Of a stretch of DNA of 52,850 nt, positions 1-52,850 are shown piece after piece. Location of the stretch: positions 1 through 52,850 of the IMG/VR virus record IMGVR_UViG_3300020198_000024. One strand, given 5' to 3'. How positions within the stretch are numbered: the first letter of the stretch is position 1; the number at the start of each line of letters is the position of its first letter. Source of the DNA: a virus. The position numbers were made by a program, and so were the translations under genes. Below the pieces are notes generated by a model. The model saw only the letters and a program-made list of their open reading frames with translations, was not told the DNA's origin and ran no database searches.

Positions 1-411
1 CATGTTCGGGAGGATCACCGTCTGGTCGGGCGCCGTCAGGATGTCGGCCGTCTCGGCCATGAAGTGAACACCGCAGAACACGATGAACTTCGAGTCTCGC
101 TCCCTGGCCGCCATCTGCGACAGCTTGTACGAGTCGCCCCGGAAATCGGCGTACTTGATGACGTCAGGTCTCTGGTAGTGGTGGCCCAGGACGACCACCT
201 GCTTGCCGAGCGCCCTGCGGGCCTCGGAAATGCCACAGTCGATCTCTTCGGGCGACAGCTTCAAGTACCGGATCGGGACCTTCTGCCAGCGAACGCCGGA
301 GGCGAACTCCTCTTCGAGCGTCTTGGTGCGAAGCGTTTCGGTCGTGCAGAACGCCGACTGTTCGAGTTCCGTTATGGGAACGACAATAGGCTTTCTCAGT
401 GCTGTGGTCAT
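1..411 (-). CDS. nadA: Quinolinate synthase NadA, N-terminal part (cut by window edge)
   Basis: NadA is a [4Fe-4S] enzyme that condenses iminoaspartate with dihydroxyacetone phosphate to quinolinate in de novo NAD synthesis. The 137 visible residues contain the family blocks VVLGHHYQRPDVIKYADF, GDSYKLSQMA and FIVFCGVHFMAETADIL, the last holding a cluster cysteine. The ATG at 411 is preceded by a purine-rich GGGAGAAGGG ribosome binding site. The rest of the gene lies beyond the left edge. Its GC content is far higher than that of everything to the right, and codons end mostly in G or C, unlike the phage genes. It could be a phage-carried metabolic gene, flanking host DNA or an assembly join. 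The family call is very sure; the origin is not. Confidence 0.93.
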   Translation of the reverse strand, partial: MTTALRKPIVVPITELEQSAFCTTETLRTKTLEEEFASGVRWQKVPIRYLKLSPEEIDCGISEARRALGKQVVVLGHHYQRPDVIKYADFRGDSYKLSQMAARERDSKFIVFCGVHFMAETADILTAPDQTVILPNM

Positions 412-437
412 TCCCTTCTCCCTGGCATTGCTAGATC

Positions 438-509
438 GAGCACTCCGTTCTTTATTGAGTACTCCTATTATCTATTAGCATCTATATATTTTCTTTTTCA
501 CTGAAACAA
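438..509 (-). promoter_or_regulatory. Putative nadA promoter with a paired palindromic operator
   Basis: On the minus strand a TTGTTT box (504-509) and a TATAGA box (481-486) are separated by 17 bases, a sigma-70-like arrangement. Downstream of it are two copies of a palindromic octamer, GAGTACTC at 457-464 and GAGCACTC at 438-445. They start 19 bases apart, about two helical turns, and lie just before the nadA ribosome binding site. A repressor binding there could block transcription. The regulator is unknown; an Rrf2/IscR-type iron-sulfur sensor is only a guess because NadA is an Fe-S enzyme. Confidence 0.4.
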
Positions 510-661
510 TCTTCAACAAAAATAATATTTTTATTTTTTCTATCATTTCGTTTCCATTCAAACCAAGACAAAGTTGCAAAACTAGATATCATTAATATAG
601 TAAATATTAAACCAATTACAAATACAATTATACTAAAAAAGATTAATTCAGTTAATATCAT
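482..661 (-). CDS. Small single-pass membrane protein (59 residues)
   Basis: The reading frame starts at an ATG that shares bases with the TGA stop of the upstream gene (an ATGA overlap), which implies translational coupling. The protein has a hydrophobic stretch at about residues 5-33, rich in Ile, Phe, Val and Leu, then a charged tail starting WFEWKRNDRKNKN. This suggests one membrane helix with a cytoplasmic C-terminus. It is AT-rich like the rest of the phage and is the last phage gene before nadA. Function is unknown; a membrane partner of the upstream proteins or a small lysis or inhibitor protein are possibilities. Confidence 0.6.
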   Translation of the reverse strand: MILTELIFFSIIVFVIGLIFTILMISSFATLSWFEWKRNDRKNKNIIFVEDCFSEKENI

Positions 662-900
662 AAAACTTCAAGTGCATCAAAATTAAAAGTTTCTTTAAAC
701 AGAAACCATTTCAATTTGTCTGAAGGAGAACTAAAATACTCGAAACCAAGAGGAATTTGTGTTCTTGAGATAAAGCCATTAAGAAACATTTCGTCTAAAA
801 TGATCTTATCTTCTGCTTGAACTAAAGAAGTCACATTATTTGGAATACGTCGTGGTAATTGGTTAAGTAAAAATAATTTTAAAGCTAATTTATCCACCAT
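658..900 (-). CDS. Hypothetical protein (80 residues)
   Basis: I chose the ATG at 900 (start MVDKLALKLFLLNQLPRR) because it overlaps the stop of the large upstream gene in the arrangement ATGGTGGATAA. An in-frame ATG at 912 is also possible, while codons further upstream lie inside the neighbour. The protein is small, basic at the N-terminus and contains a helix-forming Leu-rich segment followed by QAEDKIILDEMFLNGFI. I do not recognise a family. It is sandwiched between the multidomain protein and the small membrane protein with overlaps on both sides, so the three are probably translated from one message. Confidence 0.55.
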   Translation of the reverse strand: MVDKLALKLFLLNQLPRRIPNNVTSLVQAEDKIILDEMFLNGFISRTQIPLGFEYFSSPSDKLKWFLFKETFNFDALEVL

Positions 901-3900
901 TGATCTTCGCATTATCTTTTGCTTTTCTATAAGCTTCCCCGACTTTATATGATAAACTTTCTTCATTTAAATCCTTTATTCCGGACCAAGAAGAACCAAT
1001 CATTAGCTTCTTGCCAAGATGATCCCCATATGGGGCGTTAGATGGATTAAATAGAGCAAAGTCCCAAGAATGAGTTAATTTTGGTATTTTATCATCCATT
1101 ATATCAAGTTCTTCAGGAGAAAGATGTTGACTCTTAATCCACTCTAGGATTTTTGATTTCTGCGAACTCGGTGAGTACTGCTGCAATGCTTGTTGTTCGG
1201 TTTCTGGGGATGATTCATCTCTAAAAGGAGACACCATTTCGTTTAATACAAAATTTTCACGAATAAAGTCTTCTACATCATTAAAATCTCTTGTTCTCCA
1301 AGCCCTGGAAATTGAAGAACAGAATTGTTTAAGATTAGGTCCAAGTGCAATATCAGATTCCGGGTCTGCATCTTGTAAAGCAAAATCAAATCCTTGTAAT
1401 GCCCACGCATAACCACCAACGTCATCGTTCGCTAATAACGATATACTAGGGATACCAAGTATTTTATAAGCGTGTTCTGAGTTTTGGAGAATATCTGTTC
1501 CAATACCTTGGTTCTGATATCTTGGTCCCAAGAAGAATGAAGAATGATAAACTGACGAGTCAATAACATTAGTATTACTAGGATCAGTTGTTTTACGAAA
1601 CTTCCGATGAAGCGATCCTATTTTTGCTCCAGACGCATTTCTTATGCTAGCTTCAACGTTTAAACTGTGAGAATTACTGATGTGTACGTTGTTTATATCG
1701 TACGAAGACCAATTTCTCATTGGTTCTATTGATACAATATCAATATTAATACCTTTTTTTGAAGTTCCAAATGCAATAGACAAAAGTGCGGCAGCATCTT
1801 TTCTTTCAAACCAATTATTAATCATTTCTTTGCTTCGTTCAGAAGAATACTTGGCATAATAAAATATCCCTCCTCTTGGTCCAGTTAAAATTGGTTCATT
1901 ATGTGGAGAAGTTTGCCCAGGTTCAATATATTGTTTTCTAGCTTCACCAGAATTCAAATGATTTTCTCTTTCACCGATTTCAAATCTGCTAATAGGAAAT
2001 TCTTGTTTTAACAAACCGTCCTGTTTTCTTTGTCTGATAACCAAATTTAAGGCTGCAGCTACATCTTGTGTAGGATAAGAATATAGAGATCTATGAGGAT
2101 TTTTTATTTCATCCGTCGACCAATAGAATCCAAAGTTTCTCGACCCCGGAATTTCTAATCCAGCTTTCTCTAAATCCTCAAGAAATACTAGATTCTCTCT
2201 TGGAATATGACGATTTACTGCAAATTCCGGCTTAACAAAATTCTTCCAAGATTCATGATCATGTAATTCTGCTTCTTTTACTTTAGGAACAATTAAGTGG
2301 GGAAAATCGGTCTCTGGAATTGTATCAATATTTTCAACATCAATAATTCTTTCCAAACCTCTTTCTGGTTTATATCTGAACTTTACATGATCGTTTAAGT
2401 CATAAACTTTCGTTTCTTTGGCAATTCCTGGGGAATGTATTATAAAAGCTGTTTTAAATAGGTCGCTTTTTTTAACGGTGTCTTTTTTAAAACCATAGTG
2501 TGGAAACGAATAAACCATTGGTGGTCGATCCAAAATTTTATCTAATTTTGTAGTTATTACTCCACGATCATGTCCATCTGGATGAAGACCTTCATTTTTA
2601 ATTTTATTTATAATTTCAGTTGGATTATAAATAACATGAGGTCCACTAGCAAATCCTATTTTATGCCTCCCAATTCCAGTTCCGGTAGTAGCCGGAGAAC
2701 CACCAATGCTTTCTTCTGAAACATTCAAAGGAATTTCTTGCTTATTTAAATTAAGTAACTCAGAAGCATTTTCTTTATCTTCAGAGTCAAGCTCTTCTTC
2801 GATAACTTTGTCATTGAGATTAGGTGTTTGGTTTAAAAAACTTGGTTTATCTTCTGAAGTTAAAACATTAAGAAGTGGTTTTCTTTTTCCACCTGAAACT
2901 ACATCTGGAGAAGAAAGAGGGTCTGGATCCCATTTTTCATTAACCCATTGTGTTGATTTTTGTATTGATTCTTTTTTATTTTGCATTATAAAACGAAGAA
3001 TAGGTTTAAACAAACCAAGTTTGTAATTGTCAATTTCATCTTCAGTAATCCATTCAAAACCACGATGTTCTTTAGATAATTTTGGAATCATTTCATGATC
3101 AATATTTGCTGAAAATATAAGAACCAATTTATTATTTTCACCTAGTTTTTCAAAAGAATAAGTTAAAAATTTAAGATGATCAATTCCAAGTTTAGTTTCT
3201 TCATGAACTTCTCTTTTTAACGCCTCATCAGATGATTCATCAGTATACATTTTTCCACCAGGAAGATCCCACCATTCTGAATCTGAGTCTCTTAAAATAA
3301 GGACTTTTCCTTCCGAATTAAAAATTCCAACCTTTTGTGAAATATCTTTTTTACTTTCATCGACAAACTTTTGAAGAAGTTGGTAATTTCCAGATCCTTC
3401 ATTAATTCTTTCAATAGCTGTTTTTGGATATACGCTTCCCTGACTTACCAGTGCAGTATCTTTTGTGCCGGCTTTAGCTGAATTTGGAGCGTCACCGACA
3501 TTCTGTGGAACCATTGCAGATTTCTTTTCCCCTTTCTGTATTTGTTCTGGCTTTATCTTAAATGGATGAATATCATAAGCTCCACCACCATAATGAGTAA
3601 GTTTATCAGACAAACGATTAGTTACGTCTAGAGGCTCAATATCTCCGGAATAATGAACTTCAAGATCTACGTCAGAAGCAGGAGTTGGAGAGCCTGAAGC
3701 ATAAGATCCTCCAAGTTTAACTTCATGAATTTTAACTTCTGGAACTAAGCTTTGTGCCGAAGAATGCAAAGAATCTTTTGTCCTATTAAAATGGTTGACA
3801 ACAGAAGATTTAAAATTAGAGAAATCCTCTTCTTCTTTAACTCCTGATGTAGGTGACGGTGCTGCTGCAGACGGTCTCAGTTCTGGATAGTCTGCAAGAA

Positions 3901-4411
3901 CCTCCGGTGGAACGGGCTTTCCTTCCTTAAGTGCCTGTTGCACACTATATTTGTGGATTAATCGTCTTGCATCATCCGAGGTCGAATGCTCTTCCCATTC
4001 TTCTTCTATAGGTGCTCCAAACGAGGCAGGTAAAACAGGATGCTTGGTTCCACGAGCTTTGAGTTCATTAAAAACCGCCTTGGCAGCCCTGCCACTGAGT
4101 AGTCCCCTGTTTTTATCAAGACCCATCTCTAATACTTCGTTATTTGGAGTTAAAGTTGCCGCCATGACAGGCTTACCCTTGGGGTCTCGGTAAACAATAT
4201 GAGTCATATATGAACGCATAAAGGGCTCTTCTTCAATTGACAACCCAGGCTCGCCACTCCCAACCCGACTCAACAAAATACTTACTAAGTCGATCTTTGG
4301 AGCGTCACCGACAAACCTCTCCCGAGTCACCTGCCACGGGTGCTTCAGGGGTTCTGATATCTTATCACGCCACCATGGTTCTTTTGAAATATCTTTCTTT
4401 AATGACGTCAT
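890..4411 (-). CDS. Multidomain protein with nucleotidyltransferase, Nudix and GNAT domains (1,173 residues)
   Basis: Residues 11-178 are closely related to the protein at 7162-8088 and end in the block ALKEGKPVPPEVLADYPEL. A pol-beta-type nucleotidyltransferase follows at about 225-285, with GGSYASGSPTPASDVDLEV giving the GS signature and metal ligands D247 and D249. A Nudix domain spans about 355-470, with the box from G385 to E405 (REVHEE). A GNAT acetyltransferase fold lies at about 890-1010, with the acetyl-CoA loop RYQNQGIG. The 580-850 region is unassigned. Compared with its paralogue the start retains only SLKKDISKEPWW of the shared leader. Its position after the portal and leader-tagged genes suggests a virion-associated or injected effector; that role is inferred. 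Confidence 0.75.
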   Translation of the reverse strand: MTSLKKDISKEPWWRDKISEPLKHPWQVTRERFVGDAPKIDLVSILLSRVGSGEPGLSIEEEPFMRSYMTHIVYRDPKGKPVMAATLTPNNEVLEMGLDKNRGLLSGRAAKAVFNELKARGTKHPVLPASFGAPIEEEWEEHSTSDDARRLIHKYSVQQALKEGKPVPPEVLADYPELRPSAAAPSPTSGVKEEEDFSNFKSSVVNHFNRTKDSLHSSAQSLVPEVKIHEVKLGGSYASGSPTPASDVDLEVHYSGDIEPLDVTNRLSDKLTHYGGGAYDIHPFKIKPEQIQKGEKKSAMVPQNVGDAPNSAKAGTKDTALVSQGSVYPKTAIERINEGSGNYQLLQKFVDESKKDISQKVGIFNSEGKVLILRDSDSEWWDLPGGKMYTDESSDEALKREVHEETKLGIDHLKFLTYSFEKLGENNKLVLIFSANIDHEMIPKLSKEHRGFEWITEDEIDNYKLGLFKPILRFIMQNKKESIQKSTQWVNEKWDPDPLSSPDVVSGGKRKPLLNVLTSEDKPSFLNQTPNLNDKVIEEELDSEDKENASELLNLNKQEIPLNVSEESIGGSPATTGTGIGRHKIGFASGPHVIYNPTEIINKIKNEGLHPDGHDRGVITTKLDKILDRPPMVYSFPHYGFKKDTVKKSDLFKTAFIIHSPGIAKETKVYDLNDHVKFRYKPERGLERIIDVENIDTIPETDFPHLIVPKVKEAELHDHESWKNFVKPEFAVNRHIPRENLVFLEDLEKAGLEIPGSRNFGFYWSTDEIKNPHRSLYSYPTQDVAAALNLVIRQRKQDGLLKQEFPISRFEIGERENHLNSGEARKQYIEPGQTSPHNEPILTGPRGGIFYYAKYSSERSKEMINNWFERKDAAALLSIAFGTSKKGINIDIVSIEPMRNWSSYDINNVHISNSHSLNVEASIRNASGAKIGSLHRKFRKTTDPSNTNVIDSSVYHSSFFLGPRYQNQGIGTDILQNSEHAYKILGIPSISLLANDDVGGYAWALQGFDFALQDADPESDIALGPNLKQFCSSISRAWRTRDFNDVEDFIRENFVLNEMVSPFRDESSPETEQQALQQYSPSSQKSKILEWIKSQHLSPEELDIMDDKIPKLTHSWDFALFNPSNAPYGDHLGKKLMIGSSWSGIKDLNEESLSYKVGEAYRKAKDNAKINGG

Positions 4412-4422
4412 ATAACTATTAC

Positions 4423-5355
4423 CTATGCATAATCTATCTCAGGAAGGGTATGACCAAAACGACTTCGAAAATTTTCTCTCTCTTTACTGTGTTTGAAACT
4501 CCTTTTTAGCCTATCAACTCTTTCTTCTGTGAGAATTTTCCTTATCATATTTGCTGCATCTTGATGATCACGAGCAGCAGCAAGTAAACCGATAACTGTA
4601 TCATGATTTTCTTTGGGGTCGGAGTGTGGAGACGTATCAAAAGCCTCGTTAGCCTTTAATCGAAATCTATGGGCAGCCTGGGAGTGGACATCATGTAAGC
4701 TTCTTAGATTCATGGGTCTATCATTAATACTAGGATAATGATAGAATACTGTACTTATTGGTTCACCAGTATCCGGATAACTACCACTATAATGATGAAT
4801 AACTCCGTCCCCCCATTGATTCTCTCCCGAAAGTTTCTTCCTATTCACCGGATAAAACTCTGGTGGCTTCCATGATTCAGCTTCATCTGGGCTTACTCTA
4901 TGATCAAGACCATAACTGTTGTAAAAAGCCTTTCGAGCAGCTTCGGCGGCATGATGAGAGGCAGCCGCCTTGTGACTGAAATGTTCTGTCGCCTTTCTAG
5001 TACTTTCGAGATTATTTGGTGGATAAACTGAATGGGCTTCAGGGTTCCAAGCTAAATTAGCTTGATTACGATGATGCATGGCTTGAGCCATATGCTCGGC
5101 CGGAGACATCTTTTGGTTATGTTCAGAACTAACACCCCCATCATAATTGTACTTGATTCCACCAGTCGGAGTTATCTCCCTGGAAGCATAGGTTCCAGAA
5201 GCATTTCCCTCCCCCCACAGATCAGCACTATGTTGTGGATGCCACCATGTTGTCTCCATTGCATCTTTGTACAATTTTTCATTCTCTGAATGAGATAAAT
5301 TTTCCTCTTTCTTTAAAGATTTAAACCAATTTGGATACATTTTTGTTAATTTCAT
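4423..5355 (-). CDS. Leader-tagged His-rich protein, paralogue 1 (310 residues)
   Basis: The protein begins MKLTKMYPNWFKSLKKEEN, an amphipathic basic leader shared almost exactly with the next two upstream genes. The body contains blocks also seen in those two: GGVSSEHNQKMSPAEHMAQA, AAASHHAAEAARKAFY, PMNLRSLHDVHSQAAHR and KENHDTVIGLLAAARDHQDA. Many His residues sit on predicted helices. I recognise no enzyme family. The ribosome binding site and leader are part of a repeated DNA segment. It is one of three tandem paralogues, probably from duplication. A virion internal protein is my inference, from its place after the portal and from the leader. Confidence 0.65.
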   Translation of the reverse strand: MKLTKMYPNWFKSLKKEENLSHSENEKLYKDAMETTWWHPQHSADLWGEGNASGTYASREITPTGGIKYNYDGGVSSEHNQKMSPAEHMAQAMHHRNQANLAWNPEAHSVYPPNNLESTRKATEHFSHKAAASHHAAEAARKAFYNSYGLDHRVSPDEAESWKPPEFYPVNRKKLSGENQWGDGVIHHYSGSYPDTGEPISTVFYHYPSINDRPMNLRSLHDVHSQAAHRFRLKANEAFDTSPHSDPKENHDTVIGLLAAARDHQDAANMIRKILTEERVDRLKRSFKHSKERENFRSRFGHTLPEIDYA

Positions 5356-5364
5356 AATTTTACC
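5304..5364 (-). repeat. Ribosome binding site plus leader repeat, four copies
   Basis: About 60 bases covering an AGGTAAAATT ribosome binding site and the first 17-19 codons of the gene recur nearly unchanged at roughly 5304-5364, 6214-6275, 7106-7166 and 8040-8099. The four copies differ by only a few bases, whereas the bodies of the genes they precede are much more diverged. That pattern indicates either strong selection on the leader or recombination that swaps gene bodies behind a fixed start cassette. Confidence 0.75.
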
Positions 5365-6266
5365 TAATTCTTAGGAAGTTCATGACCAAAACGCCTTTGA
5401 AAATCTATTCTCTTTTTACTAGGTTTTGATGTCAGAGCTTCTTCAATACGAATTTCATTAATCAAATTTGCTACCTCTCGATGAGTACGAGAAGCACCTA
5501 TTAAACCCATAACCACGTCATGCTTTCTCTGAGGATCGTCTCGAAAAGTATCTGAATTGTGCTGTTCCACAGCCATTAATTTAAGAGCATCACGTAATTC
5601 GGTGTGGGTCTTATGTAAAGCTCTCAGATCCATAGGTTCCCCCTTATCATTAGTAAAAGGGGAGATTATAACCGAATGATTACCACTATAAGTGTGGATA
5701 ACTCCCTGGTTCTTGGCCCCAAGGTGTTGTTTACGAACAGGTTCAAACTCTGGTGGCTTCCATGATTCATATTCTTCTGGTTTCATTCTTGGATCTAAAC
5801 CATGACCAAGGTAAAAAGCCTTCCGACCAGCTTCGGCGGCATGATGAGAGGCAGCAGCTGAATGAGCTTTTGCATTATCATATATATTGTTAGCTGTCTG
5901 GACCGTGACTTGCGGGTAATCGGGTCCACGGTCGGTAATCGTATTAAAATAGTTCTGTGTTGACTGCAAAGCATCCACCCAGTGACTCAGGGCTTTATTC
6001 CAATGATCCATTGGAGTCATATCTTTTTTATGTTCAGAACTAACACCCCCACCATACTTGTAAATAGCCCCAGTCGGAGTTATCTCCCTGAAAGTGTAGG
6101 GTCCAAAATCATTTTCCTTTCCCCATGGATCACCACCATGATGTGGATTATGGAATGACATTGCCATTGCATTTTTGTAAATGTTCTCATGTGATAAGTC
6201 CTCTGGAGAATTTTCCTCTTTCTTTAAGGATTTAAACCAATTTGGATACATCTTTGTTAATTTCAT
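5364..6266 (-). CDS. Leader-tagged His-rich protein, paralogue 2 (300 residues)
   Basis: It shares the 19-residue leader with its neighbours and is clearly homologous to the proteins at 4423 and 6275. Shared blocks include SFHNPHHGGDPWG, EITPTGAIYKYGGGVSSEHK, AAASHHAAEAGRKAFY, GEPMDLRALHKTHTELR and the C-terminal RKHDVVMGLIGASRTHREVA. Paralogues 1 and 2 are most alike in the central ESWKPPEF region. No signal peptide, membrane helix or known catalytic motif is visible. The gene is 8 bases from the next gene, with its own strong ribosome binding site. Function unknown; a virion internal protein is inferred from context. Confidence 0.65.
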   Translation of the reverse strand: MKLTKMYPNWFKSLKKEENSPEDLSHENIYKNAMAMSFHNPHHGGDPWGKENDFGPYTFREITPTGAIYKYGGGVSSEHKKDMTPMDHWNKALSHWVDALQSTQNYFNTITDRGPDYPQVTVQTANNIYDNAKAHSAAASHHAAEAGRKAFYLGHGLDPRMKPEEYESWKPPEFEPVRKQHLGAKNQGVIHTYSGNHSVIISPFTNDKGEPMDLRALHKTHTELRDALKLMAVEQHNSDTFRDDPQRKHDVVMGLIGASRTHREVANLINEIRIEEALTSKPSKKRIDFQRRFGHELPKN

Positions 6267-6274
6267 AATTTTAC

Positions 6275-7156
6275 CTACTCATCAGGGAAAGGAAGTGAAA
6301 AATCAAAACGCTTCAAAAATTTTTCTCTTAGATATTTACTATTGTCACTGACGTTGCCTCCAGATTCCGCAGAGATAATTTTATCAATTATATCTGCTGC
6401 ATCTCGATGAGCACGAGAAGCAGCAATATAACTAACAACCGCTTCATGATTTTTCTGGGGATCAGAATGGTGAGGGTTCTTATAAGCATCTTCAGCCTGT
6501 GATTGAAATTGGTCACGAAACTGGGCGTTGACATCACGTAAGTTTCTCAGATTCATAGGTTCACCATTACCAAGCCAATGGGCAATTGTAGTCTTTATTG
6601 GTTCACCATCCCGTGAAGTACCCTTAAAAGTGTAGGTAGATCCCCCATTCGATCCTGGCAAGAGTTTCTCTTCATGCACAGGTTTAAACGTTTTTGGCGT
6701 CCATTTGTTGATATAAGTGAGTCTCATATGCGGTTCATTAATGTACTCAGGAGAAGACATATAAGCAGCTCTCGCAGCATGATGAGTTGCAGCTGCCCTA
6801 TGAGATAGGGCGGCGCCGGGATAATGACCAGGATAACGCTCCTTCAACTCCGCTTGATTTATATGATGCTTGGCTTGATTTAGATGATCATATGCAGACA
6901 TCATTGACCAGTCTTTATGTTCAGCAGTAACACCACCAGGATAATGATAAGTGAATCCATTCGGAGTCATCTTCTCGGAAGTGTAGGTTCCATAGGGATT
7001 TCCATTTCCCAATGGATCACCACCATGTATTGGATTATGGAATGAAAGTCCCAGTGCTTCTTGGTGAATTTTCTCATTACTTGGGAATCCAGCCGAAGGA
7101 TTTTCTTCTTTCTTTAAGGATTTAAACCAATTTGGATACATTTTTGTTAATTTCAT
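6275..7156 (-). CDS. Leader-tagged His-rich protein, paralogue 3 (293 residues)
   Basis: This is the most upstream of the three tandem paralogues and keeps the same leader, MKLTKMYPNWFKSLKKEEN. It shares SFHNPIHGGDPLG, the GGVTAEHK block, a helical AAATHHAARAA segment, PMNLRNLRDVNAQFR and KNHEAVVSYIAASRAHRDAA with the others but has a divergent centre. Predicted to be largely helical and soluble. No family recognised. The three bodies diverge while the leader stays constant, which suggests the leader has a separate job such as packaging into the head or directing assembly. Confidence 0.65.
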   Translation of the reverse strand: MKLTKMYPNWFKSLKKEENPSAGFPSNEKIHQEALGLSFHNPIHGGDPLGNGNPYGTYTSEKMTPNGFTYHYPGGVTAEHKDWSMMSAYDHLNQAKHHINQAELKERYPGHYPGAALSHRAAATHHAARAAYMSSPEYINEPHMRLTYINKWTPKTFKPVHEEKLLPGSNGGSTYTFKGTSRDGEPIKTTIAHWLGNGEPMNLRNLRDVNAQFRDQFQSQAEDAYKNPHHSDPQKNHEAVVSYIAASRAHRDAADIIDKIISAESGGNVSDNSKYLREKFLKRFDFSLPFPDE

Positions 7157-7161
7157 TAATT

Positions 7162-8088
7162 TTACCTCTTTTTTGTTGTCTTTGGTGTCGTTGTCTTTGA
7201 TGTTGTTGTCTTTGGTGTCGTTGTCTTTGATGTTGTTGTCTTTTGTGATGTGGTCTTTTGTGATGTGGTCTTTGGTGTCGTTGTCTTTTGTGATGTGGTC
7301 TTTGGTGTTGTTGTCTTTTTTGATGTGGTCTTTGGTGTTGTTGTCTTTTTTGATGTAGTCTTTGGTGTCGTTGTCTTTTTTGATGTGGTCTTTGGTGTCG
7401 TTGTCTTAGGTGACGGTGCTGCTGCAGACGGTCTAAATGCTTCCTCGTATCGGTCGAGCAAATCTGGAGTCAGCTTTCTAAAGGGACTTTTTGAACGTAT
7501 CCACGATTCTGGATAGTCTGCAAGAACCTCCGGTGGAACGGGCTTTCCTTCCTTAAGTGCCTGTTGCACACTATATTTGTGGATTAATCGTCTTGCATCA
7601 GACGAGCTCGGCTGACCAAACCAACTAGTTAAAATCTTCTGTTCAGGATGCTTGATTCCACGAACTTTGAGCTCAGTAAAAATAGCATTGGCAGCCTTGC
7701 CACCGAGTAGTCCCCTGTTTTTATCAAGACCCATCTCTACTACTTGGCCATCTGAATCTAAAGTTGCCGCCATGACAGGCTTACCCTTGGGGTCTCGGTA
7801 AACAATATGAGTCAATGTGCTATAGCGACCATGCAGAAAGGGCTCTTCTTGAGTTGACAACCCAGGCTCGCCACTCCCAACCCGACTCAACAACTCACTT
7901 ACGTAGTCGGGGTCCGCTTCTTCAGCGTTCCCGACAAACCTCTCCCGCATCACCTGCCACGGGTGCTTCAGGGGTTCATTGACCCAGTCGTCTTCGTCGT
8001 CCTCTATACCATCACGCCACCATGGTTCTTTTGAAATATCTTTCTTTAAGGATCTAACCCAATTTGGAAACATCTTCGTTAATTTCAT
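7162..8088 (-). CDS. Leader-tagged protein with Thr/Lys repeat tail (308 residues)
   Basis: The leader reads MKLTKMFPNWVRSLKKDIS. Residues 20-200 closely match the N-terminus of the protein at 890-4411, including WWRD, PLKHPWQV, SRVGSGEPGLS, HIVYRDPKGKPVMAATL and GKPVPPEVLADYPE. This domain has the feel of a degenerate GNAT fold, but I cannot confirm that. The last 80 residues are a low-complexity array built from KTTTPKTTSKK-like units, basic and disordered. The gene may be a partner or a truncated sister of the large multidomain protein, with the enzymatic domains replaced by the tail. The role is inferred as virion-associated. Confidence 0.65.
   Translation of the reverse strand: MKLTKMFPNWVRSLKKDISKEPWWRDGIEDDEDDWVNEPLKHPWQVMRERFVGNAEEADPDYVSELLSRVGSGEPGLSTQEEPFLHGRYSTLTHIVYRDPKGKPVMAATLDSDGQVVEMGLDKNRGLLGGKAANAIFTELKVRGIKHPEQKILTSWFGQPSSSDARRLIHKYSVQQALKEGKPVPPEVLADYPESWIRSKSPFRKLTPDLLDRYEEAFRPSAAAPSPKTTTPKTTSKKTTTPKTTSKKTTTPKTTSKKTTTPKTTSQKTTTPKTTSQKTTSQKTTTSKTTTPKTTTSKTTTPKTTKKR
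7165..7408 (-). repeat. Tandem repeat coding a Thr/Lys-rich tail
   Basis: Units of about 18-24 bases (plus-strand pattern TTGTTGTCTTTGGTGTCG and variants) are repeated roughly a dozen times and stay in frame throughout, coding Lys-Thr-Thr-Ser/Thr-Pro units. Copies differ mainly by Pro/Ser and Lys/Gln codon changes. Copy number is likely to vary through replication slippage. Confidence 0.8.
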
Positions 8089-8109
8089 AATTTTACCTCT
8101 TTTTTTAAA

Positions 8110-8280
8110 TCATTCTTTAAAAGTTGTCATAGATTGATTAGAAGGTTCCAATTTATCTGTGGCTGTCTCGACTATCCCACCCAACTTTTTTTTCGCATCT
8201 AAAGCCCAAGACTTTATATAGTCATCAAGAGAAGAGCTAAATTCTTCTACGACACGACTTGGAAAAAGATTATTCTTCAT
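8110..8280 (-). CDS. Small acidic-basic helical protein (56 residues)
   Basis: The ATG at 8280 overlaps the TAA of the upstream nuclease-domain gene and has GGGAG just before it, so I prefer it to the TTG further upstream. The product starts MKNNLFPSRVVEEFSSSLDD and contains YIKSWALDAKKKLGGIVE, probably one amphipathic helix. No family recognised. It lies between the nuclease-domain protein and the leader-tagged genes and is probably co-translated with the former. Confidence 0.5.
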   Translation of the reverse strand: MKNNLFPSRVVEEFSSSLDDYIKSWALDAKKKLGGIVETATDKLEPSNQSMTTFKE

Positions 8281-9220
8281 ATTTATAACTCCCAACATAC
8301 CCTTCTCGAGCTTGAGGAGAATTCCAACCTATTAAACGATGGAATCCATCAAACCAATAAATATCAGCTATATTTGTATCTAGATTCAAAATCAAAGATA
8401 TAGTAACTGGCTTCCTCTTTTTACCTAATTCACGGAAAACATGTTGTTTACGTTCCATAATAGCATCCATTTTGCGATGGCCCCATTCTTCTTTTGCTTC
8501 ATCAGAAGCATCTTTTAACCAGTTTGTCTCTTCCTCCCCTTGTTCACCTATAGTAACACGCCACTTCTGAGAGTCTGGTTGATTAAGAGATAACCCAGCC
8601 TTAACTTCGACTAACAGGTCTCCGGCAATTAAATCTACAGGATAATTACCTCGTCCAACATTTAAAAACTGAACATCCTTGTGTCCTTGATCAATCAAAA
8701 ATCTATGAGCTATACTTTCACCAAGCGTTCCAGTTTTTGAATGGGAAAGTTGACGTGTACCAGTAGGTTTACCTTCCCACGCCCTATCATTTACTGGAGT
8801 TAATCGAACTCGTGGCTCACTAATTAACTTTTTCTCTTCCTCAGTCATAGTTTCATCTTGTGGACCATAATCTCGACCGGCAGCCTCTGTTAGAGTTGAT
8901 TGGGACGGAACAGTTTCTTGTAAACTAACATTTGGTTTTAATTCAGTCGTTGTTGGTTTTACTCCAGTTAAAACTGAAATTTCAGAAGAATCTTCTTCTT
9001 TTTTAAGAAAATTATCTAAATCTTTTTTTCTCTTTCTAGTATCTCCACCATAGGTCGGAGTAAAAACTCCAGAATCAGAAGAAGTTGCTACAGTTCCTGT
9101 CCCGCCCCCATCTCCACCACCGCTTTCTTTACTAAGATTAGAACGAAGATTGGAAATGACTAACCATTCAGCAAACTGTTGAACTGCAGATTTACGCAAG
9201 ATCGAGGTTTTCAATGTCAA
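8270..9220 (-). CDS. Protein with C-terminal PD-(D/E)XK nuclease-like domain (316 residues)
   Basis: The first 160 residues are disordered, Gly/Ser/Thr- and charge-rich. The C-terminal half has the nuclease core: E169 in GTLGESIAHRFL, D196 in NYPVDLIAGD and E205-V-K207 in LLVEVKAGLS, the E...D...ExK order of Holliday-junction-resolvase or McrA-like nucleases of this superfamily. The likely start is a TTG at 9220 with GGAGA five bases upstream, overlapping the end of the portal gene by 29 bases. A nuclease directly behind the portal is unusual. It could help package or degrade DNA, or enter the host with the genome; none of these is shown here. Confidence 0.6.
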   Translation of the reverse strand: MTLKTSILRKSAVQQFAEWLVISNLRSNLSKESGGGDGGGTGTVATSSDSGVFTPTYGGDTRKRKKDLDNFLKKEEDSSEISVLTGVKPTTTELKPNVSLQETVPSQSTLTEAAGRDYGPQDETMTEEEKKLISEPRVRLTPVNDRAWEGKPTGTRQLSHSKTGTLGESIAHRFLIDQGHKDVQFLNVGRGNYPVDLIAGDLLVEVKAGLSLNQPDSQKWRVTIGEQGEEETNWLKDASDEAKEEWGHRKMDAIMERKQHVFRELGKKRKPVTISLILNLDTNIADIYWFDGFHRLIGWNSPQAREGYVGSYKYEE

Positions 9221-11138
9221 GCTTCTCCGGTCTGTTTACTTGTGTTTCAAATCTACTAGCAGCAACAGTTCTTGGAAACCTAAATTCTCCCGGTTCAACT
9301 CTAAGTAATTTTGTACCAGAATATTTAGCTAAATAATTTTTGTCTCCATGTTGAAACCAAATTTCTGACATGTCTGGAGAAACTTTTTTAATGTCTGGGA
9401 AGTATCCCTGATCAATTAATTGAGACACTTGAGTTTCAGCTTTTTCCATTAAATGTACTCCAGTTCCAGTACCACTAGATGGATTAGTTAATGATCCTTT
9501 GCCTGTTCCAGGAGTTGGAATTCTTTTAGCTGGAGAACCAGACACGCTTCCAGACGCCGTTCCACCATCTTGGCCAGGAACTGCCCCACCAGCTCCAGCA
9601 GCCATACCCATCATCTGTTGTTGCTGTTCCATGAGGCTAAGAAGTTGTCCTGAAACAGTGAAATCAATTTGATCAATTCCTACTCCCTGGCTTCTTAATG
9701 AAACTTCCGCACCCATCTGTTGAAGCAATTGTGCAATTGCAATTTTCAATTGAGCAAACATTAATCTTGTCGCTTCTGCTTTTTCTTCAGGAGTTGGAAG
9801 TTGAAGTGTCCAGTCAGTTATTCCAAACGCTTCCATAATAACTGGAAATACTTTTTCATGATAAATTCTTTGATCACCCTCAACTACTCTAGACATAACA
9901 ACAAGTTGTTGAGTCGCTGTTTGCATACCACCAAAAGCTTCTGGAGATCCTTGCCAAGTCGGAGTAACACCCCACATAGCAGCAACACGCTCTCTAATTT
10001 CTTGTCTTACTGGCAAATAATCCATTTCTTGTAGAGTATGGAATAAACGAACCATATCTACTCGACCACGATTTTGTCTATTCGAGACTGCAACCATTGG
10101 TATATAGTTCGGATCTTGTCTTGTTTTAGCTGCAATATTCTCTCGTTCAACTTTCAATGATTCTGGATCGTCTGTAAAAACCATAATCATTGAAGCTGGC
10201 ATTTTTCTTTCAAAGAAATAACGATAAAGGTTTTTATCCATTGCAATTAGAGTTAATGCTTTTTCAAAGATTGTTAAGATTGGGCTCCAACCATAAGTTT
10301 CTGTTGCCCGGAACTTTGAATGGTGAATAATCTCTGAATCGAGAAGATATAAAACTCCATTTGCATGGCGGTAAACCCACATTGCTGGAACCAGGTCTAA
10401 TCCACAGTCTTCTACATCACACTTTCCGGGTTCATTTTTAGATTTTTCATCACGATGAATATAGCAAAACCAATTAGAATTTTTTGGCAATCCTTGAGAA
10501 TCAAGATCAATAGTAACAAGGGCGGGATTTAAACGACGAATTTCTTTTATTTTTGAACGTATTTTTCCATCTTCAGTTCTAGCATATTCTTTGGCCAAAT
10601 AAAGAAATCCATCGTCGACTACATTAATATCTTCATGAAACTGTCTAAGAATTTCTTCAAATGAATTATCAAATACATTAGCATCTTTAAAATATGGTTC
10701 AAATTTTGCTTTTTGAGATTCGTCTGGTTCAGAGAACTCTTTAGATTGACAAACTTTGCATACCTTTTGTACATCTTGATATTCAGTTTTACAATTTTTA
10801 CATTTCACTGCAAACTTTGCCTTCCAAAGAATTCCTCTTCGGAAAACCTCAGAGACTATATGATGAATTGGAGCTCTAACTTCTTGACAAACAACTGAAA
10901 TTGTTTGAATATCTTGAACCAAGAACTGGCGATAAGCCATTTGATGTTGAACCCACATATTAATGACTTGATCAATTCCGAGAGTCGGAAGAGCAAATCT
11001 GGAGTCAGCATTTTTATTACCTTTTTCCAAGAAAGTTCCAGTCTCATGCATTTCTGAAAGAAACTTAGTTACAAAATTAAGATCAGCTTCTCGTTTAACT
11101 AAAGCTGGAATTTCAGGAATAAAGTCTTTTAGTTTCAT
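9192..11138 (-). CDS. Portal protein (648 residues)
   Basis: The portal is the dodecameric ring at one head vertex through which DNA is packaged and released. The order EILRQFHEDINVVDDGFLYL, the long helical stem region TDDPESLKVERENIAAKTRQ and a Gln-rich C-terminal segment fit large portal proteins. A zinc ribbon (C113, C116, C127, C130) is inserted near the N-terminus and a second Cys pair follows at about residue 240. Its first residues, MKLKDFIPEIPALVKRE, resemble the leader of the four genes downstream. No neighbouring scaffold or capsid gene of recognisable type is present between it and terminase, where a nucleotide-reductase gene intervenes. Confidence 0.8.
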   Translation of the reverse strand: MKLKDFIPEIPALVKREADLNFVTKFLSEMHETGTFLEKGNKNADSRFALPTLGIDQVINMWVQHQMAYRQFLVQDIQTISVVCQEVRAPIHHIVSEVFRRGILWKAKFAVKCKNCKTEYQDVQKVCKVCQSKEFSEPDESQKAKFEPYFKDANVFDNSFEEILRQFHEDINVVDDGFLYLAKEYARTEDGKIRSKIKEIRRLNPALVTIDLDSQGLPKNSNWFCYIHRDEKSKNEPGKCDVEDCGLDLVPAMWVYRHANGVLYLLDSEIIHHSKFRATETYGWSPILTIFEKALTLIAMDKNLYRYFFERKMPASMIMVFTDDPESLKVERENIAAKTRQDPNYIPMVAVSNRQNRGRVDMVRLFHTLQEMDYLPVRQEIRERVAAMWGVTPTWQGSPEAFGGMQTATQQLVVMSRVVEGDQRIYHEKVFPVIMEAFGITDWTLQLPTPEEKAEATRLMFAQLKIAIAQLLQQMGAEVSLRSQGVGIDQIDFTVSGQLLSLMEQQQQMMGMAAGAGGAVPGQDGGTASGSVSGSPAKRIPTPGTGKGSLTNPSSGTGTGVHLMEKAETQVSQLIDQGYFPDIKKVSPDMSEIWFQHGDKNYLAKYSGTKLLRVEPGEFRFPRTVAASRFETQVNRPEKLDIENLDLA

Positions 11139-11189
11139 AAATTATGCTCCAATATAAAATGGATAAAGATTTTGATAAATAAAAGTCAT

Positions 11190-11621
11190 TTAATTCTCCA
11201 TTGAATCAATTGCTAATACTTTCAAAATATTGTCCATAGCATGCTTTTTAAGGGCGAAAGATTCTGTCATTGGAGGTGCCTCTGGAGTTTTTGGTTTAGC
11301 TAAAAGCATTTTCTGAAGATTTTCTATTTCGGCTTTATAGGATGAATTCTTTTCTGTCAATCTCTCAACTTCCTCTGAATTTGATGCGATCATAGCATTT
11401 TCAAGAATTCCCATTCTAGTAGCAGTTTTTACTAGATCAATAAAAGCTGCTTCAGGAAGAATTGTTAATGCTGGATGATCGTCTTCAATTTCATCTTCAA
11501 TATTAACGTTCTTCAAACTTGGATGCCAGGTATCAAGAAGTCTCCAAGTGTGAGTTTTTTCATCATATTGAGAAGAAAATCTATTTTCTCTTTGCTGCAA
11601 AGTACTTCCCATAGTTGTCAT
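11190..11621 (-). CDS. Coiled-coil protein upstream of portal (143 residues)
   Basis: Start ATG at 11621 follows a GAGGTG ribosome binding site. Residues 80-110 (EEVERLTEKNSSYKAEIENLQ) form a clear coiled coil, and the tail is Pro/Ala-rich then helical. Small coiled-coil proteins next to the portal are often scaffolding or head-completion proteins, but I see no diagnostic motif. It follows a roughly 100-base gap after the reductase gene, so it may be the first gene of a late head transcript. Confidence 0.5.
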   Translation of the reverse strand: MTTMGSTLQQRENRFSSQYDEKTHTWRLLDTWHPSLKNVNIEDEIEDDHPALTILPEAAFIDLVKTATRMGILENAMIASNSEEVERLTEKNSSYKAEIENLQKMLLAKPKTPEAPPMTESFALKKHAMDNILKVLAIDSMEN

Positions 11622-11676
11622 TTCAATTCACCTCAATTAACTTGTATAAACAACATTTCTATTCAAAGAACACATA

Positions 11677-11684
11677 TATTTATA
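11677..11684 (-). promoter_or_regulatory. TATAAATA box in the gap before the head genes
   Basis: The gap between the reductase gene and the coiled-coil gene contains TATAAATA on the minus strand, about 56 bases before the start codon. This is the T4 late promoter consensus, and the window encodes a sigma-like factor. One AT-rich octamer in an AT-rich gap is weak evidence. Confidence 0.25.
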
Positions 11685-11720
11685 ATAAAAATTTCTTATT
11701 CTTTATATTGTATTTCAAAT

Positions 11721-14231
11721 CTAACATTTACTCCATCCACAGCTCTTACATTTAACGCAACCTTCAACATAGATTAAACCCATTGAATCCTTACAACTCT
11801 GGCAAAAAGAATCAGACAATTGAGTTCCATCTTTAACGTATTTCTTTAAGGCTCGAGAAACTCCATTTTTCCATGAATTTAACTCATCTGTACCAAAATT
11901 TAAGCTTGAAACAAGCTGTACTGCATATTGAGTTGGCATTCCATGCCGAAGAGTAGCAGATATAAACCTTCCGTAGTTCCAAAATTCTTCATTAAACATT
12001 TCATTCAGAGCTTCAATCTGCTTTTCAACGTCTTTATCCTTATAGATAAAATTGTATTTGCTCTTTCCGTCAATTTTAATTTTCCTAATGCTACCATAAT
12101 CAACGGAATTAGGAACTACAAATTTATCTTGTTTTCCAGTAAAAATTTCATATGGTTTACCTTCATACAATCCAACAAATGCAACCCATTTTTCCCCATT
12201 ATTTATAAATCGTACTACATCAGCATCAAGAACTCTTGGACGCTTTGGAGCATGATGTTCTTCAAATAATTCTTTCTCGGCTTCTTCTTTTGCAGTTAAA
12301 ACACCACTTCTAGCACCAGATCTATAAATTGTGATTCCTTTAAGACCAGATTTCCAAGATTTAAGATAAATTTCAGCTACTTTATCGACTAGTACGTTTT
12401 CTGGAAGATTAATTGTAGACGATATAGAATGTGTCGTCCATTTTTGTACAATTGATTGCATTTCAACCCGCTTAATCCAATCAATTTCTTCGGCAGTAGA
12501 ACCAAAATAAGGGCTCTTTGTAAAGTCTGATTCTCCTGTAATTTTCATCCATTCTTTAAGCTTTGGATGAAAAACATCATATTCTTGCCACTTATCTCCG
12601 AGGCTATCGACAAAATCAACTTTTGAATTATCGTGAACTTTACGTCTTCTCTTATATGAAAGCATATAAGCTGGTTCTATGCCAGATGAGGTTTGAGATA
12701 TAATTGCAGTACTGCCGTTGGGTGCAACTGTCGAAATTGAAATATTACGTCTACCATATTTTGACATTCTATCATAAACCGACGGAAACTCTTTAGAAAA
12801 CATCTTAACAAAATCTGACTGAAGTTCAATCTCAGAATTGTAATCTGTAAATGCCCCACGTTCAATGGCCATGTCAATGGAAGATTCAAATTCAGCTAAA
12901 CATTTCATTTTCATAATTTCATTTGTTACATTCATTGCTTGGTCGGAATCGAATTTAAATCCCAAAGCTGCAATCACATCACCAAGGCCAGTAAATCCCA
13001 ACCCGGTTCGTCTTCCGAGCATACCATTTCGTCTTAATGCTATCCAAGTTTGTTTTTCAGTAGCTTTAATATGCTCCGGCTCCTTATCTGAATCTATTTT
13101 GTTGATAATTCGATCAATTGATTCGATTTCTAAATCAACAAGATCATCCATTAGCCTTTGTGCCTTATAAACCACGTCGTACCAACGTTCATAATTAAAT
13201 TTAGCTGATTTAGTAAATGGACTATCTACTGATCCAAACATATTCAACGTAATTAAACGACAACTATCATTTGGATTAAGTGGCAATTCTCCACACGGAT
13301 TTGTTGAAGAATTTTTCCAGTTAGGATATATACTAGAAGTCGAATAATGGTGATGTCGATCCCAAAAGATCAGGCCAGGTTCAGCAGTATTATGTGCGCA
13401 TTTAACAATCTTATTCCAAAGATCTTGAGCATTAATTGTCTTAACAACTTCTGGATGATTAGAATCAATTGGCCACTGTTGAACAAACTCAGTATTCTTT
13501 TCAACGGCCTCCATAAATTCATCTGATATTCTTAATGAGATGTTTGCACCAGTTATTTTCTTCAAGTCTTGCTTAATTAACGCAAATTGTTCGGCATCTG
13601 GATGTTTAATATCCATAGTTATCATCAATGCCCCTCTTCGGCCATTTTGGGCCACTTCTCTGGTAGTATTGCTAAACCTCTCCATAAAGGAAACTGCTCC
13701 AGTAGAAGTTCCAGCAGCATTTGAGACTGCTGTTCCTTGTGGTCGTAATGTGGATATATCGATTCCAACGCCGCAACGCCTCTTAAAGAGCTGTGCTAAT
13801 TGCTGATCTGAGAAGAAAATACCAGAATAAGAATCATAAGGAGAATCAACCACAACACAATTAGATAGGCTTCCAAAAACATATGGATTACCAAGAATTG
13901 CCATGACGCTTCCCTGAGGGATAATGTGGTCAAAATTTTTAAAATAACTAAAAATTTCGTCTTCACTCATTGAAAGATTTTTTGAAGAAGAAAAGTAATT
14001 TTGCCCAAATTTAGATAAAGAGCTTGCCTTATAGGAATTAGAAGAATATTTATTTTCTATTCTAGCAAATTCTTTTGCCATACGTCTATGAGTATCTTCA
14101 GGGGTTTTTTCAAGGAAGTTTCCTCCCTTGTCTTTCATTGCATATTTATTGATCCACACGTCAGAAGCAAGATCATTTCCATTAAAAAAAGAAAGGGTTG
14201 ATTTTAGTACATCTTCTAGTTCATATACCAT
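11721..14231 (-). CDS. nrdJ: Class II (adenosylcobalamin-dependent) ribonucleotide reductase (836 residues)
   Basis: Reduces ribonucleotides to deoxyribonucleotides using vitamin B12 as radical source, needing neither oxygen nor a small subunit. Visible features are the first active-site Cys in LSNCVVVDS, the RRCGVGIDISTLRP block, GRRGALMITMDIKHPD, the catalytic NPCGELPL motif and the C-terminal zinc-ribbon/redox tail CQSCKDSMGL ... CVKCKSCGWSKC. Length fits the long NrdJ type. The host or its surroundings must supply cobalamin. It sits between MazG and the head genes. Thioredoxin at 35615-35932 is a plausible electron donor. Confidence 0.92.
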   Translation of the reverse strand: MVYELEDVLKSTLSFFNGNDLASDVWINKYAMKDKGGNFLEKTPEDTHRRMAKEFARIENKYSSNSYKASSLSKFGQNYFSSSKNLSMSEDEIFSYFKNFDHIIPQGSVMAILGNPYVFGSLSNCVVVDSPYDSYSGIFFSDQQLAQLFKRRCGVGIDISTLRPQGTAVSNAAGTSTGAVSFMERFSNTTREVAQNGRRGALMITMDIKHPDAEQFALIKQDLKKITGANISLRISDEFMEAVEKNTEFVQQWPIDSNHPEVVKTINAQDLWNKIVKCAHNTAEPGLIFWDRHHHYSTSSIYPNWKNSSTNPCGELPLNPNDSCRLITLNMFGSVDSPFTKSAKFNYERWYDVVYKAQRLMDDLVDLEIESIDRIINKIDSDKEPEHIKATEKQTWIALRRNGMLGRRTGLGFTGLGDVIAALGFKFDSDQAMNVTNEIMKMKCLAEFESSIDMAIERGAFTDYNSEIELQSDFVKMFSKEFPSVYDRMSKYGRRNISISTVAPNGSTAIISQTSSGIEPAYMLSYKRRRKVHDNSKVDFVDSLGDKWQEYDVFHPKLKEWMKITGESDFTKSPYFGSTAEEIDWIKRVEMQSIVQKWTTHSISSTINLPENVLVDKVAEIYLKSWKSGLKGITIYRSGARSGVLTAKEEAEKELFEEHHAPKRPRVLDADVVRFINNGEKWVAFVGLYEGKPYEIFTGKQDKFVVPNSVDYGSIRKIKIDGKSKYNFIYKDKDVEKQIEALNEMFNEEFWNYGRFISATLRHGMPTQYAVQLVSSLNFGTDELNSWKNGVSRALKKYVKDGTQLSDSFCQSCKDSMGLIYVEGCVKCKSCGWSKC

Positions 14232-14237
14232 ATGAAT

Positions 14238-14699
14238 TTAGTCTCCCTTTGAATACGACATTAATAAATGATATCTACGCTCTTCTTCAGCCCCAGACCA
14301 TTTCTCAACTTTTTCAAGAGAAAGAAGCTTTCCTGTATCTGATCTAATAGCATGAGTTTTATTGGTTTTATTATCATTTTTCTTGGCAATTTCTTTTAAA
14401 GCAGAACATATATTTCGATCATATGCTTTGCAATGTCCAATTACCACAAAAAGAACATCTCCTAACTCTAACGATGCTTGATCTAATTGCCTTTTTGAAA
14501 TGGCTTCTTTAAATTCATTAATTTCTTCGTCTAAAATTTGGTGACGCTCATTTTCAAAAAGTTCTTGAGGATCTCTTAAAACAAGCCCAACAACATTTCC
14601 GTCTTTCGATTTTGAACCTTCAAAGCCCCATCTTTCATGAAAATTCCAAACAGATTCTGCAATAATTTCAATTGCAGACATAAATTCGTCTTTTGTCAT
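14238..14699 (-). CDS. MazG-like nucleoside triphosphate pyrophosphohydrolase (153 residues)
   Basis: The helical metal-binding motif EEINEFKEAI ... LELGDVLFVVIGH matches the EExxE and ExxD pairs of the all-alpha NTP pyrophosphatase superfamily. The start codon overlaps the terminase stop (TAATG). Phage MazG enzymes clean or rebalance nucleotide pools and have been proposed to lower alarmone levels. Its position next to the reductase suggests nucleotide metabolism. Confidence 0.8.
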   Translation of the reverse strand: MTKDEFMSAIEIIAESVWNFHERWGFEGSKSKDGNVVGLVLRDPQELFENERHQILDEEINEFKEAISKRQLDQASLELGDVLFVVIGHCKAYDRNICSALKEIAKKNDNKTNKTHAIRSDTGKLLSLEKVEKWSGAEEERRYHLLMSYSKGD

Positions 14700-16357
14700 T
14701 AATTTCCTCGATTCATTATAAGTTTATTAAGCTGTGCTTCCATTTTATTTGATTTACAAATAATACAAATTCCAGATTCTACATCATATCCAATATGTTG
14801 ATGACAAGTTGGACAGGAAATTTTATTTTCTTTTGGCTTATCAAATGCTTGGGAACCATAGACTGAAGAAATTGGTTTAGTCTCTGAAGATTCTATAAAA
14901 AAATTCATATCACCAAGATCAGTTATTGATTTAGTATCCAGCTCTTTTAAAGCAAGACAAGCAAGAGCACAAGAAAAAAATGAATCTCCATGTCCAGCAG
15001 GAGTTTCTGCTGCTTGTAAATCTCTATTAACACAAGTTATTTGACTTTTTTGGCGACTATCTTCGATTATGAAAAACATACCAGAATGGACATAATGATC
15101 AAATGCTGAAGCCATCTGAAATTTACTTTTTAAGGTAAATGTTATTGGACGCCAAACTCTATTAAGTCCACGATCTTCTAATTCAGCTTTTGTATTATCA
15201 TAATATCCTCTAGTCACATGAAATTTTTCTGCAATTTTATTTAAATGTTCAGCTTGATTATCATATAACCATTGATCCATAAATCGACTGTAAAGTTGAT
15301 AAAATTTTTCTTCTTTCTTACCAAAGACTACAATATGAGAAGGATGCTTTTTCTTTCCAATATCAAATCCAGCTACAACATAGTCATATTTTTTGATTTC
15401 TTCCTGAAGATCTTCAGAGTCTGGGTCGTAATTTCTTAAGTTAACATCTTCACACGACGTAATTTCAGCTTCTGAAAAGTAAGAATCTGTTGAAAGCCTT
15501 GGAGCTAGTAAAAATTCAGTCTCAAATGAAGAAGGAGAACTTTTTTTAATCTTAAGAAGATCTTCTTCTGAATAAAGCTCTGGGAATAAAACTCTTTTTC
15601 CAGGAAGTGGGTCAAGAGCCGGAAGAATAACTGAATTAAATCTCTCGTCTTCTTTTAATTTTGCTAACAAATCATCGGGAAGCATTGGAGTACCAAGAAC
15701 AATAATTGGACATCCCTTGTTTGGAATGAACATAGATTCTGTTTTAAAATGCTCTTCTATTTTATAGACTTGATCTGGGGTTAATGGATTTTGAGGATCT
15801 TTTAAAAGATCGTCTGCTACCATTGCTCCAGTATGCATTCCTCGTTTGAAGGCGTATAATCCACCATGTTCAATTTGAATTTGACGACGACCAATTTGAT
15901 ACCTAAATGAATAATCTGCATCGTTAGATCTATCTGTCATTATTGGATTTAAAACTGGGTTACGTCGAATAGCATTTTTAGCTTCTTTGATATGATATTG
16001 ACTCATCTTAGCGTTATATGAAAGATAAAGAAGAGAGGCGTCGCTAGGTTGCTTTAAAAGATGCCATACAGAAAATCCATGTCCAAGAATTGTACTTTTT
16101 AAATGCATACGAGGGAGAACTGCCATAAAATATTTATCTTCGGCTAAAGCCCTTTCAAGTTCATTACAGATGTAGCCAACATGCCAAGCATCAAAGTATG
16201 ACTTCTTTTCGTATCCTAGAGACCAAATATCTCGGATAAATTCCCAAAAAGTACCAACTTTAACAAATTTTACGTCTAATAGCTTATCTACAAGAGAAGC
16301 TAAGCCGTCAGAATAAGATACTAATTTTCCGCCTGGTTCCCTGTTCGTTCGTCCCAT
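14699..16357 (-). CDS. Terminase large subunit (552 residues)
   Basis: This is the ATP-driven DNA-packaging motor and headful nuclease. The N-terminal ATPase has an atypical Walker A-like LPRMHLKST (81-89), as in several phage terminases, followed by LLYLSYNAKMSQYHIKEA. The C-terminal RNase H-fold nuclease has the first Asp in VVAGFDIGKKKHPS and a further acidic block at AAETPAGHGDSFFS. An unusual extension carries a zinc ribbon, CPTCHQH ... CIICKS. It overlaps the small-subunit gene upstream by 37 bases, consistent with coupled translation. Confidence 0.88.
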   Translation of the reverse strand: MGRTNREPGGKLVSYSDGLASLVDKLLDVKFVKVGTFWEFIRDIWSLGYEKKSYFDAWHVGYICNELERALAEDKYFMAVLPRMHLKSTILGHGFSVWHLLKQPSDASLLYLSYNAKMSQYHIKEAKNAIRRNPVLNPIMTDRSNDADYSFRYQIGRRQIQIEHGGLYAFKRGMHTGAMVADDLLKDPQNPLTPDQVYKIEEHFKTESMFIPNKGCPIIVLGTPMLPDDLLAKLKEDERFNSVILPALDPLPGKRVLFPELYSEEDLLKIKKSSPSSFETEFLLAPRLSTDSYFSEAEITSCEDVNLRNYDPDSEDLQEEIKKYDYVVAGFDIGKKKHPSHIVVFGKKEEKFYQLYSRFMDQWLYDNQAEHLNKIAEKFHVTRGYYDNTKAELEDRGLNRVWRPITFTLKSKFQMASAFDHYVHSGMFFIIEDSRQKSQITCVNRDLQAAETPAGHGDSFFSCALACLALKELDTKSITDLGDMNFFIESSETKPISSVYGSQAFDKPKENKISCPTCHQHIGYDVESGICIICKSNKMEAQLNKLIMNRGN

Positions 16358-16869
16358 TTTGCTATAACCAACTTAAGACGAGACCCAATTTGACTTCTAA
16401 TGTCTTCGTCTTTAACAACTTCTACAATCGCATCAAAAATATCTTGAACAAATTCAACGTGAAGAATTCCTGCTTGAACCGTCCTTTGACCTTTAATAGC
16501 TACATCTACGACTTTAGCCGCTTCACCAGCAGATTTCCAATCTAATGTTGGATAAGCTGCTTTTGCAGTATCAAGCAATAAATCATAATCTTCTAGTTGA
16601 CGTTTGGTAGAGGCTTTTCTTCTAGCTACCTCAGAATCAATTATTGACTTATTTGTTTGAACGGCAATTTCAGCTCTAATATCTGTCCAATTATTATTGG
16701 AAATCCAAGATCTAACTGTTGTATAGGTTAAACCTAAACCTTCATGCTTCTTATTCAGCTCATCGACAATGTCTTGAATCTTCGCATCTTTTTCAAGAAA
16801 AATTCTTAGAGCCTCATCTTTTATTTCAACTGGAAAAGAAGTTTGAACAGGATTCTTTTCAGCTACCAT
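16321..16869 (-). CDS. Terminase small subunit (182 residues)
   Basis: This protein would recognise the packaging site and regulate the large subunit. The N-terminus has a helix-turn-helix (DAKIQDIVDELNKKHEG ... TVRSWISNNNW) followed by long helices, as in small terminases. The ATG start abuts the stop of the upstream gene. Its position immediately before and overlapping the large subunit supports the call strongly even though the family is poorly conserved. Confidence 0.75.
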   Translation of the reverse strand: MVAEKNPVQTSFPVEIKDEALRIFLEKDAKIQDIVDELNKKHEGLGLTYTTVRSWISNNNWTDIRAEIAVQTNKSIIDSEVARRKASTKRQLEDYDLLLDTAKAAYPTLDWKSAGEAAKVVDVAIKGQRTVQAGILHVEFVQDIFDAIVEVVKDEDIRSQIGSRLKLVIAKWDERTGNQAEN

Positions 16870-17372
16870 TAAACATATCCCCCTCCAACCGGGTCAGGAA
16901 TATTACCACCTTGCGGCATTAGCTTTGTAAAGTCTATATGATCTGTAGCTCGACCGTCCTTACCCATCGTAAAACATTCCGGAACGTCTTTTTTATAAGA
17001 ACCAGATCCAGATGGACCCATAGTAATTTTAGACTTACGAATAGCAATCACTCCTCTAGAACAAACCCCGTCGTATGCATCATCTGGAAAATTCCACGGC
17101 TTTGAAAGTTCATTTTTTGACGCAGTCATAAACTTCTTTAAACCAGAAATCTTCTTATTCCAAACACAATCAAAGAAATTACAATAAACAAGAGTTGGGT
17201 TTTCTTCTTTTAATGATTCTTCAGAAACTCCCTTTGGCCATTCGTCAATAGCCTCTTGGTTGACTCTATCTACCGCTTTAGATTGTTCATCCTTTTCATT
17301 CAACTCAATTCCAACTGAATAGATCTTGTTGTGACCAATTCTAACTTTACTCCATGGTTTTCGTTCAGCCAT
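16869..17372 (-). CDS. Hypothetical Cys-containing protein (167 residues)
   Basis: Four cysteines in LVYCNFFDCVW, GVCSRGV and PECFTMG could bind a metal, giving a small zinc-binding domain. The C-terminus is Gly/Pro rich. Its stop overlaps the start of the terminase small subunit, so it belongs to the packaging operon. I do not recognise the family. Confidence 0.55.
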   Translation of the reverse strand: MAERKPWSKVRIGHNKIYSVGIELNEKDEQSKAVDRVNQEAIDEWPKGVSEESLKEENPTLVYCNFFDCVWNKKISGLKKFMTASKNELSKPWNFPDDAYDGVCSRGVIAIRKSKITMGPSGSGSYKKDVPECFTMGKDGRATDHIDFTKLMPQGGNIPDPVGGGYV

Positions 17373-17386
17373 AACATAACCTCTCT

Positions 17387-17569
17387 TTACGCTTCTGGAA
17401 TAACCAATCCAGACTCTGTTTTAGCCTCTTCAGATATCTTTTCCATTTCTTTTATAAACCATAAAAAAAATGCAATCACGTCTTCGTGTTTGTAGCAAAA
17501 TTCTTGAGTATTATATCTCTTTTTTTCACACGGTGGAAAACGACATTTATCTTTTATAGCTAAAGTCAT
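17387..17569 (-). CDS. Small zinc-finger-like protein (60 residues)
   Basis: The spacing in CRFPPCEKKRYNTQEFCYKH gives three Cys and one His in a typical zinc-binding arrangement, followed by a helical C-terminal half. It overlaps the resolvase stop by 4 bases (ATGA-type). Probably a small nucleic-acid-binding or partner protein; no family assigned. Confidence 0.6.
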   Translation of the reverse strand: MTLAIKDKCRFPPCEKKRYNTQEFCYKHEDVIAFFLWFIKEMEKISEEAKTESGLVIPEA

Positions 17570-18033
17570 ACTTTAACCCTTTCATCAAATCCAGATAAAC
17601 CAATTGTTGCAGCATCACAAAAGTTTTGATCTTTAAAGTCTTTCTTCTTGCCAAAAGTCTTAATCGCAAAAGCTTGAACTTGCTCTTTTTTAGCCCAAGG
17701 ATCTTTTATAGTTTTCTTTTTCCATGAAGTTACAGTTATTAATTCAAATGGAATCTTAAATTCAGATAAAGTCAATTGAACTCCAGCTACTACTTTTGCT
17801 ATAGCTACTGTTGTTGCTGGATTTTGAATATAAAGCTCTTTTTCTACCATAGCCTTGTTAATTATTTTAATAGAACGTTTCATTTTCTTTTTAAAAGCTG
17901 GTACAATTTCAAGAAATCTTTCATCAGAAAGTGCTGCTTTACTCTCACATTTAAATAACTTCTTTAATTTTTTATCATCATCTAAAATTGCTACATGAAT
18001 AGCTTTAGAAGAACAATCAATTCCTACTTTCAT
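17566..18033 (-). CDS. RuvC-like Holliday junction resolvase (155 residues)
   Basis: The RNase H-like fold is suggested by the opening KVGIDCSSKAIHVAIL, with D6 as first catalytic acid, a central helix with VAGVQL, the conserved TVTSWKKKTI block and the terminal Asp in DAATIGLSGF. Length matches the RuvC family. It would cut branched DNA before packaging, fitting its place upstream of terminase. Confidence 0.7.
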   Translation of the reverse strand: MKVGIDCSSKAIHVAILDDDKKLKKLFKCESKAALSDERFLEIVPAFKKKMKRSIKIINKAMVEKELYIQNPATTVAIAKVVAGVQLTLSEFKIPFELITVTSWKKKTIKDPWAKKEQVQAFAIKTFGKKKDFKDQNFCDAATIGLSGFDERVKV

Positions 18034-18092
18034 TTTTTGTTTTACTCATAATATTTGATGTTAACATAATGTATCTATTTATTATATGATGA

Positions 18093-18596
18093 TTAGATGT
18101 CATTACTTATAACTCCAGTTGTTCTTAATGAAACTACTCGGGATACAGCAAAATAGGCTGTATCATAAGCATCCTTTATTCCATTTAATTTTGAAATAGT
18201 AGCTTCAAGTTCAATTTTTTGGAGTTTTATCTTTTTGAGGTCCTCAGAAGATTCCATAGCTTCACCATGTAAAACTTCCCGAAGAACTCTTTTTGCCCCA
18301 GAAGAAGTATATTTTCTGTCTAATTCAGATACTTTTCGAGACAGAGCCTCATCAAAAATTGCGTCCAATGCACCTTTTCTCGAAGTTAAATCTGCTAATT
18401 GTAGCTTAACATAAACAAGATAGCCACCAAAAACTGATATATATTCTTCTAACTGCTTATTGGTTGAAGAAGGTAGATTTCCAAGAGAAATATTTTTCTT
18501 TTGGGAAATAGTTGAAACATCAATTTCTGGAATACCAAGATCTTTTAAATATTGATTAGATTTAACAATAACTCCATCATATATTTTTTGCAACAT
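18093..18596 (-). CDS. Hypothetical coiled-coil protein (167 residues)
   Basis: Predicted mostly helical, with a coiled-coil-like segment LKKIKLQKIELEATISKLNG and a Lys/Arg-rich central helix. No catalytic motif seen. It directly follows the nuclease at 18597 with no gap, and is probably part of the recombination module with it and RecA. Confidence 0.5.
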   Translation of the reverse strand: MLQKIYDGVIVKSNQYLKDLGIPEIDVSTISQKKNISLGNLPSSTNKQLEEYISVFGGYLVYVKLQLADLTSRKGALDAIFDEALSRKVSELDRKYTSSGAKRVLREVLHGEAMESSEDLKKIKLQKIELEATISKLNGIKDAYDTAYFAVSRVVSLRTTGVISNDI

Positions 18597-19283
18597 TTAA
18601 GACTCATCTTTCACTAATAAACATGGGCAATATCTATCATGAATTCCTTCGACTTCATGAAGTCGAGGCATAATACCCATATTTATAATCTTCTCACACC
18701 TCTTCAATATATTTTTCCAAGCACTTTTGCTCTGCTTAAGATCAAATATCTTTATATCTTGATTATCTTTACATTCATAAAGAACTCCACCTTGTTTAAT
18801 ATCAAGCATATTGAGATAAATTTGAAGTTGAGTCGCATGATCTGATTTTGGACCAGACAAACCAGAAAATCCATCTTTATTGATTGTCTTTAATTCCACT
18901 ACATAAATTAAACCATTCATATTAAGTAAAAAGTCTGCACGACCAGATATTGGTGGAAATTGATGCTTAACTACCACTTCTTCGTCAACCAGATAACCAA
19001 GCTGTGAAAAATATTTTTTATATCTACTTTGAGTAGCATTTCCGTGATCGAATATACGATTTAACTGCGGACTTATTTCACTAGATGGCAATCCAACATG
19101 ATATGAAAGAAAAAGAGCTCGATCACAAGAATTTCCTAAAGCAGACGGATAAAAAGTACCTTTTCTTGATTCCCCTGGAGCAACATAAAGATGCTTATCA
19201 ATACTTTTAACTAATTCTTCTCCAAATAGCTCTTCTTTAAGAGTATTCTTTTTGTTTGTAGATATTTCTTTTATTCCTGGCAT
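18597..19283 (-). CDS. RecB/Cas4-like PD-(D/E)XK nuclease (228 residues)
   Basis: Motifs in order: C53 in GNSCDRALFL, H80 in FDHGNATQ, D117 in GRADFLL, E130-L-K132 in YVVELKTI, Q152 in ATQLQIYLNML, and a C-terminal YCPCLL cysteine pair. This is the Cas4/RecB order, and the cysteines could hold an iron-sulfur cluster as in Cas4 and AddB. It lies next to recA and probably resects DNA ends for recombination-dependent replication. No CRISPR array or cas1/cas2 is present. Confidence 0.75.
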   Translation of the reverse strand: MPGIKEISTNKKNTLKEELFGEELVKSIDKHLYVAPGESRKGTFYPSALGNSCDRALFLSYHVGLPSSEISPQLNRIFDHGNATQSRYKKYFSQLGYLVDEEVVVKHQFPPISGRADFLLNMNGLIYVVELKTINKDGFSGLSGPKSDHATQLQIYLNMLDIKQGGVLYECKDNQDIKIFDLKQSKSAWKNILKRCEKIINMGIMPRLHEVEGIHDRYCPCLLVKDES

Positions 19284-19600
19284 TTTAATTCCTCGTCAAT
19301 ATCAAAAACCTCTCTCAATAGAATTTTTCTAATCTCATCTATTTTATTTGTTTTGATATGAATAATTTTTTTAATTCCAAACTCTTTAAGCTTTTCGTCT
19401 CTAATAGAATCTGCTTTCTTAAAATGACCATAAAGACCGTCAGCTTCAACAACATAAGGGACATCTTGAATTAAGAAGTCCACCCAGTAATTTCCGATAG
19501 TCACCTGTTCTTGAAAACGTAATCCAAGTTCCCTTAGAATATCTGATATTTTTTTCTCTTGTTTAGTCCCAGATTTAGGTGGCTTTTGAATTAATGACAT
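19271..19600 (-). CDS. DUF559/Vsr-like endonuclease domain protein (109 residues)
   Basis: The core YWVDFLIQDVPYVVEADG contains D41, E52 and D54 as in the DUF559 branch of the PD-(D/E)XK superfamily, followed by the conserved charged helix DSIRDEKLKEFGIKKI. It overlaps the next nuclease gene by 13 bases. Possible roles are nicking during repair or recombination, or attack on host DNA. Confidence 0.65.
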   Translation of the reverse strand: MSLIQKPPKSGTKQEKKISDILRELGLRFQEQVTIGNYWVDFLIQDVPYVVEADGLYGHFKKADSIRDEKLKEFGIKKIIHIKTNKIDEIRKILLREVFDIDEELKCQE

Positions 19601-19611
19601 AAGTTTATCAA

Positions 19612-20574
19612 TTAAGAAGCTACTTCTATATCATCCCCAAAAACTTCTTCTTTTAACTTGTCTAATTCATCTTGGGAAGACTTGAAATAAGTTCTTAGGC
19701 CGTTAATTCCCTGGGTTGTTTGTCCCTTAAACTTGTACCATGCCCCACTCTTTTCAATAAGCCCAAGTTCAATAGCTTTTCTAATAATTAATTCCATAAT
19801 ATCGAATCCACCGACGACCTTAAATGGAACGATTATATCGTCCCAAGCTTCTCCCCCAACTTTTGTCTTTTTCATCGATATTTTCATATCAAATCCAATC
19901 TTCTGCTTGTCTTCTTCAATCCAACCATCTCGACGAACCTGAAGAATCATATGAGCAAAATATGTTTGTCCAATTCCTCCTGGCATGTTATCCAATGCAA
20001 CTGGACCCATCGAAGACCTATTCTGATTAATGATAATTAGAGCAGATCCATGCTTTAAATGTCCCATTAATTTTGGCAACGCTGAATTAATAAATCTTGC
20101 TTGCCAAGCCATTGGGTTGTATCCGAATTTTTCATCCATGACTGAAGCAGGAACAAGACCTGCTATAGAATCTAACACAACGACAGGAACTCCCTTATCT
20201 AGAAGATAAACGGCAGTATCCATAGCTGTTTCACCTGTATAGCTTTGATGTACAGCAACAAGGTCTGTATCTACTCCACACTTTTTAACCCAATCTGGGT
20301 CCCAGGACATTTCAGCGTCTATCCAACCGGCTATTCCACCCCTTTGCTGGGCATTTTTAATTGCTTGCAAAGCAAGATATGATTTGCCAGAATTTGTTGG
20401 GCCAGTTAACAATGTAATTCTCTTGGTCGGTATTCCACCACCAATAAGTTTATCAAGAGGTGCTATACCAAAGGGAATCCTTGAATATTTTAGTTCTTCG
20501 CTTGAGCCAAGTTCAAGATCTTTCATTCCCTCGACAATATCTTGAATTGCTTCTTGTTGTGTTTTAGGAACCAT
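19612..20574 (-). CDS. recA: RecA/UvsX-type recombinase (320 residues)
   Basis: Strand-exchange ATPase. Walker A is GPTNSGKS (58-65), Walker B is VVVLDSIAGL, and the L1/L2 region carries INQNRSSMGPVALDNMPGG. The length is near that of short phage RecA proteins, with a C-terminal winged region. It overlaps the small upstream gene by 11 bases and is followed by two nucleases, giving a compact recombination module. Confidence 0.9.
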   Translation of the reverse strand: MVPKTQQEAIQDIVEGMKDLELGSSEELKYSRIPFGIAPLDKLIGGGIPTKRITLLTGPTNSGKSYLALQAIKNAQQRGGIAGWIDAEMSWDPDWVKKCGVDTDLVAVHQSYTGETAMDTAVYLLDKGVPVVVLDSIAGLVPASVMDEKFGYNPMAWQARFINSALPKLMGHLKHGSALIIINQNRSSMGPVALDNMPGGIGQTYFAHMILQVRRDGWIEEDKQKIGFDMKISMKKTKVGGEAWDDIIVPFKVVGGFDIMELIIRKAIELGLIEKSGAWYKFKGQTTQGINGLRTYFKSSQDELDKLKEEVFGDDIEVAS

Positions 20575-20809
20575 TGTCTTTTTCCAGTTTTGGATTAGTC
20601 ATTGCTTGGATTTTTGTAATTTCCAAATCAATTGCCTTAAGTACAAATGGCCATACTGCATTCACAGCTATCTTCGCACTGTCTAGTTGTGGTTCAATTG
20701 GAAGATCAGTATTGATATCACGAACAGTTACATCAACTCTCGCATATTGATTTGACTCAACTGGTCCAACACGTACTGTCATTCCTAAATGTTGATCAAT
20801 TGTGGGCAT
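20564..20809 (-). CDS. Hypothetical protein upstream of recA (81 residues)
   Basis: Starts at an ATG after an AAGGAGATG ribosome binding site. The first half (MTVRVGPVESNQYARVDVTV) looks like a beta-sheet segment and the C-terminus is helical. It overlaps recA, so it is translated together with it. I do not recognise a family; an accessory recombination protein is a reasonable guess. Confidence 0.55.
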   Translation of the reverse strand: MPTIDQHLGMTVRVGPVESNQYARVDVTVRDINTDLPIEPQLDSAKIAVNAVWPFVLKAIDLEITKIQAMTNPKLEKDNGS

Positions 20810-20840
20810 AATTACATCTCCTTAATGTTGTTAAGTCGTA

Positions 20841-20864
20841 AATGATTATATAAATGATTATATG
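20841..20864 (-). promoter_or_regulatory. Tandem TATAAT boxes upstream of the recA operon
   Basis: The 85-base gap between DNA polymerase and the recA operon contains two TATAAT hexamers on the minus strand (20857-20862 and 20845-20850) within a 12-base direct repeat, about 40-55 bases before the first start codon. No convincing -35 box is seen. Confidence 0.4.
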
Positions 20865-20894
20865 ATTCAGTATTCCACTAATAAGCATTTAGGA

Positions 20895-22826
20895 CTAAGA
20901 AGTTTTGTCATTTTTCTCCTTAAATTTATGCTTATGCGCTACACTGGGATGGTACACTGAAATATCAGTTGGAAGATAGACACCTAATTCTTGATTTTCC
21001 ATCAACTTCTTAATTGAATAAAGAATGTCTGGGGCCTCTTTATCATCCACTTCATACACCAACTCATCGTGAATATTATTGACGATTTTGGTCGATTGTT
21101 TCAGTAAAAATTCATCAACATCATTCAGGCGATGACATACATATTCTCCAGCCGTTCCCTGGGTTAAGTAGTTAATCAGTAGATACGCCTTGTCTGGAGT
21201 TACACTGTATCTTCTTCCATATCGATTATGAACATAACCTCGATTTGTGACGCGCTTTTCAATCAATTTTGAAAATACTTTAGCTTCTGGGATCTGCGAA
21301 AAATAGATGTCCCTAAACTCTCGTGTTTCATCAATTGATTTGTCAATCTGGTTCGCGAGTTTCTTGATTCCGATTCCATAAATCAAACCAAAGTTAATTG
21401 CTTTAGCTAATGATCGATAGAAATCAAAGCGCTTGTCATCTTGCTTCAAACCCCAAACAGTTTCAACAACCCAATTATGCGCATCCCATCCCTCCCGATT
21501 AACCATTTCGGTAATCTTTGGATTGTTCAAATACGAATAGAAGATTCTCATTTCAATTTGAGAATAGTCAAATCCTATTAACGTTCTTCCTGGATCAGTA
21601 ATGAACGCTCTTCGCACTGAAATATGCTTAGATTCATCAAAATCTTCTGTTAAATGGGAAATCCAGCTCATAAAGGATCCAGTCGCCCCACCCACATTAG
21701 ATGTTTTCTTGGCTCCCATTAAATTCTTAACCATTTCAGCGGTAGCAGAATCAATAGTAATATCATCACTAAAGGTCATTTTTAGCTTAGGAATATTTTG
21801 CGTGTTAGGCTCCGCTCCAGCAAGCCTTCCAGTAACAGTTCCCCAATTCTTAAATACTGGATGAATTCGATCATTCGAATCTACCATGTTAAGGTAAGGG
21901 TCAAAATACGTATTCTTCATCTTTTGCAGGCTTCTAAGCTCTCTAACCAACGACGCAACCGGATGATCAATTACGAGTAAGGCATTTTCTGCCCAACTGT
22001 CTGCCCCAGTTTTTGTTTTGACTGACGATGCAACACCCAGTTCCTTGAATAGCTTCGATAAATCTCTAGATGCGTTGTAATTCAAATCAAGATTGACCAC
22101 CGCCTTAATGTCTGATTCAATTTTAGCACATCTAGTATCGATTTGACCTATCGCTGTTTTACAATAGTTGGTGTCAATTTTAATTCCGAAATCTTCCATT
22201 CTAAATAATGAGGCAGTCAAGCGCTGCTGATACTTCCATAAATCAGATAGCCCTCTACTAGTGATTCTCTTTGAGAGTAAATCATAGATAAGAGCCTCTG
22301 ACCTAACATCATTCATACAATAAATAGCTAGATTTCGCTCTCCGGCAGCATTAAACTTCTTCTTTACTCCAATTAGCTTTTTGAACTCAAAATCATAGAG
22401 TGCTGCAGATGGGGATATAAAACGGGCCAACAGATCCGTCAATGAGAGGTCTGGAAATCGATCATAGATGCATAATCTAGCTAAAACTAGATCATCAGAC
22501 AAAGTCTGCTTAATTGTTGGCTTAAAGCCATTATTACTTAATCCGCCAAGGTCGAATTTGATATTTTGACCGACAAGTTCTGGTACTGTATTTAGAGCGT
22601 TCCACAGATCTTGCTTATGATTCTTCCATCTGTCAAAGCTAACCCAAAACTGGTGATCGAGATTTCCAATTCCAACTCCAATAATTTTGTCTGAGCGTCG
22701 AACATCTAATCCGGTCGTTTCAATATCAACTACAACCCATGGAGACTGCTTAATAAATGCTAAGAGAGCCGCAAAGTCTTCCGGAGTTTCTACCATCGTC
22801 ATGGATGGTCTGTAAAACGATTCCAT
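20895..22826 (-). CDS. polA: Family A DNA polymerase with 3'-5' exonuclease domain (643 residues)
   Basis: The N-terminal proofreading exonuclease has VVDIETTGLD (ExoI) and lacks a 5' nuclease domain. The polymerase has motif A in IGFDYSQIEMRIF, motif B in AKAINFGLIYGIG and motif C in NNIHDELVYEV. I chose the ATG at 22826, with AAAGG seven bases upstream, over the TTG at 22841. It is the last gene of the proposed cytosine-modification operon and overlaps nothing downstream. It must copy modified dCTP if that pathway is real. Confidence 0.93.
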   Translation of the reverse strand: MESFYRPSMTMVETPEDFAALLAFIKQSPWVVVDIETTGLDVRRSDKIIGVGIGNLDHQFWVSFDRWKNHKQDLWNALNTVPELVGQNIKFDLGGLSNNGFKPTIKQTLSDDLVLARLCIYDRFPDLSLTDLLARFISPSAALYDFEFKKLIGVKKKFNAAGERNLAIYCMNDVRSEALIYDLLSKRITSRGLSDLWKYQQRLTASLFRMEDFGIKIDTNYCKTAIGQIDTRCAKIESDIKAVVNLDLNYNASRDLSKLFKELGVASSVKTKTGADSWAENALLVIDHPVASLVRELRSLQKMKNTYFDPYLNMVDSNDRIHPVFKNWGTVTGRLAGAEPNTQNIPKLKMTFSDDITIDSATAEMVKNLMGAKKTSNVGGATGSFMSWISHLTEDFDESKHISVRRAFITDPGRTLIGFDYSQIEMRIFYSYLNNPKITEMVNREGWDAHNWVVETVWGLKQDDKRFDFYRSLAKAINFGLIYGIGIKKLANQIDKSIDETREFRDIYFSQIPEAKVFSKLIEKRVTNRGYVHNRYGRRYSVTPDKAYLLINYLTQGTAGEYVCHRLNDVDEFLLKQSTKIVNNIHDELVYEVDDKEAPDILYSIKKLMENQELGVYLPTDISVYHPSVAHKHKFKEKNDKTS

Positions 22827-22827
22827 A

Positions 22828-23937
22828 TCATAACCTTTCAATGATCGAATCTACAAAATTGATTGAAGAAAAAATGTTTGTAGATTGTTGGATAATTTGA
22901 TTTCTGAGATCTTCTCGTAATTCCTTATGATAATATATGTCGTTTGACATTAGTTTAGACAGTTCTTGCCACGAGTCAACAATCAATTGCTCAGGTAGGA
23001 CATTTTCAATTCCTCGATGTTCTTTAAAGCCAACAGGAATTGTGCCAAATAAGATTGCTTCTAACAGTCTAGCCGTAATAAATCCTGTATCAAAATATGA
23101 CTGCTTAGCCAATAGTGGGCAAAAAGCGGCCGATTGATAAATCGATCTAAAGTGAGAATGAGTTACTCTGTGATGAAACGAGATTCCAGGCCATTGTTCG
23201 ACGCATCCGCGGTACTTTTCTTCTAACCAGTTCCCATAAAAATGGATCTGCTTATTATGTCCACTTTGTAGAGGAGATATGTATCTTTCAATTATATCAT
23301 CTCGCTCGTATCTCGATCCTATGTACACAAGCTGGTTATTTCGATCGGGATCAATCATAGGAAATTGCTTGAGATCATCCATATCGAATGGGATGCCGAC
23401 CGAGATTCGGTCCATTGCCTGATGCTTTGGAAAAAATGCAGTCTCCAAAATACCCTTAAAGTTATACCTAACTTCATCATCAAGATCTAACTTATGATCT
23501 AAGTCAATACAGAATACCGGAACAGAATATTCTCTTGCCAACGTTAACACCCAGTTTTGAATAGTCAAGTCTGGATCGGTCTTTGCGGGCCCAAAATTTC
23601 TATATGTTGGGAATCTCCACTCCAGCAAGATAAGATCTAAGCTTGGAATAGTTGAGCGTAAATATTCTAACCAATTGACCGAAGGCTTAATCAATCCTTG
23701 GTATGCCGAAGCACGTTTACCAGCTGAAAATGCCACAAACAGGCTGTTTCCCAATAAGTCCCAACCAGGCTTGTCTCTATCTGGCATCAAGGAATATACA
23801 GTATGACCTCGTTTCTGAAACTCATGAATAATGCTCCAAGAATAAAAAGCATTTCCATCTGGAGAACTCATTTTAAATCCGTCAGAATCGAACTTATAAT
23901 CTCCTAAAAATCCGTAGAACTGATATCCAATTTTCAT
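22828..23937 (-). CDS. GT-B-like glycosyltransferase (369 residues)
   Basis: The layout is that of a GT-B enzyme. The N-terminal Rossmann half opens MKIGYQFYGFLGDYKFDSDG and includes HEFQKRGHTVYSL. The C-terminal half has LVYIGSRYERDD, IHFYGNW and the donor-site-like FITARLLEAILFGTIPVGF, where conserved Glu and Gly/Pro contact the sugar nucleotide. Start codon overlaps the upstream stop, with GGAG eight bases before. In this operon it is the best candidate for transferring sugar onto hydroxymethylcytosine in DNA; modification of a virion protein is an alternative. Confidence 0.65.
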   Translation of the reverse strand: MKIGYQFYGFLGDYKFDSDGFKMSSPDGNAFYSWSIIHEFQKRGHTVYSLMPDRDKPGWDLLGNSLFVAFSAGKRASAYQGLIKPSVNWLEYLRSTIPSLDLILLEWRFPTYRNFGPAKTDPDLTIQNWVLTLAREYSVPVFCIDLDHKLDLDDEVRYNFKGILETAFFPKHQAMDRISVGIPFDMDDLKQFPMIDPDRNNQLVYIGSRYERDDIIERYISPLQSGHNKQIHFYGNWLEEKYRGCVEQWPGISFHHRVTHSHFRSIYQSAAFCPLLAKQSYFDTGFITARLLEAILFGTIPVGFKEHRGIENVLPEQLIVDSWQELSKLMSNDIYYHKELREDLRNQIIQQSTNIFSSINFVDSIIERL

Positions 23938-24686
23938 ATTACATTCTCCAACTGCATTCTTAAATGTGTTGCATAGCCGTCTGGAGTTGGCCTACGATTT
24001 TGCGCTAAATAAAAGGAAGGATGCATTACGGGAATGACAGGACACTTAATGTCTTTGAAGTTAGATAAAAATGAGCCGACACTAACACCCAACGCAATTA
24101 TGAGCTTTGGATTTAGAAGCTCAAATTCTTCCGCCAAATACCCATAGCATTCGTTAAACTCTTTGGACTTACCAGCACGATTGTTTGGGAATGAACACTT
24201 CATCAAATTTGTAAACCAACAATTTTGAATCAGTTTCATTGAATACAGCACATCTCGGATCAAATGCGAGGTCGGACCATAAACTAAAACCCTGTCAAAC
24301 CTTTCGATTTCACCATTTCCGACCCCTGGAGCCTCCCCGACCACCATAACCTCAGGATTTAAATTACCAACCCCTTCTGTGTGTCTGTAAACCATAAACG
24401 GACATTTTCGACAGGTATCAGATCTCCATAGAGTAGACAATTTGGTTCTAGCAGAATTTACGTGGTTAGATTGAACCCATGGAAGAGACGTGTACTTAAA
24501 CACCCCGAGATATGCATCAGGCTTATCAATCTCGATAAACGCAGTTTTATTCCACGCAATATTGTTCTCAAACTTAATCAAAGCATCTTGAGCGACCCAA
24601 CCATATTGAATGCATTGGTTAACTAGTCGATCCCAACCATCAACCATATCTTGTTCAATCCCATGCAATTTAATCAAACAGCCCAA
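23934..24686 (-). CDS. Uracil-DNA glycosylase superfamily protein, Fe-S type (about 250 residues)
   Basis: The motifs fit family 4/5-type glycosylases: a CRKCPF cysteine pair, VMVVGEAPG (motif 1), the TNLMKCSFPNNR region and VMHPSFYL (motif 3). The start is uncertain: a TTG at 24686 overlaps the upstream gene, while an ATG at 24647 gives MVDGWDRLV. It could remove uracil from phage DNA. Some glycosylase-fold proteins in phages have been recruited to build hypermodified bases, so its place between two sugar enzymes is notable. Confidence 0.75.
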   Translation of the reverse strand: MGCLIKLHGIEQDMVDGWDRLVNQCIQYGWVAQDALIKFENNIAWNKTAFIEIDKPDAYLGVFKYTSLPWVQSNHVNSARTKLSTLWRSDTCRKCPFMVYRHTEGVGNLNPEVMVVGEAPGVGNGEIERFDRVLVYGPTSHLIRDVLYSMKLIQNCWFTNLMKCSFPNNRAGKSKEFNECYGYLAEEFELLNPKLIIALGVSVGSFLSNFKDIKCPVIPVMHPSFYLAQNRRPTPDGYATHLRMQLENVI

Positions 24687-25638
24687 CCCATTCTTTCATC
24701 GCGTCTGATAAAACGGCGAAATAATTAGAAGAATACTCAAATTGTCGTACACCGTCTGCTAACTCGATATAAAGTTCCTTAACCGTAGTTTTTGTCAATG
24801 GGATTTGGTCCACATGACGCCAAAACTTTTCGTGTACTCCAATACCCTTTGCTTCTTTGATTAGATTTGAGTATACATTACTGGCCCTAGAATGATAGAC
24901 CGTCGGGAAACCAGTTATGATAGACCATCCCATTTTGTCACATACACGCTTAACGAATAATCCAGCCCAGATGTCGTCAAACCTGTCAAACTCATAGAAC
25001 TTTCCTTGAAGCAAGAAATACATTGCTGGAGCAATATCTCTAGTAAACGCCAAGTTCATTCCGCACATTGGAAAATACGATCCGGTAGGAATTATTCTAG
25101 TCACCACCTCTTGACGATTAACCGTAGGAAGATCCGTATTTAATGCAAGTTGTGTTGGAGCATCATGATCAGCTACATTTTCCCATAATCCATGACTAAC
25201 GTGGACAGGGGAAGTCGCTCGTATGTCGTATGGATAACCGCGTGTTCTGAAGTTACACGACGATACCCAGCCAGGATCAGCCTTGTAGCTTAGATTCTTG
25301 ATATGGGTCGCAACAAACTTATCAGACCCAGGCAAGCAATCGTCGTCGATTGTCAAAATATAGTCAGCCCCGTCCTTATATGCTTTCCAGTACCCAAAAC
25401 TTCTAATACTGGCATTAAAGTGAGGAATGACCCACGCCTTTTTCTGAAGATGCATGGTAATTTCGTTTCTCGAAAAGATTTCAATATTTGACCAATTCGG
25501 TATCCCGATTTCTCTAGTGTCATGATCTTCACAAACATATATTCTGATGTTGGGGTCGTTAAACTCATGAGACCAAGAAGAAAGAAAATCTAGATTTCTA
25601 ATTGTCGGGATAACCAGAGCGACATTTGAACTACTCAT
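24670..25638 (-). CDS. Reversibly-glycosylated-polypeptide / UDP-arabinopyranose mutase family protein (322 residues)
   Basis: This is a GT-A fold with the TIDDDCLPGSDKF block (the DDDC signature) and the distinctive RFDDIWAGLFVKRVCDK ... PTVYHSRASN region, followed by IKEAKGIGVHEKFW. These blocks are characteristic of plant RGP proteins, which interconvert UDP-L-arabinopyranose and UDP-L-arabinofuranose. The start ATG at 25638 follows the stop of the kinase gene with AAAGG upstream; an upstream TTG extension lies inside the kinase gene and is rejected. In this operon it would supply or use an arabinose nucleotide for DNA glycosylation. Activity is inferred from family. Confidence 0.72.
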   Translation of the reverse strand: MSSSNVALVIPTIRNLDFLSSWSHEFNDPNIRIYVCEDHDTREIGIPNWSNIEIFSRNEITMHLQKKAWVIPHFNASIRSFGYWKAYKDGADYILTIDDDCLPGSDKFVATHIKNLSYKADPGWVSSCNFRTRGYPYDIRATSPVHVSHGLWENVADHDAPTQLALNTDLPTVNRQEVVTRIIPTGSYFPMCGMNLAFTRDIAPAMYFLLQGKFYEFDRFDDIWAGLFVKRVCDKMGWSIITGFPTVYHSRASNVYSNLIKEAKGIGVHEKFWRHVDQIPLTKTTVKELYIELADGVRQFEYSSNYFAVLSDAMKEWVGLFD

Positions 25639-25639
25639 T

Positions 25640-26131
25640 TTATAGGCCTTTCTTGCTAAGATCACTAAATAGATTTGTGACAACTTCAACTTCATTAAGA
25701 GATGGATTGTCTTTAGTCAGTCGAACGATCGTCGACTCATCTCTGATTAACCAGTCATATACTCCACGCATTGCCGCGAGATCAATGTTTGAATATGAAG
25801 AATGCGTTTGTATCGGATTATATGAATGCATGTAGATAAGAATATATTGATGATGCTTCATCAACAATTCTCTAAGTCTAAAAAACTCTTCCGTAACATC
25901 TAGATTATGTCGAACTTTAGAGAAAACGACGTCGGACCAAATGAATCGATCAAAGATCGTATCTTGAGAAAGCTGCTTGATTATATCTTCATTTTCTGGA
26001 TGAAATGATGGAAGAGCTTGAATGTTCTTTGGTCTTGCAAAAACAGACAACTGTGTTTGCTTCACTAAGCGGTTGATTAAAGTGCTTTTGCCTGATCCAG
26101 GAATACCTTCTACGATGATTAGGTTAGCCAT
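25640..26131 (-). CDS. Deoxynucleoside monophosphate kinase-like P-loop protein (163 residues)
   Basis: The ATG at 26131 gives MANLIIVEGIPGSGKSTLIN with a perfect P-loop (GIPGSGKS) at the N-terminus. TIFDRFIWSD resembles the DRF/DRS substrate loop of thymidylate-type kinases, and the length fits. The start overlaps the end of the upstream gene (ATGGCTAA). By analogy with T4 gp1 it would phosphorylate hydroxymethyl-dCMP on the way to the triphosphate; a general dNMP kinase or polynucleotide kinase role is not excluded. Confidence 0.65.
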   Translation of the reverse strand: MANLIIVEGIPGSGKSTLINRLVKQTQLSVFARPKNIQALPSFHPENEDIIKQLSQDTIFDRFIWSDVVFSKVRHNLDVTEEFFRLRELLMKHHQYILIYMHSYNPIQTHSSYSNIDLAAMRGVYDWLIRDESTIVRLTKDNPSLNEVEVVTNLFSDLSKKGL

Positions 26132-26495
26132 TTCGTAAAGCCTTAAAGTCAGAGAATTTCTTGCGCACAACGGAGGATTTCATAGTATACATGTCGACGA
26201 GGTCTTGTGGTCTCATCCCACAAATATGCATCAATCCCCAAATGAACTTTTGCACATCTATCAATTCCTCTTGCAAAGCAGGATAATCAATTTTACCAGC
26301 ATTGATTACATGAACTTTCCAATCTGCCGTATCAAGAACCTCGCTAACTTCTCTATGCAAACTTAGGACATAATGGCGAATCATGCCGATCATTTCGGCC
26401 GTCGTTAGATCTTTAATTGGCTTATTTAAAATTGTCTGAATGAAATCATCAGTAAAATCGGCTTGATCTACAAAACAATCAGTTAAGTTTTTCAT
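26124..26495 (-). CDS. dCTPase/dUTPase-type all-alpha pyrophosphatase (123 residues)
   Basis: Helical motif pairs SLHREVSEVLDTADW and ALQEELIDVQKFIWGLMH give the metal-binding E49, E52, E76, E77 and D80 of the dimeric dUTPase/MazG superfamily that includes T4 gp56. The ATG at 26495 shares ATGA with the upstream stop and has GGAG eight bases before it. Next to a predicted hydroxymethylase it most likely destroys dCTP so that unmodified cytosine is not incorporated; dUTP is an alternative substrate. Confidence 0.65.
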   Translation of the reverse strand: MKNLTDCFVDQADFTDDFIQTILNKPIKDLTTAEMIGMIRHYVLSLHREVSEVLDTADWKVHVINAGKIDYPALQEELIDVQKFIWGLMHICGMRPQDLVDMYTMKSSVVRKKFSDFKALRNG

Positions 26496-27454
26496 GTATT
26501 TCTCCAAAGCTTCAACAACCTCTGTAATACTGGATCAGATATTGAATCTATATCGCATAAGTCAAGCTTACTCCCAACAATAAGTATAAAGTCATTCCAG
26601 GGATACTCTAATCCAGTCGAGGTCGGTAGTTTTCGATCCCGAACTAAATCTACGTATTGATTGGCGATAGTCGTCAATTTTGGATCACCCAAAATAAGAT
26701 TCGACTCAAATGAATTCATTTCAGTCAGCCTGACGCTGTAATCATATGAATTTTGATGATATTCATTAACGATAGCCCTTAGCTGATCTTCTGAACGCAT
26801 ATATACATGACAATTTGACATAAAATGGCGATATTCCCCGAGTCCAACCCCTAAAGAATTAGCCATTAGTTCTTGAAATAGCGTCCAGTGAAAAATATCG
26901 TATGGGAAACCCCATAGCATATCTTGAGATCTAATAAATACAGACAAATCAAGAACCGGTAGCGAATGCTCCCCCACCTTGCGAACAGTGAACTGCAGAA
27001 CCTGGTTACAGGGAAAATCCTTTGTGTTTGCAACTAAATCAGTTTCTCTACCTATATTGATGACAGCATTTCTAGAAAATAGATTCTTTCGAAGGATTTC
27101 TCTAGCAACAAACAGCTGATTCCCAATTCTAGGTCCATATGCCCCAAAGAGAGTTTTCCCATCATCGCTAAATGTAGCCATGCGCTTATTTAGCGGAGCA
27201 ATAAGATCAACGCTACTGTCCTGCGTGATAATCCATAATGCTTCTGCCGCCAAAAAATAGGGAGAAAGTTTTCTTGACTTGTTTATAACGATTCTAGTCC
27301 GGGGATTCTTAAGAACAAAAACCCCAAAATCTTCTCTCATACGCTCTGATTTTCTCTCGATATCAACCACTGAAGAAAACTTCGAGTCAGTCAGTAGGTG
27401 ATCAATGATCTTTGCGTAGCCCTCGTCCATTGTAGAAGTTTTAACTTGAAACAT
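26492..27454 (-). CDS. Thymidylate synthase family enzyme, predicted dCMP hydroxymethylase (320 residues)
   Basis: The catalytic Cys is C149 in FPCNQVLQF and the nucleotide-binding block is IRSQDMLWGFPYDIFHW. The residue equivalent to E. coli ThyA N177 is Asp (D186), the known switch from dUMP to dCMP specificity in dCMP hydroxymethylases such as T4 gp42. The CHVY pair matches the ThyA H207/Y209 block. The ATG at 27454 has GGTGG upstream and overlaps the deaminase stop. It would make 5-hydroxymethyl-dCMP with methylenetetrahydrofolate. Methylation rather than hydroxymethylation cannot be excluded from motifs alone. Confidence 0.75.
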   Translation of the reverse strand: MFQVKTSTMDEGYAKIIDHLLTDSKFSSVVDIERKSERMREDFGVFVLKNPRTRIVINKSRKLSPYFLAAEALWIITQDSSVDLIAPLNKRMATFSDDGKTLFGAYGPRIGNQLFVAREILRKNLFSRNAVINIGRETDLVANTKDFPCNQVLQFTVRKVGEHSLPVLDLSVFIRSQDMLWGFPYDIFHWTLFQELMANSLGVGLGEYRHFMSNCHVYMRSEDQLRAIVNEYHQNSYDYSVRLTEMNSFESNLILGDPKLTTIANQYVDLVRDRKLPTSTGLEYPWNDFILIVGSKLDLCDIDSISDPVLQRLLKLWRNT

Positions 27455-27884
27455 CTTTAACCACCAATTCAATTCCAGCTTGCTGAAACAATGATTCTAC
27501 AGAGCGGTGTGCGTACCACACGCGGACAACAACTCGTTTGATGTCAGAATTGCAAATTACCTTTGTGCAATGAATGCATGGGGTACATTGAGTATACAGG
27601 GTCAATGGTTCTTTGTAAGAACGACCGGCTAGTTGCAAGAAAGCATTTAGTTCAGCATGAACAGCGATGCAATCTTCCAATCCCTCTCCTGATGGATAAT
27701 TTTCTCCACCACAAGGAGCGTCAATACAATGACTAAACCCTCGAGGAACTCCATTATAACCTATGCTAGCAATATGATTCTTTGCATCTACAATCACGCA
27801 TCCGACAGACCTTCTTTTGCAAGTCGATCTGTCAGATGCAGTATCAGCAATGTTAAGAAAATAAGAGTCCCAGTCCGGACGCAT
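27441..27884 (-). CDS. dCMP deaminase (147 residues)
   Basis: Zinc ligands and catalytic Glu are in AVHAELNAF (H76, E78) and TPCIHC (C103, C106), the classic cytidine/dCMP deaminase signature. Residues YNGVPRGFSHC match the substrate loop of dCMP deaminases. It would turn dCMP to dUMP, feeding thymidylate and competing with hydroxymethylation for the pool released by the dCTPase. It is the first gene of the modification operon. Confidence 0.88.
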   Translation of the reverse strand: MRPDWDSYFLNIADTASDRSTCKRRSVGCVIVDAKNHIASIGYNGVPRGFSHCIDAPCGGENYPSGEGLEDCIAVHAELNAFLQLAGRSYKEPLTLYTQCTPCIHCTKVICNSDIKRVVVRVWYAHRSVESLFQQAGIELVVKDVSS

Positions 27885-28649
27885 TTAGAATAGCTTACTT
27901 TCTGCTTCGTCATCACCGCTAGAAGAAGACATTCCTCCAAAAATCTCATTATCGTCGTCTGACGACAATGAAACTGGAACTACTGTCTGTTTTGAAAGTT
28001 TTGTCTCAGCTTGATTCTTGAAAAAGTCAATAACAGTCGGCAAAGTCTTTTTCTTTTCAATAATATTATTTGGCAAGACGGAATCTGATGATTGAGTCAA
28101 AATCTGATATAGTGTGTCTGTCTGTCCAACTCCAGTTCTCTTGATTCGCACAACTTTCTTATCCAAAGAACCCATCTCCTGGAAAATATCTACTAAGAAA
28201 TTCCAAAGATAATCCTTCTGTCCAAATCCCTGACTAAACATCATAATGTCTTCGACTTTTTCTCGATAAATAGTTTGGCCACCAGCCGTCTTCTCAGCGG
28301 TCCAAGAATTTTCTTTATTCTGATTTGAATGATCGATATAGTGTACGTATGCCCAAAATCCAAATTTATGCTTTGGTCTGTTGCCATTGTCGCAAAATTC
28401 ACAAGAAGTTCCTTCGTGCTTATTCTTGCAAAGAATATCTATAAAATACTTCTTTCCAGAAGATGCAACTTTCTCTAATCCGTGTATATACACCGCACCT
28501 AGAAGATCGTCTCCTTCTTTTCCAGTGGCAAGTATAGATACATAAGCTTGATCCTTATCCTTAAGCCAAAGATTTTTAGGACCATCATTGAATGATTCTC
28601 TATTAACTTTATTTTGTTCCCTTGTTTGATTAATTGACGAAATTCCCAT
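27885..28649 (-). CDS. Single-stranded DNA-binding protein, gp32-like (254 residues)
   Basis: The order matches T4 gp32: a basic N-terminal arm, an OB-like core, a zinc-binding insertion CKNKHEGTSCEFCDNGNRPK and a very acidic Asp/Glu/Ser tail (SSDDDNEIFGG ... SSGDDEAESKLF) of the type used to recruit partners. It sits between primase and the nucleotide operon, as expected of a replisome protein. Confidence 0.75.
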   Translation of the reverse strand: MGISSINQTREQNKVNRESFNDGPKNLWLKDKDQAYVSILATGKEGDDLLGAVYIHGLEKVASSGKKYFIDILCKNKHEGTSCEFCDNGNRPKHKFGFWAYVHYIDHSNQNKENSWTAEKTAGGQTIYREKVEDIMMFSQGFGQKDYLWNFLVDIFQEMGSLDKKVVRIKRTGVGQTDTLYQILTQSSDSVLPNNIIEKKKTLPTVIDFFKNQAETKLSKQTVVPVSLSSDDDNEIFGGMSSSSGDDEAESKLF

Positions 28650-28650
28650 G

Positions 28651-29550
28651 TTAATCCTCCATTAGTATTGTAGTCCTTCGACTAACTATATTGATTATTT
28701 CCTTTGATTCTCTAACGTCTTGAACGTCTTTAACACTCTTTGGTAATTCTATAAAACTAATCGGAAAATAATTTGAAAGTCTGACTGAAATATTTTTTGC
28801 AGCTACTTTACCTGCATCGTCATTATCGAGGCAAAGAACTATTTCAGATGTTGGAAGTCTAGAAATAAGTTGCTCTTGATGCTTTGAAAGATTGAGTCCA
28901 AGCAAAGCAACAGATGGAATGCCGTTCTGATCAAGCCACATAGTATCGAGGGTTCCTTCAGTCAAGCAGACAAATTTTTGTTCACTCTTAATATTATATG
29001 AGCCAAACAAGACTTTTGAAGTCTTAAGACCACTTGAATATAGGTATATTTTACCTTTTGCAGGATCTGATCTAGTAACCCAACCAACTAAGCGTCCATT
29101 ATCATCTTTTATTGGTACTGCTAGAGCATTGTCGTCGCTCATTCCGCAACCCCATTTTCTAAGAGTTGCTTTATTAAATCCTCTCTTAAAAATCCAACTT
29201 GGAACCACATCTTGTTTAAATGGAAAAATAATTTCTGGTTGTTGAAAATCATCAACTTCTTCTTTTAAGAATAAGTCTTCTTTCCAAATCGATGTTTCTT
29301 CTTTTAATTTAAAACTACGTAAGAATAAATCTAATTCAAGCTGCCCATATCCAAGATAAGCTTTCAGAAAGATTCTAATTGAACCAGATCTGCAACCAGC
29401 AAAACAATGAAAAAGACCTTTATCTACGTTTATTGTAGCAGAAGGAGAAGAATCATTATGAAGGGGACACAGTATCGATAGTTCCCGCTTGTCCGTTCTT
29501 AACCCCAGTGAGCTTAAGACTGCCTTCCAGTCTACTTCTACGTCTCTCAC
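28651..29550 (-). CDS. dnaG: DnaG-type primase (299 residues)
   Basis: The zinc-binding domain is CPLHNDSSPSATIN ... FHCFAGC (C28, H31, C49, C53), and the TOPRIM catalytic domain contains VCLTEGTLDTMW and VLCLDNDDAGKVAAK. It is short compared with bacterial DnaG because the helicase-binding C-terminus is missing. Its 5' end overlaps the RNase H gene by 95 bases in another frame, and the zinc domain starts soon after, so a shorter start is unlikely. Confidence 0.88.
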   Translation of the reverse strand: MRDVEVDWKAVLSSLGLRTDKRELSILCPLHNDSSPSATINVDKGLFHCFAGCRSGSIRIFLKAYLGYGQLELDLFLRSFKLKEETSIWKEDLFLKEEVDDFQQPEIIFPFKQDVVPSWIFKRGFNKATLRKWGCGMSDDNALAVPIKDDNGRLVGWVTRSDPAKGKIYLYSSGLKTSKVLFGSYNIKSEQKFVCLTEGTLDTMWLDQNGIPSVALLGLNLSKHQEQLISRLPTSEIVLCLDNDDAGKVAAKNISVRLSNYFPISFIELPKSVKDVQDVRESKEIINIVSRRTTILMED

Positions 29551-29989
29551 GCCGCTCTGCCCTCCGATCCTTTTTATTTTTAGTCACAAATTCCTTCATT
29601 TTAGTAGATGCATTTTTTGCCAATAAATTTGCAACTTCATTAAATTTGTTTCCATTATGTCCTTTAACCCAGACGAAAGAAACTTTGAACAAGTCAAGAT
29701 AAAAATCTAGTTGATCCCAAAGATCTTTATTTTTTAGTCGACTCCAATTTTTACTGACAGTATTAACTATATACTGACTATCCGAATAAACTATAATTCC
29801 TGAACTTGAAACTGGACATACTCTTAAAGCACCAATAACTGCCAATAATTCCATTCGATTATTAGTAGTTGTTAATTCTCCTCCAGACACAGTACGAATT
29901 ACACTTCCGTAGGCTAAAATAACGGCTCCCCACCCACCAATTCCCCCAGGATTTCCGAGAGCCGATCCATCTGTATATACTTCAATCAT
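29456..29989 (-). CDS. rnhA: Ribonuclease HI with basic C-terminal tail (177 residues)
   Basis: Removes RNA primers from RNA-DNA hybrids. Catalytic residues are D7 (YTDGSALGNPGG), E47 (NNRMELLAV) and D70 (VYSDSQYI), with the active-site His in WVKGHNGNKFNE. The fourth carboxylate is Asn here (EVANLLA instead of the usual ExADxLA); in E. coli RNase HI the corresponding Asn mutant is still active. The last 50 residues are an Arg/Lys-rich tail, and the segment beyond residue 145 overlaps the primase gene. Confidence 0.88.
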   Translation of the reverse strand: MIEVYTDGSALGNPGGIGGWGAVILAYGSVIRTVSGGELTTTNNRMELLAVIGALRVCPVSSSGIIVYSDSQYIVNTVSKNWSRLKNKDLWDQLDFYLDLFKVSFVWVKGHNGNKFNEVANLLAKNASTKMKEFVTKNKKDRRAERRERRRSRLEGSLKLTGVKNGQAGTIDTVSPS

Positions 29990-31285
29990 TTAGAACAAAT
30001 CTTCTTCCTTATTATCTATAGATTTCTTTTTCTGTTGAACACCAACTTTAACATCAAGCTCTTCAATATCTCCACAATCCACATCCCATTTAAGAACGGC
30101 GTACTGAGCGGGAAGCTCATCGTCTCTCCATTTCTGAAATTGAACTAATCTATCTGAAGTCGTTTCATCTCTAATACACATTGAAAATGCTACATCAGAA
30201 GCCCTAATAAGAGCATCACCGTTTGCAACTTGAATTGCTGTAGGGGGAGTAAACAAGTCATTTCCGGCATCACGTGTAGCCTGTGTTGAAACGAATGCCG
30301 AAATATTTCTTCCAAGACAAAGATTCTTTATTTCCTGGAAAATCTTGTGGTCTTGTCTCCATCCTTCTCGAACTGATTTATCACCAGATATTAAATACAT
30401 ACCATCAATAATCAAAAGGTCCGGATAATGCTTTTTAACTAATTTAGAAATGACCGGTATAGACAATGAATCTTCATCGACATGATCGCATACGAATAAA
30501 CGCTTAGTTGAAGACTCAGAAAGAAACTTCTTATACTGATTTTCTTCTTCTTGAGTTAGATCTCCCCGCTTAAGTTTCTTATGAGAAAACTTATATCCAA
30601 GCATATGACCATAAACAATGTCTGCTCGCATATTGATTTGATCAGCAGGCATTTCTGTTGAAATAAACAAAACTCTTCTCGAATATTTCATAGCAACCAT
30701 TGCAGTCTTTATTGAAAACCACGTTTTACCAACTGTCGGTCTAGCAAAAACTGAAGTAACCTGCCCCGGCAACCAACCAACTCCTGATCTATTTATTGTT
30801 TTGAGTGGAGTTGGAATTCCAATAATTCCTAAACCTACTTTACGTAGCTCCTTCCTCTTCTCATAATCTTCAAATCTAGACAGAGTACCTTCATCATAAA
30901 CTACTACTTCTTTGTCATATTTTATCCCAATATCATCCAAGTGTGAAATTAATTTGGGTAAAGTTAGTTTAGGATTTACTTTCAAGTCTTCTTGAAGATC
31001 TTGGATTACGGCCTTTGTTTTTCTAAAAATGACCTGCTTCTCAAATTCATTCAATAAAAAATCAAGATTGTTTCCAGCAGAACTTACTTCTAAGTCTGGG
31101 AATTTCTCAAGTAAAACTTCTTTTTTCGGAGAAGATTTAAATTGATCAATATAATCTGAAACAAAATTAAAAGCTTCACTCTGTTTTGAAAAATCTTTAG
31201 AAGAGAACTTTATCTTCTCTAAATCTAAAGCTCCAGTTATAGAAAAAATTATACCAGATTCTACAAAGTTATAAGTTAAATTCAT
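29990..31285 (-). CDS. dnaB: DnaB-like replicative helicase (431 residues)
   Basis: This is a superfamily 4 hexameric helicase. The RecA-fold core begins GWLPGQVTSVF, Walker A is ARPTVGKT (181-188), Walker B is LLIIDGMYLI, and the arginine-finger/QVANGDALIRASDVAF region follows. The N-terminal domain (1-125) is helical as in T4 gp41. It abuts RNase HI, followed by primase and the single-strand binding protein, so the replisome genes run in one block. Confidence 0.87.
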   Translation of the reverse strand: MNLTYNFVESGIIFSITGALDLEKIKFSSKDFSKQSEAFNFVSDYIDQFKSSPKKEVLLEKFPDLEVSSAGNNLDFLLNEFEKQVIFRKTKAVIQDLQEDLKVNPKLTLPKLISHLDDIGIKYDKEVVVYDEGTLSRFEDYEKRKELRKVGLGIIGIPTPLKTINRSGVGWLPGQVTSVFARPTVGKTWFSIKTAMVAMKYSRRVLFISTEMPADQINMRADIVYGHMLGYKFSHKKLKRGDLTQEEENQYKKFLSESSTKRLFVCDHVDEDSLSIPVISKLVKKHYPDLLIIDGMYLISGDKSVREGWRQDHKIFQEIKNLCLGRNISAFVSTQATRDAGNDLFTPPTAIQVANGDALIRASDVAFSMCIRDETTSDRLVQFQKWRDDELPAQYAVLKWDVDCGDIEELDVKVGVQQKKKSIDNKEEDLF

Positions 31286-31503
31286 ATAGAGTCATTCCGA
31301 AGATATAAAACTTTACCATCAGAATTATGAATTGTCGCCGTTAAAACTGTTGAAGCCATATTGTCAACAGACCTCTTGGCGTCAACGAACGTCGTATAAT
31401 CGTCGAGAATAAATAAATTAGATTCTTTATCTCTAAAGACTACTCTAAATTTATTGAGTGGTGCTTTCCTCGCTTTTAAGTTTTCTTGTTGAATTTGTTT
31501 CAT
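31282..31503 (-). CDS. Hypothetical protein (73 residues)
   Basis: Starts ATG at 31503 and overlaps the upstream gene by 53 bases and the helicase start by 4 bases. After a basic N-terminus the body looks like one small beta-sheet domain (FRVVFRDKESNLFILDDYTTF). No family recognised. The tight coupling to the helicase gene suggests a replication accessory protein. Confidence 0.5.
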   Translation of the reverse strand: MKQIQQENLKARKAPLNKFRVVFRDKESNLFILDDYTTFVDAKRSVDNMASTVLTATIHNSDGKVLYLRNDSI

Positions 31504-31936
31504 CTACAATACCCCTATACCAATTTCGTAATATTTCTTCAAGAGATCTTTTCTGAATTAAATCATTAGAAGTTGGAAACCATTTAGAATCTTCTAATCT
31601 GAGTTCCATTAAAAGTTGCCTTTGCTTTTCAGAGCCATATTCTTTAACAAAGAAATCAATATCTGGATGACTGGAGTTTGGAGCAAATCTTTTAAAGTCT
31701 TTGGCAAAAAAACATATATCTTTACTACCTTCTTCGATAGCTACAATCATTGCCAACATAATTGTAAAAACATCGTAGTTATCTAAAAGACTTTTAAGGG
31801 AACTTAATTCTTTACCAATAAATGATCTAACAAAATAATCAGATTTATGTTTAACCTTAAATTTTTCTTCCCAAAATCTATGTAAATCTTTTGATGTATA
31901 CTCTTCTATTTGTTTAGCTAGCTTCCGACGTACCAA
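31451..31936 (-). CDS. Hypothetical protein, possible helicase accessory factor (161 residues)
   Basis: Probably starts on TTG at 31936 with AGGA about seven bases upstream, overlapping the SNF2 gene end. The protein is helical, with WEEKFKVKHKSDYFVRSF and LLMELRLEDSKWFPTSNDLI, and a charged C-terminus. Size, helical character and place before the replicative helicase would suit a helicase loader such as T4 gp59, but no motif confirms this. Confidence 0.45.
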   Translation of the reverse strand: MVRRKLAKQIEEYTSKDLHRFWEEKFKVKHKSDYFVRSFIGKELSSLKSLLDNYDVFTIMLAMIVAIEEGSKDICFFAKDFKRFAPNSSHPDIDFFVKEYGSEKQRQLLMELRLEDSKWFPTSNDLIQKRSLEEILRNWYRGIVDETNSTRKLKSEESTTQ

Positions 31937-33575
31937 TCATGTCCTGCCCTTCTATCATTAAATGATAATCTTCGACGGAAAGTTTAACAATACTCATTGT
32001 ATCAGACCCGCTCAAGAAATCTTTTATAGCTTTTTGCCTTCGAAGAAATACTTTCATGATACCTTCATCTATTGTATTCTTTAAAAATGGTCTATAAACA
32101 AAAACTGGATTTTTCTGGCCAATTCGATGTAAACGATCTTCTCTCTGTATCATTGTAGCTGGATTATGTACAAACCCATAATGAACAATTGTATCAGCCC
32201 CGACCAAATCCAAACCGAATTTTCCGGCATCAGTAGAGATAAGAATTGCTTTGGAAGCAGCATTAAACTTTTTTGAAATATCAAATCTATCATTAGCATC
32301 AACTTCTCCAGTTATATAAAATGGTGTCTTGAAGTATTGTATTAGTCTATTCGCACTTTCTCTAAAAAAAGTAAAAACTACTACTTTATTTGTTTGATCA
32401 TAAAGTTCAGATAACCAAGTTAATTTCGAAGGAGTATCTTTCCAAGACGGGTCGACAATGTCTGGAAATTCTGTGAACTGCCTACAGTTTACTGTACCAT
32501 CCCAAATTGCAGCAGATGAAAATCCTCCGGAAGCAGATTCTTGAATCCATTCCTTAAACTTTTTCGACAAAGATGAGTACATTTTTATTTCGGAGTCTGT
32601 CATTTCTATTGGTATATCATCTGGTGGCATTTTTTCTGGTAAATCTGAGACTATATTCTTATCTGTCTTTTCTCTCCTTAATATAAAAGGGCTTGTCAAA
32701 AGATGCAATTCCGGAAGTTTATCAGTTGTCCCAATAATTTTCTTGGTAAACTCATCTATCTCACAATATCTGTATTTAAATTGAAAGGCTGACGGAATAA
32801 TCTCCGGTCTAATCCATTCCATAATAGCTTGAAATTCCATTAAATTAGTTTCTATATAAATACCAGACAAAGCAATTCTAGCTTCACTCTTAAGTTTTCT
32901 AGCTAACTTTGTTCTTTGTGCTTTTGGATTCTTAAGATAAACTGCTTCATCAGCAATTATTGAAGACCATTCTTTAGGAATAATATCCCAATCTTTGATT
33001 AAAAGATCATAATTGCAGATTATATAAGGAGAAGGAAGACTTTCCCATATTGCTCGACGATCTTCTTTGGTACCAGATACAACACATGCTTGCAGTCCAA
33101 AATGTTTCATAAATTCGTCTTGCCACTTCCATTTAACAGAAGCTGGACAAAGAATTAAATTATATTTTCCGTTAAGACGGCAAATTGCTTCGATAGATTG
33201 AATCGTTTTTCCAAGCCCCATATCGTCAGCAAGTAAAGCTTTTTTAGCTTTTACGAGAAATTCAGCCCCCACAACTTGATATGGTCTCAAAAGTGGATGT
33301 TGAGCCCCTTTTGATAACTTCAGATTAACCAGATCTAATAATAATTTTTGTATCTTAATTGCAGCTTCTTGGGCTTCAGGACTCCAAGATAAACTAGATA
33401 ATGGTTCAAGAGTTTTAACAGATAATTGTGGAACTTCCCAAACCTTGTCCTTTTTATTCCATTTACGAACTGGTAAATTACGCACTTCTTGAAGATGGTC
33501 TTTAAATTCAGCGTTACCACATTCATAGCCAAACGACAAAGTAAAAAAAGGCTTTTTATAATTTACTTTAATCAT
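31914..33575 (-). CDS. SNF2-family helicase/translocase (553 residues)
   Basis: The motifs of superfamily 2 SNF2 ATPases are all visible: ADDMGLGKTIQS (motif I, 117-128), ILCPASVKWKW (Ia), IIADEAVYLKN (II, DEAV rather than DEAH), IALSGIYIETN (III), VVFTFFRESANRL (IV), ILISTDAGKFGLDL (V) and QREDRLHRIGQ (VI). The N-terminal 90 residues resemble the small domain seen in SMARCAL1-like annealing helicases. Likely roles are fork remodelling and recombination, as for T4 UvsW. Confidence 0.88.
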   Translation of the reverse strand: MIKVNYKKPFFTLSFGYECGNAEFKDHLQEVRNLPVRKWNKKDKVWEVPQLSVKTLEPLSSLSWSPEAQEAAIKIQKLLLDLVNLKLSKGAQHPLLRPYQVVGAEFLVKAKKALLADDMGLGKTIQSIEAICRLNGKYNLILCPASVKWKWQDEFMKHFGLQACVVSGTKEDRRAIWESLPSPYIICNYDLLIKDWDIIPKEWSSIIADEAVYLKNPKAQRTKLARKLKSEARIALSGIYIETNLMEFQAIMEWIRPEIIPSAFQFKYRYCEIDEFTKKIIGTTDKLPELHLLTSPFILRREKTDKNIVSDLPEKMPPDDIPIEMTDSEIKMYSSLSKKFKEWIQESASGGFSSAAIWDGTVNCRQFTEFPDIVDPSWKDTPSKLTWLSELYDQTNKVVVFTFFRESANRLIQYFKTPFYITGEVDANDRFDISKKFNAASKAILISTDAGKFGLDLVGADTIVHYGFVHNPATMIQREDRLHRIGQKNPVFVYRPFLKNTIDEGIMKVFLRRQKAIKDFLSGSDTMSIVKLSVEDYHLMIEGQDMIGTSEAS

Positions 33576-34138
33576 TGAATAATTTCGTCAATTAAGCCAA
33601 AAGCCAAAGCTTCTTCAGCATCAAACCAAGCGTCTCGTTTATGAATAAACTTCTTCAACTCATCGATTGGTTGACCAGACCGCTCGGAGATAATCTCTAG
33701 TAAAATATTGTTAACCCGTAACATTTCCTTAGTATTTTCTTCGGCATCAGAAACCTTTTCATTTCCAAAATAATATTGAGAAACTTCATGCAAAAGTATT
33801 CTAGTATGTTTCGTAGCAAGTCTTTTATCTCCGGCCTGAAGCAATACTGAAGCAGCCGAAGCTGCATATCCGACTGCAACAGTCGTAACAGATACTCCTT
33901 CTTTTCTCGCCAAAAGAAGATAATCGTACATACCGAATAGAGGAAGAACTGAACCACCCTGACTTGTAATATAAACCGTTATCGGGTCACGCTTAGACTT
34001 ACTGACTAACCAATTAATTGAAGAATTGAAGTTAGCTGCGTCGTAGGTTGTTATTTCATCTGAGACGTATATCTTTCTTTGCTCTAAAAGATCATGTTCT
34101 ATTTTTGTAGATATTGGATTCTCTATGAAACCACTCAC
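33572..34138 (-). CDS. clpP: ClpP-like serine protease (188 residues)
   Basis: The catalytic triad is visible: S94 in VAVGYAASAASVLL, H117 in RILLHEVS and D169 in HKRDAWFDAEEALAFGLID. Length and fold pattern match ClpP. The gene is far from the head genes, so a role as prohead protease is less likely than intracellular proteolysis with a host Clp ATPase. No phage Clp ATPase is in the window. It overlaps both neighbours by 4 bases. Confidence 0.85.
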   Translation of the reverse strand: MSGFIENPISTKIEHDLLEQRKIYVSDEITTYDAANFNSSINWLVSKSKRDPITVYITSQGGSVLPLFGMYDYLLLARKEGVSVTTVAVGYAASAASVLLQAGDKRLATKHTRILLHEVSQYYFGNEKVSDAEENTKEMLRVNNILLEIISERSGQPIDELKKFIHKRDAWFDAEEALAFGLIDEIIQ

Positions 34139-34671
34139 GTTATAATTAACCTCTTTTTTCTTTCTAGAGTCGTACCTGTTACTTCAAAATCCTCTTTTAA
34201 AAGATCAAGTACTTCTCTCTTATTAATATTTGATGTTATTTTTAATGCTTTAGATTTCAATTCATCAGTAACGTCTACTAATGGAAGTTCGATGGTTGCC
34301 GTCTTATATACAGATGGAACCTGTTCTTCGTCTAGTACCTTGCAAGACGGATTAGAATTTGCTACTGTTATATTAACCCTCCTTCCAGTTATCTTATTCA
34401 TTCCAACTGCAATAAGATTATCAAGAAGATACAATTCTAATCTATCAATAGATTTTTCAGCTCGTTTTTGTTTAGCTTCTAATCTATCAATTTCTTGTTT
34501 AAATATCGTTTTTCTAGCTTCAAGATCTCTAATTATGAGAGCAATGCTTTCTGCTTTAAATTCAATTGCATCTCCAATCTCATCTAACTTATCCTCTAAA
34601 TTAGAGGCTTCAGATTCAGATACAATATCAAGAATTGCTTCATATTGAGCGGCTAATTCATATAGTTTCAT
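34135..34671 (-). CDS. Siphovirus Gp157-like coiled-coil protein (178 residues)
   Basis: The long coiled coil IALIIRDLEARKTIFKQEID ... LEAKQKRAEKSIDRLELYL followed by the small domain GRRVNITVANSNPSCKVLDE ... VPSVYKTATIEL is the typical architecture of the Gp157 family, often found in phage recombination modules and reported in Streptococcus phages to affect phage resistance. It directly follows the sigma factor. Confidence 0.7.
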   Translation of the reverse strand: MKLYELAAQYEAILDIVSESEASNLEDKLDEIGDAIEFKAESIALIIRDLEARKTIFKQEIDRLEAKQKRAEKSIDRLELYLLDNLIAVGMNKITGRRVNITVANSNPSCKVLDEEQVPSVYKTATIELPLVDVTDELKSKALKITSNINKREVLDLLKEDFEVTGTTLERKKRLIIT

Positions 34672-35198
34672 CTATTATAGCTTTCAATTTTATTTCTTAT
34701 AGACTCTCTAACTTTTGCTGCTGATTTTTTTGAAGTCATTTTTGAAGTTATTTCGTCAAGACGATATCCTTCAATTCTCATTTTGATAAAAAGTTTCTCG
34801 TCATCTGTAAAGTTAAGAGTTTTTTCTAGATCTTTCAACATAATTATATCAAATTCATTTTCTTGAGATGGATCTTCAATTATATCTGCCATTTTTTTAC
34901 TATACTCATTATCTGGGCCATCTGTATAAGTTTTATCTAGGGACAAGATTACTGGAGTCTTTTTTGACCGATTAATCAATCCACGAATGACATTAAGCAT
35001 TGCCACATGAAGATATGTACCAAATTCAGCTTGTCCTCTTGTTGGATCATATTTCTTGTAAGCCCTTAAAATTGAAAGTCTTAGTTCTTGTGCAATATCT
35101 TCATAGTCATATCCTCTAATTGATGTTGACCGAAGCATTGAATGCACTTTCGGTTCCCACTTTTCTAGAATCTCTTGTTCTGAAAGATTCATTCTCAA
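34668..35198 (-). CDS. Sigma-70 family RNA polymerase sigma factor (176 residues)
   Basis: Region 2 is visible in YDYEDIAQELRLSILRAYKKYDPTRG ... FGTYLHVAMLNVIRGLINR, including the -10 recognition/melting helix. The C-terminal half has a short region-4-like helix-turn-helix (EKLFIKMRIEGYRLDEITSKM). No region 1 is present, as in small phage or ECF-type sigma factors. It probably redirects host polymerase to phage promoters. It overlaps the upstream SprT-like gene by 83 bases. Confidence 0.78.
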   Translation of the reverse strand: MRMNLSEQEILEKWEPKVHSMLRSTSIRGYDYEDIAQELRLSILRAYKKYDPTRGQAEFGTYLHVAMLNVIRGLINRSKKTPVILSLDKTYTDGPDNEYSKKMADIIEDPSQENEFDIIMLKDLEKTLNFTDDEKLFIKMRIEGYRLDEITSKMTSKKSAAKVRESIRNKIESYNR

Positions 35199-35610
35199 CT
35201 CCTTCTTTAATTATGCCCAACTGTTTTCTAGCATTTAAAACTTTTTTAGTCAAAGACCATCCTAAGTCTTGTTCAAATTTTTTGCCTGATACAGCTTCTA
35301 ATATTCGAAGATATTCTTCTCCATGTCCATGCCCAGTTCTTTTTAAACGGAAATGCAAAATATGTGCCAATTCATGCCTAATCATCCGCCTAGATTCAAT
35401 TAGATCTGACAAAATCCATTCGGCAATCTTTATTTTGTTGCCTTGATCAAAAGCCATAGCCCCAGAAATTCTATATGTTCTACCCTTAGCAATTTCTATA
35501 GTTGGTTTTAAAAAAGTTAGAATCCATGGTTTTTCTTTGAATAGTTCTTTAACTTCTTTCCTATCTAGAAGTTTATAACAATATCGATATAATGTATTTT
35601 CTTTAACCAT
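35116..35610 (-). CDS. SprT-like zinc metalloprotease (164 residues)
   Basis: The active-site helix is MIRHELAHILHFRLKRTGHGHGEEYLRIL, with HELAH and a third downstream His/Glu set as in SprT/Spartan proteins. Proteins of this family cut DNA-protein crosslinks. The ATG at 35610 lies directly after thioredoxin. The C-terminal 28 residues are coded in the overlap with the sigma-factor gene and may be dispensable. Confidence 0.75.
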   Translation of the reverse strand: MVKENTLYRYCYKLLDRKEVKELFKEKPWILTFLKPTIEIAKGRTYRISGAMAFDQGNKIKIAEWILSDLIESRRMIRHELAHILHFRLKRTGHGHGEEYLRILEAVSGKKFEQDLGWSLTKKVLNARKQLGIIKEGVENESFRTRDSRKVGTESAFNASVNIN

Positions 35611-35614
35611 TATA

Positions 35615-35932
35615 TCATATATACTTGAGTAGGTCTTCTCTTATTTTTGCTTCTGATCCAGCCCCAACAATAGTATCTACATGAACTTGATTTTTAAAGA
35701 GAATCAAGGTTGGGATGCTTCTAATGTTAAAGCGTGATAAAAGTTCACCTTCTTCGTCTACATTTATCTTTTTAAGAAAAATTTTGGGATTTTCAGAAAC
35801 AATTTTGCTTAAAATTGGAAAAAATGTTTTGCATGGACCACACCAATTTGCCCAAAAATAAAGAATTACGAATTCAGAAGAATTTATAACAGATTCAATT
35901 TCACTGTTTTTATTAATTTGTGTCATAATCAT
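35615..35932 (-). CDS. trxA: Thioredoxin (105 residues)
   Basis: The redox motif FWANWCGPCKTFF (C31, C34) and cis-proline RSIPTLILF define a standard thioredoxin of normal length. It may reduce the C-terminal cysteines of the class II ribonucleotide reductase, and phage thioredoxins can also be polymerase processivity partners. It lies 4 bases before the SprT-like gene. Confidence 0.9.
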   Translation of the reverse strand: MIMTQINKNSEIESVINSSEFVILYFWANWCGPCKTFFPILSKIVSENPKIFLKKINVDEEGELLSRFNIRSIPTLILFKNQVHVDTIVGAGSEAKIREDLLKYI

Positions 35933-35971
35933 CTATTTTCTAGGAATACGATTCCTCTAAAAGAAAATTAA

Positions 35972-36235
35972 CTACAGGAGAAGACATTGTTGATTCCGAG
36001 GTTGTTTTTCTTTTCCCCATATTACTCTCCTGTATCTATCTTCAAATACTGAAGATTGTAAAACTGATAAGATATAAACTGTTTCATCTTTTGAAGATAA
36101 TTTTATGTCTTCAGAGATTTCAACAATGTCTGAACTATCTAATCCATATAAATATTTTGCTCTTTCTAATACATAAAGCCACGAATAACCATCCATCGTT
36201 TCCTTTTTTGAAACCCTAATTTTAAATTCAAGCAT
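35972..36235 (-). CDS. Hypothetical protein (87 residues)
   Basis: First protein gene after the tmRNA. The N-terminal half (MLEFKIRVSKKETMDGYSWLYVLERAKYL) predicts strand-helix, and the C-terminus is basic then hydrophobic. No family recognised. It leads the thioredoxin-SprT-sigma series. Confidence 0.5.
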   Translation of the reverse strand: MLEFKIRVSKKETMDGYSWLYVLERAKYLYGLDSSDIVEISEDIKLSSKDETVYILSVLQSSVFEDRYRRVIWGKEKQPRNQQCLLL

Positions 36236-36248
36236 AGAAGTCCTGCTT

Positions 36249-36543
36249 TGGTGGAGCGGGGGGAGAGTCGAACTCCCCGTCTCAAAATTAGCTTCAATTA
36301 ATTCTTCACAAGTTTTTCTGATTTAAAGATATCAGAATCTAATTAAACACTAGGTCTTAATCTTGTTTTATTTGTCTCCCAATCAGCTAAAACAATAAAT
36401 ACTTTAAGGGAGTCCCTTTTTTAAGGAAGAGAGAAGACTGGTTCGTTGCCAGTTACTTGTTTACCAATTAGATTAACGAGATATCTTGGCATGCTCGACT
36501 TGCATTAATTGCTGCATGATCTTGATCGAAACCACTCCGCCCC
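36249..36543 (-). ncRNA. ssrA: tmRNA (transfer-messenger RNA)
   Basis: The 5' end GGGGCGG pairs with 3' CCGCTCC, followed by A and an encoded CCA. The 5' half carries the diagnostic TGGTTTCGA and GTCGAG segments, and the 3' half the T-arm GGGGAGTTCGACTCTCCCC. The mRNA-like part resumes at GGC (36450), giving the tag GNEPVFSLP then TAA at 36421. tmRNA rescues stalled ribosomes and tags the nascent protein. The tag lacks the usual hydrophobic Ala-Leu-Ala-Ala end recognised by ClpXP. The reading frame was chosen by similarity to the (A/G)N-[D/N]E start of known tags. Confidence 0.9.
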
Positions 36544-36605
36544 ATAATCTATTTTATCGTAGACCACTTCCATATATTCTATTATATCTTTTAATGCCAA
36601 CTGAG

Positions 36606-36737
36606 TTATCCATATAAATATGAAAACTCATCTTTGACTTCACTTATTTGAATGAGTGATGAACCACATTTTAAACAAACAAAAATCTGGTTATTATCAT
36701 TAAACCAAATTTCGTTGCAGTATTGACAATGTGCCAT
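36606..36737 (-). CDS. Small zinc-ribbon protein (43 residues)
   Basis: Starts MAHCQYCNEIWFNDNNQ and continues FVCLKCGSSL, giving two CxxC knuckles 14 residues apart, a standard zinc ribbon. An in-frame ATG at 36752 would add MTLGF but leaves little room after the tRNA. It sits between tRNA-Asn and the tmRNA. Probably binds RNA or a protein partner. Confidence 0.6.
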   Translation of the reverse strand: MAHCQYCNEIWFNDNNQIFVCLKCGSSLIQISEVKDEFSYLYG

Positions 36738-36759
36738 AAAACCAAGTGTCATATGTATT

Positions 36760-36836
36760 TGGCTCCCGAGGCAGGACTCGAACCTGCGACCCGCTGATTA
36801 ACAGTCAGCTGCTGCTACCTACTGAGCTACTCGGGA
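36760..36836 (-). tRNA. tRNA-Asn(GTT)
   Basis: Acceptor TCCCGAG/CTCGGGA, D-arm GCTCAGTAGGTAGCA, anticodon loop CTGTTAA, T-arm GCAGGTTCGAGTCCTGC, discriminator G and encoded CCA. All standard. Confidence 0.95.
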
Positions 36837-36934
36837 ATATTTCCTCTAAATCTTTCTAGATTTCCTATCTTCTCGCATTTTTAATACTTTCCAGCTTAAC
36901 CAAATTACTCATTAACTTCTTCTATAAAATTTAT

Positions 36935-37008
36935 TGGCTCTCCAGGTTGGATTCGAACCAACGTTCTAGGTTTCAAAGACCTATGTCCTACCTTTGGACG
37001 ACCGGAGA
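36935..37008 (-). tRNA. tRNA-Gln(TTG)
   Basis: Acceptor TCTCCGG/CTGGAGA, anticodon arm TAGGT-CTTTGAA-ACCTA, T-loop TTCGAAT, discriminator G and encoded CCA. Standard cloverleaf. Confidence 0.93.
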
Positions 37009-37072
37009 ATTGGACTAGCTAAAATTTCTAAATTATAATAAGCTACCTCTTTCTATACCATTTTATATTATG

Positions 37073-37165
37073 TTACGGCGACCCCAGAATTTTTTCCCAA
37101 AAACTGTCGTTCAACACCGACTGGGGTGACACAGGGTATTTTTTTCGGATAGATTGATGTTTCAT
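37073..37165 (-). CDS. Possible 30-residue peptide in the tRNA island
   Basis: An ATG at 37165 is preceded by AAGGTGG five bases upstream. The peptide starts MKHQSIRKKYPVSPQSV and ends in FWEKILGSP. The 3' half also forms a possible RNA hairpin (CACCCCAG with CTGGGGTCG), so the segment could instead be an untranslated structured RNA. It fills the only sizeable gap between tRNA-Glu and tRNA-Gln. Confidence 0.35.
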   Translation of the reverse strand: MKHQSIRKKYPVSPQSVLNDSFWEKILGSP

Positions 37166-37246
37166 TACATCCACCTTAACAGCTACGTAATGGTGCCCTA
37201 TCCTAGTTGTCTTTCTTAGTTTGTAGCTAAACCGCCGTAATAAATC

Positions 37247-37321
37247 TGGTAGGGTCAGGGGGATTCGAACCCCACATTCGGAGCTTGAAAGACTCCCGTC
37301 CTGCCGTTAGACGATGACCCC
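37247..37321 (-). tRNA. tRNA-Glu(TTC)
   Basis: Acceptor GGGGTCA/TGACCCT (one G-U pair), D-arm TCGTCTAACGGCAGGA, anticodon loop CTTTCAA, T-loop TTCGAAT, discriminator A and encoded CCA. Confidence 0.94.
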
Positions 37322-37361
37322 AAAACCGCATTCAAATAACTTTTAATTCAATATCGTTTAT

Positions 37362-37370
37362 ATTATATCA
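37362..37370 (-). promoter_or_regulatory. Extended -10 promoter motif upstream of tRNA-Glu
   Basis: TGATATAAT, a perfect extended -10 element (TGnTATAAT), lies about 40 bases before tRNA-Glu. The same nonamer occurs before tRNA-Lys and tRNA-Thr. Confidence 0.45.
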
Positions 37371-37429
37371 TAAAAAATAAAGGTTGTACATCCCCCTACC
37401 TCAATGGTTATACTCTAATAAATAAGTTG

Positions 37430-37930
37430 TCACTTTGGTGATAACACCATAAAAATAGTGTTCATTTCACGCTTTGGTTTCTCATCAATTTTAGAAATAG
37501 AAGAAACTTGCTCTACTGTTTTCTTAAGAATACTTAAACCAAGATCTAAATGAGTTTTTTCTCGACCTTTAAACTTAACAACAAGTCTGACAATATTTCC
37601 GTCTTTAAGAAACTTTTCAATTAAACGAATCTTATGTTGAAGGTCATAGGCAGCAATTGTTGGAGAAAGCTGAACTTCTTTTTTCTTTGGGATATTCAAC
37701 TTCTTTTTTATTTCTTTTTCTTTCTTAGTAGCTTCATACTTAATCTTGCCGTAATCTAAAAACTTGCATATTGCAATTCCATCTTTGTCGACGGAAACTT
37801 CAACTAGATCTAATCCTTGACTATGTGCTGACTGCAAAGCATCTGAAATTTTTAGCTTAGATAATCCAATTGGAGTTACGATTTTAACCTCGGAACCTTT
37901 AACCTGATTGTTTATCTTGAATTCTTTGAT
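37430..37930 (-). CDS. infC: Translation initiation factor IF-3, starting on AUC (166 residues)
   Basis: Binds the 30S subunit, blocks early 50S joining and proofreads the initiator tRNA and start codon. The N-domain (INNQVKGSEVKIVTPIG, LDLVEVSVDKDGIAICKFLD), linker YGKIKYEATKKEKE and C-domain (LSPTIAAYDLQHKIRLIEKF, VVKFKGREKTHLDLG) are full length. No ATG, GTG or TTG exists in frame until codon 32, inside the N-domain, and a TAA lies five codons before the ATC at 37930. That ATC is five bases after AAAGGAGGT. Bacterial infC also uses rare AUU/AUC/AUA starts for autoregulation. The TTG at codon 32 would remove about a fifth of the protein. Confidence 0.92.
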   Translation of the reverse strand: MKEFKINNQVKGSEVKIVTPIGLSKLKISDALQSAHSQGLDLVEVSVDKDGIAICKFLDYGKIKYEATKKEKEIKKKLNIPKKKEVQLSPTIAAYDLQHKIRLIEKFLKDGNIVRLVVKFKGREKTHLDLGLSILKKTVEQVSSISKIDEKPKREMNTIFMVLSPK

Positions 37931-37931
37931 A

Positions 37932-38120
37932 TTATACCTCCTTTAAAAATTGTGTTCTACAAACTGGACATTTAGCTGGAAAATACTTATCGGGAACAAA
38001 TGTAGTTGGCTTGAGACATTTTTGACAAATAAGAACATCTAACCCAAATGACTTTGAAACAAAAATTTGACACCAACGTTTACGATTGTTAAGTACAAAT
38101 TTCTCTTTAATTGAAGACAC
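37932..38120 (-). CDS. Small zinc-ribbon protein upstream of IF-3 (about 62 residues)
   Basis: Two CxxC pairs (LICQKCLKPTTFV and AKCPVCRTQF) form a zinc ribbon after a basic segment NNRKRWCQIF. The annotated GTG start sits inside the AAAGGTG Shine-Dalgarno-like sequence. An in-frame ATT three codons later has better spacing from it and is a possible second non-standard start. The stop overlaps the IF-3 ribosome binding site, so the two are coupled. Confidence 0.65.
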   Translation of the reverse strand: MSSIKEKFVLNNRKRWCQIFVSKSFGLDVLICQKCLKPTTFVPDKYFPAKCPVCRTQFLKEV

Positions 38121-38140
38121 CTTTAATCTCTTATTAACTA

Positions 38141-38180
38141 AAACAGCCCTATCTTGATTATTACCAAGATGGGGCTGTTT
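38141..38180. terminator. Strong hairpin, probable Rho-independent terminator
   Basis: AAACAGCCC (38141-38149) pairs with GGGCTGTTT (38172-38180). A T-G wobble and ATCTTG/CAAGAT extend the stem to about 16 base pairs with an 8-base loop. On the minus strand the stem runs into TTTTAGTT. It lies over the stop codon of the small upstream gene and separates it from the zinc-ribbon/IF-3 pair. Confidence 0.65.
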
Positions 38181-38322
38181 GTTTGATCTTAAGAATAGCT
38201 TTCATTATTTCATCATTCGTCGGGGCTCTCTTAAATATATATTTAAACTTTTTAAGACATGAAACACAAATTTGATCAGTTTCACAAATAAGTTGAGAAC
38301 ATATAAAGCATGTCTTAATCAT
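38161..38322 (-). CDS. Small zinc-ribbon protein (53 residues)
   Basis: I used the ATG at 38322 (MIKTCFICSQLICETD) because longer versions run into tRNA-Leu. Two CxxC pairs (CFIC and CVSC) are followed by a basic helix KKFKYIFKRAPTNDEIMKAI. Its stop codon is inside the terminator hairpin. No clear ribosome binding site is seen, which lowers confidence. Confidence 0.55.
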   Translation of the reverse strand: MIKTCFICSQLICETDQICVSCLKKFKYIFKRAPTNDEIMKAILKIKQTAPSW

Positions 38323-38351
38323 TAATATATTATATTGCCTTTCAAACATAA

Positions 38352-38436
38352 TGGTAGAGATGGAGAGGATCGAACTCTCACGCCTTTCGGCAGTGGTTTT
38401 TAAGACCACCCTGTATTCCTATTCCAGCACACCTCC
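38352..38436 (-). tRNA. tRNA-Leu(TAA)
   Basis: Long-variable-arm tRNA with acceptor GGAGGTG/CATCTCT, anticodon arm GTGGT-CTTAAAA-ACCAC, variable stem TGCCG-AAAG-GCG, T-loop TTCGATC, discriminator A and encoded CCA. Confidence 0.93.
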
Positions 38437-38498
38437 ACTGGAATCTACAAAAAGATTCGAACTTCTAATAGCTGCTTAGTGAATAAGATAAGACTTAA

Positions 38499-38543
38499 CT
38501 AGTCTTTCTTTCCACATTTACAATTACTGCATTTGCATCCCAT
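38499..38543 (-). CDS. Putative metallothionein-like micropeptide (14 residues)
   Basis: An ATG at 38543, preceded by GAGG at seven bases spacing, encodes MGCKCSNCKCGKKD then TAG. Four Cys in CxC-x2-CxC spacing and four Lys resemble a metallothionein metal cluster. It lies between tRNA-Ile and tRNA-Leu. So short a frame could be chance, but the ribosome binding site and composition argue for it. Confidence 0.4.
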   Translation of the reverse strand: MGCKCSNCKCGKKD

Positions 38544-38561
38544 ATTAAAACCTCGATTTTT

Positions 38562-38638
38562 TGGTAGGCCCCGAAAGAGTTGAACTTTCGTCTTGATTTT
38601 ATAAGAATCCTGCTCTCACACCGTTGAGCTAGAGGCCC
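38562..38638 (-). tRNA. tRNA-Ile(TAT)
   Basis: Acceptor GGGCCTC/GGGGCCT, D-arm GCTCAACGGTGTGAGAGC, anticodon loop CTTATAA reading AUA, T-loop TTCAACT, discriminator A and encoded CCA. The outermost anticodon stem pair is mismatched. Confidence 0.88.
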
Positions 38639-38722
38639 TTGAACCAATCATTAACTTACAATTATATAAACATCATCACTATTTTCATTATATTCCAGTT
38701 TACAATATAACATCAAAGAAAA

Positions 38723-38968
38723 TTACTGGCTAGATCCGTCACCTTTATCTTGTCCGTTCCCACCTCCGTTCTTACGTTCAGCAAACCAGTATCCTACCAT
38801 CATTGCAACTAAAGGGATGTAAACTTCAGTTCGTGGGGCTGTATCTGTAACGAAAAACACGCCGTATATGTAAGCTGCTGACAGAGAGAAAAATCCAACT
38901 AATGTCAATAAGCTTCGTAACGTCGTCGGGCTAAATAACTCCATTAAAGTGGCTAAGATCTTATGCAT
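38723..38968 (-). CDS. Two-helix membrane protein, holin-like (81 residues)
   Basis: Two hydrophobic stretches, LTLVGFFSLSAAYIYGVFFV (about 20-40) and YIPLVAMMVGYWFAE (about 50-65), are followed by a charged Gly/Asn/Lys/Asp tail. This is the size and layout of a class II holin. No lysin gene is adjacent, so the lysis role rests on topology only. A GGAGG ribosome binding site precedes the ATG. Confidence 0.55.
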   Translation of the reverse strand: MHKILATLMELFSPTTLRSLLTLVGFFSLSAAYIYGVFFVTDTAPRTEVYIPLVAMMVGYWFAERKNGGGNGQDKGDGSSQ

Positions 38969-39023
38969 AGATTTGACTACCTCCTTTCTAAAAATGCTAA
39001 ATATAACTTAACTTTACTAATAT

Positions 39024-39539
39024 TTATTTAGCTTTTCTTACTTGATCAAAAATTTTATCGATTAAGTGACGATGAACTTGCTCCATTTCAATTGAAGAAA
39101 TACCATTAAGAATTGCTATAGTTTCAGCCGAGTAATTAGATTTAAACGGCTCATAAGCCCGGTTTAGATCAGAAACATTATTAAGGCGATCAGCAAGCTT
39201 AATAAGAAGAGCTTCAGGAGACATAAAAGACATCTTCTTAATGTAATATTCTACTCTACCATCGTCTACTTCAATCTTTGGCATATTCGTTACTTCCTTA
39301 ACAAAGGTTAAAACTGTGTTGCCAAAAATGTTTTTAATTTCATCTTCAGTAGTATTCGTATCCTCAAGGACATCATGAAGAAATGCTGCTGAAATCGTGT
39401 AATAATCATCAGTCAATGACGATACAAGAAGACCAACAGCTAACGGGTGAACAATATAGGGTCTACCACCAATTCTCTTTTGGCCACGATGCTTTTCTAA
39501 AACGAACTGAATTGCTTGTACGTAATCTTTTTCTTTCAT
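39024..39539 (-). CDS. Small alarmone (p)ppGpp hydrolase, SpoT/MESH1-type HD protein (171 residues)
   Basis: The motifs fit single-domain SpoT-like hydrolases: RPYIVHPLAVG (H31), AAFLHDVLEDT (H55, D56, E59, D60), EDEIKNIFG and IKLADRLNNVSDL (D117, R118, N120). Synthetase and regulatory domains are absent. It would remove the 3'-pyrophosphate of ppGpp and so relieve the host stringent response. It is the only enzyme of this type among the tRNA genes, suggesting a role in keeping translation running during infection. Other nucleotide substrates are possible. Confidence 0.8.
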   Translation of the reverse strand: MKEKDYVQAIQFVLEKHRGQKRIGGRPYIVHPLAVGLLVSSLTDDYYTISAAFLHDVLEDTNTTEDEIKNIFGNTVLTFVKEVTNMPKIEVDDGRVEYYIKKMSFMSPEALLIKLADRLNNVSDLNRAYEPFKSNYSAETIAILNGISSIEMEQVHRHLIDKIFDQVRKAK

Positions 39540-39557
39540 TATCTCCCAATCATTTTA

Positions 39558-39633
39558 TGGACCCCCTGACGGGATTTGAACCCGCATATCCAATTACGAT
39601 TACTTGCTTAGAAGACAAGATCGATACAGGGGG
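39558..39633 (-). tRNA. Unusual tRNA-Arg(TCT)-like gene lacking a normal D-arm
   Basis: Acceptor CCCCCTG/CAGGGGG, T-arm GCGGG-TTCAAAT-CCCGT, discriminator T and encoded CCA are intact and total length is a normal 76. A perfect anticodon arm CTTGT-CTTCTAA-GCAAG (anticodon UCU) starts at position 15 rather than 27, leaving no room for a D-arm. The stem can extend through CGAT/ATCG. A D-loop-like TAATTGGATA follows the anticodon arm instead of preceding it. Confidence 0.6.
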
Positions 39634-39653
39634 TTGATACATGCCACATATTG

Positions 39654-39727
39654 TACCCCCGGGAGGATTCAGACCTCCAACCTTATGGTTCAAATCCATT
39701 CGCTCTATTCTATTGAGCTACGAGGGT
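39654..39727 (-). tRNA. Divergent tRNA-Gln(TTG)-like gene without encoded CCA
   Basis: Acceptor ACCCTCG/CGGGGGT, D-arm GCTC/GAGC, anticodon loop ATTTGAA and T-stem GGAGG/CCTCC are present. The T-loop is TCTGAAT instead of TTCGAAT and the D-loop has GA instead of GG, changes that could compensate each other. After the discriminator A the sequence is CAA, not CCA. Confidence 0.65.
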
Positions 39728-39759
39728 ATTAAGCTCTTAAAACCATAAATTTAAGACTA

Positions 39760-39833
39760 TGGAGCACGCGAGGAGATTTGAACTCCTGAACTCTGCTTGG
39801 AAAACAGATATGTTGCCACTACATCACGCGTGC
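39760..39833 (-). tRNA. tRNA-Gly(TCC)
   Basis: Acceptor GCACGCG/CGCGTGC, anticodon arm TCTGT-TTTCCAA-GCAGA, T-loop TTCAAAT, discriminator T and encoded CCA. Confidence 0.93.
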
Positions 39834-39853
39834 ACATTCAATTATATTATAAA

Positions 39854-40240
39854 CTATTCGTTTGTTAGAACGACCTCATCATCTTTCTTCTTATTCTTGA
39901 GAGAAGCCTCAGAATTAAGTAATTCGACATGTTTTATAAATTTATCTGGAGTTAAGGATTTAACTCCGTTTAGCTTAATTTCTTTATTGTCAACCACTAT
40001 ATCGTCTTTAATAGCAAAATTTAAGAAGTTTTGTTTATCAGCCGGAACATGTCCGATATCTGGGAAAATAGTTCTACCCCATCCCCTAGAATAATTTTTA
40101 CCTTTATCAGACCAGAGAATTAAAGCTTCAGCCTCTACACGTAAAGACTGCTTAATTGCTTCAATTAGTGGTTGATTTAAATCATATTTAGTTTCCCCGT
40201 CCCAAAGAACTAGAGTTTCTATATCTATAAATAATCTCAA
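39854..40240 (-). CDS. HAD-like protein with a weakened catalytic motif (128 residues)
   Basis: The opening RLFIDIETLVLWDGE resembles HAD motif I but has Glu where the second Asp (DxD) is expected. ALILWSDKG looks like motif II and IKDDIVVDNKEI like motif IV. The fold is therefore plausible but phosphatase activity uncertain. The C-terminus is charged. It lies between tRNA-Gly and the Pro/Gln-repeat membrane protein. Confidence 0.5.
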   Translation of the reverse strand: MRLFIDIETLVLWDGETKYDLNQPLIEAIKQSLRVEAEALILWSDKGKNYSRGWGRTIFPDIGHVPADKQNFLNFAIKDDIVVDNKEIKLNGVKSLTPDKFIKHVELLNSEASLKNKKKDDEVVLTNE

Positions 40241-40295
40241 AATAATCTCTCCTTGATTTATTTGTGGTTAATCGAGATCCGATCTCTTTAAAAGA

Positions 40296-40631
40296 TTAAT
40301 TTTTCTTTTCTGTTAAATTAAAAGTAATTCTGACAATCTGTATAGATAGTAAAATAAACCACCATAACATAATTGATCTTGCCATATTAATTTGAGGAAT
40401 AAAAGATAGCTTGTTAGCTATAAAGTAAAAACAAAGACCAAGTGGAGTACCGCACAATAAAATACTCCAAGTAATTTCAGAAATTTTTCGACAGAATTTA
40501 TATTGTTTTTGTGGTTCTTGCGGTTTTTGCAATTTTTGTGGTTCTTGCGGTTTTTGTGGTCTTTTCGGTCTTTGTGATTTTTGTGGTCTTTTCGGTCTTT
40601 GTGATTTTTGTGGTGGTATATTAGTAGTCAT
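40296..40631 (-). CDS. Membrane protein with Pro/Gln/Lys repeat N-terminus (111 residues)
   Basis: Residues 6-42 repeat units such as PQKSQRPKR and PQEPQK, a basic Pro-rich cytoplasmic segment. Two hydrophobic helices follow (WSILLCGTPLGLCFYFIA and SIMLWWFILLSIQIVRITF). AAGGA lies seven bases before the ATG. Its 5' leader would include the structured RNA region upstream. Function unknown. Confidence 0.55.
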   Translation of the reverse strand: MTTNIPPQKSQRPKRPQKSQRPKRPQKPQEPQKLQKPQEPQKQYKFCRKISEITWSILLCGTPLGLCFYFIANKLSFIPQINMARSIMLWWFILLSIQIVRITFNLTEKKN

Positions 40632-40655
40632 TTTAAATCCTTTTCTTTATAAGTG

Positions 40656-40835
40656 TATCGAGGCAGGATTCCCCACTCTGCTCCATTTGGGGAGTTTCAC
40701 CCCCTCAAATCTCTTACCAGACTACCCGTATCGATAGTCCCTCGATATCTATAAATGAAGGGTGAACCCCACGCCCTTCTTGTTACCATTTAACCGGACC
40801 CAACTATTAAAATAATTGGGTGAATTATACCGGTT
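40656..40835 (-). ncRNA. Structured noncoding RNA region with tRNA-like folds
   Basis: The 285-base stretch between tRNA-Lys and the membrane-protein gene has no convincing protein gene but many helices. AACCGG (40830-40835) pairs with CCGGTT (40792-40797), enclosing ACCCAATTAT/ATAGTTGGGT with loop TTTA. GAAGGG/CCCTTC forms a second hairpin at 40757-40779. TATCGAGG (40740-40747) pairs perfectly with CCTCGATA (40656-40663), closing a 92-base cloverleaf-sized element with an internal hairpin at 40685-40710. It is not a standard tRNA: there is no normal T-loop and no CCA. A TTCCCA-17-TATAAT promoter-like pair lies at its 5' end. Confidence 0.4.
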
Positions 40836-40916
40836 TATCTCATGTCTGGGAACTCGCGATGCTCGCCATCCGCAATGATTGTCAATTCAATCCAGGTAAC
40901 CTTCCAATAATTTTAT

Positions 40917-40991
40917 TGGTACACCCGACGGGAGTCGAACCCGCACCTTGCTGATTAAAAGTCAGCTGCTCTGCCTTCGAGCTACGGGTGC
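40917..40991 (-). tRNA. tRNA-Lys(TTT)
   Basis: Acceptor GCACCCG/CGGGTGT, D-arm GCTCGAAGGCAGAGC, anticodon arm CTGA-CTTTTAA-TCAG, T-loop TTCGACT, discriminator A and encoded CCA. Confidence 0.95.
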
Positions 40992-40999
40992 ATTAATGC

Positions 41000-41008
41000 A
41001 TTATATCA
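41000..41008 (-). promoter_or_regulatory. Extended -10 promoter motif upstream of tRNA-Lys
   Basis: TGATATAAT ends about 9 bases before the 5' end of tRNA-Lys, the spacing expected of a -10 element serving that gene directly. Confidence 0.5.
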
Positions 41009-41017
41009 AACTTTCTA

Positions 41018-41506
41018 TTAATTAACATCCACTTTCTTTTCTAAAGATTCTCCTCTTCTCTTTGCTAACTTATGATCTGGACCAGTCCAATATATCGTAA
41101 CACCTGTTTTTTCTATGTGCCAAGAATGATCCCAACGATGAGAAGTTTTCTTTAGACATTGTATTCTCTGAGAACCAAAAATAAGAACACAACCACAGTA
41201 TTTAGGTTTTTGTTCTATATATAATGGACAACTTTTTTGATGTGCCTTCCTGACTTTTTTCAATCCAAGATTATTGCATTTGCAATTTGGATCATGCGGA
41301 ACTTGATCATACTCTTTTTTGCTCCAAGGACGTTGAGTACAGAGGCAAAATGGATGCTCACATTTTCTGTCTTCCATAACGTCTTTAAAAACATGATTAT
41401 GCTTACACTTGTAACAATAAGGAATAAATTGATCTTGACCAAGTTTAAAATCAGACTCTCTCATTGCATTTATGAGAATTCGATTTGGCCAAACTTTATT
41501 CGTCAT
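41018..41506 (-). CDS. Cys/His-rich hypothetical protein (162 residues)
   Basis: I chose the ATG at 41506 (MTNKVWPNR), which overlaps the upstream stop and follows GAGGCG, over a GTG at 41557. Multiple clusters (CYKCKHNH, CEHPFCLC, PNCKCNN, CGCVLIF) could bind two or three zinc ions. The C-terminal WDHSWHIEKTGVTIYW block looks like a small folded domain. Family not recognised; nucleic-acid binding is likely. Confidence 0.55.
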   Translation of the reverse strand: MTNKVWPNRILINAMRESDFKLGQDQFIPYCYKCKHNHVFKDVMEDRKCEHPFCLCTQRPWSKKEYDQVPHDPNCKCNNLGLKKVRKAHQKSCPLYIEQKPKYCGCVLIFGSQRIQCLKKTSHRWDHSWHIEKTGVTIYWTGPDHKLAKRRGESLEKKVDVN

Positions 41507-41729
41507 TCGCCTCGTTTTCTTCTTCTTGTTTATGTTTACGTCTTGGTTTATCTTCACCTATTTGTTTACTTATATCTTTGATTTCTTTTTTCAAGAATTC
41601 TGTCAAAGACAGGGCTTCATTTTCTGGAAGTTTTCTTTTAAAGTCTTTCAATATCCATAAATAAATATCGTCAGTAACTGAATCACGGACTGACTGTAGA
41701 AGTAGCTTCATGGTTTCTTGAGACACCAC
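41496..41729 (-). CDS. Small charged helical protein (about 77 residues)
   Basis: Begins at a GTG at 41729 or an ATG at 41711 (MKLLLQSVRDSVTDD). The helix-rich body ends in a strongly charged Lys/Glu tail (RRKHKQEEENEANDE). It overlaps both neighbours. No family recognised. Confidence 0.45.
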   Translation of the reverse strand: MVSQETMKLLLQSVRDSVTDDIYLWILKDFKRKLPENEALSLTEFLKKEIKDISKQIGEDKPRRKHKQEEENEANDE

Positions 41730-42027
41730 CTTTTATTGCCTCCTCTATGCTTAAAATAACTGATAGTAAATTCTCATATATTTGCTTTTCAGTCATAGTC
41801 GTGTTCGATTCTAATTTCATATTAATATAATTTTTAACTTCATCTAACTTTTCAACATTAACGTTGGATAAATCTTTTTTCACATTTGAGATAATAAAAT
41901 TAAGACCGTGAGGACAAATAATTTTAAATTCGCCAGTCGGAATCAACTTCCAACCGACCCCACTAAATGGATCAACAAAGAGGCAAACACAGCCATCATT
42001 AAGAGTCGCAGTCAAAAAAGATTTCAT
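41683..42027 (-). CDS. Hypothetical protein (114 residues)
   Basis: The first half predicts a beta-rich domain (TLNDGCVCLFVDPFSGVGWKL, GEFKIICPHGLNFIIS) and the second half helices. Start ATG at 42027 comes shortly after tRNA-Thr and has GAAAGGA upstream. No family recognised. Confidence 0.5.
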   Translation of the reverse strand: MKSFLTATLNDGCVCLFVDPFSGVGWKLIPTGEFKIICPHGLNFIISNVKKDLSNVNVEKLDEVKNYINMKLESNTTMTEKQIYENLLSVILSIEEAIKGGVSRNHEATSTVSP

Positions 42028-42078
42028 AAATTCCTTTCATATTAAAGTTGTCTATCTATCATTTCATGATATGTATAT

Positions 42079-42153
42079 TGGAGCCACCGACTGGATTTGA
42101 ACCAGTGACCTGCTCATTACAAATGAGCTACTCTACCACTGAGTTACGGCGGC
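42079..42153 (-). tRNA. tRNA-Thr(TGT)
   Basis: Acceptor GCCGCCG/CGGTGGC, D-arm ACTCAGTGGTAGAGT, anticodon arm CTCAT-TTTGTAA-ATGAG, T-loop TTCAAAT, discriminator T and encoded CCA. Confidence 0.95.
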
Positions 42154-42191
42154 AATAACATTTCTTATTGTATAGAAAGCCAGTCTTATTG

Positions 42192-42200
42192 ATTATATCA
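42192..42200 (-). promoter_or_regulatory. Extended -10 promoter motif upstream of tRNA-Thr
   Basis: TGATATAAT about 40 bases before tRNA-Thr; third copy of the nonamer found next to tRNA genes in this island. It overlaps the last codon of the upstream gene. Confidence 0.45.
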
Positions 42201-42701
42201 TCTTTCTTGAAAATCAGTAAACAGTTTCTTGTAAATCAATTTCTTTTCTTTCTGACGGTTAGCTACAATAAGTTTTCTTCTCAAAGCTTCGAAGTAACAC
42301 GGACGCCCACAAAAGAAATTATTATATCCCCTTTTCTTAAAAACTTTAACCCTAGTGGTCTTCTTCTTAAAAATTTTGGAGCAGATTGGGCATGTAAAAA
42401 AGACAAACAAAGCTAAATCTTTACATTTATCATCACAATAACGTTGAAACTTTATTCGATCTTGTGGAAGATGAGATTTACAGTATTTACAGAATACGAT
42501 TTTCTTCTTTTTCTTTCTAATCTTTCTTGGTAATGGTGCTAAACGAGTTGAAACTCCGGAGTCTTTAAGAACCTTAAGAACCCAAGTATGATCGACTCCA
42601 AATAAATGTCCTAACCTTCTTGAAGAAAACCATGGGAATTCAATTTTTGACTTTACGATCTTTTCTTTGAGTTTTCTTGCTTGGAATCTTGATCTTCTCA
42701 T
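42198..42701 (-). CDS. Helix-turn-helix plus zinc-finger protein (167 residues)
   Basis: A likely helix-turn-helix lies at FSSRRLGHLFGVDHTWVLKV. Two zinc fingers follow: FCKYCKSHL ... YCDDKCK and FTCPICSKIF ... FFCGRPCYF. The protein is very basic. It overlaps the upstream gene by 62 bases in another frame. Probably a DNA-binding regulator or a cofactor of a mobile nuclease; family not certain. Confidence 0.55.
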   Translation of the reverse strand: MRRSRFQARKLKEKIVKSKIEFPWFSSRRLGHLFGVDHTWVLKVLKDSGVSTRLAPLPRKIRKKKKKIVFCKYCKSHLPQDRIKFQRYCDDKCKDLALFVFFTCPICSKIFKKKTTRVKVFKKRGYNNFFCGRPCYFEALRRKLIVANRQKEKKLIYKKLFTDFQER

Positions 42702-42975
42702 TTAGTAATTCTTTTCTACAGTCTTGTTCAGCCTTATAAGCTCTTTTTTCAAAAGGATGTTCATTATATTTTTTAAAAATCTTTAAAATCAGATAAGTAA
42801 CATACCACGGTATAACTCCCCATCGAAGAGCTTCATACCAATGAAAGTGTTCATGAATTTTAATACATTTATCATTTTTGTAATATTCATTTTTATAGAA
42901 GATAAATGGCCATAGTGTTATAGCCCCAAAATTGCCGGGAACAATACGAGAATTAATTATTTCAATTGGTTTCAT
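42640..42975 (-). CDS. Membrane-associated HExxH protein, zincin-like (111 residues)
   Basis: The ATG at 42975 has a perfect GGAGGA upstream. CIKIHEHFHWYEAL gives an HExxH zinc-protease motif, with a possible third ligand Glu in HPFEKRAYKAEQD. A hydrophobic helix WGVIPWYVTYLILKIF lies between them. The layout resembles small phage metallopeptidase-like proteins of unknown role; the basic tail ends KTQRKDRKVKN. Confidence 0.6.
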   Translation of the reverse strand: MKPIEIINSRIVPGNFGAITLWPFIFYKNEYYKNDKCIKIHEHFHWYEALRWGVIPWYVTYLILKIFKKYNEHPFEKRAYKAEQDCRKELLNEKIKIPSKKTQRKDRKVKN

Positions 42976-42998
42976 ATAATTTCCTCCGAAATTTCTTA

Positions 42999-45900
42999 CT
43001 AATCCCAATACGGGACTTTCCTGGTAGCTCCTGAAATGTCAATTGACCACCAACCGGATGGTCGAACAAAGACATCACCACCACCGTCTATTTCTGGAGC
43101 ATTCGTGGTACCAGGACGTAGTTTTGTACCCCAAGTACCAAGATCAAGAATACTACTATTAAGAGTAGCAATAGTTTGTCCATTGACTCGGAAACGGTGG
43201 AGTTTGCTATTAGCAACGTTAAAAACCATGTCTCCAGACGAGACCCCACTATCTCTCAGGATATACCACGATGAACCGCTAGGCGTATAATGATCAGTAT
43301 CTGCTTGATATGGAACTCGAGAATAGAACCCACCTCCTTGGGCGTAAAAAGATATCACACCTCCATGAGAGACAATAAAATTTTCAGCAGTAGGAGTATT
43401 AATATATAAATCAGACGAGGAATCAATATGCATGTAATATGTTGAGGGGGTCGGATAGCTAGTGGAATAAGAGTTCTGAAAGATTAATGAATTAATTCCA
43501 TTTAAAGTTATTGATGTGCCTGATATGTTCATCGACTCCAAATAAGAGCCGGACACGAGAACACCATATCCCGACTTAAATTTAAGAGACGCGCCAGGAG
43601 CAACTTGGACTACTAAAGCTGCAGCATCTCTACCAATTCCATATAAGGAAACCGGAATAGTACTATAGTAGGGAAACTCAATGCCCTCTCCGAGGCGGAG
43701 AGTTGTTTGTTCATTCTCTTTAATATTAAACCACTTCGTATCAGAAAGATTAATGGAGATATCGTCAGAAATAGCTTGACTTGAATACACATTCGTTGTA
43801 TAAACAGAGTTAGAATACAGCTCCTTCCAGACATACCTATTTAGGCCTCCATTACCTAATTGTCCAAGATTATAAGTATTATCTGCTGAAGGTAATGCCG
43901 ATGCAGTGAAGGTGGCTGAGTTACCGCCGAATGTAGAAAGACGTAGTATGGTTGTACCACTAGTAGAACCAAAGTACAAGTCGCCAGAACTGAGGGCATA
44001 AATACCATCAATGTACAGTGCGTTGCTATGAAACTTCGCAACGACACTAAGGGCTCTAACGATATAGAGACTTGCGGCGCTATTACCAACGGTAATGTTT
44101 AGATCGTTTCCTGTACGAGTAATTGCGCAATCACTGCCAATGGGCTTAAGCACAGATGTAGCACCAGTAAATCGTAAGTAGCCACTTGCGGCTTCCGAGC
44201 CACTATTTACTGAATTGTCAATAGAGATTCCAGTAGAAGATATTGTAACAGCACCACCACCACCATAAAATTTACCGTCTGAAGATCTTAACTCAGTTTG
44301 AAGATTTCCTCCATTATATCCAGCAATATGGTCACCATCAAGAGTAAATCCAGTAAATCCAGTAAAATTTCCCGAAGGCACAATCTCACTGTTGTCAATA
44401 AACTTTTTTGCGGTTGAGGGAAGTTTAATTGCTCCGGCTGTTATTTTTCCAAGATCTGCAGAAAAAGCAGAAAGTTGATTAGTCATAATAGTCGAGGCTG
44501 TAAGTTGTGGACCAGTTATGCCTACTACTACAACATCAGTTTTTCCAGTCGTATAATTGCATTTAGCGGTTGCGAAAATATGAATACTGCTTCCAAGTGC
44601 AGACGTATAACTATTAGTAACACCAATATTTGAACTACCCTTTGTTATATATATCCAATGAATATCATTAGCGTTAGTTGCTAGAGAGACTGAATTTCCA
44701 GTACTGGGGGAAGTTAACGTTTGTGTTGAACCGTCTGAAAATCTTGCTGTTGTACTATTCCATATAATTTGATCTGGAGAATCAACTGAAGCCCCACTAC
44801 TATGAGCAGCCGCCGTTGTCAGGCTGTTGTATCCTCTACTACATCCAGTAAAAGATACGCCAGTTTTACCTGTATATACAATTCTTTCTGCATCAATAAA
44901 GATTGTTCCAGAAGATGGAAATTCAGCAGTAGAACTTACTGCTATTGTAGTTGCACCACTAGTAATAGCGCTCGTAAGAGTAGTAGATGGAGCTCTTAAA
45001 TTAACAACTGAATCAAATTGAAGAAATTGGGAATTGCTTGGTATTCCACCAATTGCTGATGGAGCTTGAGCTTGACCTTCTTGTGCTATATTTAACGTAT
45101 GTTGCAGTGGATCAACAAGAATCGAGCGTCCTTGGAATGCACCAACAACTTTTATTTTGGATCCAAATGAACCCGGACTTTCATTGTAACTAATTTCAGT
45201 AACAACCATATCAGTATTGTTAACACTTGAAACATAAGAATTTTTAATTCTAATAGAATTCCCGGTTCTTATAAGTGTATAAGCCCCATTATAATAAAAG
45301 TATGGCCACTTATCGATACTAAAGTCTCCACGAATTATAGAAGCACCTTCTTTTTTTAGTACTTCAGCTACTATAGCTTGAGCTTCCGTTTCACTCGTAA
45401 CGTGGTATTTTGTTAATACTTTTTCATTATCCTGACCCAGTGTTTGTCTTGGCACAGCGTCTAAAGTTGCTGTGGCATTACTCGTTGCCCCCTGAATCGT
45501 CTGGTTAGTAGTTAGAATGTTTGACTTCCATGTAACAATCAAAAAACCATCTCCAACATATTCAATTGTTGTGCCGGAAGGTATACCGGCCGCTGCGCCG
45601 GTAAGAGATTCTCCAACTTGGAACGTGCCATTATGATTCGAAGTATCTAGAAGATGAACAATTTTAGTTTTGGGCTCTCCGTTTGAAGTTTCATATTCAA
45701 GTCTAACTTTTGTTATAATTTCTTTTCCAGAAGTCTTAAATGAATAATCTGGGAACATTGCTTTTACTTGATTTGTATCTGTAGCTAATCCATATTCAAT
45801 TGTTAAACCCTGCCCATAAGTTGGTTTTGATGCACGCTTAAAGTAGTTCATCTTTGGAGTTGGTATATTTCCATTAAAAACTGGTTCAAGATAATAATCA

Positions 45901-46502
45901 TATCCAAAGTTATTTACAACAGTGTTCTCCTGTGGATCCTCTTGAGCAAGTTGAAATATCGTACTCAAAGCTGATTGAACCGTTTTAGAATAATCAATAC
46001 TAAGCACACCAGAAGCTTCTGTTTTAGTAGAATTTGCAAATCTAGTCGAATCAGTTGTATCAATATTTATAATTGTTCCATCACTATAAGAATGATCCGC
46101 AACTATTTGTTTGATTAACGCACTTCTTGTAGTAAAAGTATAACCCGCACTTGTGGTGTAGTCTTTATCGTTAATTCGACTATTTAGTTCATGAAAATTA
46201 TCTCGAGCCCTAATTATAAGAATCTGACCAAATTGATCATCAAGCATTGGTTCAGTAGATATAATCTTACCGTAAAATAATATTTTTGCCGTGTTATTTT
46301 CAATAATTCTAACCCTTTGAAAAGTATTAGACGAATATGTACTTTCTTTAGTAGAAAGAGCATTGGCTATGCAGATTTCAGCAGACATTGGAAGTCCAAG
46401 CTTATCATTAACAATAATCCAAAACGTGTCCTCGTCTGTGTTCCACGCACTGTCGATATCAAATCCACTGTCTTGATATTGAAAAGTCATCATTGATGCC
46501 AT
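42999..46502 (-). CDS. Tail fibre / receptor-binding-type protein (1,167 residues)
   Basis: The N-terminal 480 residues resemble a baseplate or tail-hub attachment module (TFWIIVNDKLGLPMSAEICI, QILIIRARDNFHEL). A small beta-domain follows (ITSGATTIAVSSTAEFPSSG ... ERIVYTG), of the type seen in tail proteins. The long C-terminal half is Gly/Ser/Thr/Asn rich with short beta repeats, typical of fibres. Its place as the last gene of the tail operon fits a receptor-binding protein. Confidence 0.72.
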   Translation of the reverse strand: MASMMTFQYQDSGFDIDSAWNTDEDTFWIIVNDKLGLPMSAEICIANALSTKESTYSSNTFQRVRIIENNTAKILFYGKIISTEPMLDDQFGQILIIRARDNFHELNSRINDKDYTTSAGYTFTTRSALIKQIVADHSYSDGTIINIDTTDSTRFANSTKTEASGVLSIDYSKTVQSALSTIFQLAQEDPQENTVVNNFGYDYYLEPVFNGNIPTPKMNYFKRASKPTYGQGLTIEYGLATDTNQVKAMFPDYSFKTSGKEIITKVRLEYETSNGEPKTKIVHLLDTSNHNGTFQVGESLTGAAAGIPSGTTIEYVGDGFLIVTWKSNILTTNQTIQGATSNATATLDAVPRQTLGQDNEKVLTKYHVTSETEAQAIVAEVLKKEGASIIRGDFSIDKWPYFYYNGAYTLIRTGNSIRIKNSYVSSVNNTDMVVTEISYNESPGSFGSKIKVVGAFQGRSILVDPLQHTLNIAQEGQAQAPSAIGGIPSNSQFLQFDSVVNLRAPSTTLTSAITSGATTIAVSSTAEFPSSGTIFIDAERIVYTGKTGVSFTGCSRGYNSLTTAAAHSSGASVDSPDQIIWNSTTARFSDGSTQTLTSPSTGNSVSLATNANDIHWIYITKGSSNIGVTNSYTSALGSSIHIFATAKCNYTTGKTDVVVVGITGPQLTASTIMTNQLSAFSADLGKITAGAIKLPSTAKKFIDNSEIVPSGNFTGFTGFTLDGDHIAGYNGGNLQTELRSSDGKFYGGGGAVTISSTGISIDNSVNSGSEAASGYLRFTGATSVLKPIGSDCAITRTGNDLNITVGNSAASLYIVRALSVVAKFHSNALYIDGIYALSSGDLYFGSTSGTTILRLSTFGGNSATFTASALPSADNTYNLGQLGNGGLNRYVWKELYSNSVYTTNVYSSQAISDDISINLSDTKWFNIKENEQTTLRLGEGIEFPYYSTIPVSLYGIGRDAAALVVQVAPGASLKFKSGYGVLVSGSYLESMNISGTSITLNGINSLIFQNSYSTSYPTPSTYYMHIDSSSDLYINTPTAENFIVSHGGVISFYAQGGGFYSRVPYQADTDHYTPSGSSWYILRDSGVSSGDMVFNVANSKLHRFRVNGQTIATLNSSILDLGTWGTKLRPGTTNAPEIDGGGDVFVRPSGWWSIDISGATRKVPYWD

Positions 46503-46506
46503 ATTA

Positions 46507-46905
46507 TTACTTTCTCTTTCCGGCCAAAAAATTCATGCTGTAAGACCAAAAATGCTCTGTTGCTGCACTAACTTCAAATCTTGCACTTTTAATCCTAACA
46601 GCATAGCGATCTCCATTAACTGTTATTTCTAAGGTATCGTTCCACCAGTCAATAATTTTGTCTTCAAGATTTTCTTTTGAAGGAATAGTGACTCCTCCGT
46701 CGGATGAAGAAGTTTCATCTATAATTCCAGAAACTGAAATAGTCCCCGAGAAAGAACCAAAATCCATAAATATTGGATCACGTCCACCTGGCACAGGAAT
46801 AGCAGAAGGCCCTCTGTCGTAAGCAATAGTTGCAGATTCAGCTTGAAGATGATATGTAGTCACATCTGCACCAGAACTGGCTAATTTTATGCTAAGTACT
46901 GACAT
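46507..46905 (-). CDS. Small tail/baseplate protein (132 residues)
   Basis: A beta-rich protein with TYHLQAESATIAYDRG, FGSFSGTISVSGI and DWWNDTLEITVNGDRYAVRI, located between the tape measure and the fibre protein where distal-tail or hub proteins are coded. No precise family assigned. Confidence 0.6.
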   Translation of the reverse strand: MSVLSIKLASSGADVTTYHLQAESATIAYDRGPSAIPVPGGRDPIFMDFGSFSGTISVSGIIDETSSSDGGVTIPSKENLEDKIIDWWNDTLEITVNGDRYAVRIKSARFEVSAATEHFWSYSMNFLAGKRK

Positions 46906-46927
46906 AATAATACCTCTCTAACTGTAT

Positions 46928-48454
46928 CTACTTCATACCAAATCTTGGTGTTTGTTGTGGAATGTTCTTAATTGATATTTGAGTAGCCTCGCTTATAGTA
47001 GATGGTTGAGTCGCTATATTTATAGTGACATTAGATGTATTATTTACTACTTGCTGATTATTAGTCTTCGAACCAGAAATTTCACCAGCTTTTGTTCGTA
47101 TAGTATCCCATAATTTTGAACCTATACTAGCAATTGATTCCCCATTTTTTGATTCTATTTTTGTATTTTTTGACTCTTCTGCACTACCCATAATCATACT
47201 GAATGGCCAAATACGTTTAAGCCCGTCAAAAAGGTTGGAGAATAAACTCGTTATCCAAGTAACAACTTCAGTTTTTGCGTTATTCCAAATATTTCTAACT
47301 AATTCCACAATACTATCCTTTATGCCCATAATCGTATTCCAAAAATCTTTAAGAATATTCCAAACATCTGCAACTATACCCCAAAGATCTTTGAGCTTTG
47401 ACCAAAGGATTTTAAAACCTTCTACAACTTCTTCTACTCGATCTTTAAGAAATGCGAATGCAAGCCTGTGTGGAGTAAACGCTATCTCAAAGACGTTTAA
47501 TATAGTATGAAAAATTTCGGTTCCAGCGGCTTTAATTGGTTCCCAAACTTTATCTTTAGCCCAACTCCAAATTAAATCCCAAGTTTCACCAGCTTTTGTT
47601 AGTATAGCATCCCATAATTTTGAACCTATACTAGCAATTGGTTCCCAAACATTTGTTATGACCCATTGAACGACAGTTGACCAGGCCTTTGATACTAGTT
47701 CTGGAAATGCTTTTGTGAAGAAATCTGAAACTGCAGACCAAGCATTTGATAATAGTTCTGGAAATGTTTTTGTGAAGAAATCTTTAGCCCCTTGTACAAC
47801 ATTAGACCAAATTTCTGGGAAATTAGCAAAAATACCACTTATTTTGTCTACAAGTTTAACTACATCGGTCCACATCTTCCCAATGGCTTCAATATTTCCT
47901 CCAAAAATAAACTCAATGAGCTTCCCACCTACAAGTCTCCCCAAGAATTCCGAGATCGATAGAAAAAAGTCTATGGCTGTAGCAAGATATTCTGCCATTT
48001 TTATGAGGATTGGCATAGCTGTCGCCAGAAGGGCTGCTATTCTTGGCATTAGTGGGGCAAGAATAATGTCTACCAATGCTCCTATGACTGTGAATACTGT
48101 CCCCAGTATTTCTCTAATAAATTTAGATTGCTGAAGTAGAGCCGTAATAAGTCCTACCAGGCTAAACGAAGATTGACCCATTCCCGCAAGATTCTTAGAT
48201 ACACCTGTCATTATATTAAATAATGATTGTCCACCAATACCCATAGTCATCAACATGTCTTTTACAGCGGCTCTATTACTTTTTTCGTTTTTAAGCCAAT
48301 CCTTAAATGCTTCAGCGTTGTCCGATCCACCGCCACCGGGTCCACCACCAGGTCCACCGCCACCAGGTCCACCACCAGCTGCAGCGGCAGCTTCAAGTAT
48401 TGTTGCTTCGATCGTTATATGACCGAAAGTACTACTACTACCAAAATTAGCCAC
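46928..48454 (-). CDS. Tape measure protein (508 residues)
   Basis: Determines tail length and may form part of the DNA channel. Starts on GTG (MANFGSSS) with GAGGTA upstream; the preceding frameshift product ends inside the first codons. A Gly/Pro linker (GGGPGGGGPGGG) is followed by hydrophobic helices FSLVGLITALLQQ and IIGA-type segments, then amphipathic Trp-rich repeats such as FFTKTFPELLSNAWS. It follows the tail chaperone genes, the standard place. It is short for a tape measure. Confidence 0.78.
   Translation of the reverse strand: MANFGSSSTFGHITIEATILEAAAAAGGGPGGGGPGGGPGGGGSDNAEAFKDWLKNEKSNRAAVKDMLMTMGIGGQSLFNIMTGVSKNLAGMGQSSFSLVGLITALLQQSKFIREILGTVFTVIGALVDIILAPLMPRIAALLATAMPILIKMAEYLATAIDFFLSISEFLGRLVGGKLIEFIFGGNIEAIGKMWTDVVKLVDKISGIFANFPEIWSNVVQGAKDFFTKTFPELLSNAWSAVSDFFTKAFPELVSKAWSTVVQWVITNVWEPIASIGSKLWDAILTKAGETWDLIWSWAKDKVWEPIKAAGTEIFHTILNVFEIAFTPHRLAFAFLKDRVEEVVEGFKILWSKLKDLWGIVADVWNILKDFWNTIMGIKDSIVELVRNIWNNAKTEVVTWITSLFSNLFDGLKRIWPFSMIMGSAEESKNTKIESKNGESIASIGSKLWDTIRTKAGEISGSKTNNQQVVNNTSNVTINIATQPSTISEATQISIKNIPQQTPRFGMK
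47081..47640 (-). repeat. 56-bp direct repeat inside the tape measure gene
   Basis: Segments 47081-47136 and 47585-47640 are identical apart from two bases and code SIGSKLWD(A/T)I(L/R)TKAGE in both places. The spacing is 504 bases, a multiple of three, so recombination between them would shorten the tape measure by 168 residues in frame. Confidence 0.75.
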
Positions 48455-48659
48455 TAGATTTTACTACCTCTGCTTGCTTTTCTTGCTTAACGTGAAGAAT
48501 AGCTAAAATAACTAAAATTGTTTCTTCCTCAAATGACCCGATGGTTTCAAAAGGAATTCCGGCTTCAAGCAATTCAAGAGTTATCAACCAATTTGAGAAT
48601 GTGAAAGATTCATAGGCGCTTATCCCGGCAGTAGACCCCCCTATGAAGCGCCGAAATCT
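48447..48659 (-). CDS. Tail assembly chaperone, -1 frameshift extension
   Basis: After a -1 slip at the AAAAAAA heptamer translation would continue through RFRRFIGGSTAGISAYESFT, EAGIPFETIGSFEEE and end at TAA (48447), giving a fusion of about 186 residues. The frame is open throughout and its stop overlaps the start of the tape measure gene, just like lambda gpGT. It has no start codon or ribosome binding site of its own. Confidence 0.72.
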   Translation of the reverse strand, partial: RFRRFIGGSTAGISAYESFTFSNWLITLELLEAGIPFETIGSFEEETILVILAILHVKQEKQAEVVKSSG

Positions 48660-49006
48660 TTTTTTATTTCTTCAACACTGATCTGGCTCTGACTAAATGC
48701 TTTTGGAACCAAGGCTTCAAGTGCAGCACCAAATTCTGAACTAATTTGAGTCAAAAATACTTCTGTTGTTGGTCCCCATGGAGCTTCAACAATCATGTAC
48801 TTAAGGCATTCTTTAACATAAGAATCGCCGTCGAAGCTTGTATTACCAGAAGAATCCCACTTTATACACTGAGAAACCAGCTGATTCTTTTTGCTCCAAG
48901 ATAGATTTCTAACCTTTACTGCAAACTCATCGTTTCCAATCTTTAATTTCATTTCTTTAACATTTGAAGTCGTCAAATATTTTGACGCATCCCATTGACT
49001 TGTCAT
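48641..49006 (-). CDS. Tail assembly chaperone, zero-frame product (121 residues)
   Basis: Located between the major tail protein and tape measure, with a strong AAAGGAG ribosome binding site. The product is mostly helical (MKLKIGNDEFAVKVRNLSW, YVKECLKYMIVEAPWGP) and ends KKDFGAS. It is the gpG-like half of a chaperone pair that coats the tape measure during tail assembly. Confidence 0.75.
   Translation of the reverse strand: MTSQWDASKYLTTSNVKEMKLKIGNDEFAVKVRNLSWSKKNQLVSQCIKWDSSGNTSFDGDSYVKECLKYMIVEAPWGPTTEVFLTQISSEFGAALEALVPKAFSQSQISVEEIKKDFGAS
48659..48665 (-). promoter_or_regulatory. Slippery site for -1 ribosomal frameshifting
   Basis: The codons ATA AAA AAA form the heptamer A AAA AAA, a classic X XXY YYZ slippery site, six codons before the zero-frame stop. 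The frame opened by the slip runs uninterrupted to the tape measure. Confidence 0.7.
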
Positions 49007-49027
49007 TTAATTCTCCTTTCGAATCTT

Positions 49028-50671
49028 TTATGGATAAACTGCTACACTATCTGTTACAACAATTTTCAAGCTTCTGAAAAGTAATTCAAGATCGACTTGA
49101 GTTGGAGATTCTGTACCAATATTATGCTTTGCACTTAGAATCAATGCACCTTGTCCTGCTTCGTTGCTCGTATTTGGAAGACCGGCAGTCGGAGTTTCAT
49201 CGTTCGGAATAGAGAAACTTATGGTATCGTTAGTCCCACGAGTAAAATCTAACTCAACTGCGAAACCTTGGAGAGTTGAACTTGACGTTGAATAGTTGCC
49301 CTCAAGAAGAAGTTCTTTAAACAATGTTCTAGTAGAACTTGTTGCAGAGATAGAATCAGGAAGAGCTACAACGCAACCCATTCTATATTCTCGACGTTGA
49401 ACTTGAATTTCTGAAGGACCTCTTTGACTTCCAAATTGTCCACGAATGTAATATCTCGGTTGTTCGTTATTATTTATACTAATTCGGAAATTCCTAATTC
49501 TTGCAAATTCAGTGCCAAAAAATTTTATAACCCCCTGGCTGAAAAAGTATGGTTCAGTAGTCGGGTAAGAAATGGTTGGAGTGCTGAGATACTGACCATA
49601 TTTTGGAAGGTCAGCAGAAACACCATAGTTAGTTTGATATCTCTGATTATGAATCATGTCGAGGAATGGAACAGAATCCCAACTCATTGTCATAACCCCA
49701 CCTTCATCAGCAGAAATTGTAGCTTTCGAAATAAGTCCTCCAACATAACGTCGAATAATATCATTTGCCGTTGTTTCACCTGAATCTCGAAGCAAAACGC
49801 TCCAAGAAACAGTATCTAAATCTGTAGTTTCTGATATCGTATGGACGTATGTGCCTGAAACTTTAGCTACGGTTCCAGTTCCAGAAGAGTGTGTTAACAT
49901 CAATGGATAATTCAATGTAACAGTTGTGCCACTAATTGCAGCAATCTGACGAACTTCTGCGTTTGTCGTTAAGCTATTCCCACTACCGATTTGAAGAAAA
50001 TCATTGACAGACCAACCAGTGGTCGCGCTCACCGCAATGCTTACGTCGCCTTTGTCAGTGGTCGTAGATAAGTTAGCAATGTTGGAAGTATTTGAATTTG
50101 TCGTAACCACTTTCCCAATCGGAAACCTAAATGGAAATCCATTAAGAACAATAAAGTTTGAAAGACCTCCAGTAAAACTTTGTCGACCGCGATATGCCTG
50201 AGCAAAGTCTCGCTTAAATGATGTACCTAAAAACCAATGTGGAGTAACTTCAGGGGCTAAATCTGGAACTTCAATTGACTGATACGTACCAGGCCAAAAC
50301 GTAGCATAGGAATTACCTGAAGTTACTCCATTCGAATTTAATTCTTTACACGATCCACCAGTTGCCTCGGAAGTACCATGAGCAAAAGCTAACGGAATAT
50401 CAAAAGTTACAATCTTTGATGCAGTATTAATATTAACAACTTTTCGAACTTCATATTCTGCAACATAGGTTGGATCTCCAATCCTAATTTGATCTCCAGC
50501 AGCAAGATTGGTCGTATTTGCAACTGTAATTGATCTATCTCCAGGATTTGCAGCAACAGTCAAATCTGCTACAAATTCTGTTGTAGTACCAGTGCCCCTG
50601 TCAAAGGTTCCACCAGGACCTGCTTCTGCAGCAAAACCAAATTCAACTTGATCATTACGATAAATTGCCAA
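49028..50671 (-). CDS. Major tail protein (547 residues)
   Basis: Starts on TTG with AAGGAG eight bases upstream. It contains two copies of a small beta module, ADLTVAANPGDRSITVANT and LSTTTDKGDVSIAVSATTGW, each followed by a residue pattern seen in tail-tube and decoration domains. The gene lies just before the chaperone pair, the usual place of the tube protein. The length, large for a simple tube, suggests extra surface domains. A sheath protein is a less likely alternative. Confidence 0.65.
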   Translation of the reverse strand: MAIYRNDQVEFGFAAEAGPGGTFDRGTGTTTEFVADLTVAANPGDRSITVANTTNLAAGDQIRIGDPTYVAEYEVRKVVNINTASKIVTFDIPLAFAHGTSEATGGSCKELNSNGVTSGNSYATFWPGTYQSIEVPDLAPEVTPHWFLGTSFKRDFAQAYRGRQSFTGGLSNFIVLNGFPFRFPIGKVVTTNSNTSNIANLSTTTDKGDVSIAVSATTGWSVNDFLQIGSGNSLTTNAEVRQIAAISGTTVTLNYPLMLTHSSGTGTVAKVSGTYVHTISETTDLDTVSWSVLLRDSGETTANDIIRRYVGGLISKATISADEGGVMTMSWDSVPFLDMIHNQRYQTNYGVSADLPKYGQYLSTPTISYPTTEPYFFSQGVIKFFGTEFARIRNFRISINNNEQPRYYIRGQFGSQRGPSEIQVQRREYRMGCVVALPDSISATSSTRTLFKELLLEGNYSTSSSTLQGFAVELDFTRGTNDTISFSIPNDETPTAGLPNTSNEAGQGALILSAKHNIGTESPTQVDLELLFRSLKIVVTDSVAVYP

Positions 50672-50696
50672 TTTAAAAACTCCTTAAAAAAACAAA

Positions 50697-50723
50697 AAAG
50701 CGAGATACTTCAACTCTCGCTTT
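50697..50723 (-). terminator. Rho-independent terminator
   Basis: AAAGCGAGA (50697-50705) pairs perfectly with TCTCGCTTT (50715-50723) around a 9-base loop. On the minus strand it is followed by TTTTTTGTTTTTTT. It separates the connector-type gene from the major tail gene and may lower readthrough or mark a new late transcript. Confidence 0.85.
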
Positions 50724-50754
50724 CCTTTTCTTTACTCTATTATATTATATATTT

Positions 50755-51192
50755 TTATGTATCAAGAATAATTGAAACATTTTCTAAGACAATAGATATC
50801 TGTCCATGCCATATATTGTCTTCTTCTTGAGATCTTTCAACAAAATTTCGATATAGAATTCTTTGGAAGTTAGTCATTGAATGTCTTTGATTATGACAAA
50901 TACGACGAATTTCTCCCATTAAATCATACAATTTTTGACGATTAGTCGATGTATAAATTTCTGACAAAATATTATATGATCTATTCCCATATTTATGGTT
51001 TCCAAGTGGAATTTCTTCTAGAGCTGGAGAATCCGGCCTAAAAATTACCAAATCTCCACGATTCCTAAACTCGACAAGTAGTTCTTGATTAGTATTATTA
51101 ACAATCAAAAGCTGTGGTTTAGCTACATTGCTAATATTCCACTGAGAATTAAACAATGATTGTACATCTTCTAACGGTATTACTTCAGCCAT
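50755..51192 (-). CDS. Head-tail connector or tail completion type protein (145 residues)
   Basis: Predicted alpha/beta with PQLLIVNNTNQELLVEFRN, then helical TNRQKLYDLMGEIRRICHNQ, and a final strand QISIVLENVSIILDT. The pattern and position just upstream of the major tail protein suit a tail-terminator or completion protein. No sequence signature confirms it. Confidence 0.5.
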   Translation of the reverse strand: MAEVIPLEDVQSLFNSQWNISNVAKPQLLIVNNTNQELLVEFRNRGDLVIFRPDSPALEEIPLGNHKYGNRSYNILSEIYTSTNRQKLYDLMGEIRRICHNQRHSMTNFQRILYRNFVERSQEEDNIWHGQISIVLENVSIILDT

Positions 51193-51204
51193 AATAATAT
51201 TCCT

Positions 51205-52850
51205 CTAATCTGGAAACTCCAATTCATCTTTCGTAAAATAGCTTACTGCATGACCTTGAATAATAACTTCTTGTTCATACTCATACCCACTAGTAAAAGC
51301 CCCAAAGTAAACTAAAACATCTTCAGGTGGGATTTTTTTACGAAAAAGAACACCTGTTATAGCATTATTTAATGCAACACTACGAGTAAGACTCCATCCA
51401 GCTGCCCCACCATGCGGCATTGCAATAGGATCTTTATCTTTCGCCGCATTATACGAGTTCATTACTTGATTTCTTATAGAAGCCCCCCTTACACCTCTCC
51501 AAACAGTCAAAAGATTATTTGTAGATGAAGCTTTTGTTTTTAATAAAGCTTGAGAAGCTACTATATATGGAATAAAACTAACAGCCGCTTCTCTTCCTTC
51601 TCTATAATGTTTTTCAAATGAATCAGGAGGTATCTTTGATCGTGCTTTAGCTGAAGTAAAGTAAAACAATTCGTCTCCGTAACGATCATTCCAAACACCT
51701 AATAATTCATTACATGCCGCTCTTAATCTAACTTGGGCAGGAGTACCACCACCCTGCCAACCATCACAATAACTTTTGACGACAGTTACATCAAGTGAGT
51801 TAGCCAATCCAAATTTTTTAATTTGATCAAAGATATTTTCTCTATCGGGTTTTGCTTGGCCAGTTATAGTCCATTGTATTTTTAAAGCTTCTTCGAGTAT
51901 TGACTTGTATTTATCATTTTTTGAGGCTTTAATTCTGTCTAAAACTTTAATTGTTGCTGTTGAGCCAAATTCCTGTACTACTTTTACAGCTTCTGATTTT
52001 TGAGGTGTCGATATTTTTGCAGGAGCATAATTGTACGTTTTACTTACTGGATTATATTGATATCCAAGTATTTTTTGAACTATATCATTTCTTCGAGAAA
52101 TAAGGATCGAAATTAAATCATTTTTCTTTGCGGTACCTAATTTAGTTTCATAATTATTGACAGCATTTTCAATGTGCTTATCTGTAATTCCCATAAGTTT
52201 ATTTGCACCGAATTTTAAATTTTCTTTGGTTACAGAAGAGAACACCTTAGAAGCCATTGGAGCATAAGACGAATCCTTCATAGAGTCTAATTCTTTAACT
52301 TCATTGCCGAAAGGTTTTATACCACCAGTCCCCTTAAAATGCATTGATCCACCAGGATCAATTCTATAAAAAGTACCATTTGATTCAATAATATTGTTGG
52401 AATTATATCCGCCAAGAACATCCCAGTTTGCTAACCAAGCATCAATAACGAAGTCTTTTTTAATTTCTTCTTTTCCGACGCTAGAAACAGCTAATTCGTC
52501 TGGAGATTTGACTACTGAGTTTGGAAGCCATGAAACTTTAATTGCTGACTTATTATTAAGCATAATTGATTCTGTATTAGCAACAGGAACAGAAGCTAAT
52601 TGATATAAAGACGTCGCTAATTGCTCAACACCATGATGCTCTTCAGATTGAGGAAACTTAATATAATATTCTAATCCAGTTTTAGTATCCCTGTATTTTC
52701 CACCAGGATTATAACCCATCTTACCTTCAATTTTTTCAAGCCGTTTATCCCAATCAATATTCTCAGTTGTTACTCCATTAACATCGGGAGGAGAGTAAGT
52801 CGATGTCGGGGGTTTGACAGGACTTGATACTGTAGTAGATATAGAAGAAG
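51205..52850 (-). CDS. Kinase-like plus ADP-ribosyltransferase-like virion protein (cut by window edge)
   Basis: The frame stays open to the right edge, so the start is outside the window; the methionine near 52719 is internal, preceded by a Pro-rich linker (VSSPVKPPTSTYSPPD). A HipA/phosphoinositide-kinase-like segment follows (LEYYIKFPQSEEHH, FVIDAWLANWDVLGGYNSNN, YRIDPGGSMHFKG). The C-terminus has the R-S-E pattern of ADP-ribosyltransferases: VWRGVRG, GWSLTRS and YEQEVII (ExE). Phage enzymes such as T4 Alt are injected with DNA and modify host proteins. Whether the kinase-like part is active is unclear. Confidence 0.68.
   Translation of the reverse strand, partial: SSISTTVSSPVKPPTSTYSPPDVNGVTTENIDWDKRLEKIEGKMGYNPGGKYRDTKTGLEYYIKFPQSEEHHGVEQLATSLYQLASVPVANTESIMLNNKSAIKVSWLPNSVVKSPDELAVSSVGKEEIKKDFVIDAWLANWDVLGGYNSNNIIESNGTFYRIDPGGSMHFKGTGGIKPFGNEVKELDSMKDSSYAPMASKVFSSVTKENLKFGANKLMGITDKHIENAVNNYETKLGTAKKNDLISILISRRNDIVQKILGYQYNPVSKTYNYAPAKISTPQKSEAVKVVQEFGSTATIKVLDRIKASKNDKYKSILEEALKIQWTITGQAKPDRENIFDQIKKFGLANSLDVTVVKSYCDGWQGGGTPAQVRLRAACNELLGVWNDRYGDELFYFTSAKARSKIPPDSFEKHYREGREAAVSFIPYIVASQALLKTKASSTNNLLTVWRGVRGASIRNQVMNSYNAAKDKDPIAMPHGGAAGWSLTRSVALNNAITGVLFRKKIPPEDVLVYFGAFTSGYEYEQEVIIQGHAVSYFTKDELEFPD

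Follow-up and report, generated by a model that had tools for sequence, protein, structure and literature searches.

The window analysed here, i.e. the whole 52,850-nucleotide stretch of IMG/VR record IMGVR_UViG_3300020198_000024, is a phage contig, with genes for a portal-like protein, a head protease, a tape measure, a tail tube, DnaB and a primase and, furthermore, for DNA polymerase A, NrdA, thymidylate synthase and a sigma factor. Among these phage genes, and outside a bacterial thrS-infC-rpmI-rplT cluster, lies a gene for translation initiation factor IF-3 (GC 0.32 vs 0.35 in the region). The features of the locus are as follows.

37430..37930, minus strand: IF-3 (infC-like) coding sequence from ATC to TGA, 166 codons and residues (Pfam, PHROG, NCBIfam, PDB, AlphaFold, Foldseek).
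37928..37930, minus strand: proposed start codon ATC, at Shine-Dalgarno (SD) distance and aligned to ATA starts of Clostridia.
37936..37944, minus strand: SD sequence AAAGGAGGT, 9 nt, with a 5-nt spacer to the ATC.
37943..37945, minus strand: in-frame TAA that marks the upstream limit of the IF-3 frame and overlaps the SD (from the sequence).
37835..37837, minus strand: first canonical in-frame codon, TTG, codon 32 from the ATC, lacking an SD and lying inside IF3_N.
37932..38120, minus strand: upstream small ORF of 62 aa, zinc-ribbon-like (CxxC...CPxC; from the sequence).
38141..38180, minus strand: strong hairpin (16 pairs) that precedes the small ORF and IF-3 and resembles a terminator on the plus strand only.
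36249..36543, minus strand: tmRNA (Rfam RF00023, 98.2 bits), forming a translation-related island with IF-3.
36760..42153, minus strand: tRNA array around IF-3 (Asn, Gln, Glu, Leu, Ile-TAT, Gln, Gly, Lys, Thr).
39561-39633: tenth, weaker tRNA within this array.

Other observations concern the surroundings. The tmRNA, which was missed by ARAGORN, has a tag frame that reads by eye GGC AAC GAA CCA GTC TTC TCT CTT CCT TAA (GNEPVFSLP) and lacks the customary -LAA ending for degradation. The tRNA-Ile with anticodon TAT (38562-38638, minus strand) would read AUA directly. At 39024-39539 (minus strand) a stand-alone HD hydrolase domain of the SpoT/RelA type is found (TIGR00691, 1.5e-33, profile positions 2-165 of 687 only), the product of which is a possible phage (p)ppGpp hydrolase. 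The first 450 nucleotides of the window have a GC content of about 0.6, vs 0.36 for the contig, and may be a chimeric or host-derived end, while diverged repeats (76-84% DNA identity) at 3881-7167, with tandem ORFs of approximately 300 aa on the minus strand, are probably duplicated genes.

The product of the gene is a complete two-domain IF-3. Pfam recognizes in it both IF3_N (PF05198, 2.8e-15) and IF3_C (PF00707, 2.2e-23), the phage initiation factor family phrog_9787 of PHROG matches at 1.6e-35, and the NCBIfam equivalog TIGR00168 (infC) scores 133.5 bits, against a curated cut-off of 60 bits, over profile positions 3-168 of 170. Solved IF-3 chains, matched by sequence in the PDB, align from residue 2 after the ATC through the C terminus. 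The AlphaFold model (31 sequences; mean pLDDT 89, and 86 for residues 1-10) joins both IF-3 domains by a linker helix (residues 60-77); Foldseek matched the model to IF-3 on the 30S subunit (5lmn_X, TM 0.79), and a match was also obtained, in a viral structure library, with the IF-3 of Myoviridae sp. ctNQV2, a record outside the phage IF-3 records that we found. Residues 2-31, which are encoded 5' of the first canonical codon, are identical to bacterial IF-3 at 7-11 of 27-30 positions, i.e. about one-third, and are, therefore, very probably translated.

Several residues implicated in start-codon fidelity can be followed into this protein. The alignment places E. coli Y75, A42, G71 and P176 on Y65, A31, G61 and P165 of the window IF-3, all of them conserved. 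Mutants of Tyr75 lose fidelity (PMC5037330), and the substitutions A34T, G63D and P167L in Streptomyces IF-3, the numbering of which was placed on the window IF-3 by our own offset mapping, raise expression from a non-canonical start (PMC5472188). The codon-proximal hairpin of the CTD, which lies near the start codon and the anticodon in 30S structures (Arg159 in PMC5037330), has M156-N157 in place of E. coli G167-R168, the glycine being kept by 98 of the 106 bacteria and by 63 of the 77 phages compared. E. coli R131 is replaced by a lysine, a change shared by roughly half of the compared bacterial sequences, and the N domain has no PP. With the hairpin changed to M-N and the PP lost, codon discrimination by the window IF-3 may be altered.

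The beginning of the gene is unusual for a phage. After the closing TAA, the minus strand reads, in the IF-3 frame, AGG AGG TAT AAT ATC AAA GAA TTC AAG ATA AAC, and, in the stretch from this stop to the conserved domain, the ATC is the sole cognate or near-cognate codon suitably spaced from the SD. The SD is joint-longest among the ORFs surveyed in the window. Since AAAGGAGGT occurs twice in the window and 0.78 times on average in shuffled sequences, its significance lies in where it stands and not in its occurrence as such; an SD match of at least 7 nt at usable spacing precedes only 12 of the 8304 ATH (i.e. ATT, ATC or ATA) triplets on both strands of the window. No significant signal of RNA structure was detected around the start (z -1.2). 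The locus has, thus, the pattern of an autoregulated infC, namely no ATG, GTG or TTG start and an ATH codon at SD distance, and the ATC is the only plausible start, from which we infer initiation at AUC itself.

An infC gene with an ATH start is classical in bacteria. How regularly it occurs was gauged on 116 bacterial infC loci (from Clostridia, Bacilli, Omnitrophota, Patescibacteria and others, with a few duplicates), in which the best SD-supported start, as chosen by a crude SD-based picker weighted towards ATG, GTG and TTG, was ATT, ATC or ATA in 89, canonical in 15, CTG in 1 and absent in 11. Some of these ATH starts share the aligned position of that in the window (ATA-KDFQIN in the Clostridia loci L116 and L118 vs ATC-KEFKIN), L116 being a clear single case (aaggaggataaaactATAaaagattttcagattaac vs aaaggaggtataatATCaaagaattcaagataaac in the window). 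IF-3 represses non-canonical starts and limits its own synthesis through the ATT start of E. coli infC, and the infC start of Streptomyces is ATC (PMC5472188); the change of AUU to AUG abolishes autocontrol in E. coli, according to Butler 1987 as cited in PMC5472188. In S. aureus, ribosome profiling has placed the infC start at AUA, and non-canonical starts have extended SDs and yield roughly 10-30% of the output of AUG (PMC13009471). The preliminary description had read here a full-length IF-3 frame with a TAA just upstream and no ATG, GTG or TTG before codon 32, which the sequence and the profile matches confirm; had named the ATC as the only correctly spaced codon, being right in coordinates, codon and SD (AAAGGAGGT, 5 nt); and had equated this start with the AUU/AUC/AUA start of cellular infC, which the aligned bacterial loci, PMC5472188 and PMC13009471 bear out.

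Phage IF-3 genes were surveyed by profile and single-protein scans of IMG/VR and by tblastn of INPHARED, with removal of bacterial-type loci. The survey yielded 119 other loci with 95 distinct sequences, which fall into 88 clusters at an identity of 95% and into 56 at 70%; their proteins are only about 30-40% identical to that of the window. In every one of the 119, a canonical codon is available after the upstream stop and before the conserved domain, although such a codon need not be the one used. Four of these genes (L019, L036, L037 and L101) may have hidden ATH starts: in each, an ATT or ATC two codons ahead of the canonical one is well spaced from the SD and nearer to it. ATH-started infC was also met in the phage-labelled loci L016, L026 and L027 and in the Pseudomonas-type L015, all set aside as bacterial-type: L016 and L026 are neighbours of thrS (and L016 of L35/L20 too), while L015 and L027 were recognized by sequence type and by their joint grouping in the tree. 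A close relative of the window phage with IF-3 was not found in the collections searched: the 12 NrdA-related records, which are fragments or distant, had no IF-3 (G003 shares with the window only NrdA and a few genes), DnaB as bait revealed no relative, and a scan of viral contigs with a Bacillota-type profile returned no IF-3. The preliminary description had called IF-3 rare in phages, which is only partly right, as it is published for huge phages (PMC7162821, PMC7824862) and forms at least 56 clusters here. It had also proposed a search for phage homologues and a comparison of their starts; homologues proved abundant, a second case with only an ATH start did not emerge, and neither did close relatives. 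Of its further inference, that the phage kept the feedback circuit and may tune or retarget host initiation, the phage-encoded factor and its infC-type start are borne out, whereas feedback and any tuning or retargeting of the host are predictions.

The likeliest consequence of such a start is IF-3-mediated (auto)repression of the gene, and we favour, with moderate confidence, the view that the phage carries an infC that encodes an intact-looking IF-3, starts at AUC behind a strong SD and limits its own supply. 30S-bound IF-3 would reject initiation complexes on codons other than AUG, GUG and UUG; synthesis of the phage IF-3 would, then, fall when active IF-3 from both host and phage is plentiful relative to 30S subunits, and increase when it is in short supply. 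The strong SD, possibly along with coupling to the small ORF, would keep the basal output usable, and the phage could top up IF-3 during infection without overshoot. Discrimination by the phage IF-3 against its own start is plausible, not assured; repression by the host IF-3 is independent of it. That dosage of the factor can matter to a phage is indicated by the finding that excess IF-3 inhibits the growth of M13, besides re-initiation, in E. coli (PMC2268962). A more elaborate form of the same idea, which we hold only tentatively, is that the AUC-started gene is at once sensor and actuator of the free IF-3 per 30S subunit: host IF-3 would repress it first, a fall in effective IF-3 (due to the load of phage mRNAs or to changes in the host) would switch it on, and fidelity (or a start-codon preference shifted by the changed CTD hairpin) would be kept at a level that suits the phage mRNAs.

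A serious alternative, which we nonetheless judge unlikely, accepts the AUC start but not a working homeostat. The level of IF-3 would be set mainly by translational coupling, with ribosomes that finish the 62-aa ORF re-initiating at AUC and the weak codon only keeping IF-3 low. The geometry suits coupling, since the TAA of the small ORF (37934-37932), which is read in a different frame from IF-3, ends 1 nt before the ATC and the SD lies within its last codons, and the two are probably coupled. Re-initiation at non-AUG codons does occur in a test system that supplies mutant initiator tRNAs to match (PMC2268962). However, the translation of the small ORF is itself putative, for it starts with a GTG without SD and had no match in Pfam, PHROG or NCBIfam, and the strength of the SD before the ATC suffices for de novo initiation. 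Coupling and control by IF-3 may coexist, as excess IF-3 reduces SD-less re-initiation (PMC2268962).

It is improbable that the start is a fossil of capture, i.e. an ATH codon inherited from a bacterium, not yet changed and without selected function, even if infC is mostly ATH-started in the nearest bacterial lineages and the best tree sets the window IF-3 beside Clostridia. The latter placement is not firm: support (bootstrap/SH-aLRT) is 90/80 for its grouping with L160 and 76/0 for the Bacillota group; the protein falls near Patescibacteria in the LG tree and in Bacillota in the mixture-model trees, and a topology that joins it to jumbo phages with GTG starts (Atu_ph07/Phosso type) passes the AU test (p-AU 0.92), Bacillota being our best guess of the donor lineage. 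The end branch is as long as 1.37 changes per site, and no bacterial IF-3 examined is more than 41% identical, so that there was time enough for a single-base change to ATG, and other phage lineages do have ATG (or GTG/TTG). The long branch suggests that the gene has long been diverging while keeping a codon one substitution away from ATG, an argument for, though no proof of, selection acting on the start codon.

Less probable still is an error of sequencing or assembly that turned ATG into ATC. The start rests on one metagenomic contig, in which a C for a G would suffice; the contigs L003 and L004, 99.9% identical, cover 6125-20321 and do not reach IF-3, and the exact pattern across the start had no match in the viral contigs searched for the same phage elsewhere. 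However, a consensus error would be unlikely to hit just the third position of the start codon, and the infC homologues lead one to expect precisely an ATH start. Equally slight is the chance that translation begins elsewhere, given that TTG at codon 32, albeit a legal start codon, lacks an SD and would cost the protein half of its conserved N domain, that the in-frame ATA at codon 6, 3' of the ATC, is too distant from the SD, and that the upstream ORF, although it runs into the SD in another frame, offers by eye no obvious slippery codon pair at GTA-TAA for a frameshift into IF-3.

Returning to the proposed self-limiting phage infC, the retention of such a start, when the other phage copies examined have canonical codons, suggests that the dosage of IF-3 matters to this phage, and a single codon provides a simple handle for testing it. 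On the practical side, genes with ATH starts will be truncated or missed by gene callers. Both phage IF-3 and ATH-started infC were known already; their combination was found only here, neither a report in the open-access literature searched nor a second example in our survey having come to light.

With cellular infC (AUU in E. coli, AUC in Streptomyces, AUA in S. aureus) the window gene shares both domains, an aligned ATH start, a strong SD and the lack of a usable canonical start upstream; unlike it, the gene has tRNAs, a tmRNA and phage genes as neighbours in place of thrS, rpmI and rplT, follows directly on a small zinc-ribbon-like ORF, and encodes a protein that diverges from every bacterial IF-3 found (identity not above 41%) and has MN instead of GR in the CTD hairpin. 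With the IF-3 genes of huge and jumbo phages (121Q, Atu_ph07, Phosso, LR756500-type, PHROG 9787) it has in common that it is phage-encoded within a wider set of translation genes, whereas those genes, which are as distant in sequence as stated above and in many cases belong to much larger genomes, have ATG, GTG or TTG available in all 119 loci. The GTC start of Streptomyces sigR, which is repressed by IF-3, likewise exemplifies a non-canonical start as a handle for IF-3-mediated repression (PMC5472188), but in a cell and with a sigma factor, instead of IF-3 itself, as the regulated product.
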